Below are positions 1 to 43,077 of a stretch of 43,077 bases of DNA, one piece after another (within the stretch, counting starts at the first letter, position 1; each line of letters opens with the position of its first letter). A program made the position numbers and the translations under genes. Location: assembly GCF_029870285.1 (NCBI RefSeq), contig NZ_JACSYA010000039.1:1-43077 (forward strand), written 5' to 3'. The notes under the pieces are model-generated. The model was not told the origin of the DNA. It made no database searches and saw only the letters and a list, made by a program, of their open reading frames with translations. This stretch comes from Delftia sp. PS-11. Lineage in GTDB: Bacteria; Pseudomonadota; Gammaproteobacteria; Burkholderiales; Burkholderiaceae_C.

Positions 1-450
1 CAATTAATTTTTGATTTGATGAAATTTTTTTGACAAAATCCTTTCTCCTCATGATTTTTAATATTCAGTTTTTATATATTTGATATTTTTTGCCAGGCGC
101 AATATACCGCGATGTTCCCTGTGTAAAACGTAAAAGCTGCACCTGGATCGGTGTGAAGCAGCCGGCTGCGGGCCACTATCCATACCAGATCTGATGGTGC
201 ACGGCCGTATGTTGAGATTCATTTTTCCCGGATGGAACTTGGGTTTTGACCCTAGATCGGCTTGCGCGGCATGTTCTTGAAGACTAAATTTCCCAATAGG
301 TAATCTGTCATCCAGGTTGGGTAAGTTCGTGGTTGATTGTGGGTGTTTACTTACTGATTTATTACAAGACATTACACGTATCGTGAGATATAGCGGGAAG
401 TATCTGGATCTTCGTGCTGCATGCACTCCATGCAGGCAGGCAGGCCGGGC
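1..450. other. Non-coding flank, AT-rich at its left end
   Basis: No credible gene is visible. The first ~120 bases are strongly AT-rich, unlike the GC-rich neighbours; the rest drifts towards local composition. A 7-bp inverted repeat with a 5-base loop (417-435) lies just past the stop of the minus-strand LysR gene. It could help end that transcript but has no T-tract. The short open frames here have neither a ribosome site nor a recognisable protein. Confidence 0.6.
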
Positions 451-1317
451 TCAGCTCAGCGCTACATCGAGCAGCGCCTTGACGAGCGGACGCTGCCTGC
501 GCTGTGCCAGGCAGCACAGCGAATAGCTGATTGATAACTGCTCATCGTCGATCGGCACGGCCACCAGTCCCGGCAGCGCAATGAACTCCACCTGTGTGAC
601 AAAGCCCACGCCCATGCCCTGGGCCACTGCATGCAGGATGGCTTCGCGGCTGTTGATCTCCATGGCGCAGTGGAGCCTCACCTGCTGGCGCTGGCATGCG
701 CGCTCCACGCGGTGTCTTGTCTTGGAGCCGGGCTCGCGCAGGATCAGCCGCTCCTGGCCGATGTCGGCCGTTGCAACGCGCGGACGCCGTGTCCATTCGT
801 GGTTCTGTGGGACGACTGCGACGATACGTTCGTTGCGGTAGGGGGCGATGAGCAGGCCATCGGTCGGCGGTGGCTCGGCCAGGATGCCTACGTCCACATC
901 AACGTCAAGCAGTCCCTGCAGCGTCGTGCTCTCCGAGCCGATGGTCAGTGTCAGCTCCAGCGCGGGATGGGCCCGCCGGAAGCGGCCCGCCAGCTCCAGT
1001 GCGATGGGCGGGGAAACGGAGCCGACGCGCACCAGTCCCGACTGGAGCCTGGCCGCGTTTTGCAGGAACTGCATGGCTTCGGCCTCCTGACCGAACAGTC
1101 CCTGCGTAATGGCATACAGGTGCTCGCCGGCCTGCGTGAGCCGGATGCCGCGTGTGCCGCGCACCAGCAGCTCGACGTTGAAGCGCGACTCCAGTGCCTT
1201 GACCTGGTCCGTGACGGTAGGCTGGCCAATGTGCAGGTACTTCGCGGCCGTGGTGAAGCCGCCGGTCTTCGCGACGGCATGGAAGCAGCGGATCCATTTG
1301 TAGTACTGGTGGAACAT
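451..1317 (-). CDS. LysR-family regulator, aminoethylphosphonate-catabolism type
   Basis: This 288-residue DNA-binding regulator has the usual LysR layout: an N-terminal winged helix-turn-helix (about residues 5-65, with the recognition stretch GGFTTAAKYLHIGQPTVTDQ) and a C-terminal periplasmic-binding-like effector domain (about 90-285). The open frame runs upstream to 1656, but the ATG at 1317 gives normal LysR length and puts the HTH at the N-terminus, so I chose it. The gene is divergent from the alcohol dehydrogenase at 1599, with a 281-bp shared regulatory region, the classic arrangement for a LysR protein controlling its neighbour. The sequence reminds me of the LysR clade found beside 2-aminoethylphosphonate degradation genes. 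That assignment rests on memory and on the neighbouring dehydrogenase. Confidence 0.85.
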   Translation of the reverse strand: MFHQYYKWIRCFHAVAKTGGFTTAAKYLHIGQPTVTDQVKALESRFNVELLVRGTRGIRLTQAGEHLYAITQGLFGQEAEAMQFLQNAARLQSGLVRVGSVSPPIALELAGRFRRAHPALELTLTIGSESTTLQGLLDVDVDVGILAEPPPTDGLLIAPYRNERIVAVVPQNHEWTRRPRVATADIGQERLILREPGSKTRHRVERACQRQQVRLHCAMEINSREAILHAVAQGMGVGFVTQVEFIALPGLVAVPIDDEQLSISYSLCCLAQRRQRPLVKALLDVALS

Positions 1318-1408
1318 CGGCACGGCACGCGGGCAGCAGGAGTCGGGCTGCAGGCGAGCCTCGCACATGCCCTGGGCCCGCGCATGCACGCTTACCCGTG
1401 TTTGATTC

Positions 1409-1436
1409 GGCGCGGTGCAACTGGCGCGGTGCAACC
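1409..1436. repeat. 14-bp tandem repeat in divergent promoter region
   Basis: Two adjacent 14-base units, identical at 13 positions (GGCGCGGTGCAAC followed by T or C), lie between the divergent LysR and dehydrogenase genes. The position fits a regulator-binding site, but a neutral duplication is equally possible. Confidence 0.6.
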
Positions 1437-1598
1437 GGCATCGCGCGCCACAGTCCCTTGGTGCCTCCCATCGGTTTCGGGCCGGGGGGGCGGCGCAAAT
1501 CCGATTGGACGCGACCCTGGCGCGGCACCGACACTTCGGCCCATAGAACGCACGGCAGCCAATCTGCTCACCATCATCCCACGACAGGAGATGCCACG

Positions 1599-2690
1599 AT
1601 GCCTCACAGCTTCCATAATCCCGTTGCGGTCCATTGCGGCCAGGGCAGCCTTGCACGCCTGCCGCATATCCTCGCCGGCCGGCGTGTGGCCCTCATCACA
1701 TTCCCCGAGGCACGTGGCCTGGGGCTGGTGGCACGCCTGCAGGCCATGCTGGGCGATGCGCTGATCACGGTCATTGAGGAGGTGGACCCCAACCCCGACG
1801 TCGCCTGGCTGGAACCCCTCTACAACGCGTTCTGGCGGGACGAGGCCAGGATCGACGCCATGGTGGCCGTGGGCGGCGGCAGCGCCATGGATACCGCCAA
1901 GGTGCTGATGGCCGGCACCGCCAGCCGCCGGTTTGGCGAATTGCGTCACCTGCTGGCGGCGGGGCAGCCCTTCGCTGCGGCACGGACCATGCCGCTGATC
2001 GCCGTGCCCACCACGGCGGGCACGGGCAGCGAGGTGACGCCCTGGGCCACCGTCTGGGATGCTGCTGCGCACCGGAAATATTCGCTGCACCTGGATACGA
2101 CCTGGCCCGAGGCAGCCATCGTCGATCCTGTGCTCATGCTGACCGTGCCGGCTGCCACCACCGTGTCCACGGGGCTCGATGCGCTATCGCATGCGCTGGA
2201 GTCGATCTGGAACGTGAATGCCAATCCGGTCTCCGACAGTCTGGCCATTTCGGCGGCGCAGGACATCTTCGCCTGCCTGCCCGCGCTGCGCGCGGATCTG
2301 GGCCATATCGGGCTGCGCGAGCGCATGGCGCATGCCGCGCTCAAGGCCGGCATGGCGTTCTCCAATACCCGGACCGCGCTGGCCCACTCAATTTCATACG
2401 AAATGACGCTGCGCTATGGACTGGCGCACGGCATTGCCTGTTCTTTCACGCTGCCCATGGTGCTGGAGATGGCCTGGTCGCGCTCGCCTGAACGAGACCA
2501 GGTGCTGCAGCGCCTGTTCGGCCCCGATCTGACGGTTGCAGCAGGGCATTTGCGCGGTTTTCTCCAGGGCCTGGGCGTCAGGACCGGGTTTGCCGACTAC
2601 GGCATTGCCGATGACGAGGCCCGGGCCATGATCGCTCGCGCATTGCAGGGCGCGCGCGGGCGCAACTTCATCGGCATCCAGGCTGCCTGA
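1599..2690 (+). CDS. Iron-containing alcohol dehydrogenase, phosphonate-metabolism type
   Basis: This 363-residue protein belongs to the type III (Fe-dependent) alcohol dehydrogenases. It has the NAD(P)-binding GGGSAMDTAK motif at about residues 92-101, the TTAGTGSE segment that lines the cofactor site, the metal-site helix GLDALSHALES and two later His-bearing segments (TALAHSISY, GLAHGIACS). These enzymes interconvert an aldehyde and an alcohol in the cytoplasm. It most resembles the subgroup annotated as phosphonate-metabolism-associated, in which phosphonoacetaldehyde-type compounds are proposed substrates; the actual substrate is not shown by sequence. The start at 1599 is supported by AGGAG at 1586-1590. 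The LysR gene upstream is divergent and an MFS permease gene follows 145 bp downstream, suggesting a transport/oxidation unit. The stop codon sits inside a 10-bp tandem repeat array. Confidence 0.85.
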   Translation: MPHSFHNPVAVHCGQGSLARLPHILAGRRVALITFPEARGLGLVARLQAMLGDALITVIEEVDPNPDVAWLEPLYNAFWRDEARIDAMVAVGGGSAMDTAKVLMAGTASRRFGELRHLLAAGQPFAAARTMPLIAVPTTAGTGSEVTPWATVWDAAAHRKYSLHLDTTWPEAAIVDPVLMLTVPAATTVSTGLDALSHALESIWNVNANPVSDSLAISAAQDIFACLPALRADLGHIGLRERMAHAALKAGMAFSNTRTALAHSISYEMTLRYGLAHGIACSFTLPMVLEMAWSRSPERDQVLQRLFGPDLTVAAGHLRGFLQGLGVRTGFADYGIADDEARAMIARALQGARGRNFIGIQAA

Positions 2691-2730
2691 CGCCGCCTGA
2701 CGCCGCCTGACGCCGCCTGACGCCGCCTGA
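2681..2730. repeat. 10-bp tandem repeat array over the dehydrogenase stop codon
   Basis: Four perfect copies of CGCCGCCTGA (2691-2730) follow one imperfect copy, GGCTGCCTGA (2681-2690), whose TGA is the dehydrogenase stop. Because the unit is 10 bp and contains TGA, successive copies place a stop in all three plus-strand frames. Confidence 0.9.
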
Positions 2731-2835
2731 GGCATGCGGGCCGCAGGCCACCTGCCAATACACCCCGTCAACGCATCCGCCAGCGCAACCGCTGGCTTCG
2801 CGGACGCCTGTCCGCTCCCCCGATGGAGGCTGACC

Positions 2836-4134
2836 ATGCAACCGGCAACCCATACGCCCGCGACGGGCACACCTCTGGACAAGGCATTGCGCAGGGCACA
2901 GTGGCGCATGCTGCTGGCAGCCATGTTCTGCTACCTGTTTTTCTACACCGGACGCCAGACATTCGGCTTTGCCATTCCCGGCATCCAGGCCGAGTTCGGT
3001 CTGTCCAAGCAGGCGCTGGGCTGGGCCTCCACCGCCTTGCTGTGGTGCTACGCCATCGGCCAGGCCATCAATGGCAACCTGGGCGACAAATTCGGCGGCC
3101 GCCGGGTGATGGCGGCCGGTGCAGTGCTCTCGTGCGCAGCCAACTGGGTCGTCAGCTTCTCGACCGGATTCAAAAGCCTGACCATTGCCTGGGGCGTCAA
3201 CGGCTACTTCCAGGCGCTGGGCTGGGCGCCCGGCAGCCGCCTGCTGTCCAACTGGTGGAGTGCGGGCGAGCGCGGCAAGGTCTATGGCTTTTATGTGTTC
3301 GCTGCCGGCTGCGCATCCGTGCTGTCTTTCGTCACCTCCATCGTCGTCGTGAACGTGCTGCACCTGGACTGGCGCTGGATTTTCCGGCTGCCGGTGCTGC
3401 TCATGCTGCTGGGGGGTATTGCCTTCTACCTGATCGCCTGCGAAAGGCCCGAGGATCTGGGTTTCGCATCGCCCGATACCCACGAGGGCGGCACGCAGGG
3501 GCCGCCGCGCATGCAGTCCAGCCCGCAGGAGCAAGAGGGCTCCTGGGCGCGCTACCAGGCGGTGCTGCGCAACCCTCGGCTGATCATTGCGGCACTCTCC
3601 ATCGGTTTTCAGAATGCCGCGCGCTATGGCCTGATCGTCTGGGTGCCGGTGCACTTCCTGGGCAGGGACTGGGCCAAGGCGTCGGACGGGCCGCTGGACC
3701 CTGCGTGGATTTCCGTCGCGCTGCCGGTGGGCATGGCCTTTGGCGCGCTCTCCAATGGCTGGATCTCCGACAAGGTGTTCGGCTCCCGGCGCGACAAGGC
3801 CATTGTGCTGTACATGCTGCTGGGGGCGGTCGCCTCGGCGGGCATGTATGTGCTGCCCGCAGGCCTTGCCGGGCTGGCGATGCTGTTCCTGGCGGGCTTT
3901 TTCGTCTACGGACCCGCGTCCTCGTTCTGGGCGCTGTGCCCCGATCTGGTCGGCACCCGGCGGGCCGGGACGGCCACGGGGGTCATGAACTTCTTCTCGT
4001 ACCTGTTCGCGGGCCTGGGAGAGCCGCTGATCGGCCGCCTGCTCGACCAGGCCGGGGACACATCGCTGGTGTTTCCCGTCGTGGCGGCCAGTTGCCTGGC
4101 CAGCGCCGGCATTGCGTTCTTCATCCGCCGCTGA
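2836..4134 (+). CDS. MFS permease, organophosphate:phosphate antiporter type
   Basis: This 432-residue inner-membrane transporter has about twelve hydrophobic segments in two halves. The first half carries YTGRQTFGFAIPG and a loop DKFGGRRVM resembling the MFS signature between helices 2 and 3. The GWAPGSRLLSNWW stretch and overall layout resemble the phosphoglycerate/glycerol-3-phosphate transporter group (UhpT/GlpT/PgtP). An in-frame ATG at 2734 would add 34 non-hydrophobic residues. I prefer 2836, which has GGAGG six bases upstream. It lies 145 bp after the dehydrogenase, separated by the 10-bp repeats, and is probably co-regulated with it. Uptake of a phosphonate or phosphate ester would fit the context; the substrate is inferred. 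Confidence 0.8.
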   Translation: MQPATHTPATGTPLDKALRRAQWRMLLAAMFCYLFFYTGRQTFGFAIPGIQAEFGLSKQALGWASTALLWCYAIGQAINGNLGDKFGGRRVMAAGAVLSCAANWVVSFSTGFKSLTIAWGVNGYFQALGWAPGSRLLSNWWSAGERGKVYGFYVFAAGCASVLSFVTSIVVVNVLHLDWRWIFRLPVLLMLLGGIAFYLIACERPEDLGFASPDTHEGGTQGPPRMQSSPQEQEGSWARYQAVLRNPRLIIAALSIGFQNAARYGLIVWVPVHFLGRDWAKASDGPLDPAWISVALPVGMAFGALSNGWISDKVFGSRRDKAIVLYMLLGAVASAGMYVLPAGLAGLAMLFLAGFFVYGPASSFWALCPDLVGTRRAGTATGVMNFFSYLFAGLGEPLIGRLLDQAGDTSLVFPVVAASCLASAGIAFFIRR

Positions 4135-4345
4135 TGGGGCTGTGCCGGGCGAAGCCAGGATGAACTGGACTCGCAACAGGCGGTGATGCACTCCTGCATG
4201 CAGCGATGCCGCTGGGGTCGGGCGGTATTTTTTGCTTGAAGAAGCCCTGCCGGCCCTCCATCTCGGTCCTGGCGCCTGATTCGCAGCGGACAATCATCAG
4301 GCCGCATGCCGCACAGGCTGCCTGGCGCCCCGAGGACCACCGCGC

Positions 4346-7300
4346 ATGACAGAAGAAGACCCGAGCCGAGTTTCACCCGCCGCCTCCGCCAGCCCCACGG
4401 CGCCCGAGCCGGCTGTACATTTGCGCATTGCCACCGTCGCCAAGCTCAATTTCGCCGACTTCCAGAATGCTGTGCCTGCGCTGCTGGAACTGGAAGTCAT
4501 CAACGACAGTCCGTTGCCGCTGCAGGACCTGAGCCTGCATCTGACGGCCGAGCCTGCGGTGATCCAGCCGCGCACATGGCATCTGGACGCGGTGGCGGCG
4601 CACAGCGCCTACCCGCTGACGGATCTGGATGTGTCGCTCGATGGCGCCTTGCTGGCGCGCCTGACGGAGGCCGAGCCGGCCGCGCTGCGGCTGGAGTTGC
4701 GCCGCCGTGGCGATGCCGGGGCCGTGCTGGCCCGGCACTCGCACACGGTGGAGCTGCTGGCGCGCAATCAGTGGGGTGGGCTGGGCCATCTGCCCGAGAT
4801 GGTGGCGGCCTTCGTGCAGCCCAATGACCCTGCCGTGGACCGCATTCTCAAGGGCGCAGCGCAGGCGCTTCAGGCCGCAGGCAAGCCGGGTGCCATCGAC
4901 GGCTATGAGCAAGGCCCCAGGCGGGCCTGGGAACTGGCTTCCGCCATCTGGACATCCGTGCTCCAGAAAAAGATCCACTATGCGCTGCCGCCCGCCAGCT
5001 TCGAGCACACGGGCCAGAAGATACGCGCCACGGGCCAGGTGCTGGAGGCGGGCCTGGCGACCTGCATGGATCTGGCGCTGCTGTTCGCCTCCTGCCTGGA
5101 GCAGGCGCATCTGAACCCGCTGCTGGTTTTCATGCGCGGCCATGCTTTCGTGGGGCTGTGGCTGCGCCCGCAGGAATTTTCCACGGCGGTGGTCGATGAC
5201 ATCACGGCGGTGCGCACGCGGCTCAAGCTGCAGGAGCTGGTGCTTTTCGAGGCCACGCTGGCGGCCCAGGGCCAGCCTGTGGCCTTCAGCCAGGCGATTG
5301 ACCATGCCAGCCGCCAGCTGTCCGAAGAGCAGGAGGACCGCTTCGAGTTGCTGGTGGATGTGCGCCGCGCGCGCATGTCGCGCATCAGGCCGCTGGCGCT
5401 GGCACAGCAGGCGCCAGCGGCGCCTGCCGACGCGCAGGGCGAAGCGCAGCTGGGTGTCGAGGATGCCCCCGATCTGCCGCTGCAGCCGCCCCTGAAAGAG
5501 GTGCCCACGGCTGAACTGGACCCCAAGGACCGGCTGGCCCGCTGGCAAAGGCGGCTGCTGGACCTGTCGCTGCGCAACGCGCTGCTGCATTTCAGGCCGG
5601 GCAAGAAATCGCTGCAGCTGGAGGTGGCTGCGCCTGCGCTCGAAGATGCGCTGGCGCAGGGCCAGGCGCTCAGGCTGCTGCCCAGTCCCGAGCTCATGCA
5701 GGGCAAGGACCCGCGCAGCCAGCAGTTGCACGAGGCGCGCACTCTGGAAGACCTGCGCCGCGCGCATGCGCAGCAGGCGCTGCAGCGCCGCGAGGTGTTC
5801 ATCGCGCTGGAGGCGCCGGAGCTGGACACCCGGTTCGTGGAGCTGTATCGCAGCGCGCGCAATGCCCTGCAGGAAGGGGGCGCCAACACGCTGTTCGTGG
5901 CCCTGGGCTTTCTGGTGTGGACGCGGCCCGACAAACCCGATGCGCGCCTGCGCGCGCCGCTGATTCTGCTGCCCGTCACGCTGGAGCGCCAAAGCGCCCG
6001 CTCCGGCTTCACGCTGCATGCGCACGAGGACGAGCCGCGCTTCAATCCCACCCTGGTCGAGATGCTGCGCCAGGACTTTCAGCTCGAACTGGGCGTGCCT
6101 GCGGGCGACCTGCCGCGCGATGAGGCCGGGCTGGATATCGCCAGCATCTGGGCGCGCGTGCGCGAGGCCATCAAGGACGTGCGCGGCTGGGAGGTCAGCG
6201 AAGACGTTGTGCTGTCGATGTTTTCCTTCGCCAAGCACCTGATGTGGAAGGACCTGGCCGAGCGCGCGCACCAGCTGCGCGCCTCGCCCGTGGTGGCGCA
6301 CCTGATCGATACCCCGCGCGAGCCCTACCGCTCGGAGACGCCATTTCCCGATGCGCACCGGCTGGACCAGGAGTTTGCGCCGCAGCAGGTCTTCAGCCCT
6401 TTGCCGGCCGATTCCTCGCAGCTGTCGGCCATCATGGCCGCCTCCCGTGGCAAGGATTTCGTGCTCATCGGCCCGCCGGGTACCGGCAAGAGCCAGACGA
6501 TTGCCAATCTGATTGCCCAGTGCCTGGCCGAAGACAAGCGTGTGCTGTTCGTGGCCGAGAAGATCGCCGCGCTGGATGTGGTGTACCGCCGTCTGCGCGA
6601 AGTGGGCCTGGGCGAGTTCTGCCTGGAGCTGCATTCCAACAAAAGCCGCAAGCTCGATGTGCTGGGCCAGCTGCAGAAATCCTGGGATTCGCATGGCCAG
6701 GTGGATGCCGAGGCCTGGGCCGCCAAGGCGCGGCAGCTGGGCCGGCTGCGCGAGCAGCTGTCGGCGTATGTGCAGCGGCTGCACCACCGCCATGGCAACG
6801 GCTGGACGGTCTACCGCGCCATCGGCGCCGTCTCGGGCGGCCAGGCGCTGCCTGCGCTCGATTTTGGCTGGCCTGCCTCCGATGCCCATGACGATGCAGC
6901 CATGGCCCGGCTGCGCGAGCTGGCGGCCCGGCTGCGGGCCAACGCGCAGGCCCTGGGCACGCACCAGCTGCAAAACGGGCCTTTGGCGACGGTGCATACC
7001 CGCGACTGGTCCGTGCGCTGGCAGCAGCAGATGGTGGGCGCAGCCCAGGCCCTGGCCGAAGCGGGCCAGGGCTTTGCCAGCGCCTCTGCGGCACTGGGCC
7101 GGCTGCTGGGCATCGAGTGGCCGCCGCTGGGGCGGCAGGCGCGCTCCGCACTGGGCGTGATTGCCCGCACCTTGCCTGCAGCGGCAGGCCGGGGCCTGGG
7201 TTTTTGCGCCTTGGCCGACAGCGCCCAGACCTGCGAGGCCCTGCAATCGGCCAGCGAGCTGCTGGCGCGTCACCGTGCACTGTCGGCGCAGATGTCGGCG

Positions 7301-10300
7301 CCCTGGACCGAAGAGCTGCAGGCACGGCTGTCCCTGGCACTGGATCTGCTGGCGCAGCGGCGTCATCTGCAGTCGGGCCTGGGGGCGCCCTGGCCCATGG
7401 CGCTTTGCGATGAACTGGAGAGGGGCCTGCAGTGCCTGGCCGAGATCGCTGCCCTGCGCCAGGGCCTGTCCGTGCCCTATGGCGAGGGCATCAACGACAT
7501 CCCTGTGGCGCAGCTGCAGCGGGAATGGGCCAAGGCAGAAAAGTCGTTCTGGCCGCTGTCCTGGCTGGGGCGGCGCAAGGTGCGCGCAGCGCTGGATGCT
7601 GCCATCGAGGGCACGGACGAGCCGCGCGTGGCCCATGATCTGGCCAGCCTGGTGCGCATCAGGAAGCTGCGCGATGAAATCGAGCAGATCCAGGCGGGCG
7701 CGGCCGACGGCCTGTGGAGCGGCCTGCGCACGCGGGCCGAGGCTGTGCGCAGCGCCTTGCTGGCCAATGCTGCCCTGCAGGCGGCCCGTGCGCAAAGGGC
7801 GTTTTCGCTCGATGGCCTGGAGCCAGCCGCCCAAGGCCTTTGCGGCGAGCGTTGGGCCGCCGAAGTGCGGCGCCTGCAGGCATTGCACCAGCTGGACCAT
7901 CGGCTGGGCGGTTGCCAGCCCCTGGCCGAGGTCAGCCACGGCCTGTGGAATGGCCTCGATACCGATGCCCCGGCGCTGCACGATGCGCTGGACTTCGAAA
8001 ACGAACGGCTGCAGCTGATGCAGCGCGGCAGCATGGCGCAGCCGCATGCGGCTGTCGGCCAGGGCCGCTGCGGCGCGCTGCTGCAGCAAGAGCATGGCCA
8101 TCTGCTGGCCCGGGCCGCGATCGAACAGCGCCTGCTGGCCATGGACATGCTGCAGACCCGCTGCCCGGGCATCTGGGAAGGGCTGGACACACAGCCCGAG
8201 GTGGTGGAGCGCGCGCTGCGGCTGCAGGCATCGCTGCAGGCCGGGCTGTCGGGCCTGGATCTGCCGCCTGCGCAGTCCGCGCAACTGCGCCAGGCGCTGC
8301 ACCAGGCACTGTCCGGCGATGCATCTGGCGGCGATGCGGCCGGCATGGCCCAGACCTGCCAGCAGCTGCTGCAGGCCCTGATGGCGCTGCATTCGGCTGC
8401 CGAGCATTTCAGTGCCGCTGCTGCCCACCCTGAAAGCCTGCGCCGCTCCTTTGCCGAGCGCCCCGCCAGCCAGCTGGCCGAGGCAGCGGCAGGGCTGCTG
8501 GCCCACCGCGACAGCCTGCATGCATGGTGTGCCTGGCGCAGCGCCCAGGCCGGGGCGCGGGCCGAAGGGCTTGGCGCGCTGGCCGATGCCATCGAAGCCG
8601 GGAGCATCGCTGCACAGCAGGTGCCGCAGGCCTTCGAGGTCAATTACGCGCGCTGGTGGCTGGCGCTGGCCGTCGATGAAGACGAAGTCCTCAAGCGCTT
8701 CGTGCCAGCCGAGCACGAGCAGCGCATTGCCGAATTCCGCGCGCTGGACGACGAGTTCACGTCCGTCACGCGCCAGTGGATACGGGCCCGGCTGTGCGCG
8801 GCCCTGCCAGCGGCCGACAGCATCCAGCGCCACAGCGAATGGGGCATTCTGCGCCGTGAGATCACCAAGAAGCGCCAGCATCTGCCCCTGCGCCAGCTGC
8901 TGGAGCAGATTCCCAGTGCCGTGCTGCGCCTGACGCCCTGCCTGCTCATGAGCCCGCTGTCGATTGCGCAGTATCTGAGCGCTGAGACCAGCAATTTCGA
9001 CATCGTCATCTTCGACGAGGCCTCGCAGATTCCCGTCTGGGATGCCATTGGCGCCATGGCCCGGGCCCGGCAGGTGGTCATGGTGGGCGACCCCAGGCAA
9101 TTGCCGCCTTCGAGCTTCTTTGACCGCGCCGACAGCGGCGATGACGATGAGGCACCCATTGAGGGCGACATGGAAAGCATTCTCGACGAATGCCTGGGCG
9201 CCAGCCTGCCCACGCGCCACCTGTCATGGCACTACCGTTCGCGCCATGAAAGCCTGATCGCTTTCAGCAATCACCGCTACTACGGCGGCGGGTTGGTGAC
9301 CTTCCCGTCGCCAGTCACCGATGACCGTGCCGTCAGCTTCCATTTCGTGCAGGGCCGCTATGAAAAGGGCGGCGCCCGCATCAACCAGCCCGAGGCTATG
9401 GCCCTGGTGGCTGACCTCGTGGGGCGGCTGCGCTCGCCGGGTTTTCGCGAGGCTGGCACCACCATCGGCGTGGTGACTTTCAACGCACAGCAGCAAAGCC
9501 TGATCGAGGACCTGCTGGACGAAGAGCGGCGCAAGGACCCCGATCTCGAGTCCTTCTTCAGCGAGGCGCAGCTGGAGCCCGTGTTCGTCAAGAACCTGGA
9601 GAGCGTGCAGGGCGATGAGCGCGACATCATGTATTTCTCCATCACCTACGGGCCGGACCTCTCGGGCGCGGTGTCTATGAACTTCGGCCCGCTCAACCGC
9701 GATGGCGGCGAGCGGCGGCTGAACGTGGCGGTGACGCGCGCGCGCCAGGAACTGCGCGTCTTCTCCAGCCTGCGCGGCGAGCAGATGGACCTGTCGCGCA
9801 CCCAGGCGGCGGGTGTGCGCGATCTCAAGCACTTTCTGGAATTTGCCGAGCGTGGCTCCCGGGCGCTGGCTGAGGCCCACCGTGGCAGCCAGGGCGATTT
9901 CGACAGCCCCTTCGAGGCCAGCGTCGCCCAGGCGCTGCAGGCCAGGGGCTGGCAGGTGCACACGCAGGTCGGCGCCTCGTCATTCCGTGTGGATCTGGGC
10001 GTGGTGCATCCGGACTTCGCGGGCCGCTACCTGGCCGGCGTGGAGTGCGATGGAGCCACCTACCACCGCTCGGCCACGGCGCGCGATCGCGACAAGCTGC
10101 GCGAACAGGTGCTGCGCGGCCTGGGCTGGCAGATCCTGCGCATCTGGTCCACCGACTGGTGGGTCAATCCTGGCGGCACCCTGGAGCGTATCCATGCAGC
10201 GCTGACCGACCTGCTGACCCAGGACCGGCTGGGCCGGGAGGCCGCAGCGCCACAGGAGCCTGCCGTTGAGGCCGATGCGCCCAGCGCCGCGCCACTGTCC

Positions 10301-10339
10301 GAAGACAGTGGCCATAAAAGCGGGGCAAGCCAGCAGTGA
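4346..10339 (+). CDS. Giant DUF4011-SF1 helicase-Vsr-like nuclease (Hhe-type)
   Basis: This single 1,997-residue protein is an ATP-driven nucleic-acid enzyme. An N-terminal region contains a transglutaminase-like pair (Cys240 in TCMDLALL, His266 in GHAFVG). DUF4011 follows from about residue 393 to 600. The SF1 helicase core is split by a long alpha-helical insert: Walker A GPPGTGKS at 709-716, DEAS Walker B at 1557-1560, then GDPRQLPP and the late motifs VQGDERD and NVAVTRAR. The C-terminus (about 1850-1965) has a PD-(D/E)xK/Vsr-like nuclease with Glu1857, Asp1883 and Glu1900 (GVECDG). DUF4011-helicase-Vsr proteins have been reported as single-gene phage defence systems (Hhe); related DUF3320 proteins are also common in Burkholderiales chromosomes. 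It stands alone, with no methylase or second subunit nearby. A defence role is inferred from architecture. Confidence 0.85.
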   Translation: MTEEDPSRVSPAASASPTAPEPAVHLRIATVAKLNFADFQNAVPALLELEVINDSPLPLQDLSLHLTAEPAVIQPRTWHLDAVAAHSAYPLTDLDVSLDGALLARLTEAEPAALRLELRRRGDAGAVLARHSHTVELLARNQWGGLGHLPEMVAAFVQPNDPAVDRILKGAAQALQAAGKPGAIDGYEQGPRRAWELASAIWTSVLQKKIHYALPPASFEHTGQKIRATGQVLEAGLATCMDLALLFASCLEQAHLNPLLVFMRGHAFVGLWLRPQEFSTAVVDDITAVRTRLKLQELVLFEATLAAQGQPVAFSQAIDHASRQLSEEQEDRFELLVDVRRARMSRIRPLALAQQAPAAPADAQGEAQLGVEDAPDLPLQPPLKEVPTAELDPKDRLARWQRRLLDLSLRNALLHFRPGKKSLQLEVAAPALEDALAQGQALRLLPSPELMQGKDPRSQQLHEARTLEDLRRAHAQQALQRREVFIALEAPELDTRFVELYRSARNALQEGGANTLFVALGFLVWTRPDKPDARLRAPLILLPVTLERQSARSGFTLHAHEDEPRFNPTLVEMLRQDFQLELGVPAGDLPRDEAGLDIASIWARVREAIKDVRGWEVSEDVVLSMFSFAKHLMWKDLAERAHQLRASPVVAHLIDTPREPYRSETPFPDAHRLDQEFAPQQVFSPLPADSSQLSAIMAASRGKDFVLIGPPGTGKSQTIANLIAQCLAEDKRVLFVAEKIAALDVVYRRLREVGLGEFCLELHSNKSRKLDVLGQLQKSWDSHGQVDAEAWAAKARQLGRLREQLSAYVQRLHHRHGNGWTVYRAIGAVSGGQALPALDFGWPASDAHDDAAMARLRELAARLRANAQALGTHQLQNGPLATVHTRDWSVRWQQQMVGAAQALAEAGQGFASASAALGRLLGIEWPPLGRQARSALGVIARTLPAAAGRGLGFCALADSAQTCEALQSASELLARHRALSAQMSAPWTEELQARLSLALDLLAQRRHLQSGLGAPWPMALCDELERGLQCLAEIAALRQGLSVPYGEGINDIPVAQLQREWAKAEKSFWPLSWLGRRKVRAALDAAIEGTDEPRVAHDLASLVRIRKLRDEIEQIQAGAADGLWSGLRTRAEAVRSALLANAALQAARAQRAFSLDGLEPAAQGLCGERWAAEVRRLQALHQLDHRLGGCQPLAEVSHGLWNGLDTDAPALHDALDFENERLQLMQRGSMAQPHAAVGQGRCGALLQQEHGHLLARAAIEQRLLAMDMLQTRCPGIWEGLDTQPEVVERALRLQASLQAGLSGLDLPPAQSAQLRQALHQALSGDASGGDAAGMAQTCQQLLQALMALHSAAEHFSAAAAHPESLRRSFAERPASQLAEAAAGLLAHRDSLHAWCAWRSAQAGARAEGLGALADAIEAGSIAAQQVPQAFEVNYARWWLALAVDEDEVLKRFVPAEHEQRIAEFRALDDEFTSVTRQWIRARLCAALPAADSIQRHSEWGILRREITKKRQHLPLRQLLEQIPSAVLRLTPCLLMSPLSIAQYLSAETSNFDIVIFDEASQIPVWDAIGAMARARQVVMVGDPRQLPPSSFFDRADSGDDDEAPIEGDMESILDECLGASLPTRHLSWHYRSRHESLIAFSNHRYYGGGLVTFPSPVTDDRAVSFHFVQGRYEKGGARINQPEAMALVADLVGRLRSPGFREAGTTIGVVTFNAQQQSLIEDLLDEERRKDPDLESFFSEAQLEPVFVKNLESVQGDERDIMYFSITYGPDLSGAVSMNFGPLNRDGGERRLNVAVTRARQELRVFSSLRGEQMDLSRTQAAGVRDLKHFLEFAERGSRALAEAHRGSQGDFDSPFEASVAQALQARGWQVHTQVGASSFRVDLGVVHPDFAGRYLAGVECDGATYHRSATARDRDKLREQVLRGLGWQILRIWSTDWWVNPGGTLERIHAALTDLLTQDRLGREAAAPQEPAVEADAPSAAPLSEDSGHKSGASQQ

Positions 10340-10347
10340 TGCGGCAT

Positions 10348-10380
10348 GCCGGCTCATCCTGCGGCCCATGATGAGCCGGC
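10348..10380. terminator. Hairpin between convergent genes
   Basis: A perfect 11-bp inverted repeat (GCCGGCTCATC / GATGAGCCGGC) with an 11-base loop lies in the 47-bp gap between the convergent helicase and PPK2 genes. No T-run follows on either strand, so it is a bidirectional terminator-like structure rather than a textbook intrinsic terminator. Confidence 0.5.
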
Positions 10381-10386
10381 CCCGGC

Positions 10387-11301
10387 TCAGTACACCTCCG
10401 GCACGTACATGTCCTGCGGCACGGGGTTGCGCGTGTACTCGGGGTTGCGCGTGCGCTCGGGCAGCACGATGGCCGGGTGCTCTATTTCTTCATAGGGCAG
10501 TTGCGACAGCAGGTGGGCAATGCAGTTGAGCCGGGCCCTTTTCTTGTCCACGGCCTGCACCAGCCACCAGGGCGCCTCGGGGATGTGGGTGCGCTCCAGC
10601 ATGGCCTCCTTGGCCTTGGTGTAGGCCTCCCAGCGGCGGCGGCTCTCGAAGTCCATGGGGCTGAGCTTCCACTGCTTGAGCGGGTCGTGGATGCGTCCCA
10701 GAAAACGCAGGTGCTGCTCGTCGTCGGTGATGGAAAACCAGTACTTGACCAGGGTGATGCCTGAGCGCACCAGCATCTTCTCGAACTCGGGCACGGAGCG
10801 AAAGAATTCCTCGTACTCCTCGTCGGAGCAAAAGCCCATCACATGTTCCACGCCCGCGCGGTTGTACCAGCTGCGGTCGAACAGCACGATCTCGCCGCCT
10901 GCGGGCAGGTGGGAGACATAGCGCTGGAAATACCACTGCGTGCGCTCGCGGTCGTTGGGCGCGGGCAGGGCGGCCACGCGGCACACGCGCGGGTTCAGGC
11001 GCTGGGTGATGCGCTTGATCACGCCACCCTTGCCGGCCGCGTCGCGGCCCTCGAAGATGATGACCACCTTTTTCTTGTGGTGCTGCACCCAGTCCTGCAG
11101 CTTGACCAGCTCGCCCTGCAGGCGCAGCAGCTCACGGAAATAGGTCTGCCGGCTCAGGGCGTCGGGGCCCTCCGGGGCCCCCTGGTCGAGGCGGGCGTCA
11201 TCGATCTCCATCTCCAGCTCTTCGTCGTAGCTGTCGAGCAGGTCGCGCTCGATGCGCTGCATCACCGAGTCGTGATGGTCGGGCACAATGTCTTCATACA
11301 T
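10387..11301 (-). CDS. ppk2: Polyphosphate kinase 2
   Basis: This 304-residue cytoplasmic kinase uses polyphosphate to phosphorylate nucleotides. The P-loop GRDAAGKGG is at about 85-93, the Walker B/lid stretch LFDRSWYNRAG near the middle, and the family signature FSITDDEQ followed by RIHDPLKQWKLSP beyond it. The C-terminal NPEYTRNPVPQDMYVPEVY tail fits the Pseudomonas-type PPK2 subgroup. The open frame extends upstream to 11490; I chose the ATG at 11301 because the extra residues have low-complexity GC-rich composition and no family resemblance. It is convergent with the helicase gene, and CorA lies 204 bp upstream on the same strand, so it probably has its own promoter. Which nucleotide it prefers cannot be read from these motifs. 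Confidence 0.93.
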   Translation of the reverse strand: MYEDIVPDHHDSVMQRIERDLLDSYDEELEMEIDDARLDQGAPEGPDALSRQTYFRELLRLQGELVKLQDWVQHHKKKVVIIFEGRDAAGKGGVIKRITQRLNPRVCRVAALPAPNDRERTQWYFQRYVSHLPAGGEIVLFDRSWYNRAGVEHVMGFCSDEEYEEFFRSVPEFEKMLVRSGITLVKYWFSITDDEQHLRFLGRIHDPLKQWKLSPMDFESRRRWEAYTKAKEAMLERTHIPEAPWWLVQAVDKKRARLNCIAHLLSQLPYEEIEHPAIVLPERTRNPEYTRNPVPQDMYVPEVY

Positions 11302-11505
11302 GGGCAGAATCCGGCAGTCCAGTGGTTGGCGCCCGGGATGGTGCCGGGGTCCTGTGACGCGGCGATGACAGCGGCCCGAAGACCCCCTCGCCACTGGCCA
11401 TAGGCCAGCGCCGGCAAACTGCATGGATCGTCGCCCAAGAGCGCGAGCAACGCCTGTGCTGCCCAGAGCAGAGGATTCGCAGAAAGGCAAAGCTGCAGGA
11501 GCCGG

Positions 11506-12480
11506 CTACAGCCAGCCTGCCTTGCGAAAGCGCCGATACAGCAATGCGCACACGCCCAGCACGAACAGCAGCGCCGCCGGATAGCCATAGCGCCACTTGA
11601 GTTCGGGCATCACCTCGAAGTTCATGCCCCAGATGCCGAAGAAAGCCGTGCAGATGGCAAAGATACTGGCCCATGCCGCCAGCCGCTTGGTGACCTCGTT
11701 TTCCTCGATGGAAACCATGGACAGATTGACCTGGATGGCCGTGCCCACGGTATCGCGCATGCCATCGATCAGGCTGTTGATGCGGGTCAGGTGGTCCATC
11801 ACGTCGCGGAAATACTCGCGTGCCCCCATGCAGATGGACGGCACCCGGCTGCCGTTGAGCTTGCCCACCGCTTCCAGCAGCGGAGCCACGGCATGCTTGA
11901 GCTCCATGGCCCGGCCCTTGAGCTCATACAGCTGGCGGATGTTGTCGCGTGCCGCACCCTTGGTGAAGATCTGGCGCTCGATCTGTTCGAGCTCCACTTC
12001 CAGCGCATCGATGATGGGAAAGTAGCGGTCCACCACGGCATCCATCAGGGCGTACAGCACGAAGCCCGAGCCATGGCGCAGCAGTTCGGGTTCGTTCTCG
12101 CAGCGCTCGCGCACGCCCAGAAAGCCGCGCTTGCTGCGATTGCGCACCGACAGCACGAAATTGGGGCCCACGAACACATCGACCTCGCCGTGGTTGAAGT
12201 GGCCGGGGCGGTCTGGCTCGGGCTCCAGCAGATGCATCACCGCGAACAGCGAGCTGCCGTATTCCTCGATCTTGGGCCGCTGGTGGCCGTGCAGGGCATC
12301 CTCCACGGCCAGCGCGTGCAGTCCGAACTCCTCGCGCATCTGTTCGAGCTCGGCCGGCGTGGCATCGGCCAGCGCCACCCAGACGAAGCAGCCCGGCCGT
12401 ACAACGTAATCGCTGATGGCCGTGACGGGGATATCCGCCAGCTTGGCGCCGTTTTCATAGGCTACGCAGTTGATCAGCAT
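11506..12480 (-). CDS. corA: CorA-type magnesium/divalent cation channel
   Basis: This 324-residue inner-membrane protein has a long cytoplasmic N-terminal domain (about 1-255, rich in charged helices) and two C-terminal transmembrane helices (about 265-283 and 298-317). They flank the diagnostic pore motif GMN at about 285-287, here in WGMNF instead of the commoner YGMNF. CorA proteins assemble as pentamers and admit Mg2+ and some Co2+/Ni2+. The start at 12480 has AGGGA upstream; an in-frame extension to 12621 adds residues not expected in the family. The basic C-terminal tail RRFRKAGWL fits a cytosolic end. No Mg-sensing leader could be recognised upstream. Confidence 0.92.
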   Translation of the reverse strand: MLINCVAYENGAKLADIPVTAISDYVVRPGCFVWVALADATPAELEQMREEFGLHALAVEDALHGHQRPKIEEYGSSLFAVMHLLEPEPDRPGHFNHGEVDVFVGPNFVLSVRNRSKRGFLGVRERCENEPELLRHGSGFVLYALMDAVVDRYFPIIDALEVELEQIERQIFTKGAARDNIRQLYELKGRAMELKHAVAPLLEAVGKLNGSRVPSICMGAREYFRDVMDHLTRINSLIDGMRDTVGTAIQVNLSMVSIEENEVTKRLAAWASIFAICTAFFGIWGMNFEVMPELKWRYGYPAALLFVLGVCALLYRRFRKAGWL

Positions 12481-12536
12481 GCAATCCCTTGAAGCAGTCG
12501 AACAGGCGATCGTGCCACAAAGGAGGCCGGTGACTG

Positions 12537-12854
12537 CTAGCCGAAGACCGGACGGAAAAAGCTGCGTTCGTAGCTCAGGATGCAGCGCGTGTCCTGCGCA
12601 TAGCGGAAGGCTTCCATGCAATCCGGGTCCTGCATGGACTGCAGGCGGTACGCTTCGTACAGAGCCATGCTGGGGAAGGTGAACATGGCCAGCGCCACAT
12701 TGTTGGCCCCCTCCGATGGCAGGAAATAGCCATGGTGCCTGCCGCCGAATTTCTCGACCAGAGGAATCCAGAGCCGGCCGTAATGCTCGAACTCCTTGGT
12801 CTTGAACGGGTCGATGATGTAGCGCAGGTAGCAGGTGATTGCGTTGGAGGCCAT
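12537..12854 (-). CDS. NIPSNAP-family protein
   Basis: This small 105-residue cytoplasmic protein has the ferredoxin-like dimeric alpha/beta barrel fold expected of NIPSNAP proteins. Recognisable features are the opening strand ITCYLRYIIDPFKTKEFEHY, the GGRHHGYFLPSEG loop in the middle and a C-terminal Tyr/Phe/Arg-rich helix and strand. The biochemical role of bacterial NIPSNAP proteins is not established. It starts 17 bp after the stop of the chemoreceptor gene on the same strand, so read-through from that gene is likely, although a functional link is not obvious. Confidence 0.8.
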   Translation of the reverse strand: MASNAITCYLRYIIDPFKTKEFEHYGRLWIPLVEKFGGRHHGYFLPSEGANNVALAMFTFPSMALYEAYRLQSMQDPDCMEAFRYAQDTRCILSYERSFFRPVFG

Positions 12855-12871
12855 AGGGGAACCCGTGGAGA

Positions 12872-14428
12872 TTAGAGCTTGAACGATGTGGTCAGGCGCG
12901 ACAGCTTTTCCGACTCCTGCTGCAGCACCTGCGTTGCGGCCGATGACTGTTCGACCAGTGCCGCATTTTGCTGGGTCATGCGGTCCATGTCTGTCACCGC
13001 ATGTCCCACTTGTTCAATGCCGCTGCTTTGCTCGCGGCTGGCCGAGGCGATCTCGGAGACGACGCCAGTGATGTTGCGCACCGTGGAGACCACTTCCTGC
13101 ATGGTCTGCCCGGCCTGATCGACCAGGGAGGCGCCTGCCTCCACGCGTTCCACCGAGGCCTGGATCAGGGTCTTGATTTCGCGCGCCGCAGAAGCGCTGC
13201 GCTGGGCCAGCGTGCGCACTTCGCCGGCCACCACGGCAAAGCCCCGGCCCTGCTCGCCCGCGCGGGCCGCTTCCACAGCCGCATTCAGCGCCAGGATGTT
13301 GGTCTGGAAAGCAATGCCATCGATCACGCCAATGATGTCCACCACACGGCGCGACGAGGCATTGATTTCGCCCATCGTGGTCACCACCTGGTCCACCACG
13401 GAGCCGCCATGCTCGGCGACCGAGCTGGCATTGGCGGCAATTTTGCTGGCATGGTCCGCGTTTTCCGCGTTCTGGCGCACGGTGGCCGTCAGCTCCTCCA
13501 TCGAGGCAGCGGTTTCCTCCAGCGAGCTGGCCTGCCGTTCCGTGCGCTGCGACAGATCCAGGCTCCCGGTGGCAATCTCCTGGGCGGAGCGGTGGATGAC
13601 ATCCGCCGTCTCGTGGATGCGCGTGACCAGCTGGCGCAGCTGCGCATTCATGCGCTCCACTGCGGCGATCACGCTGCCTTGCGGCGCGCGCGAGGCGCCC
13701 TCCAGCCCGGTCTGCGACAGATCCCCGGAGGCAATGCGGTTGGCAATCTCGGCGGCGACGGCGGGTTCACCGCCGATGGCGTTGAGCACGCTGCGGGCCG
13801 CCACCCAGGCAATCACCGTCAGCAGCGCGCCCAGCACGGTCAGCGCCACGGCCGACTTGATGATGGTGGCGACGAATGTCTGCTGGATATCGTCCACATA
13901 GTCGCCCGCGATGAGATCCCAGTTCCATGCGGCCGAGCGCTTGACATAAGCCAGTTTCTCACTGGGCTCCTTGGCATTGGGGCGGGGCCACCAGTAGCTG
14001 AGGTAGCCGCTGCCCTGCGCCGAGGCGCCCACGGCCGCAATGTTGCGATACAGGTAGCTGCCCTTGGCATCCTGGAAGCCGCTCATGTTTTTGCCATTGA
14101 TCTTGGGGCTGGCCGGGTTGTTGAGCACTACCGAGTCTGTGGTGATGCTGGTGATGTAGCCTGCGCCGCCCGCATAGCGCAGCTGTCCCACGCGGGTGAT
14201 GGCCATCGCCTTGGCTTCCTCCTCGGACAGCTTGCCTGCCTTGGCCTCCGCTGCAATCGCCGCGATGAGGTTGTCTGCCGAGTCCACAAAGTCACGCAGC
14301 GCCTGCTGCCGTGCCTCGTAGGCTTTGTCACGGGCATGGTAGGCGTTGAAGAGGGTCAGCGCCAGCAGCGAAAGCAGGCAAAAGACCAGTGGTGCCAGCA
14401 GTTTCTGGCGGAAGGACAGGGTCGGCAT
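12872..14428 (-). CDS. Methyl-accepting chemotaxis protein with single Cache domain
   Basis: This 518-residue receptor senses ligands in the periplasm and signals to CheA/CheW. An N-terminal transmembrane helix (about 13-30) is followed by a periplasmic sCache-like sensor (about 35-185, with GGAGYITSI and YLSYWWPRP), a second transmembrane helix (about 188-208), HAMP (about 210-265) and the cytoplasmic coiled-coil signalling domain. The hairpin tip is intact and highly conserved: [20 protein letters not shown] followed by [12 protein letters not shown]. Flanking Gln/Glu-rich methylation helices are visible. It lacks a C-terminal NWETF-type CheR-binding pentapeptide. No che genes lie in the window, so it is an orphan receptor whose ligand is unknown; small organic acids are typical for this Cache type. 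Confidence 0.93.
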
Positions 14429-14575
14429 GTGGAGGGTCTCAAAGTCAAGGCTAAGGCCTTGACAATCCTACAGAAACTTTGCCGATGTTTCTTGAATTTA
14501 CAATTTACCGTGTAGTACACCATCCTGGTGCAGCGTCTTGTGCAGCATGGCGGTTGCCGAGGCCATTCGCGACCG

Positions 14576-16303
14576 TCATGTGCCGTCTGCTGCGCCGAAC
14601 AATTTCACCTTGTTGCGGCCTGCCCGCTTGGCACCATACAGCGCAGTGTCCGCGTTCTGCAGCAACGCATCTGCCGTGGTGCCACCTTCGGGCAGTACCG
14701 CCAGCCCGATGGAAATCGTGACGGGGGCATGCAGTTCCCCGCCGACACGGGACGGGGGCATGGCCTCGACGGCTGCGCGCAGCGCCTCGGCGCGCTCCAG
14801 CGCGATATCTGTACAGGTGGATGGCAGCACGACTGTGAATTCCTCCCCCCCGAATCTGGCCACCAGATCGCTGCAGCGCACGGTTTGCATCAGGGTCTGA
14901 GCCACGTTGCGCAGCACATGGTCGCCCATATCATGGCCATGCTGGTCGTTAAAGCGTTTGAAGTGATCTACATCGACCATCAGAACAGCCAGTGCAGATT
15001 CTTCGTGGTCGTAGCCACGCCGCTCAGAGCGCAGAATTTCCCGATGTAGCGATTCATCCAGAAAACGCCGATTATATAGACCTGTCAAGGGATCCCGGAT
15101 GGATTGCTGTTTGAGTGAGTCTCGCAGTTTCAGATTGCCCAGCGATAAAGCCACCTGCTCGATCGTGGTTTGCCTCAGCCTTGCGATGAATGCATCCGAT
15201 GTGCCGGACTCTTCCGGACTGGGGTGCATGATGACCAGTCCGGTCAATTCACCATGGGATGCGATAGGCAGGCATTGCGTGCCAGGGCGCGATACTGGCT
15301 GTGGTAATTGAAGGTGATGGCATGTGCTGACTCCCGTGCCCTGTGGTTGCACAAAAGGCAGTCCGCTGCGTAATGCCCAGCATTCATGTGGCTCGAAAAA
15401 TTCCACATAAACCTCGTTACCCCATGAAAAAGAAAGCTGCAGTTGGTTGCGCGATGAAGCCATGGCATAAAATGCACCAGTATCTGACTTGAGCAGCTCA
15501 GGCAGGCGCTCGGCGAGCAGCGCATGTGCTTCGGCGCTGTCTCCACAGCTTTGCAGGAAGCGCCCCAGCTCCGAGAGGCGTTGCATATGCTGGTTGTGTT
15601 CAGTGGTCTTTTGTGCGAGCTGCATCAGTTTGGTATTACGCGCCTGCATTTCTTTTTCGTTGATCTTCGCTTTTCTGGCAAAAACCAGGCTGCGAACTAC
15701 CAGTAATATCAGCAAACTGATATTTGAAAGCAATGCAAGCCCCATAGTCAAGTAGGTGCTGTATATGGCTTCAGAATGGTCTTCCTGCAGCAGCTGTACT
15801 CGCTGTTCCTGCAGCGTTGAGAAGTGGAATGCCATTTCCCTGATGTGCTCCATGAGCTTTCTTCCATCGCCGCTGCGCAGTACGGAGTCTGCCTGTATAT
15901 TGTCACCGGCAATACGCAATTGAATAGTTTGTGCCAACTCTTCAAGCTTTGTATCTACGGTAGTGAGCAGGTTTTTTAGTGCCTCGATTTCTTTCGGGCC
16001 TTCTACCATGCGCTCAAGGTTTCTGCGGGTCTGCCGGATTTCTGCAATGGCTGCGTGGTATGGTGCAAGGTAGTCGGATGTGCCTGCCAGCAGGTAGCCG
16101 CGTTGGCCTGTTTCGGCATCAATCACTTGGCGCAACAGGGTGTCTGCCATGTGAACCGTGCGGTGTGCCTCGTCCAGCACACGCTGCGAGCGCACCAGAT
16201 CCACCAGACTGTTGGCCGTCAGCCATGCCGTCACGAAGATCGACATGAAAACCAATGCCAGCAAGGCGCGCTGCACCTTGGAAAATTCCTGCATTTCCCG
16301 CAT
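14576..16303 (-). CDS. CHASE3-GAF-GGDEF diguanylate cyclase
   Basis: This 575-residue membrane-bound enzyme makes cyclic di-GMP. The first transmembrane helix (about 12-34) is followed by a CHASE3-like periplasmic helical sensor (about 37-180, with the characteristic DAETGQRGYLLAG), a second transmembrane helix (about 185-207), a coiled linker, a GAF-like domain (about 250-400) and a C-terminal GGDEF domain. The active-site motif is GGEEF at 485-489. The RxxD inhibitory site RCSD (476-479) lies exactly five residues before it, so product feedback inhibition is expected. DPLTGLYNRRF marks the domain start. An ATG three codons downstream (16294) is an alternative start. It lies upstream of the chemoreceptor on the same strand with a 147-bp gap. 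Confidence 0.93.
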   Translation of the reverse strand: MREMQEFSKVQRALLALVFMSIFVTAWLTANSLVDLVRSQRVLDEAHRTVHMADTLLRQVIDAETGQRGYLLAGTSDYLAPYHAAIAEIRQTRRNLERMVEGPKEIEALKNLLTTVDTKLEELAQTIQLRIAGDNIQADSVLRSGDGRKLMEHIREMAFHFSTLQEQRVQLLQEDHSEAIYSTYLTMGLALLSNISLLILLVVRSLVFARKAKINEKEMQARNTKLMQLAQKTTEHNQHMQRLSELGRFLQSCGDSAEAHALLAERLPELLKSDTGAFYAMASSRNQLQLSFSWGNEVYVEFFEPHECWALRSGLPFVQPQGTGVSTCHHLQLPQPVSRPGTQCLPIASHGELTGLVIMHPSPEESGTSDAFIARLRQTTIEQVALSLGNLKLRDSLKQQSIRDPLTGLYNRRFLDESLHREILRSERRGYDHEESALAVLMVDVDHFKRFNDQHGHDMGDHVLRNVAQTLMQTVRCSDLVARFGGEEFTVVLPSTCTDIALERAEALRAAVEAMPPSRVGGELHAPVTISIGLAVLPEGGTTADALLQNADTALYGAKRAGRNKVKLFGAADGT

Positions 16304-16510
16304 ATCGGCTTTCTCGTGGAGCTTGGAGCGTTATAACCTTCGGGCCATCCCTGCCAAGGGCGGATCATTGTAGAACTCATTGCCTGCGCGCGATAAGGTG
16401 GCGGCGCTCTATCCGGACGTGCTTTGCCCGGAAAATTGCAGGCCTGCAACGGCGGACGGCAATGGTTCAGCTGACAGGCCAACCGATTCTGAAATTCTTC
16501 ACAGGCTGCT

Positions 16511-17377
16511 TCAAGAGCCCAACGCGTGCGCCAGGAACTCTGCCGTGACGCGCACTCTGGCCGTGCGCTGCAGGTCGGGGTGCATGACCTGCCAGACCTC
16601 ATAGTCACTTGAGCGCTGGCGCTGCGGCCAGATGCGCAGCAGGCCTTCGCGCTCGCCCATGCTCACGGGCATCTCGCCCAGGCCGATGCCAGCCGCCACG
16701 GCCTTGCGCACCAGCAGGCTGGAGTTAGCCGCCATGGCAATCCTGGCCTGGCGTGCGGGCACATCGACCATGGTGGGAATGGGCCGCTGCTCCAGGAAGG
16801 GACCGTACACCACGAGGTGGTGGCCGCGCAATTCGTCCTCTGCCACGGGTTCGCCAAAGCGCGCCACATAGGCTGCGCTCGCAAACAGGCCCACGGGCCA
16901 GGCGGCGACACGGCGCACCACCAGCTCCGGCGCCTCGGGGCGGACGTTGCGAAACGCGATATCGGCCTGGCGGCGGCCCAGGTTCAGCATGTGCGTGGAG
17001 ACCTCCAGATCCACGCGGATGGCGGGCCAGCGCTGCTGCAGGCGCTCTATGGCGGGCAGCAGGAATTCGGTGGCAATCGAGTCGGTACTGGTCACGCGCA
17101 CCAGGCCGGCCGGGCTGTCGTCCAGCCCTTCGATGCGCGTGCGCAGGTCCAGCGCCGCGCTTTCCATGCGCCGCGCGGCGCCCAGCGCTGCCTCGCCGGC
17201 AGCGGTGAGCAGGTAGCCATCCTTGGCGCGCAAAAACAGCTTGCTGCCCAGTTCGGCCTCCAGCGCGTTCAGGCGCCGGCCCACGGTGGCCTGGTCCACG
17301 CCCAGGCTGCGCGCAGCGGCTCGCAGGGAGGGCGTGCGTGTCAGCGCGAGAAAGATGCGTGTGTCGTCCCAGTTCAT
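16511..17377 (-). CDS. LysR-family transcriptional regulator
   Basis: This 288-residue LysR regulator has its winged HTH at residues 1-60 (LRAAARSLGVDQATVGRRLN) and an effector-binding domain at about 90-285. The start at 17377 puts the HTH at the very N-terminus (MNWDDTRIFLALTRT); the frame extends to 17431 without added homology. It is divergent from the quinone reductase gene at 17502, and the 124-bp gap contains two GCAA-centred dyads. By family behaviour it probably represses itself and controls the reductase. Its effector is unknown. Confidence 0.9.
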   Translation of the reverse strand: MNWDDTRIFLALTRTPSLRAAARSLGVDQATVGRRLNALEAELGSKLFLRAKDGYLLTAAGEAALGAARRMESAALDLRTRIEGLDDSPAGLVRVTSTDSIATEFLLPAIERLQQRWPAIRVDLEVSTHMLNLGRRQADIAFRNVRPEAPELVVRRVAAWPVGLFASAAYVARFGEPVAEDELRGHHLVVYGPFLEQRPIPTMVDVPARQARIAMAANSSLLVRKAVAAGIGLGEMPVSMGEREGLLRIWPQRQRSSDYEVWQVMHPDLQRTARVRVTAEFLAHALGS

Positions 17378-17395
17378 GGCAGTGGTCAGGGTGAT

Positions 17396-17426
17396 GCAAA
17401 TTTGCAGCACTCTAAAGCAAAATTGC
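17396..17426. promoter_or_regulatory. Paired GCAA-TTGC dyads, candidate LysR operator
   Basis: A perfect 10-bp palindrome GCAAATTTGC (17396-17405) is followed by GCAAAATTGC (17417-17426, symmetric apart from the two central bases). The start-to-start spacing is 21 bp, about two helical turns. They lie in the divergent gap between the LysR and quinone reductase genes, where a LysR tetramer would be expected to bind. Confidence 0.55.
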
Positions 17427-17501
17427 TGCATTCAAGTGGCTTGTGGCAGTCGTAAGCTCTGGGCAATCCGATGTTCAACCCTTTGTGAAAACGCTCCTGC
17501 A

Positions 17502-18506
17502 ATGAAAGACAGCACAAGCATGCAAGCCATTGTTTTCGACGACTTCGGCGGCCCCGAAGTGCTCGTGGCCCGTCAAGTGGCCCGACCCGAAGTCCGGCCG
17601 CACGACCTGCTGGTGCGCAACGCCTCCATTGGCGTGAACCGTGCCGATGTCCTGCACCGCAAGGGCGCCTATGGCCGCGCCCATTTCGGTGAATCCGATC
17701 TCATGGGCCTGGAGATCGCCGGCATCGTGGTGGAGGTGGGCGCGCAGGTGCAGGGCTTTGCCGTGGGCGACCGTGTCATGGGCATCGTGGGCGGAGGCGC
17801 TTATGCCGAGCTGTCGCGCATGGACTACCGCATGGCCATGCAGGTGCCCGAGGAGCTCTCGCTGACCGATGCGGGCGCGGTGGCTGAAGTCTTCGTCACC
17901 GCGCATGAAGCGCTCTTTCACCTTGCCAGCCTGCAGCCGGGCGAGTCGGTGCTGATCCATGCAGCGGGCGGCGGCGTGGGCTCGGCAGCCGTGCAGCTGG
18001 CGCATGCGGCAGGCGCCCGCGTATTCGCCACGGCCAGCGGCGATAAACGCAGCGCCGTCATGGGCCTTGGCGCCGACGTGTTCATCGACTACCGCAGCGA
18101 AGACTTCCAGGCTGTGGTGGCTGACAGGACGCAAGGCAAGGGCGTGGACGTGGTGATCGACTTCATTGGGGCTCCGTATCTGGAGCGCAATCTGCGTTCG
18201 CTGGGCCTGGGCGGGCGCATGGTCTGCGTAGGCCTGCTGGGTGGCGCGCTGGCCGCTGCCGTGCCCATGGATGTGCTGCTGTACAAGCACCTGAGGATCT
18301 TCGGTACGGTGATGAAGTCGCGCACGCCCGAAGCCAAGCAGGCCATGGTCCAGCGCTTTGCCCAGCGCTGGCTGCCTGCGCTGGCGGATGGCACCATCCG
18401 CCCGGTGATCGACAGCACCTATGCCCTGGCCGAGGCCGCGCAGGCGCATCGGCGCATGGAGTCAGGCCAGAGTGTGGGCAAGCTGCTGCTGATTCCCAGG
18501 CAGTAG
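17502..18506 (+). CDS. NAD(P)H:quinone oxidoreductase, PIG3 type (zinc-free MDR)
   Basis: This 334-residue cytoplasmic reductase of the medium-chain dehydrogenase superfamily reduces quinones with NADPH. It shows the N-terminal GroES-like fold (IVFDDFGGPEVL, then the family loop SIGVNRADVLHRKG), the nucleotide-binding fold with the MDR glycine motif HAAGGGVGSAAVQLA, and a C-terminal AAQAHRRMESGQSVGKLLL end typical of PIG3/QOR proteins. Zinc-ligand cysteines are absent, as expected for quinone reductases. The start could be 17502 or, 6 codons later, 17520. It is divergent from a LysR regulator and followed 223 bp downstream by a quinol-monooxygenase-like gene, suggesting a role in quinone or aromatic stress. 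Confidence 0.9.
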   Translation: MKDSTSMQAIVFDDFGGPEVLVARQVARPEVRPHDLLVRNASIGVNRADVLHRKGAYGRAHFGESDLMGLEIAGIVVEVGAQVQGFAVGDRVMGIVGGGAYAELSRMDYRMAMQVPEELSLTDAGAVAEVFVTAHEALFHLASLQPGESVLIHAAGGGVGSAAVQLAHAAGARVFATASGDKRSAVMGLGADVFIDYRSEDFQAVVADRTQGKGVDVVIDFIGAPYLERNLRSLGLGGRMVCVGLLGGALAAAVPMDVLLYKHLRIFGTVMKSRTPEAKQAMVQRFAQRWLPALADGTIRPVIDSTYALAEAAQAHRRMESGQSVGKLLLIPRQ

Positions 18507-18534
18507 CGCAGCTTGCCCAACGCGGCGCCTGGAA

Positions 18535-18604
18535 GCTGGCACACTGCCAGCCTGCCTGCGGGCAATACGATTCCCAGATCAGTGTGAACCTGCCCTGGGG
18601 CAGG
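18535..18604. other. Two short hairpins after the quinone reductase
   Basis: GCTGGCA/TGCCAGC with a 3-base loop (18535-18551) and CCTGCC/GGCAGG with a 4-base loop (18589-18604) lie between the reductase and monooxygenase genes. Neither has a T-tract. They may protect the mRNA or attenuate read-through. Confidence 0.35.
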
Positions 18605-18729
18605 GGCTCTCCAGATTCTGCGGTATTGCAGGGGAACGCCGTCCCTGCCCGCATCCAGTTTCTCAACCAGGAGCGATGCCTCCGGCCGCCTTGCGCGCCG
18701 GCATCGAGCCGCCTTTCCAGGAGATATCC

Positions 18730-19035
18730 ATGATTGTTGAAATAGCCGAGCTGAAGATCGACCCCGCCAAGCACGAGGAATTCGGTGATGTTCTGGCGCA
18801 GGCCGTGGCCACCGTGCTGTCCAAGTCGGGCGGATACCGTGGGCACAGCATTTTTGCCTGCATGGAAACGCCCGGCCGTTACGTGCTGCAGGTGAACTGG
18901 GAAACCCTGGAAGACCATACCGTGGGCTTTCGCGAGTCCGCTGCCTTTGCGCAGTGGCGTGCCATCATCGGTCCGTACTTTGCGCAGGCGCCGCACGTGG
19001 AGCATTTCGTGGTTCGGGATGCGCGCGCGAGCTAG
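18730..19035 (+). CDS. Antibiotic biosynthesis monooxygenase (ABM)-domain protein
   Basis: This 101-residue dimeric alpha/beta-barrel protein resembles YgiN-type quinol monooxygenases. It opens with the strand MIVEIAELKIDPAKHEEF, ends with the helix-strand PYFAQAPHVEHFVV, and carries the W of VNWETLEDHT and RESAAFAQW expected in the ABM fold. The start at 18730 has AGGAGAT immediately upstream; an upstream in-frame codon at 18676 would add 18 unrelated residues. It follows the quinone reductase on the same strand. Cofactor-free oxidation of a small aromatic or quinol is the usual family role; the substrate here is unknown. Confidence 0.85.
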   Translation: MIVEIAELKIDPAKHEEFGDVLAQAVATVLSKSGGYRGHSIFACMETPGRYVLQVNWETLEDHTVGFRESAAFAQWRAIIGPYFAQAPHVEHFVVRDARAS

Positions 19036-19051
19036 TGCGTGTTGGCGCGTG

Positions 19052-19080
19052 TTGGCGCTTTTCTATTCGAGGAGCGCCAA
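19052..19080. terminator. Weak hairpin between convergent genes
   Basis: TTGGCGC (19052-19058) pairs with GCGCCAA (19074-19080) across a 15-base loop containing TTTT, between the convergent ABM and LysE-type genes. The 7-bp stem without a following T-run makes it a weak bidirectional terminator candidate. A short GCGTGTTGGC direct repeat precedes it. Confidence 0.35.
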
Positions 19081-19128
19081 TGGCCGTGTCAGTGTGCCAG
19101 TCGGCACGGGCAAGGCTGGCGTGTGCAC

Positions 19129-19767
19129 TCAGCCCAGCCTGTGCCGTGTCCTGAGCAGTCCCAGCCCCAGCGCAATGAAAGTGGCGCCCACGATGCGGTT
19201 GAACAGCCTGGCGCGCGCTGCCAGATGGTCCTTGACGAGCGAGATGAGCAGCACATAGCAGGCGTGCGAGATCAGTGCGCAGACCGCGAACGTCGTCGTC
19301 AGCAGCAGGTACTGCGTCAGCAGTGGCTCGCCCGGGACGACGAACTGGGGAAACAGCGCCGAGAAAAACAGGATGGACTTGGGGTTGGTCAGTGACACGC
19401 CCAGGCCCTGCGCCACCAGTTGCCAGTTGCTGCGTTCGCGCCGCTGGGCAGATGCCATGCCCGCATCGCCAGCCAGTAGTCCATCCTTGCTGCGCCAGCG
19501 TTTGATGCCCAGCCAGATCAGATACATGGCACCCGCCACCTTCATGGCCAGAAATGCATGGGCCGACAGTGCGAGGATGGTTCCCATGCCGATCATCGCC
19601 AGGCCGGAGACCACAAAGATGCCGACCGAACTGCCCAGCGAACTCAGTGCCGTCCGCCTGGCGCCCACGTCCACCGAGTTGGAGATGGCCAGCAGCACGG
19701 CTGGTCCCGGGGTGAAGCACATCAGCAGCGAGACGCCGCAGAAAACAAGCCAGTGGGCGATGGTCAT
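19129..19767 (-). CDS. LysE/RhtB-family amino-acid exporter
   Basis: This 212-residue inner-membrane protein has about six hydrophobic helices and the family opening VSLLMCFTPGPAVLLAISNS, whose FTPGP motif is diagnostic. The later GLGVSLTNPKSILFFSALFPQF segment is the second hallmark of RhtB-type exporters. Members export homoserine, threonine, lysine or related compounds; the substrate cannot be assigned. The ATG at 19767 gives the usual family length; the frame extends upstream to 19878 with non-hydrophobic, non-homologous residues. Confidence 0.9.
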   Translation of the reverse strand: MTIAHWLVFCGVSLLMCFTPGPAVLLAISNSVDVGARRTALSSLGSSVGIFVVSGLAMIGMGTILALSAHAFLAMKVAGAMYLIWLGIKRWRSKDGLLAGDAGMASAQRRERSNWQLVAQGLGVSLTNPKSILFFSALFPQFVVPGEPLLTQYLLLTTTFAVCALISHACYVLLISLVKDHLAARARLFNRIVGATFIALGLGLLRTRHRLG

Positions 19768-19910
19768 GATCGGGGATGCAGTGCATTGAGACAGCCGACA
19801 TTCTCGTGCAATCGAGTCATCTCCACGGCGTTGCGGCTGCCGATGGCACCAGCCCGTGCAGCAGCTTCCCCTTGGCACAGATCAGCGCTGCACAGGCTGC
19901 ACGGCCTTCG

Positions 19911-22028
19911 TCAGAACTTCAGGCTGTCACTGCCTTCGGCACGCAGCGTCCTGGCGTCGAAGTCCACCGAGAAATGGTCGCTGGGCTTGCCCGAACCCAG
20001 TCCCTTGAGGATGGAGAACACCTGCTTGAAGCTGTATTGGAAGGGCTGGCCCACGGGCGTGGTACCAGCCAGCTTGTCGCCGTTTTTCTGCGGTGCCGTG
20101 GTCTGCGCAGGGAAGGCGCTCATCAGCAGCCGGTACTGCTCGACGCGCTGCCTGCCCATGTCGTTCAGCGACAGGCCGCCCGCATAGACGGTCCGGTGGA
20201 AATCTCCATAAAACGTATAGGCCGACACGTTGGCCAGTGCGTTGAAATCAACGCCTGCAGCCTGCGCCTTGGCTTTGGCTGCGTTTTGCGCTGCACCCCA
20301 GTCTGCGACCCACTGTGCCGCATTGCCCGCCACAGCATTGCCTTGCAGGCAGCCGCTGCTGGGCTTGAAGGGCACCTCAACGCCCTGTGCTGCCAGCCCT
20401 GCGAGTTCGGCGTAGGTCACCTTGGTATCCAGCTGGGCCATGGTCAGCATCTGCTGAAGGTTGAGCTGGGTAACCAGATCCTTCATGTCGCAGGCCCAAT
20501 ATTCATCCAGGAAGCGCAGGCGCGACAGCTCGCCGAAATAGCGGCTTGTGAAATCGCCATAGCTGGTACTGGAGAGAATGGCCTTGTCCCAGCGGCGCTT
20601 GGCGTCTTCGGGCTTGCTGCTGCCTTCCACGTACTTCCACTCCATCTCGTAGAGGGGAAACAGTTCGTTGAAGCGCGGCACGTTGTTCAGGGCTACGGTC
20701 TGCACGTCCACCTTGCGCGGCGTATCGAAGCGCACGATCTTGTAGGCAGCTCCATAGACGGCCAGCGACGGCGACTGCACGTTGACCAGGTACTGGCCGC
20801 TCTTGCTCAGGTAGTCGTTGGTGCCGTTGAAATGCATGTGGCCACCGATGTGCAGCGGCAGGCCGGTGGCCGCCACAGCCTCTGCCGTGGCCTGCTCGGG
20901 CACGCGCGCAGTCTGGAAGGCTCCCGGCTTGAAGGCTGCCTTGATGGCATCGGTCTGGTTGGCGTAAAAGTCCATGGTCGGGTAGTGCGAGAAGGCCACC
21001 AGTTGCTTGCCCTGTGCCTTGGCGCGTGCGCTCACGGATTCAATCCACGCCATCACGCTTTTCTTGTGCGTGAGCATCTTGTTCCAGCCTGCGTTGCCAG
21101 CCCCGGTGAAGCCTTTGGGGGAGTTGGGTTTGGCCGGGTCGAGCTTGTCCGGAACGAAGACATTGGCATCCACCGACAGCAGCCACAGACCCTTGACGGG
21201 CTCGACCAGGTAGCTGACATCTGCAATGGTGGTGCAATTGGTGTAGCCGGCCTGCTTGAACCTGCCGCCTTCGCCTTCCTTGCAGATTTCATAGCTGCGC
21301 TGGCCCAACTGGGCCTGCCTGGCTGCCTCTGTGTAGCTGTACTTGTCCTGCGTGTAGGAGCTGTAGGGCGTCTCCCAGTACACATCCTTTTCGCTGGGCA
21401 TCAGGCCGTAGGGCGCCAGATCACGTACCAGCGAGGCATAGCCTTGCTCCATCAACTGGTCAGTGCAGACCACGTTGGCTTCGGCGTTCAGGCAGCCCTG
21501 GTAGTTCCTGGCGTAGATCTTGACGGTGCTGCCGTCGGCTGCCATGAAGTCATCCTTGCCCTTTTCGTCATCGTCATAGGGCGCCACAGGGTCATGGTTG
21601 CCGGGCGCGATGAAAAAGCGCATACCTTTTTTCTCGTACTCGGCCAGCACGGCACGAAAGCCGTTCACATTCAGCGGCTGGCCGTCGTCGGAGAAATCGC
21701 CTGGAAAGGCCACTAGCTTCACGCCCCGGGCCAGCGCATCGTCCAGCGCCGCGCGGAATGCGAAATAGTTTTCGTTGAACAGCCGTGTCGAGGTCAGCTG
21801 CGCATACATCGTGCGGATGGTTGCAAACATGCCGCTGGCCGTCGGCACGCCCTTGAAGGCACTGCTCTTGAGGTCTCCGTACACATCCTGGAAGTGCACA
21901 TCGGCCATGAAGGCCACGGACTGGCCGTTGCCTGCCTCCTGCGCCTGCTCGCTGTTACCGCTGCTGCCACATGCCACCAGGGCCAACGCACTCGCGCCAG
22001 CCACCATTGCCGATTTCCAGACTTTCAT
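19911..22028 (-). CDS. Calcineurin-like metallophosphoesterase lipoprotein
   Basis: This 705-residue protein starts with a lipoprotein signal peptide ending in LVAC, with Cys20 as the predicted acylation site. I start it at 22028 so that this signal is N-terminal. The dimetal phosphoesterase motifs are all present: DVH (Asp43/His45), GD at 110-111, GNHD at 143-146, a later FSHYP and the GGHMHFNG metal-binding loop. The protein is longer than most family members, with inserts and a C-terminal extension of about 250 residues of unknown role. It should act in the periplasm or on the outer membrane; the substrate (nucleotide, phosphodiester or phospholipid) is undetermined. It ends 143 bp downstream of the LysE-type start and seems to be its own transcription unit. 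Confidence 0.88.
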   Translation of the reverse strand: MKVWKSAMVAGASALALVACGSSGNSEQAQEAGNGQSVAFMADVHFQDVYGDLKSSAFKGVPTASGMFATIRTMYAQLTSTRLFNENYFAFRAALDDALARGVKLVAFPGDFSDDGQPLNVNGFRAVLAEYEKKGMRFFIAPGNHDPVAPYDDDEKGKDDFMAADGSTVKIYARNYQGCLNAEANVVCTDQLMEQGYASLVRDLAPYGLMPSEKDVYWETPYSSYTQDKYSYTEAARQAQLGQRSYEICKEGEGGRFKQAGYTNCTTIADVSYLVEPVKGLWLLSVDANVFVPDKLDPAKPNSPKGFTGAGNAGWNKMLTHKKSVMAWIESVSARAKAQGKQLVAFSHYPTMDFYANQTDAIKAAFKPGAFQTARVPEQATAEAVAATGLPLHIGGHMHFNGTNDYLSKSGQYLVNVQSPSLAVYGAAYKIVRFDTPRKVDVQTVALNNVPRFNELFPLYEMEWKYVEGSSKPEDAKRRWDKAILSSTSYGDFTSRYFGELSRLRFLDEYWACDMKDLVTQLNLQQMLTMAQLDTKVTYAELAGLAAQGVEVPFKPSSGCLQGNAVAGNAAQWVADWGAAQNAAKAKAQAAGVDFNALANVSAYTFYGDFHRTVYAGGLSLNDMGRQRVEQYRLLMSAFPAQTTAPQKNGDKLAGTTPVGQPFQYSFKQVFSILKGLGSGKPSDHFSVDFDARTLRAEGSDSLKF

Positions 22029-22162
22029 TCTTCGTGCCGCACGGAGCGATCTGATTTGCAAAGTCCGTCATTGTGGGAAAACTGTGTTTCATGGGTGTGA
22101 CGCGACGCATGTCCATCACATCGCCCCTGGCAGTGCAAGGCGCTGATTGGCGTGAACAGGTC

Positions 22163-22498
22163 TCAGTCGGCCACGACCTGCAGCCCGCCGCCCTGGCTGT
22201 GCGCACGCAGGCACATTTTTCCGAGATCACCCAGAAAGCGCTGTACCTGCCCTTCAAGCGCACACCAGGGCATGACGGCCAGGATGTCGTTGTGCAGCTC
22301 CAGCAGCCCGGAGCCGCAGACCGGCAGTTCTGGGCAATTGCGGTAGTGGTGTCTCCAGAAATCCTGCAGCAGTCCCTGTTGCATCTTGCCGACCACCAGA
22401 GGATAGCCGCGCTGCCAGACATGTTCATCCATGGGCAGCGAGCGCAGGCCTGGGGTATCTGGCCGCCCACCTGCGGGAATCAGCAATATGCGGCGCAT
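22163..22498 (-). CDS. Unknown 111-residue protein downstream of small lipoprotein
   Basis: I do not recognise this protein. It starts at ATG 22498, only 7 bp after the lipoprotein stop, so the two are probably translated together. It begins MRRILLIPAGGRPDTPGLRS and continues with an acidic/aromatic stretch (MDEHVWQRGYPLV). A Trp/His/Cys-bearing middle (DFWRHHYRNCPELPVCGSG) and helical segments to the C-terminus follow. There is no signal peptide or membrane segment. The opposite strand also has a long open frame here (22073-22555), but the tight spacing behind the lipoprotein favours this one. It is the last gene in the same-strand run that begins with the TOMM kinase. Confidence 0.55.
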   Translation of the reverse strand: MRRILLIPAGGRPDTPGLRSLPMDEHVWQRGYPLVVGKMQQGLLQDFWRHHYRNCPELPVCGSGLLELHNDILAVMPWCALEGQVQRFLGDLGKMCLRAHSQGGGLQVVAD

Positions 22499-22505
22499 AT
22501 CCAGC

Positions 22506-22937
22506 TTACCTGCAGGCGCCCGGGCCGCCGGACGATACCGGGGATGCGGATATGACCGATCCGTCGGCAGCCGGGTCGATGATGAGGCGCGCGCATTTGC
22601 CCCCTGCGGTGCCCACGGCCATGCCCAGGTTGGCGTCATAACGGATGCGGCCGTCAGCCTGCGTGATCCGGATCCGGTTGGGCGCGTTTTGCACCATGCG
22701 GCAGAAATTCTGCGCAGCGGCCGGGCTGGTGCAGTACTTGGGCAGCAACTGGCTGCCACCGGCCGTCGCGGTGCAATGCTGGTCGTAGATGCGCTGAAAA
22801 CCCGCCTGCGTGACGACGCATGCCGCATCCGCGCCTTGCTGCTCCTGTTCCTGCACGTTCGCGCCAGGGGTCTGGCACCCTGCCAGCAGAGCCACGGCCA
22901 CCGCGCAGAGAACGTAGAAGCGGTTGGGGCTTGTCAT
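22506..22937 (-). CDS. Small lipoprotein of unknown function
   Basis: This 143-residue predicted lipoprotein has a short basic N-terminus, a hydrophobic stretch (FYVLCAVAVALLAG) and a lipobox LLAGC with acylated Cys21. The mature part has four further cysteines in its first two-thirds and one each near GGKC and the end (GACR). Disulfides are therefore likely in the periplasm. An upstream in-frame start at 23021 would bury the signal. I recognise no domain. It lies 233 bp downstream of the FHA gene on the same strand and immediately upstream of the 111-residue unknown gene. Whether it belongs to the TOMM system is an open question. Confidence 0.7.
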   Translation of the reverse strand: MTSPNRFYVLCAVAVALLAGCQTPGANVQEQEQQGADAACVVTQAGFQRIYDQHCTATAGGSQLLPKYCTSPAAAQNFCRMVQNAPNRIRITQADGRIRYDANLGMAVGTAGGKCARLIIDPAADGSVISASPVSSGGPGACR

Positions 22938-23170
22938 GATGGGCTTGGGCGGCGTAGGGGCGACGTGCTGTACTGCGAAATCAGCGCAGATGGGAATCAG
23001 ACACCGCAGCGTTGGCTGCATGCCTGGTCAGGCGGTTGTACGCGGTGGCGGTGTGTGTCGTTCCCATGGCCTATCTTTTGGACAGTGGTTGAGGAGGCGG
23101 TTTGCCCCAGAACAGCAGTGGTTTGCAGGCTAATGTATTCACGGGGGAAGCGAAACGGAATTACAGGAAA

Positions 23171-24115
23171 TTACAGTCGTGCGCCTTGGGCGCCACCCTG
23201 GATTTCAAAGCGGTAGTCGCCGAAACGCAGGCTGCCGCGACGGCGCTCGACCAGCGGCGGGATGGCCGTGTATTCCGGCAGTGCATCGAGGATCTGGTGC
23301 TTGGCACGGAAGATCTGGATGTTGACGTAGGAAGGCTCCACACCCAGCATGCGTGACAGCTCATCCAGATCGATCCAGCCCTGGCTTGGCTGGGCCAGGC
23401 CCCTGAGCGCATCCTGCTGGCGCGCGCGCGCCAGCGTCACCAGGGTGTAGTGGTGTATGCGTTCGCCCAGTGAGATCGGCTTGCCGTCTGCCACCATATT
23501 CAGGCTCACATGCTCTTCGTTCTGGCTGACCTGGAAGCTCAGTGTGATGTCCGGCAGCGCGGGCGCTGCGCAGGCAAAAGTGGCTTCGCGGGTCAGTTCC
23601 AGGTCATCGCACAACACGAACTCCCAGCTTGCCGTGGATGTCCGGACGATGGCCCCGTCGCCCAGCGGTTCGATGCCATCCGTGGACTCCAGCAGCCAGC
23701 GGCCTTCCTGAAAGAAGATGTTGGCCTCGGGCTCCTGCGAATTGGGCAGCAGGTTGCCGCGCTGGTTCAATGCCATGGGAAGCCCTGAGCCCTGGTCCGG
23801 GAACAGGCATGTGACCGGCGCTCCGAGGTCATGCACGGACCAGGCCGACTCTTCGCCTGTCCCCATGCGCAGCTTTGCGCCAACGGTCAGGGCCGTCCAT
23901 CGCCCGGCTGTCAGCCGGGCGCCGTTGAGCACCGTCCCGTTGCGGCTCTGGTCCACGATTTCCCAGGCTTGCCGGTTCCAGCGCACCAGCGCATGGACGG
24001 ACGACACATCCGGTGCGTTCATCACGGTCTGGCAGACTGCGGCACGGCGGCCGAAAGCATGCAGGGGGCGCAGCACGATGAAACGGCCGTCGAGTTGGTT
24101 GCGGAAGAGGGCCAT
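23171..24115 (-). CDS. FHA-domain protein with C-terminal DNA-binding-like region
   Basis: This 314-residue soluble protein begins with a forkhead-associated domain (about 10-90) that reads phosphothreonine. The conserved FHA elements are FGR (21-23), SSVH (38-41), Asn59-Gly60 and LNG (63-65). A central beta-rich part (about 95-215) follows. The C-terminal region (about 225-310) has a helix-turn-helix-like stretch, LDELSRMLGVEPSYVNIQIF, and a basic RRRGSLRFGDYRFEI end reminiscent of winged-helix regulators. AAGGAG lies upstream of the ATG. It sits four genes downstream of the Ser/Thr kinase in the same TOMM run, so it is the obvious candidate reader of kinase phosphorylation, perhaps as a transcription factor. 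That link is inferred. Confidence 0.82.
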   Translation of the reverse strand: MALFRNQLDGRFIVLRPLHAFGRRAAVCQTVMNAPDVSSVHALVRWNRQAWEIVDQSRNGTVLNGARLTAGRWTALTVGAKLRMGTGEESAWSVHDLGAPVTCLFPDQGSGLPMALNQRGNLLPNSQEPEANIFFQEGRWLLESTDGIEPLGDGAIVRTSTASWEFVLCDDLELTREATFACAAPALPDITLSFQVSQNEEHVSLNMVADGKPISLGERIHHYTLVTLARARQQDALRGLAQPSQGWIDLDELSRMLGVEPSYVNIQIFRAKHQILDALPEYTAIPPLVERRRGSLRFGDYRFEIQGGAQGARL

Positions 24116-24253
24116 TGCCTCGCTTTCTCCTTTGGGTATTCAGTTCTGGGGCGCAGCCCGGCGCGCTGCAGATGTTTCGCTGGTGGATGCCGGGCAGAGC
24201 GCATGCCTTATCTTGCCTTGCATACACCATACATCAGGCCTGTTGTCCTGACA

Positions 24254-24278
24254 TGAGCGAACCTGTCGGACCCGCTCA
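24254..24278 (-). terminator. Hairpin after the cyclodehydratase stop
   Basis: TGAGCG/CGCTCA (6 bp, 13-base loop) lies just past the YcaO stop at 24286 in the 170-bp gap before the FHA gene. No T-tract is present. It might partially terminate, giving the FHA gene a lower or separate expression level. Confidence 0.3.
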
Positions 24279-24285
24279 GAGGGTG

Positions 24286-26490
24286 TCAAACATACAGTGC
24301 CTGGGGGTTGAGCTGGCCATCCTGCGTGCACGCGCTGCGCCACCCTAGCGCGGCGGGCACGGTTCGCAGCCGTGGGTTGCCCAGCTCCGGCCAGATGTGG
24401 CACAGGCCGGGGACCACGACCTTCACGGTGCGCAGGGGGATATCGGGGCGCGAATAATCGTATACCAGTGTCTCCAGCCCAAGCTCCCGGGCAATGCCGA
24501 CGCAGTGCGTGATGGTTTGCGTGATCTGCGGCGTGGCGTGCCCGGGAATGCGAAGCGGCGCTGCATCAGCATCCTCCAGAGGATACAGGAAGGCCGGGCC
24601 ATCCTGCGGATGATGCGGCGCCTGGCCGGATGCCACCGCAAAACTCTTGCCTGCGGCGATCAGCTGGCTTATTTCTGTCATTGCACGCTCGCAGGCCACG
24701 CTGCGGTCCGGGCTGCAGCCAAAGCCAACCGCCCATTGGCCATGGGTCCGGTGGCGCCCCACGGCCACAACCACCGGGATGCCGAAATCGTGCGTGATAT
24801 CGAGCAGCCAGTACGACCACTGCGCGCCGCAGGCATGCTCCAGGCGCTGGCGGCTTTCCTCTGCAAGACTGTCCAGCGCGACAGCCGGCCTGCGTACCTG
24901 CCCATACCACCAGATGGCGGCTGCATCGCGCTCTACCAGCTCCAGAAAGCCCTGCAAAATGGCTTCCTCCATCGTGTTGCCTGCTGCGCAGCCGTTCGAT
25001 GTCCAGGTGACGTGGGATTGGCTTTGCGCCGGAGCATGCGCCAGGCAAAAGCCCAGCGGCAGATAGCAGCGCTCGTCGGCGGTCAACGACCATGCAGGGG
25101 TCCACCAGGCGGGCTCTGCTGCAGCGATCTGTCTTGCCACGGCATGCGGCGGCTTGTCGATGGCAAAGCGATCCCTCTGAGCGTCGCTGAAACACGCCAG
25201 TGACGCTGGCGCGATGCTGCGCGCATCCAGTTGCGCCGCAGGCGCGAACACTGCAGCCTCATCGCCCTGGTAGAAGGCTGCGTAGCGCTCAATGGCCTCG
25301 CACATCGCACTGGCGCGAGCCTGTTCCGCCGACAGGCCTTTGCCCAGGCAAAGCTGTGTCCAGGCACCATGCGCTGCGCCGCCGCGCGCATCGGGCGTCT
25401 TGAAGATTTCGCTGCGGTAGACGGTCAGACCCGCGCCGGACTCGGCGGTCAAAGGCACGACCCGCGCGATCACGCCCGTCAGCGGACTGACGTGAGGCAG
25501 CAGGCGCTCGACCGTGGCTGCCGCAGGCATGGAACGCCAGCCTCCATCGCAGCGCACGGCATGTGCATGCGGCGCCGGCATGATGCGTTCGCGCTGCTGC
25601 TGCGCCATCCGCTGCGGTGCTGCGCAGTGCGGGCACTGCGGGCGGCGGGTCACGCAGTGGCGCTGTCTGGGCGACAGCGTCCAGACCGCTGGCGCTGCAT
25701 CGGTGTGCGCCAGCATATGGCGCGCCGTGGCCTGCAATTGCTGCAGCCGCGCGCCTACCAGGGCTGCGTCTGCGCGCACCGGCGGGCAGACATCTTCCTG
25801 CGCCGGATGGCTGTGTCCCCATGTGCGTGAGGGGTGATTGCGCCGCCAGCGATGCGCCAGGCAATGCCAGCAGGGCGGTGCATGGTCTGTGCGCGTGGCG
25901 AACAGCGGGCCCGCCATGGCCTGCTCGCCTGCGGGCCTGACCAGCAGCCAGGGCCTGCCGCAGGCGCGCTGCTGCGCATCGATCGCTGCCAGCCGGGGGT
26001 CCAGATAATCATCGCAGTAGACGACGGTGAGGCCAGCCTCTGCAGCAGCGCCTCCTGACCCATCCTCGCCTTGGACCAGCTCTGCCGCCCAGCGCTGCGC
26101 GGCCGCTGCGTCCAGAGCGGCTGTCAGCAGCACCACATCGACCCCTGCGGCCGCATCCAGGCGCGTGGGCGGCGCCGAGAAGTCAGGCCGCAGATACATG
26201 TCCTGCGCGTGCTCCGCCACGGGGCGCACCAGGCCCTGGCGCAGCAGCGCGCCGAGCGCGTGCAGCATCTGCGCCAGCGGGGCATCCGTGCCAGCGCTGG
26301 CGCAGTACTCGGCCAGGCTCACGCCGCGCTGCAGCGGCTCCTGCAATGCCAGCACGCCTGCCGAGCCCAGCGCCAGGGTTTCGTTTTCGCTGACCAGCAG
26401 CAGCCGCTCGCCCTGCAGCCGTGGCGGCAGGTATTTCCCGTGCCACTGGAATACGCTGGAAAACAGGTCGGGCGCCGAGGCTTCAGGCAT
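24286..26490 (-). CDS. TOMM cyclodehydratase: fused E1-like/leader-binding and YcaO
   Basis: This 734-residue fusion is the azoline-forming enzyme of the peptide pathway. The N-terminal half (about 1-315) is a degenerate E1/ThiF-like partner with a probable leader-recognition part at the front. It keeps the zinc tetra-cysteine: CWHC at 207-210 and CPHC at 286-289. The C-terminal half (about 320-734) is the YcaO domain, which uses ATP to cyclise Cys/Ser/Thr. It is marked by GKGLSAEQARASAMCEAIERYA at about 383-404 and the ELVERDAAAIWW helix. It ends LNPQALYV and lacks the PxPxP tail seen in many TOMM YcaO proteins. The ATG at 26490 overlaps the methyltransferase stop by 8 bp, showing translational coupling. 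No separate dehydrogenase is encoded nearby, so the product may keep azolines. Confidence 0.9.
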   Translation of the reverse strand: MPEASAPDLFSSVFQWHGKYLPPRLQGERLLLVSENETLALGSAGVLALQEPLQRGVSLAEYCASAGTDAPLAQMLHALGALLRQGLVRPVAEHAQDMYLRPDFSAPPTRLDAAAGVDVVLLTAALDAAAAQRWAAELVQGEDGSGGAAAEAGLTVVYCDDYLDPRLAAIDAQQRACGRPWLLVRPAGEQAMAGPLFATRTDHAPPCWHCLAHRWRRNHPSRTWGHSHPAQEDVCPPVRADAALVGARLQQLQATARHMLAHTDAAPAVWTLSPRQRHCVTRRPQCPHCAAPQRMAQQQRERIMPAPHAHAVRCDGGWRSMPAAATVERLLPHVSPLTGVIARVVPLTAESGAGLTVYRSEIFKTPDARGGAAHGAWTQLCLGKGLSAEQARASAMCEAIERYAAFYQGDEAAVFAPAAQLDARSIAPASLACFSDAQRDRFAIDKPPHAVARQIAAAEPAWWTPAWSLTADERCYLPLGFCLAHAPAQSQSHVTWTSNGCAAGNTMEEAILQGFLELVERDAAAIWWYGQVRRPAVALDSLAEESRQRLEHACGAQWSYWLLDITHDFGIPVVVAVGRHRTHGQWAVGFGCSPDRSVACERAMTEISQLIAAGKSFAVASGQAPHHPQDGPAFLYPLEDADAAPLRIPGHATPQITQTITHCVGIARELGLETLVYDYSRPDIPLRTVKVVVPGLCHIWPELGNPRLRTVPAALGWRSACTQDGQLNPQALYV

Positions 26491-27322
26491 GCGGGGCTGC
26501 TTCCAGGTCGAGCCTGACGATGGCGTAGGGTTTTTTGCCCGTGGTGGCCAGGAAGGCCGCCTCGAAGAGCTGATGGCGCTGCGAGAACCGCGCATAGGGA
26601 TGCTCTTCTAAAGTCACGCGCAGCGCTGGATGGATGCGCGCCAGCTGGCTGGCATCCTCGAATCCTGAGACCACGGGCAGCCGCATGCCTCCCACCTGCA
26701 TGGGCAGCCGGGCAAGCGATGGGTGCACATGGTCCAGCACGATGGTGCAGGCCGGCGCGCCGGGTTGCGCGAAGCGTTCTGCCAGCTCATGCAGCATGGC
26801 CTGCAGCGGTGCCTGGGGCAGATAAGGGCATACGCCCTCCATCAGCACCAGCACGGGCTGGCTGCCCGGCAGGCCAGCGGTGTCCAGCCATGAGGTGTCC
26901 AGCATGGAGCAGGCCAGGCTGGTTTCGGCGTCCGAGTGCTGCATCCACTGCCTGCGAAGCCCTATGGCCTCGGGCAGGTCCACATTCAACCAGCGTGCCG
27001 CACCCGCCAGATGGCCCAGGCGGCTGCGGCGCGTGCACAGGCCCGCGCCCAGCGTGATGCACAGTCCGTGCGGATGCGCGGCGAAGAATTCCCGGGCGAG
27101 ATGGTCGAACCGCTGCGCGCGCAGCACCACCCCGCGCACAAAGGCCACATCCTCGGCATGGGCCTCGCAAGCCTGCGGCAGCGCCGCAGCAATGCGGCAC
27201 GCCTGCGGATCTGCCCATGCGGGCAGATCCGACAGACCGGGCAGGTCCGGCTGGCTGGCTGCCCGGGCGCGGGCAGCCAGCGTCAGCAGCAGGGTCGCCG
27301 AAGCTCCCTGCAACTGCGCCAT
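26483..27322 (-). CDS. LCMT/TcmP-type SAM-dependent carboxyl methyltransferase
   Basis: This 279-residue enzyme has the leucine carboxyl methyltransferase (PPM1/TcmP) fold. The SAM-binding strand-turn ITLGAGLCTRRSRL is followed by WLNVDLPEAIGLRR and the family motif VLMEGVCPYLPQ. LCMT-type enzymes methylate carboxyl groups, classically the C-terminal alpha-carboxylate of a protein. I use the ATG at 27322, 28 bp after the precursor stop. A GTG at 27376 would overlap the precursor and add 18 residues. The gene lies between the TOMM precursor and the cyclodehydratase and overlaps the latter, so it is almost certainly a tailoring enzyme of this pathway. Confidence 0.85.
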   Translation of the reverse strand: MAQLQGASATLLLTLAARARAASQPDLPGLSDLPAWADPQACRIAAALPQACEAHAEDVAFVRGVVLRAQRFDHLAREFFAAHPHGLCITLGAGLCTRRSRLGHLAGAARWLNVDLPEAIGLRRQWMQHSDAETSLACSMLDTSWLDTAGLPGSQPVLVLMEGVCPYLPQAPLQAMLHELAERFAQPGAPACTIVLDHVHPSLARLPMQVGGMRLPVVSGFEDASQLARIHPALRVTLEEHPYARFSQRHQLFEAAFLATTGKKPYAIVRLDLEAAPHA

Positions 27323-27350
27323 GGGCGCCGGTGCCGCGCAGCTCTGCGTA

Positions 27351-28136
27351 TCAGCAGGTGAACGGATAGGCGTCACCCGTGTTGTTGTAAGAGGTCAGGG
27401 CGATTGGCCACATGTCCTGCTCTTCGGGCGCGACCGGGTAGTTGAGCACGATGCGATTCTTGATCAGCGAACCATCCTCGCGCAGCAGGTTCCATTGGCC
27501 CCGTGCCGCATCCCAGGTGAAGGATGGCTCGGCGACGAAGCTGATCTGGAAGTTGAAGGGATTGTTGTAGCCCAGCCATTGGCTGAGCACTGCAGCCTTG
27601 TCGCTGCCGTCGTCACGCAGCAGTGCTGCATGGAACTCGGGCGACTTCCAGGCCAGCGCAATGGCGCGCAGCACCACGCCGCCAAAGGCCAGCAGCGAAT
27701 CCGGGCCGCCGCCCGGAATGCCCAGCCCGGTGGGCAGGGCGCCCTTGAGGGCGCCGCTGTCGGACTCTTCGAACTCTGCACTGTTTCCCATGAAGTCGGG
27801 GAACATCTGGTAGTAGGCTGCCAGCGCCTCGGTGGCATGGGTTGCGGGTGCCTGGGGCAGCACGATGACGAAGGCGTCGTCAGGGCCGATCCAGCCCGCC
27901 GTGAGCATAGGCTTCCATTGGGCGCGCATGGCGGGATCATCGCTCATGAGCAGCGAGATGTCCAGCTGCGGCCACAGCGTTGAGAGGCCGAAGTCACGGT
28001 GCAGCAGTGGCTGGATGTCGCGCTGTGCCAGCAGTTCCTGGCGGTAGGCGTCATCCCCCCAGGAGCGGGCAATGCCCCTGAGATAGGCCAGGCGAAATGC
28101 GAGCAATGGATCGGCATTTTGGAGCTGTGTGCTCAT
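27351..28136 (-). CDS. TOMM precursor peptide, BMA_0021/BMA_0022-like, with very long leader
   Basis: This 261-residue protein is the likely substrate of the cluster. It resembles the Burkholderia mallei BMA_0021/BMA_0022 TOMM precursor family, which has a nitrile-hydratase-like leader and ends in AYPFTC. The leader looks internally duplicated: the first unit is about 19-100 (RGIARSWGDDAYRQELL ... VIVLPQAPA), the second about 157-240 (RAIALAWKSPEFHAALL ... RIVLNYPVAP). The tail after about 248 reads TSYNNTGDAYPFTC. Its final Cys261 is the only cysteine in the protein, and Thr253 and Thr260 are the other nearby cyclisable residues. The start is ATG 28136, 18 bp after the kinase stop with GAGG upstream; a GTG two codons earlier is possible. 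The mature product and cleavage site are unknown. Confidence 0.85.
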   Translation of the reverse strand: MSTQLQNADPLLAFRLAYLRGIARSWGDDAYRQELLAQRDIQPLLHRDFGLSTLWPQLDISLLMSDDPAMRAQWKPMLTAGWIGPDDAFVIVLPQAPATHATEALAAYYQMFPDFMGNSAEFEESDSGALKGALPTGLGIPGGGPDSLLAFGGVVLRAIALAWKSPEFHAALLRDDGSDKAAVLSQWLGYNNPFNFQISFVAEPSFTWDAARGQWNLLREDGSLIKNRIVLNYPVAPEEQDMWPIALTSYNNTGDAYPFTC

Positions 28137-28154
28137 GTTCACTACATCCTCGGT

Positions 28155-31100
28155 TCAGGAAAAACGCAGGTGCAAAGGGTCTTGCACGGACAGTTCTGGC
28201 CGCATTGCAGCCAGCTCACGCAGGCGGTCGGCCGCGTCCTCCTGTCCGTCGTGACCCAGAGCCTGCGACATCGCCAGCGCCTGAGCCTCGATACGGTACT
28301 TTGCAGCCGCCCGCGCCATGAGGATAGCCTGTTTCAGGCTCGCCTGGACGGTCGCGCTGCCAATGTTCATGGCCAGCAGGTAGCGGGCTTTCTTCAGATG
28401 CAGCTCTGCACTGTGCAGTCTTTCGTCCAGCACATCCGCCAGGCGCAGGCATTCGTCGATGCGCGCCAAGGCTTCGTCAAAGCGGGCATGCGCTGCCAGC
28501 GTCTCCGCCGCGAAGGAGCGGTAGTAGGTCTGGCAGTAGCGGCAGCCCATGTCCCAGAGCAGCTGAGCCATGGCATCGGCATGCGCGATATCTTCCAGGC
28601 GCCCTCCTGCCCAGCAGCGGATGATTTCGGCGTAGCCCGTGAAGGCTGGCAGGCCGTAGCGCGCGGTGATGTCCAGCAGTTGCCCCACGGTAGCCTGCGC
28701 GCTGTCCCGGTCCCCGCGCGCCTGATGGCCCAGCCCCTGGTAGAGCAGTGCCATGCTCAGCGAAGGAATATGCGAAACATCCTGGGACTGGCGCACCGCA
28801 TCGGCGGCATCGGCGCGCGCGGACTGGTCATAGCCAGCGAACCAGCGAACCAGCGCACGGCCGCTGGTGGCCCAGGCACGGGTGTCGAAGCCGAATTCCG
28901 CAGCATGGTGCGCATGGGCCACGGGGTCATACCGGTTGATGGCATCGGTCAGCGCCTGCTCGGCCAGATCGAAATGGCCGTCGGAGTAGTGGGCCAGGCC
29001 CAGGTACGTCTGTGCCGCCACGAGCACGCCCGTGTCCTGCTGGCGTGATGCATGGCCCAGCAGGCGCCTGCTCAGCCGCCGAACTTCTTCGCGGTTGCTG
29101 GCCACATGGTGGTAGGTGATGAGCATCCACAGGTGCTGCACCTGCTTGTAGTCGGCCACCGAGTCGGTCAGCAGGTCCTGCGACAGCGCAATGCGTTCCA
29201 CCACCTGCGCATGGGCCCAGCCATTCTTGTTCATCAGCGCCTGCGTCACGTAGCCGTTGACATCGAGCCGCGCTTCGCGCTGTGCGTCCCCTTCGAGCTG
29301 GTGGATCCAGTCCTCGATATGGCTGGCGTAGGCAATGGTTTCATCGTTCAGCGAGCGCAGCTGCGTGATGCGCAATTGCTGCACCGCATGGGGCACGGCC
29401 TGCGCATAATCGCCAGCATCTGCCCAGTGCTGCGCCACGACGGCTGGCTCCGAGGCGATGCGCTGCGGATAATGCTGCGTCAGAGCCTGCGCCACATCGC
29501 CATGCAGCTGCCTGCGCCGCGCCGCCAGCATGCACTCGTATGCCGTATCGCGGATCAGCGCGTGGCGGAAAATGAAGGCGCCCGATCCAGAGCGCTCATC
29601 GGCCATGATCAGGCCCGCATGGCCCAGCGCCACCAGGTCCTGCTCCACGGTACTGCGCGGTATCTCCGTGCAGGCGCACAGCAGATCAAGTTCGAAATGC
29701 CGGCCGATAGTCGCTGCCAGCTGCAGCAGCGGCTTGAGCGGCCCGATCCGGTCAAAGCGGCTTACCAGAGAGTCGCGCAGCGTCAGTGGAATGGCGGCAG
29801 GCTGCTCCGCATGCCGGAAGTCCCAGACGCCATCCTTTTCTTCCAGGTAGGCATCCATCAGCATGCGCACCATTTCCTGGATGAACAGCGGCACGCCGTC
29901 AGTGCGTTCCACCACGTGGCGGATCACGGCTGCGCTGGCCTGGCGCGGTGCCAGCACCTGGCCTACCAGCTCTGCGGCACGTTCGTCCTCCAGGCGCTTC
30001 ACTTCCACGCAGTCCGCCTGCAGTCCGGCGGGCGCGCACCACTGTGGCCGCGCCGTCAACACCAGCAGCACGCGCTGCCTGGGCAGCCTGGCAGCCAATT
30101 GCTCGATGAGTTCAATGCTGGTGGGATCTGCCCAGTGCACATCCTCGACCACGATCAGCATAGGCCCGGATTCGGCCATGTGCAGCAGCCACTGAACGGC
30201 CGATTGCAGCAGCAGTGTCCTTTGCATCACGGCAGAGACCAGGCTGGGCTCGCAATCTCCCAGCGGCAGCGAAAGCCATGCACAGAAGATGGGCAGCACC
30301 GCTTGCGCATCACACCCCGCCGCCTGCAGGCTGCTGCGCAGCCGCTCGCGCTGATCCTGCGGCTCGGCGGCTTCCAGGTGCTTGCGCACAAGCCCCAGGA
30401 AAGGTGTCAACGCCGTATTGCGGTGCTCGGGCTGGCATTGCACGACCACCGTCCTGGCCGCCTGTGCCTCGGCATGGGCGCGCAGCATGTCGGCCAGGCA
30501 TGACTTGCCGATGCCAGGCTCTCCGCGGATACATATGGCCTGCCCGTTGCCCAGGCGAGCATGTGCCCAGGCGGTGTACAGGCTGCGCAGTTCGGGCTCA
30601 CGGCCGATGCAGGAGGGCGCTGCATCCTGCGTCATGCTGGGTGCTGGTGCGGCCTGCGCGCCTTCACCCAGGCGGTAGGTCTGGATGCCCGTGCGCTGGC
30701 CTGGCAGGCGCACGCTGCCTGCCGCCTCGAAGTGGGCATGGCGCGACAGCAGCAGGTGGCTGCTGTCGCTGGCCAGCAGCGTCCCGGTATCGGCCAGGGA
30801 TTCCAGCCGCATGGCGACGCTGACGGCATGCCCCGATGGCACCTCGCCGCTGGCCACCACGGCCATGCCGGTGTGCATGCCCATACTGATGCCCAGATGC
30901 ATGCCATGGGACTGCTCGACCGCCTCGGACCGGCTGCGGCTGAGCTCCAGCATCTCCTGGGCCGTCATGCAGGCCTGGCGCGCATCGGTGTCGCTGGTGT
31001 GCGGATAGCCGAACAGCACAATCATGCGGTCGCCCAGCGTGCCCGCCAGCATGCCGCCGCGCCGTGTCGCCGCCTCGGCAAACAATCCGAACTCCTCGCG

Positions 31101-32183
31101 CTGCAGCAGTTCGGCATCCTCTATGTCCAGTGCAGGCGTGCCATGCGGCCCACGGCCGTCCGCGCCGGACGCCTGCCAGACGGAAACACTGCAGCACAGC
31201 ACCGTCAGCTGGCGCATTTCCGAAAAACCGCGCGATGTCACTACCGTGCGCGTCAGATCCTGCCCCTGTGGCGGCGATGCTGCCGGCAACGTGCCGACAA
31301 GATCATCCAGACGTATGCGCATCAGGTCGGCCAGCAATCCCGCCGCCGATTCGCTGCGCTCCATGGCCTTTTTCTTCAGGGCCTTGCGCAGCAGCGAGGC
31401 GACGGGGTGCGCCGCAATCCCGGCAGGCAGCGGTATTTCCTGCGGGCTCAGCTGCTTGTGCATGATCTCTGCCACGGACGAGCCCTGCACGGCAGGGGCT
31501 CCCGTCAGGCATTCAAGGAACATCAGGCCCCACGCGTAAAGGTCGGTGCGTGTGCTGGGCGGCTCGCCGCGCAACTGCTCCGGCGCGCTATAGGCCGGTG
31601 TGCCCAGGAACTCGTCTCCCATGGTCAGTTGGGAAAACTGCTGATCCGACAACTGGGGAATCACCGTGCCGATGCCGAAATCCAGCACCATGGCATGCGC
31701 AATGGCGCCCGTAAAGGTCACCATCACGTTATCGGGCTTGAGGTCGCGGTGCACGATGCCTGCGGCGTGCGCGCAGTCCAGCGCATCCAGCACCTCGGAC
31801 ATGAGGCGGCCCGTTTCCGTGGCCGTCAGCGCACCCTGGCGCCGGATGAGGCTCTTGAGGGTTTCTCCAGGCACATACTCAAAGACCCCGTAGACGCAAT
31901 CGTCCTGTTCTCCCTTGTCCAGCAGCTGGACGATGTGCGGGTGGTGCAGCGAGGCGCACAGCATGGTCTCGCGGTGAAAACGCTCCACATGCCGACTGCC
32001 GGCCTGCAGGCGCACTACCTTGATGGCTACCGATGCGCCTGTGCGCTGGTGCCGTGCCCGGTAGACAGTGCCGTAGCCGCCCGAGCCCAGGAGTTCCAGC
32101 AAATCGTAATCCGGTATCTCCAGCTTGGCTTGCGCCAACCGGGACACATCTGCGTGCGTGGGGTTGGTGATCGCATCCTGCAT
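28155..32183 (-). CDS. TOMM-system Ser/Thr kinase/cyclase-like fusion with AAA ATPase and TPR
   Basis: This 1,342-residue cytoplasmic regulator begins with a complete protein kinase domain (about 26-290): glycine loop GSGGYGTV at 33-40, Lys55, HRDLKPDN from 145, DFG at 168-170 and APE at 200-202. A class III adenylyl/guanylyl cyclase-like domain follows (about 322-505). There the first metal-binding Asp expected in the opening strand is a Ser (LTVLCCSVSV), although GD at 384-385 remains. An AAA/NTPase module has Walker A GEPGIGKS at 554-561 and VVEDVHWADP. The C-terminal half is helical TPR-like repeats. The layout matches the kinase/cyclase fusions known from TOMM clusters. It is the first gene of the run, 18 bp before the precursor. 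Confidence 0.9.
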   Translation of the reverse strand: MQDAITNPTHADVSRLAQAKLEIPDYDLLELLGSGGYGTVYRARHQRTGASVAIKVVRLQAGSRHVERFHRETMLCASLHHPHIVQLLDKGEQDDCVYGVFEYVPGETLKSLIRRQGALTATETGRLMSEVLDALDCAHAAGIVHRDLKPDNVMVTFTGAIAHAMVLDFGIGTVIPQLSDQQFSQLTMGDEFLGTPAYSAPEQLRGEPPSTRTDLYAWGLMFLECLTGAPAVQGSSVAEIMHKQLSPQEIPLPAGIAAHPVASLLRKALKKKAMERSESAAGLLADLMRIRLDDLVGTLPAASPPQGQDLTRTVVTSRGFSEMRQLTVLCCSVSVWQASGADGRGPHGTPALDIEDAELLQREEFGLFAEAATRRGGMLAGTLGDRMIVLFGYPHTSDTDARQACMTAQEMLELSRSRSEAVEQSHGMHLGISMGMHTGMAVVASGEVPSGHAVSVAMRLESLADTGTLLASDSSHLLLSRHAHFEAAGSVRLPGQRTGIQTYRLGEGAQAAPAPSMTQDAAPSCIGREPELRSLYTAWAHARLGNGQAICIRGEPGIGKSCLADMLRAHAEAQAARTVVVQCQPEHRNTALTPFLGLVRKHLEAAEPQDQRERLRSSLQAAGCDAQAVLPIFCAWLSLPLGDCEPSLVSAVMQRTLLLQSAVQWLLHMAESGPMLIVVEDVHWADPTSIELIEQLAARLPRQRVLLVLTARPQWCAPAGLQADCVEVKRLEDERAAELVGQVLAPRQASAAVIRHVVERTDGVPLFIQEMVRMLMDAYLEEKDGVWDFRHAEQPAAIPLTLRDSLVSRFDRIGPLKPLLQLAATIGRHFELDLLCACTEIPRSTVEQDLVALGHAGLIMADERSGSGAFIFRHALIRDTAYECMLAARRRQLHGDVAQALTQHYPQRIASEPAVVAQHWADAGDYAQAVPHAVQQLRITQLRSLNDETIAYASHIEDWIHQLEGDAQREARLDVNGYVTQALMNKNGWAHAQVVERIALSQDLLTDSVADYKQVQHLWMLITYHHVASNREEVRRLSRRLLGHASRQQDTGVLVAAQTYLGLAHYSDGHFDLAEQALTDAINRYDPVAHAHHAAEFGFDTRAWATSGRALVRWFAGYDQSARADAADAVRQSQDVSHIPSLSMALLYQGLGHQARGDRDSAQATVGQLLDITARYGLPAFTGYAEIIRCWAGGRLEDIAHADAMAQLLWDMGCRYCQTYYRSFAAETLAAHARFDEALARIDECLRLADVLDERLHSAELHLKKARYLLAMNIGSATVQASLKQAILMARAAAKYRIEAQALAMSQALGHDGQEDAADRLRELAAMRPELSVQDPLHLRFS

Positions 32184-32275
32184 TTCCGCCTCGTTCCAGG
32201 GTCTTCGTTATTCCTCCCAAGGGTATCCCGCCAACTGTCTGCTCTCCGGCAAACCATGCTTTGGATACCATTCGT

Positions 32276-32285
32276 TACTATAGTA
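32276..32285. promoter_or_regulatory. TACTATAGTA palindrome, candidate promoter/operator of TOMM run
   Basis: This perfect 10-bp palindrome beside an A/T homopolymer lies upstream of the kinase gene. On the minus strand it offers TATAGT as a -10 box. Because the FHA protein carries a DNA-binding-like region, this site is a reasonable operator candidate, but no -35 box is clear. Confidence 0.35.
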
Positions 32286-32574
32286 CCTTTTTTTTTCTCC
32301 TGTAGCGCAAGAGAGGGGCCGAAGCACAGATTCCTCTGTGGATGTGGCCTGATTCCATCAGAGAGCTTGCCATGTGCCATGGCCTATGATGCATGGGACC
32401 TGTAAATAATGACAGTTTTCAGGCTATCCAGGAAAGGTTCAGGAGCCACGAAAGGTCATTGTCTTTGTGGCACTGTCAGCTTTGACTCCCCGCAGGTCCG
32501 GCAAGTCGGAGCCTGCCATGGCGGCAGTTGTCCCCCCTACAGGACTGACGGATGCCGCGCTGCCGTTTCTGCGC

Positions 32575-32609
32575 AAAAGCCGCCGGCCCAGAGGGCACGG
32601 CGGCTTTTT
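32575..32609 (-). terminator. Intrinsic terminator of the Bug receptor gene
   Basis: AAAAGCCGCCG (32575-32585) pairs with CGGCGGCTTTT (32598-32608), an 11-bp perfect stem flanked by A- and T-runs, so it can work in both directions. It begins 24 bp past the minus-strand stop at 32633. Confidence 0.85.
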
Positions 32610-32632
32610 GCCGAATCATGGCAGCCAGCGGC

Positions 32633-33628
32633 TTACAGCTCGATTTTGGCGCGGCGGATCACGTCGCCGAAGCGCTTGTTTTCCTCGACGATGAAGGCCT
32701 TGAACTCTTCGGGCGTGGGGAAGTAGTTCTCGTAGCCGAAGGTCTGGAACTTGGGCTGGATATCGGGTTCGCGAAGTGCCTTCATGGTGTCCTGGCGGAT
32801 TTTCTCGACCACGGCAGCCGGCGTGGACTTGGCCACAGCAAACGCATTCCAGCCTGTGACCACGGCATCGGCCGGGCCACCCGATTCGGCCACGGTGGGC
32901 ACATCCTCGTAGCCCTTGAGGCGGTGGGGTGCCAGCACGGCCAGGAAACGCAGCTTGCCCGAGCGCATCAGCGGGCCTGCCGTGCCCGAGGAGCCCAGCG
33001 CGAAGGCCAGCTCGCCTGTTGCCACGCTGGTATAGAGCTGGCTGGTTTCCTTGTAGATGACGTGCTCCATCTTCGTGCCCGTCAGCGACTCCAGCAGGGC
33101 CGAGCCCAGGTGCACCGGGTTGCCCACGGACCACGATCCGTAGTTGAGCTTGCCGGGGCGTGCCTTGGCGTCTGCGATCAGATCGGTCATGCTCTTGTAA
33201 GGGCTGTTGACCGGCACGCAGACAAAGAAGAAGGTGCGAAACAGCGGCAGCACCACCTCGAAGTCCTTGTCGATGCTGTAAGGCAGCTTCTTGAACAGGT
33301 GGGGGTAGGCCGCCAGGTGGACGTTGTCCAGCTGGATGATGTCCGTGCCATCGGTGGCGCCGCGCTTGAAGGCCTCAATGGCGATGAAGCCATTGCCGCC
33401 AGGGCGGTTCTCGACGATGACGGGCTGGTTCCACAGGCGCGCCAGCTTGTCGGCAACCAGGCGTGCCGTGCCGTCGGGTCCGCCACCGACGGGGAAGGGG
33501 TTGATGATACGTACCTGCTTGGCGGGCCAGTTGGCGGCACCCGACTGTGCGCGTGCGGGCGCCATGGCGCCCAGTGCCAGGGCTCCGAGGGCCAGGCCGG
33601 CCTGGCGGCGGGTGATGCGATGGGTCAT
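32633..33628 (-). CDS. Bug-family periplasmic solute receptor (tripartite tricarboxylate transporter)
   Basis: This 331-residue exported receptor begins with a signal peptide (RITRRQAGLALGALALGA, cleavage after ARA). The twin Arg makes Tat export possible, although Bug proteins are usually Sec-exported. The Bug signatures are present: the early VRIINPFPVGGGPDGTARL strand-loop and VENRPGGNGFIA. The C-terminal helix region has the usual KIRQDTMKALREPDIQPKF. Bug receptors bind carboxylates or other small acids in the periplasm. No TctA/TctB membrane genes are here, so it is an orphan receptor, as is common in Burkholderiales. The ATG at 33628 places the signal correctly. It is divergent from a LysR gene that probably regulates it. 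Confidence 0.92.
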   Translation of the reverse strand: MTHRITRRQAGLALGALALGAMAPARAQSGAANWPAKQVRIINPFPVGGGPDGTARLVADKLARLWNQPVIVENRPGGNGFIAIEAFKRGATDGTDIIQLDNVHLAAYPHLFKKLPYSIDKDFEVVLPLFRTFFFVCVPVNSPYKSMTDLIADAKARPGKLNYGSWSVGNPVHLGSALLESLTGTKMEHVIYKETSQLYTSVATGELAFALGSSGTAGPLMRSGKLRFLAVLAPHRLKGYEDVPTVAESGGPADAVVTGWNAFAVAKSTPAAVVEKIRQDTMKALREPDIQPKFQTFGYENYFPTPEEFKAFIVEENKRFGDVIRRAKIEL

Positions 33629-33801
33629 GCTTGTCTCCGTGTATACCAATCGTTGCTTGCTCGGCTGGCGGCCTCATGCCATGCAGGCAGGCCGCTTCAT
33701 GTTGTGTCCGCTGCGCATCGGGTGCGCTGCCGGGCTGGATCATCCAGTCGCCGCATTGTGTCATCCCGCAGCAAAGCACCTAGGGCGTGCCGAGGCTAGC
33801 A

Positions 33802-33821
33802 GCTATAGCAAAATGGCATAG
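33802..33821. promoter_or_regulatory. Candidate LysR box
   Basis: GCTATAGC (33802-33809) is a perfect palindrome, and CTAT-N11-ATAG (33803-33821) gives the T-N11-A spacing typical of LysR sites. It lies 20 bp before the LysR start, consistent with autoregulation and control of the divergent Bug gene. Confidence 0.45.
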
Positions 33822-33840
33822 GTAGTGACAAGACAAGCAG

Positions 33841-34743
33841 ATGAACCTTCAGCAGATAGAAACCTTCGTACATGTGGCCGAAACCGGCAGCTTCAGCAAG
33901 GCCGCCGTGCTGCTGGATACGGCCCAGCCCGCACTGAGCCGCCAGGTGCGGGCGCTGGAGACGGAGCTGCGCGAGACGCTGCTGATCCGTACGGGCCGGG
34001 GGGTGACGCTGACTGACGCAGGCCGGCGCCTGCTGGAGCATGGCCACGCCATCATGCAGCGCGTGGCGCTGGCCAAGGAAGACCTGGGCAGCCAGCGCGA
34101 CGAGCCCGTAGGCCGCATCGTGGTCGGGCTGCCGCCCAGCCTGGCGCGGCGGCTGACACTGCCGTTGATCGATGTCTTCAGCAAGGAAATGCCCAAGGCC
34201 CGGCTGGCCGTGGTCGAAGGCTTCTCGATGAACATCGCCGAATGGCTGACCTCGGGGCGCATGGACCTGGGGCTGGTCTATACGCCCGAGCCGCACCCGC
34301 ATATCGAAGTGGCGCCCGTGCTGCAGGAGCGCCTGTGCCTGGTCGGGCCTGCGCGCAGCCTGCAGGGGCGAAGCAGCGTGCACTTCGACGAACTGTCACG
34401 GTTCCCCCTGATCATGCCGCAGCGCGGCCAGATTTTTCGCAAGCTCATGGAGGCCCAGGCCACGCTGTCCCAGGTCAAGCTCAACGTGGTCTGGGAAGTC
34501 TCCAGTGTCACGGCCATCCTGGATCTGGTACGCGGCGGCTATGGCTACGCGGCCCTGACCGACAGCGCCATGCGCAGCCAGACCGCTGACGCTGAGCTGG
34601 TGGGGGTGCCCATCGAGTCGCCCCATGTCATGAGCGCCCTGTGCCTGGTGCAATCGGCCAAGAAAAAAGCCACGCCACTGATACGCCGTACCTCCGAGGC
34701 GCTGCGCGCCCTCGCCATGCAGGTCTGCGCGCCCGTCGTGTGA
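33841..34743 (+). CDS. LysR-family regulator divergent from Bug receptor
   Basis: This 300-residue regulator has an N-terminal winged HTH (about 1-60; GSFSKAAVLLDTAQPALSRQ) and an effector domain (about 92-295), with the conserved VGRIVVGLPPSL linker strand. Its start places MNLQQIETFVHVAETGSFS at the N-terminus exactly as in typical LysR proteins. It is divergent from the Bug receptor across a 212-bp gap holding a LysR-type dyad. It resembles the Nac/CynR side of the family, but its effector is unknown. Confidence 0.92.
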   Translation: MNLQQIETFVHVAETGSFSKAAVLLDTAQPALSRQVRALETELRETLLIRTGRGVTLTDAGRRLLEHGHAIMQRVALAKEDLGSQRDEPVGRIVVGLPPSLARRLTLPLIDVFSKEMPKARLAVVEGFSMNIAEWLTSGRMDLGLVYTPEPHPHIEVAPVLQERLCLVGPARSLQGRSSVHFDELSRFPLIMPQRGQIFRKLMEAQATLSQVKLNVVWEVSSVTAILDLVRGGYGYAALTDSAMRSQTADAELVGVPIESPHVMSALCLVQSAKKKATPLIRRTSEALRALAMQVCAPVV

Positions 34744-34772
34744 GCGTGAGTCCACGCAGGCACTGACGGCGC

Positions 34773-35555
34773 CTACAGCAACGGCCTCAGTTCGCGCGCT
34801 GCCTCCTGCAGCAGCGCCAGCAGTTCTGTGGCCATGGTCTCCGGGGCCATGCGCTGGGGCGTGGTCACGATGTTGAGTGCTGCCACTGTATGGCCCTGCA
34901 TGTTGCGCAGCGGAACGGCCAGCGCCTGCACCGCCAGTTCGTGCTCTTCCAGCGCCAGGCAAAAGTCCTGGCGGCGCACCTCATCGAGTACGGCCCGCAG
35001 CGCGGCTGCGTCGGTGACGGTATGTGCCGTCAGCCGGCGCAGCGCATGCGAGGCCAGCCATTGCTCCAGATCGGCTGGCGCCAGCGATGCCAGCAGCACG
35101 CGGCCCGTCGAAGTCGCGTGCGCCGGCAGCCGGCTGCCCAGGTGCAGGCCATGCGCCATCAGCCGCTGGCCGCGCTCGTGCAGGGCGCTGCGCGCGACGA
35201 TGACCACCTCGCTGCCATCGCGCACCACGCAGGAAAACGACAGCTGCGTCTGAGCCGACAGCCGGTACAGCACAGGCTGCACCAGTCGCGGCAGCCGGGC
35301 CGAAGCCAGATAACTGCCCGACAGCCGCAGCACCTTGGGCGCCAGCCAGAAGTGGCTGCCATCGGTCTCCAGATAGCCCAGGTGCGTCAGCGTCAGCAAA
35401 TGCCGGCGCGCCGCCGTGCGCGTGATGCCCGAGCGCTCTGCCGCCATGGTGGCGTTCAGGCGCTGGCGCTCGGTGTCAAAGCTCTCCAGCACAGCCAGCC
35501 CTTTGGCCAGGCCTGCAATGAAGTCGTCGGGGGCAATCGGGAAAGGGTCGGTCAT
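34773..35555 (-). CDS. IclR-family regulator, probable PobR-type controller of pobA
   Basis: This 260-residue regulator has an N-terminal winged HTH (about 13-75; AERSGITRTAARRHLLTL) and a C-terminal IclR effector domain (about 85-255) with SCVVRDGSEVVIVAR and the GRVLLASL segment. The opening FIAGLAKGLAVLESF is typical of the PcaR/PcaU/PobR subgroup that responds to aromatic acids. I chose ATG 35555; the frame extends to 35618 through the operator region. It is divergent from pobA across a 167-bp gap carrying a 21-bp palindrome. Family knowledge says such proteins activate pobA in the presence of 4-hydroxybenzoate; here that is inferred from position and family. Confidence 0.9.
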   Translation of the reverse strand: MTDPFPIAPDDFIAGLAKGLAVLESFDTERQRLNATMAAERSGITRTAARRHLLTLTHLGYLETDGSHFWLAPKVLRLSGSYLASARLPRLVQPVLYRLSAQTQLSFSCVVRDGSEVVIVARSALHERGQRLMAHGLHLGSRLPAHATSTGRVLLASLAPADLEQWLASHALRRLTAHTVTDAAALRAVLDEVRRQDFCLALEEHELAVQALAVPLRNMQGHTVAALNIVTTPQRMAPETMATELLALLQEAARELRPLL

Positions 35556-35562
35556 GGCCTGC

Positions 35563-35619
35563 TGCGCAAATGAATGGTGCTGCGCGATTTTCGTGCAAAT
35601 TGCGCGGTATCCGCGCAAT
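35563..35619. promoter_or_regulatory. pobA/IclR operator region with 21-bp palindrome
   Basis: ATTGCGCGG-TAT-CCGCGCAAT (35599-35619) is a perfect 9-bp inverted repeat with a 3-base centre. Related TGCGCAAAT (35563-35571) and TGCGCGATT (35581-35589) half-sites precede it. Multiple repeated half-sites are the binding mode known for PobR/PcaU-type IclR regulators. Confidence 0.65.
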
Positions 35620-35695
35620 CACTGCCTCACTTCATCGCTTTTGCGCTAGCTCAAAACTAGTCTTCATACCCAGCGCATGGCTGCTGCGGCCATGA

Positions 35696-36898
<1,203 letters not shown>

Positions 36899-36917
36899 CA
36901 CCACGGGTGTAGTTTCT

Positions 36918-36943
36918 GCCTGGTGGGGTCGGTACCATCAGGC
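36918..36943 (+). terminator. Hairpin downstream of pobA
   Basis: GCCTGGTGG pairs with CCATCAGGC (one G-U pair) across an 8-base loop, 20 bp after the pobA stop. It is followed by TGAAAATC rather than a T-run, so termination strength is uncertain. Confidence 0.4.
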
Positions 36944-37054
36944 TGAAAATCAGATCAATCCTACCCGGCGCAGCCTCATTTCAGACTGCGCCCCATTTCC
37001 CTCCCGCCCGCCAGGCTGTGCAATGCAGCTTTCAAACAAAAGGGAGGGAACATC

Positions 37055-40000
37055 ATGCTCGAAAGGCATCGCTGGCGCTGCGCCGGCCCGCGCATATCCA
37101 CGGCATGCATGGCCGCCCTGGCCGGCACGCTCATGCTCTGGGCCGGCATCGCCGCCCCGGCACATGCGCAGGTGCCAGCCCTGGCCCGCCCCGGTGACCC
37201 CGGCTACAGCCTCAGCGCCCAGGCCAGCGAACCGCGCGTGCGCTGGATCAACGGCGAATACACCGAAACCCACATCGACCTGCGCGTGCACGTACTGGGC
37301 GGCCCGCTGGACATCGCTCGCAGCTGGAGCCAGGGCCGCTGGTGGCTCAACCCCGCCTGGGCGCCGCTGAACCTCGAACTCGACCCCCTGGAACGCGAAG
37401 CCAAGGTCATCGAACGCGCCGGCGTCCTGTACGAACGCAGCGGCCAGGCAGACCTGTACATCGCCAAAGGCAAAAACAACGCCCCCGTCTTCATCAGACG
37501 CCTTGCCCAAAGTGGCAGCGCCCGCACCCCCCAGGCCAGCCCGCAAGCGCGCTGGCGCTGGTACGACCGCCTGGGCAACAGCATCGACTACGACGCACAA
37601 GGGCGCATCCTGGGCTACGCCAACACCAACGGCATCCGCGTGCGCTTTGCCTACGACAGCGCCACCCAGGCGCGCATCCTCGACCACCACGGCGCCACCG
37701 TCTACACCGCCACCCTGGCCGACGGCCTCATCACCCGCATCGAAGACCGCGCCGGGCGCAGCGTCAGCTACCAATGGAGCGGCCAGCAGCTCACCCAGGC
37801 CAGCGACGTCCTGGGCCAGCACTGGCGCTACACCTACGACAGCAACGGCCAGATCACCAGCCGCACCGACCCGCTGGGTGCCACCGTCACCCTCCAGTAC
37901 AGCCAAAGCATCCCAGCGCCCGCCCCACAGCTCACCCTGGGCGCGCCCGGCATCGTCCTGGACCCCACCGGCACCAGCGGCACCAGCGGCACCAGCGGCA
38001 CCGCCAGCAAACTGGCCAACCTGTGGGGCGGCGGGCGAGTGGCCCAATTCGACGCCCAAGGCTGCAGCCGCAGCGGCAAAACCCAATACCTGCGAGAAAA
38101 ACGCCAATTCCTGGTCACCCAGCAGGACTGCCGGGGCAATACCACCGTCACCCTCTACGACAAAGAAGGCAACGAACTCGAACGCAGCTTCAACGAAAAG
38201 CCCGCAGCCAAAACCATATGGGACGGCAACTACCAAAGCCGCACCATCGACGCACGGGGCCTGACCACCACCACCAGCTACGACTACAACTACCAGCCGC
38301 TGCAAATCATCTACCCCGATGGCAGCCGGGACCAATACGAATATGAGCCTGTGCGCGGCCTCAGGACAAAACACATCAACCGGGGCGGCATCACCAGCAC
38401 CTGGACGCATGACGACAAAGGCCGCGTCACCACCTGGACCGAAGCCCTGGGCCGGCCCGAACAGCGCACCACCCGCTACCAATACGACAGCTACGGTCAA
38501 CTGACCAGCCGCAGCACTGGCGCAGGCGACGGCACAAGCGACGATGCCCGCACCATCACCTACCGCTACGACAACAACGGCAGCCTGATCGAGGCCACGG
38601 ACCCGCTGGGCCATACCAGCAAGGCCAGCTACGACACAAGGGGTCTACCTGCAACGCAGACCGATGCCCTGGGCCACACCACCACGCTGGGCTTTGACCC
38701 CGCAGGGCGGCTCACAAAAGTCACCAACGCGCTGAACCAAGCGACCAGCCACCAATACGACGCCAGGGGACGGCGCACCCGCACCACCAGCGCCGCCGGC
38801 AGACAGCGTCAAACCCGCTACGACCCCCAAGGCCGAGTCATCGAAACCCTTGCCCCCGGCCAGACCCAGGGCGCAGGCACCCGCATCACCTACGACAGCA
38901 CGGGTCTGCCCTTGAGCACCACCAGCCCGAGCGGCCTCACCACCCAGACCACCTACGACACGCGGGGCCGCATCGCCAGCAGCACCGACGCCGCAGGCAA
39001 CACCACCACCTACACCTACGGAGACGACGCCAGCCCCCAGGCGGGCCTGCACATCGCCACCCAATACCCCACCTACCGGGAAACCTACCAATACGACCCA
39101 GTCGGGCGACAAACCGCCATCACCCAACACCTGGACCTCTCCCCGGCGCCAGAACACACCCTCACCCAGCACCAGCAATACGACAGCCTGGGCCAGCGCG
39201 TTGCCAGCATCGATCCCGCAGGCCGCACCACCATCTATGAACACGACGGCCTGGGCCGCCTCATCAAAACCACCGACCCCCTGGCCCAAACCACCACACA
39301 AACCTGGAACGCCCACGACCAGCTCACCAGCCTCACCGACGCCAAGGGCAACACCCACCAATTCGAATACGACCAGGCCGGGCGCCTGATCAAGGAAACC
39401 CGCCCCATGGGTGGCGCCATCCTGTATGCCTACAACGCGGCAGGCCAACTGACCCAACGCACCGACGCCGGCGGCAACACCCGCAGCTACACCTATGACA
39501 AAGCCGGCCGCATGGTGCAGGAAGAGCACCAGCCAGGCGGGAAGGAAACAGACCAGCGCATCACCTACCAATACGACGCCGACGGCCTGCTCACGGCCTA
39601 CGAACAAAAGGACGGCCAGCACAACCTGATCAGCAGCGCCACCTACGACAAAGACGCGCAAGGAAGAACCACCCAGAACAAGGTGACCTACGGCAAGGTG
39701 GACAACACGGGCAGTTTCAGCTTCACGGTGGGCCAAAGCTACAACGCCGACGGCCAGTTGGCCGGCCACACCTACCCCGATGGCAGCGCAGGCCAGTACA
39801 GCTACGACAAGGGCCGCCTGAGCCTGGTCACGCTGCCAGACCAAAGCCAGATCCGCTACGACAACTACCAATGGCTCACCGCCACCCGCATCCAAACACC
39901 CGGCGCCACCAAAACCCTCACCCTGGACGCCCTGCAGCGCCCCCTGAGCATCGAAATCAAAAACACAGCCGCCCAAATCCTGGCCAGCCGCCGCTACCAA

Positions 40001-40693
40001 TACGACACAACCGGCAACATCACCCAAATCACCAGCGACCTGGGCACCACCGAATACGGCTACGACAAACTCGACCGCCTCACCCAGGCCGCGCCAGACC
40101 AGCCCCTGCGCAACCTGGGCCTGCCCACTGAGCAATACCAATACGACGCCGTACACAACCGCACCTTCAGTGGCCACCAGCCGGGAGGCTGGAGCTACAA
40201 CGCCGACAACCAGCTCACCAGCTACCCCCGGCTCAACCCCTTTGACACAGCGGCGCAGGCCCTGCAAACTCAGGTGCAATACACCCCGCAGGGACACACA
40301 GCGCGGGAAAGCAACATCCAGGGCGAAAAAACCTACCACTACAACGGCGCAGAACGACTGATTGGCTACGCCAGCCAGCCCGAAGGCCACAGCACCCCGA
40401 ACATCGAAGCCCACTACCGCTACGACCCACTGGGCCGGCGCATTGCCAAACAGGTCAAAGAAGGCCAACAACGTCACAAACAACAGCTTAACGGGCGACA
40501 CCACCAGCTACCACTATCTGCACACGGACCACCTGGGAACACCTATGCTGGGCACCAGTCAACAGGGTGCAATCACGTGGAAAGCGGTGGCGCAGGCGTT
40601 TGGAGCCACGCAGACGCTGGCGCAAAGCCAGATGGAGATGAATCTGAGGTTTCCGGGACAGTACTGGGATGCGGAGTCAGGGAGTCACTATAA
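37055..40693 (+). CDS. RHS/YD-repeat protein core with Sec signal peptide; tip out of frame
   Basis: This 1,212-residue ORF has GGGAGGG just before its ATG and begins with a signal peptide (hydrophobic MAALAGTLMLWAGIA, cleavage after AHA at about residue 38). The protein should therefore leave the cytoplasm by Sec; no N-terminal PAAR domain, the usual T6SS hallmark, is visible. An N-terminal region (about 45-330) precedes more than twenty YD repeats (patterns like YDxxGRxxxxxxA), which in known RHS proteins form a beta-cocoon around the toxic tip. A (GGCACCAGC)x3 run encodes Gly-Thr-Ser repeats near residue 306. After YRYDPLGRRIAKQVKEG (to about 40465) the frame leaves RHS sequence and ends at 40693 in unrelated residues. 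The proper continuation, with HTDHLGTP, lies +1. Core GC content is high; the tips are AT-rich, a sign of tip exchange. Confidence 0.85.
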   Translation: MLERHRWRCAGPRISTACMAALAGTLMLWAGIAAPAHAQVPALARPGDPGYSLSAQASEPRVRWINGEYTETHIDLRVHVLGGPLDIARSWSQGRWWLNPAWAPLNLELDPLEREAKVIERAGVLYERSGQADLYIAKGKNNAPVFIRRLAQSGSARTPQASPQARWRWYDRLGNSIDYDAQGRILGYANTNGIRVRFAYDSATQARILDHHGATVYTATLADGLITRIEDRAGRSVSYQWSGQQLTQASDVLGQHWRYTYDSNGQITSRTDPLGATVTLQYSQSIPAPAPQLTLGAPGIVLDPTGTSGTSGTSGTASKLANLWGGGRVAQFDAQGCSRSGKTQYLREKRQFLVTQQDCRGNTTVTLYDKEGNELERSFNEKPAAKTIWDGNYQSRTIDARGLTTTTSYDYNYQPLQIIYPDGSRDQYEYEPVRGLRTKHINRGGITSTWTHDDKGRVTTWTEALGRPEQRTTRYQYDSYGQLTSRSTGAGDGTSDDARTITYRYDNNGSLIEATDPLGHTSKASYDTRGLPATQTDALGHTTTLGFDPAGRLTKVTNALNQATSHQYDARGRRTRTTSAAGRQRQTRYDPQGRVIETLAPGQTQGAGTRITYDSTGLPLSTTSPSGLTTQTTYDTRGRIASSTDAAGNTTTYTYGDDASPQAGLHIATQYPTYRETYQYDPVGRQTAITQHLDLSPAPEHTLTQHQQYDSLGQRVASIDPAGRTTIYEHDGLGRLIKTTDPLAQTTTQTWNAHDQLTSLTDAKGNTHQFEYDQAGRLIKETRPMGGAILYAYNAAGQLTQRTDAGGNTRSYTYDKAGRMVQEEHQPGGKETDQRITYQYDADGLLTAYEQKDGQHNLISSATYDKDAQGRTTQNKVTYGKVDNTGSFSFTVGQSYNADGQLAGHTYPDGSAGQYSYDKGRLSLVTLPDQSQIRYDNYQWLTATRIQTPGATKTLTLDALQRPLSIEIKNTAAQILASRRYQYDTTGNITQITSDLGTTEYGYDKLDRLTQAAPDQPLRNLGLPTEQYQYDAVHNRTFSGHQPGGWSYNADNQLTSYPRLNPFDTAAQALQTQVQYTPQGHTARESNIQGEKTYHYNGAERLIGYASQPEGHSTPNIEAHYRYDPLGRRIAKQVKEGQQRHKQQLNGRHHQLPLSAHGPPGNTYAGHQSTGCNHVESGGAGVWSHADAGAKPDGDESEVSGTVLGCGVRESL
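37970..37996. repeat. Three 9-bp GGCACCAGC repeats inside the RHS core
   Basis: Three perfect in-frame copies of GGCACCAGC, followed by a partial GGCACC, encode Gly-Thr-Ser repeats. The unit length keeps the frame, so copy changes would alter only a linker. Confidence 0.9.
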
Positions 40694-40711
40694 CTTCTAT
40701 AGAGATTACAG
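40322..40711. repeat. RHS tip-junction repeat, copy 1
   Basis: Block A (40322-40467, 146 bp) differs from 42317-42462 at one base by eye. Block B (40512-40711, 200 bp) matches 42507-42706 with about nine differences. Between the blocks both copies have 44 bp of unrelated sequence. The offset is 1,995 bp throughout. Confidence 0.9.
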
Positions 40712-41105
40712 GCCCAACGCAGGGCGATACGTTCAGAGTGATCCAATAGGCGTGGAGCCGGGACCTAATTTATATTTATATTCTTCTGATAATCCTTTGT
40801 CATCAATTGATCCCAAAGGTTTGGATGATTTTTTGGAAAAATGTAAAGGCAGGTATAAACAATGTGCGAGAACTCAAGATCCTGGAGCAAGTACTATCGG
40901 TAATTGGTTAAGATGGAGAATTTGCAAAAAAACATTTGATATTGGCTGTGAAAAAGGCCCTCAGATTTGTTGCGATGCAGATAGAAGAGATTGTTTGGGG
41001 AGTGTCGATCCAAGTTATCCGATTGGCATCGAGCAAATTAAAAAAGTAGCAGAGTGTCAAGTGGAATATTCTTCATGCATAGCAAGTTTTGGAAGAAATA
41101 AATGA
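40468..41105 (+). pseudogene. RHS C-terminal tip 1 (Cys-rich candidate toxin), +1 frame to core
   Basis: This is the natural continuation of the RHS core in the +1 frame: NNVTNNSLTGDTTSYHYLHTD, then the RHS signature HLGTP, RDYRPNAGRYVQSDPIG and NPLSSIDPKGL at about 40835. After that a species-variable tip of about 95 residues carries nine cysteines (for example EKC, QC, IC, GC, ICC, DC) and is AT-rich. In RHS proteins the part after DPxGL is a polymorphic toxin; this one I do not recognise. With the core in another frame, expression needs a frameshift or internal start (an ATG at 40362 is in this frame). The stop overlaps the next ATG (ATGA). Confidence 0.7.
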
Positions 41106-41530
41106 AGAAATTATTTTTTTATTTTGTTTTATTAATTGGTTTTTTATCTGGATTTTTAATTTGCTTACTTTTTTCAGCAAAAGCTAGCAAATTATGGGTG
41201 GCTGAAGAAGATATTAGGAGATCATTATATTTTGAATTAAAAGCTGTAGAAATGTATAATTATGGAAATATTTCTGCCGCGCGAGATAATATTATAGCAG
41301 CTAGTGCTTTAACTAATAATAAAGCTAAACGAAATGATTGGAGTTTGTTTACCCCATTATTCATTTTTATTCTTTCAGAACCAGATTCTAGAGAAAATTA
41401 TAACAAGTGCTTATTGGAATATCTTGATAAAATTAAAGAATATAAGCTAGATTCATATGATTTGAGGGATTATTGCAGTATTCTGGGTAGGAGTTTATTT
41501 GAAAATGGAATTGGAGAAGTGAATAATTAG
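41102..41530 (+). CDS. Candidate immunity protein, inner-membrane anchored
   Basis: This 142-residue protein starts inside the stop of the RHS tip (ATGA overlap), the position of an immunity gene. It begins with a hydrophobic helix (FFYFVLLIGFLSGFLICLLF, about 4-24) acting as a signal anchor. The helical, Lys/Tyr/Asn-rich domain that follows should face the periplasm. It is strongly AT-rich, like the tip. I recognise no family. Neutralising the tip 1 toxin in the periplasm is inferred from position and topology. Confidence 0.65.
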   Translation: MKKLFFYFVLLIGFLSGFLICLLFSAKASKLWVAEEDIRRSLYFELKAVEMYNYGNISAARDNIIAASALTNNKAKRNDWSLFTPLFIFILSEPDSRENYNKCLLEYLDKIKEYKLDSYDLRDYCSILGRSLFENGIGEVNN

Positions 41531-41973
41531 TCCGTCCTGGATAACGCGCAAGCCGTTGATCTGATTCACGATTGCTTGGATTGATCTGCGCAGGATTTGC
41601 AAGTTATCGTTTTGCCAGTACCTGTTTTTTTGCAAATTCCACCGAGGAGTCCTATGGGTTCGAAGCCTGCGCAGTCGCAAACAGCCGAGCTGTTCCGTCC
41701 AAGGCTGGATGAGTAGCTCACCTTGTGCAGATTGCCCGGTTAGAGTGAGCGGACGTGCGACTGGAAGAACTAAAGAGGGGGCCTGTAAGCATCCCATTAC
41801 ACACAAGTCGAAACGTACAAGCCGGTGATGGCTTGCGTGAGCGTAAGTTGTTGATTAATAAAGGGTTTGATACTTGTGTGTAATGAAATGGCCTGTAAGG
41901 CAGCACAGAAAGATGCAAATTCACGGGTGCCGAGGGGTTGTCATAAACGTCATTGTCATGAGATAAATTAAAT
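41531..41973. other. 443-bp region with mobile-element debris
   Basis: No intact gene is present. A 20-codon frame at 41654-41716 (MGSKPAQSQTAELFRPRLDE, then TAG), with AGGAG four bases upstream, looks to me like the start of an IS5-group transposase cut off by a stop. This is from memory and unverified. Further right is the inverted-repeat structure described separately. GC content is intermediate. Confidence 0.4.
41780..41899. mobile_element. Small element with 14-bp inverted repeats
   Basis: CATTACACACAAGT (41795-41808) and its perfect complement ACTTGTGTGTAATG (41872-41885) enclose 63 bp. GGCCTGTAAG occurs directly repeated just outside (41780-41789 and 41890-41899). The termini resemble IS256-type ends from memory; this would be an internally deleted or MITE-like remnant. 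Confidence 0.5.
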
Positions 41974-42297
41974 ATGATAAAAATTGAAAATTTAGAAGAA
42001 CTGGTTTCTGTATATGACTTGCCATATATAGAAACCCCAGATGACAATATTTTCGGACCTTTGAAATTATCTATTCAAGTATTTAAAAAGGCAAATGGTA
42101 AGTTTTATCCAAAAATAATTAGAAGAGAGGGTTGGTTTAACTCCTGTTTATATGATTAAAAAATCAAGTAAGAAAATTAAAAAATGACTGCAGATATATT
42201 TGTCGATGATAATAATTTTGAATTAAATTCAACCGATATGAATTCAATGGAAGATGCATTATCACTGTGTTTAAATGAAATAAATAAATTTTTTTAA
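41974..42297 (+). pseudogene. Decayed immunity-type gene
   Basis: Two fragments in the same frame look like one small acidic protein. The first is 41974-42159 (61 residues, IENLEELVSVYDLPYIETPD ... PLKLSIQVFKKANGKFYPKI). The second is 42184-42297 (37 residues, TADIFVDDNNFELNSTDMN ... LCLNEINKFF). Three stops separate them, but a neighbouring frame reads VGLTPVYMIKKSSKKIKK across the gap. This suggests two compensating frameshifts, one of them near the A-run at 42179-42184. The pattern resembles RHS/CDI immunity proteins left behind after tip replacement. Its cognate tip is not visible. Confidence 0.5.
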
Positions 42298-42316
42298 TAT
42301 TTATTAAAAGACGACA

Positions 42317-42706
42317 GGCGAAAAAACCTACCACTACAACGGCGCAGAACGGCTGATTGGCTACGCCAGCCAGCCCGAAGGCCACAGCACCCCGAACATC
42401 GAAGCCCACTACCGCTACGACCCACTGGGCCGGCGCATTGCCAAACAGGTCAAAGAAGGCCAGGCAGATCCATGAAGCGAAGCTGACGCACCCGGACACT
42501 GGCATGCACTACCTGCATACGGACCACCTGGGAACACCGATGCTGGGCACCAGTCAACAGGGTGCAATCACATGGAAAGCGGTGGCGCAGGCGTTTAGAG
42601 CCACGCAGACGCTGGCGCAAAGCCAGGTGGAGATGAATCTGAGGTTTCCGGGGCAGTACTGGGATGCGGAGTCAGGGAGTCACTATAACTTCCATAGGGA
42701 TTACAG
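42317..42706. repeat. RHS tip-junction repeat, copy 2
   Basis: This is the partner of 40322-40711 at a constant 1,995-bp offset. Blocks A and B are nearly identical to copy 1 and flank a 44-bp segment that is not conserved. Confidence 0.9.
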
Positions 42707-43077
42707 TTCACTACTTGGTAGATATGTGCAGCTTGATCCAATAGGTCTTTGGAGTGGATTAAATTTATTCAGATATTCAGAAGACAATCCTTTAAATAAA
42801 ATTGATTATCTTGGATTATTGACAGATTGCAATAAATGCACAACAGATCCTGATTTGGATATTTCTTGTTTTGCTCAATGTGGTGATCAATCATCATGTC
42901 AAGAATGTTGCCATGCACAAGCAAGAAAATTGGCTATGGAAGGAACTAATCCTGCAAAAATAGGCTTAAGGTTTATATTAGAGTGCACTAAAACATGTGT
43001 TCTTTGCGATGCACCAAAACAACAAGATGATTCTGCCCCAGAACCACCTGAAAAACCTTTGTGGTACGAATTATTTC
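42317..43077 (+). pseudogene. Orphan RHS tip 2 (Cys-rich), runs off the window
   Basis: This second copy of the RHS core end has no full core upstream. Block A (42317-42462) ends in the core frame at a TGA (KQVKEGQADP, stop at 42474-42476). The RHS tip frame is +1: RQIHEAKLTHPDTG, then MHYLHTDHLGTP from ATG 42504. RDYSSLLGRYVQLDPIGL and NPLNKIDYLGL follow, then a new tip with ten cysteines (DC, KC, SC, QC, SC, ECC, EC, TC, LC) and a Pro/Glu-rich stretch. The frame is still open at the last base. It is AT-rich after about 42,710. Orphan tips like this are donors for switching the tip of the full RHS gene. Confidence 0.75.

Follow-up and report, generated by a model that had tools for sequence, protein, structure and literature searches.

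Gene content of the TOMM cluster

Seven genes, all carried on the minus strand between positions 22163 and 32183 of the window (the whole stretch of DNA analyzed, 43,077 nucleotides), lead from a large Ser/Thr kinase fusion to a gene for a 111-residue protein (Table 1). Coordinates and profile searches bore out this gene run as described in the initial annotation, together with its identification of a kinase-linked TOMM cluster, as the precursor, the kinase fusion, and the E1-YcaO protein all scored above curated cut-offs. The kinase (P0006) matched TIGR03903 with 1302.4 bits (cut-off, 705.75), and the precursor (P0005) matched TIGR03795 in two stretches with 167.8 bits (cut-off, 41). The E1-YcaO protein matched TIGR03882 with 74.2 bits (cut-off, 36.9) and PF02624 with 274.8 bits (cut-off, 25.7), and its score against TIGR03604, the SagD-family YcaO profile (218.7 bits), fell 0.55 below the cut-off of 219.25. 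The methyltransferase and the FHA protein were assigned by PF04072 (44.9 bits; cut-off, 22.3) and PF00498 (44.9 bits; cut-off, 20.7), respectively, and neither the lipoprotein nor the 111-residue protein matched a Pfam or NCBIfam family above cut-off. The most likely start codons are ATG 28136 for the precursor and ATG 26490 for YcaO, the latter within the 3' end of the methyltransferase gene. The cluster YcaO is the sole YcaO match in the host genome.

Table 1. Genes and predicted regulatory elements of the cluster (window positions)
Feature	Position	Strand	Basis
Ser/Thr kinase fused to a degenerate cyclase-like domain, an AAA_16/STAND ATPase, and a TPR-like C terminus	28155..32183	-	TIGR03903, PF00069, PF13191, weak PF00211
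TOMM precursor, fused tandem NHLP-Burk pair, C terminus TSYNNTGDAYPFTC	27351..28136	-	TIGR03795 in two stretches; 41-row alignment
Carboxyl methyltransferase, LCM family	26483..27322	-	PF04072; alternative upstream GTG start 27376 possible
E1-like leader-binding domain fused to YcaO cyclodehydratase	24286..26490	-	TIGR03882, PF02624
FHA protein: FHA domain 1-99, beta region ~100-187, predicted OmpR-like winged helix ~188-310	23171..24115	-	
Direct repeat TGTAAT-N4-TGTAAT, a predicted operator that overlaps the FHA stop codon	23160..23175	-	Motif counts
Predicted -10 element TACATT, 22 bp after the operator	23132..23137	-	TANANT spacing
Small lipoprotein of 143 aa with a LAGC lipobox and a conserved Cys; first of the predicted target genes	22506..22937	-	11 loci
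111-residue protein, its gene 7 bp past that of the lipoprotein; also a predicted target	22163..22498	-	29 loci

The kinase, precursor, and E1-YcaO protein belong to the known NHLP-Burk TOMM type, for which Haft, Basu, and Mitchell (2010; PMC2887384) described a fused tandem precursor in Delftia and Acidovorax and named a large Ser/Thr kinase in the legend to their Figure 2. Because that type and the present cluster share the TIGR03795 precursor, the fused E1-YcaO protein, and the large kinase, the biosynthetic core is not new. However, "FHA" does not occur in that paper, and the parts of it available to us contain no operator or target genes. In the open-licence literature, we found no paper pairing a cyclodehydratase with an FHA domain and no purpose for the NHLP-Burk cluster kinase; among open-licence papers on the family accessions or on "TOMM system kinase," only that of Haft et al. 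was on the subject by its title. The features that look new are the constant partnership of FHA gene and kinase, the combination of FHA domain and winged helix, and the TGTAAT-N4-TGTAAT repeat.

The kinase fusion consists of a kinase domain (residues 26 to 277), a cyclase-like domain (residues ~325 to 505), and an AAA_16/STAND ATPase (residues 525 to 708) ahead of its C-terminal part. In an alignment of 41 rows, some of them partial (L110, L117, and L119 to L121 were left out), the catalytic residues K55, D147, and D168 are kept in 40, 41, and 40 rows, respectively, the exceptions being one gap each, and the Walker A Lys and Walker B Asp are kept in all 41. The position that we take to be the first metal-binding Asp of the cyclase-like domain is occupied by Ser, Gly, or Thr in 40 of the 41 kinases (Ser in the window; L068 alone keeps Asp), and the second Asp is retained in 27. 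We therefore rejected an active cyclase, and from these substitutions the domain looks like an inactive relic. Thus, in the earlier description of a kinase/cyclase/AAA/TPR fusion, the cyclase label was overstated. Matches of the cyclase region in the PDB were topped by designed repeat proteins; real cyclases ranked lower, with the first motif not covered. Three loci (L078, L087, and L120) have the kinase frame broken into overlapping pieces, by pseudogene formation or sequencing error, and an open precursor frame. Relatives of the cyclase-AAA-TPR part with no match over the kinase domain occur in L007 to L010, L115, and L116, and those in L115 and L116 have no FHA or TOMM match next to them.

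The precursor tail reads T(S/A)YN(N/H)TG(D/S/P)(A/P)YPFTC in all 38 loci that carry the methyltransferase, in six versions overall, across the host's genus, Variovorax, and the genus of G363. The tail is not uniform over the whole family: the precursors of the seven loci without methyltransferase end in CC (six) or CN (one), L067 ends in YPFTCN, and the six loci in which the FHA gene comes first have tails of the type AAY-N-C/D-A-x-P-x-YLFTCC. The core of the precursor is thus nearly constant within its clade, whereas the NHLP core was called hypervariable in the available part of a 2015 survey (PMC4603692), and such constancy speaks against a diversifying bacteriocin. A fold search with the precursor gave nitrile hydratase as its best match, at a nonsignificant E value of 0.31.

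In the set studied, the methyltransferase is present only where the precursor has a single terminal Cys. Members of the LCM family methylate C-terminal carboxylates, and the enzyme might cap the carboxylate derived from the C-terminal cysteine of the precursor, giving a methyl-ester tail. We hold the chances of this reading, which complements our main interpretation below, to be about even: FTC ends accompany the enzyme in 38 of 38 cases and CC or CN ends its absence in the other seven, but this pattern needs just one or two changes on the YcaO tree and may reflect shared descent, so that we take it as a hint that the methyltransferase acts on the terminal cysteine. In L098, the methyltransferase and YcaO genes are separated by ~2 kb (positions 10911 to 12878), compared with ~0.1 kb in its relative L100, indicating an insertion.

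The FHA protein and its linkage to the kinase

With the host counted, genomes with a TIGR03795 match above cut-off numbered 11 among 399 from the family, 4 among 399 from the order, 22 among 100 from the genus of G314, and 7 among 17 from the genus of G363. We took 40 stretches around such loci, a number that includes two additional ones, left out matches below cut-off, and added plasmid-collection records and FHA-bearing loci from a class-wide FHA search, in which 5 of 369 genomes, host included, matched at 1e-15. L011 to L016, which represent the same places as other sampled loci, were excluded from alignments; of the near-copies, L122 was left out of the -10, final-table, and permuted-hexamer counts and L123 out of the -10 and permuted-hexamer counts.

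The final table holds 44 loci, including the window, with both kinase and precursor. An FHA gene is present in 40 of them, and the other four (L059, L060, L078, and L087) stop at a contig edge first, so that the FHA gene, which had been put forward as a possible undescribed part of the system, is a genuine and constant one (40 of 40 loci where visible). In 34 loci the FHA gene follows YcaO, and in the remaining six (L064, L068, L117, and L119 to L121) it comes before the kinase. One locus, L089, has the precursor, methyltransferase, and YcaO with neither kinase nor FHA gene within 20 kb. Conversely, the kinase adjoins the FHA gene in six of the seven FHA loci without TOMM genes, and since these pairs (L017, L110, and L111 to L114) have no precursor or YcaO in the stretch examined, the kinase-FHA pair is a separable module. 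Likeness to the cluster kinase is confined to the kinase domain in L111 to L114. The FHA genes of the Pseudoalteromonas near-copies L118 and L123 have no kinase match within 9 kb on either side. One genome, G1198, has two FHA-kinase pairs (L111 and L113) without TOMM genes in the stretch, with boxes of the kind described below near one pair alone.

An all-against-all comparison of neighboring genes, made with a simple gene caller that missed some genes and with sets in two groups lacking annotation, found beyond the cluster one family in at least three compared groups, which is regulator-like and lies outside the cluster (representative, window positions 16511 to 17431). No exporter, protease, or immunity family common to at least three compared groups was found beside the cluster genes.

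The FHA domain has the features of a phosphothreonine reader. Residues G22, R23, S38, H41, and N59, which we take to be the phosphothreonine-pocket residues, are invariant in 27 aligned rows of the 37 FHA proteins. A structure model of the whole protein has a mean pLDDT of 87.6, and the fold matches listed for it cover the FHA part alone; its C-terminal part is modeled as strands, a helix, a short strand, two helices, and a hairpin, an order that we compared with the winged-helix topology of OmpR. Against a profile of host OmpR winged helices, the C-terminal part scored such that 1 of 200 column shuffles was as high and none of 200 was as high and as long, whereas the FHA and middle parts did not rise above their shuffles. 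Alignment of the C-terminal part with the OmpR set by hhalign gave a low probability (7%) with a P of 0.0048; as a comparison, one of five hhalign comparisons of the 111-residue protein gave a P of 0.008, apparently by chance. The larger OmpR set had 25 rows, one of which looks spurious, and a first set of six sequences gave no signal. The FHA gene was not among the 26 matches to PF00486 in the host genome at E values up to 10, and a search of the viral library returned winged-helix matches at E values of 0.3 to 0.4. On the basis of the model and these comparisons, which on balance lean towards such a fold, the protein is predicted to combine an FHA domain with an OmpR-like winged helix, as would a transcription factor under phosphorylation control. 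The FHA domain and its pocket residues support the initial designation of an FHA reader, but, with its predicted winged helix, the protein resembles a transcription factor and not merely a reader.

A direct repeat behind the FHA gene and its candidate targets

The repeat TGTAAT-N4-TGTAAT, here called the box, occurs 38 times perfectly and 10 times with one mismatch in 1,064,507 bases of the loci (L122 and L123 included); over the same bases, TGTAAT pairs with a 5-base gap gave two perfect copies and those with a 3- or 6-base gap gave none within one mismatch. The 45 TOMM loci contain 31 perfect boxes in 30 loci, compared with eight sites for 59 permuted hexamers jointly (six of these being GTAATT, in all likelihood the box sites read one base out of register) and no TGTAAT repeat at any other gap from 0 to 20. 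In the seven FHA loci without TOMM genes, five perfect boxes are found in four loci, compared with one site for all permuted hexamers and two for all other gaps from 0 to 20; in L110, one of the seven, a box with one mismatch precedes the FHA gene. The window has two boxes with at most one mismatch, compared with 0.02 expected from dinucleotide shuffles. Most boxes come from related genera and are related by descent, so that the counts overstate independence; more weight attaches to the return of the box in distant FHA loci. L064, L065, L066, L069, L017, L113, and L120 lack a box even when one mismatch is allowed.

The box is followed at a fixed distance by a candidate -10 element. When boxes with identical sequence over the next 40 bases were treated as one, TANANT was found exactly 22 bp past the box in 29 of 41 distinct boxes and at most once at each other spacing from 0 to 43. 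Of 34 loci, 31 have a box immediately after the FHA gene, and 30 of these 31 also show TANANT at the 22-bp spacing; the exception, L057, has a -10-like element at 23 bp. The boxes of L068, L117, L119, and L121 have one mismatch, and none is directly behind the FHA gene or has TANANT at 22 bp. Because of the promoter predicted behind the FHA gene, two transcription units are likely for the cluster rather than one. A second perfect repeat in the window (positions 361 to 376, minus strand), located where GC content is low and one end of the contig is close, has no -10 element at 22 bp and no clear downstream gene. At positions 42504 to 43077 (plus strand), a frame of low GC3 with an Rhs-like start runs off the contig.

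Such a repeat could in principle serve an ordinary PhoB/OmpR response regulator, as a Pho-box-like site having nothing to do with the FHA protein, since direct repeats spaced by about one helical turn are typical for PhoB/OmpR proteins, but an ordinary regulon would be expected genome-wide, 800,000 bases of host DNA (15% of 5.44 Mb) held no perfect box and one with a mismatch (a count equal to those for gaps of 3 and 5), and the sites follow FHA genes in unrelated hosts, which makes this explanation very unlikely.

In the 44 TOMM loci with kinase, the 500 bp ahead of the kinase frame contain no box, and for this reason the biosynthetic genes appear, from the placement of boxes, to be outside the box regulon in most loci. 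The exception that goes against this is L121, in which the order is FHA gene first, then kinase, and a box with one mismatch and no -10 element at 22 bp lies ~440 bp ahead of the FHA gene and hence ahead of the whole FHA-kinase-precursor-YcaO run.

Among the loci in which the FHA gene follows YcaO, 33 extend far enough to be judged (L090, whose contig ends early, was left out), and 29 of these carry the 111-residue gene; it is absent from all six with the FHA gene ahead of the kinase. The lipoprotein gene was found in 11 loci only, in one of them weakly (L057). Hence, the neighborhood comparison called for by the initial annotation upholds the 111-residue gene as a recurrent companion, and its suggestion that the two genes form a pair of system parts holds less well for the lipoprotein. 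A box is found in all 29 loci with the 111-residue gene, compared with one of four without it (L067, as opposed to L065, L066, and L069). The lipoprotein and 111-residue genes look like targets of the FHA protein rather than biosynthetic parts. The 111-residue protein has W28, Y32, F47, W48, and C96 among its invariant columns (11 rows), and a PDB sequence search returned no match. We considered and rejected a relationship to the nitrile hydratase beta subunit or activator, with no PF21006 match in the host at E values up to 10 and an hhalign P of 0.37.

Other genes take this place in other lineages. In Burkholderia, L117 and L119 each have a box with one mismatch, followed at 22 bp by TANNNT instead of TANANT, that points to a PixA-family gene (PF12306, 103.2 and 113.3 bits; cut-off, 21); a third Burkholderia record, L120, is without a box. 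L111 has a perfect box, lacking a -10 element at 22 bp, that faces a PF05526 gene (106 bits; cut-off, 25), for which the family name is all we have; another box there, with one mismatch and a -10 element at 22 bp, faces a gene adjoining the kinase. The Variovorax loci L080 and L088 have genes of 246 and 230 residues, of no family, between the FHA gene and the next cluster gene, where L080 also has a tail-collar-domain gene. In L118, a box with a -10 element at 22 bp lies ~330 bp ahead of the FHA gene itself. The targets vary by lineage while the box and the FHA gene persist.

A candidate phospho-signaling switch

The linkage, domain architecture, repeat, its fixed spacing, and its rarity come directly from the computations, and they lead us to propose, as a probable though far from certain interpretation, that the TOMM operon contains a phospho-signaling switch running from the kinase through the FHA-winged-helix protein and the box promoter to the target genes. 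A ligand at the AAA/TPR part would fire the STAND-type Ser/Thr kinase, which would phosphorylate a threonine of its own, of the FHA protein, or of some other protein, and the FHA domain would bind this phosphothreonine. The C-terminal winged helix would then bind the box. If the -10 call is right, the repeat would lie at about -50 to -35 of the promoter behind the FHA gene, the position of a class II activator, and binding would turn on, rather than repress, the targets: the lipoprotein and 111-residue protein here, the extra genes in Variovorax, and probably the PixA-family genes in Burkholderia. The biosynthetic genes would, in most loci, share the kinase transcript, with no box over them.

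Among known systems, type VI secretion co-encodes a kinase and an FHA protein (PpkA and Fha/TagH), as here, but the TagH profile scores far below cut-off for the cluster FHA protein, for which a winged helix is predicted instead. Mycobacterium EmbR, whose partner kinase is PknH, has its winged helix first, followed by a BTAD and then the FHA domain (residues 289 to 382 in the fold-match listing), whereas in the cluster protein the FHA domain comes first and the winged helix last, and a Pfam scan at E values up to 1 gave no BTAD match. In the AfsK/AfsR and SARP systems, a Ser/Thr kinase feeds a winged-helix activator that binds direct repeats near the -10 element. The proposed switch would follow the same logic, with the differences that here the kinase carries STAND/TPR parts and the activator an FHA domain. 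If real, it would constitute an EmbR-like pathway from Ser/Thr kinase to promoter in Proteobacteria with its own DNA site, and the FHA domain with its probable winged helix, the candidate operator, and the short target list make the purpose of the kinase testable.

The findings also call into question the bacteriocin reading of NHLP-Burk precursors. TOMMs are often bacteriocins, and a small lipoprotein near a bacteriocin cluster is the usual immunity candidate; the cluster might accordingly make an antibacterial peptide, with the lipoprotein and 111-residue protein as immunity proteins switched on by the kinase system. We regard this as rather unlikely, given a precursor tail that is nearly constant across genera within its clade, the lack of an exporter or protease family in at least three compared groups beside the cluster genes, and the occurrence of TOMM genes with neither of the two genes in the sequence examined (L064 to L069, L089, L117, and L119 to L121). 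Quite improbable, in our estimate, is the alternative that the FHA protein acts posttranslationally, docking on the phosphorylated kinase or a biosynthetic enzyme to gate TOMM production, with the box belonging to another regulator. Kinase-encoded FHA proteins act in this way in type VI secretion (in part, PMC3953482), and the FHA gene runs together with enzyme genes in the loci; however, such a role would leave unexplained both the predicted C-terminal winged helix and the boxes beside FHA genes in distant TOMM-less loci, and the score of the protein against TIGR03354 (TagH) is 31.8 against a cut-off of 120.25.

Returning to the proposed switch, we offer one extension of it that is speculative and, on balance, unlikely: that the TOMM product, nitrile-hydratase-like with an azoline tail, is a signal and not an antibiotic, staying in or near the producer, where, sensed through the kinase's STAND/TPR part, it would drive the switch at the box promoter. 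This idea derives from the near-constant tail within the clade and the lack of a conserved exporter or protease family with the cluster, as well as from biosynthetic genes that in most loci seem not to belong to the box regulon and that are constantly linked to the switch. Against it, L089 keeps TOMM genes with neither kinase nor FHA gene nearby, the switch occurs without TOMM genes, and the one-mismatch box of L121 precedes the whole run. If true, a RiPP would be a ligand of a bacterial Ser/Thr kinase-to-promoter pathway.
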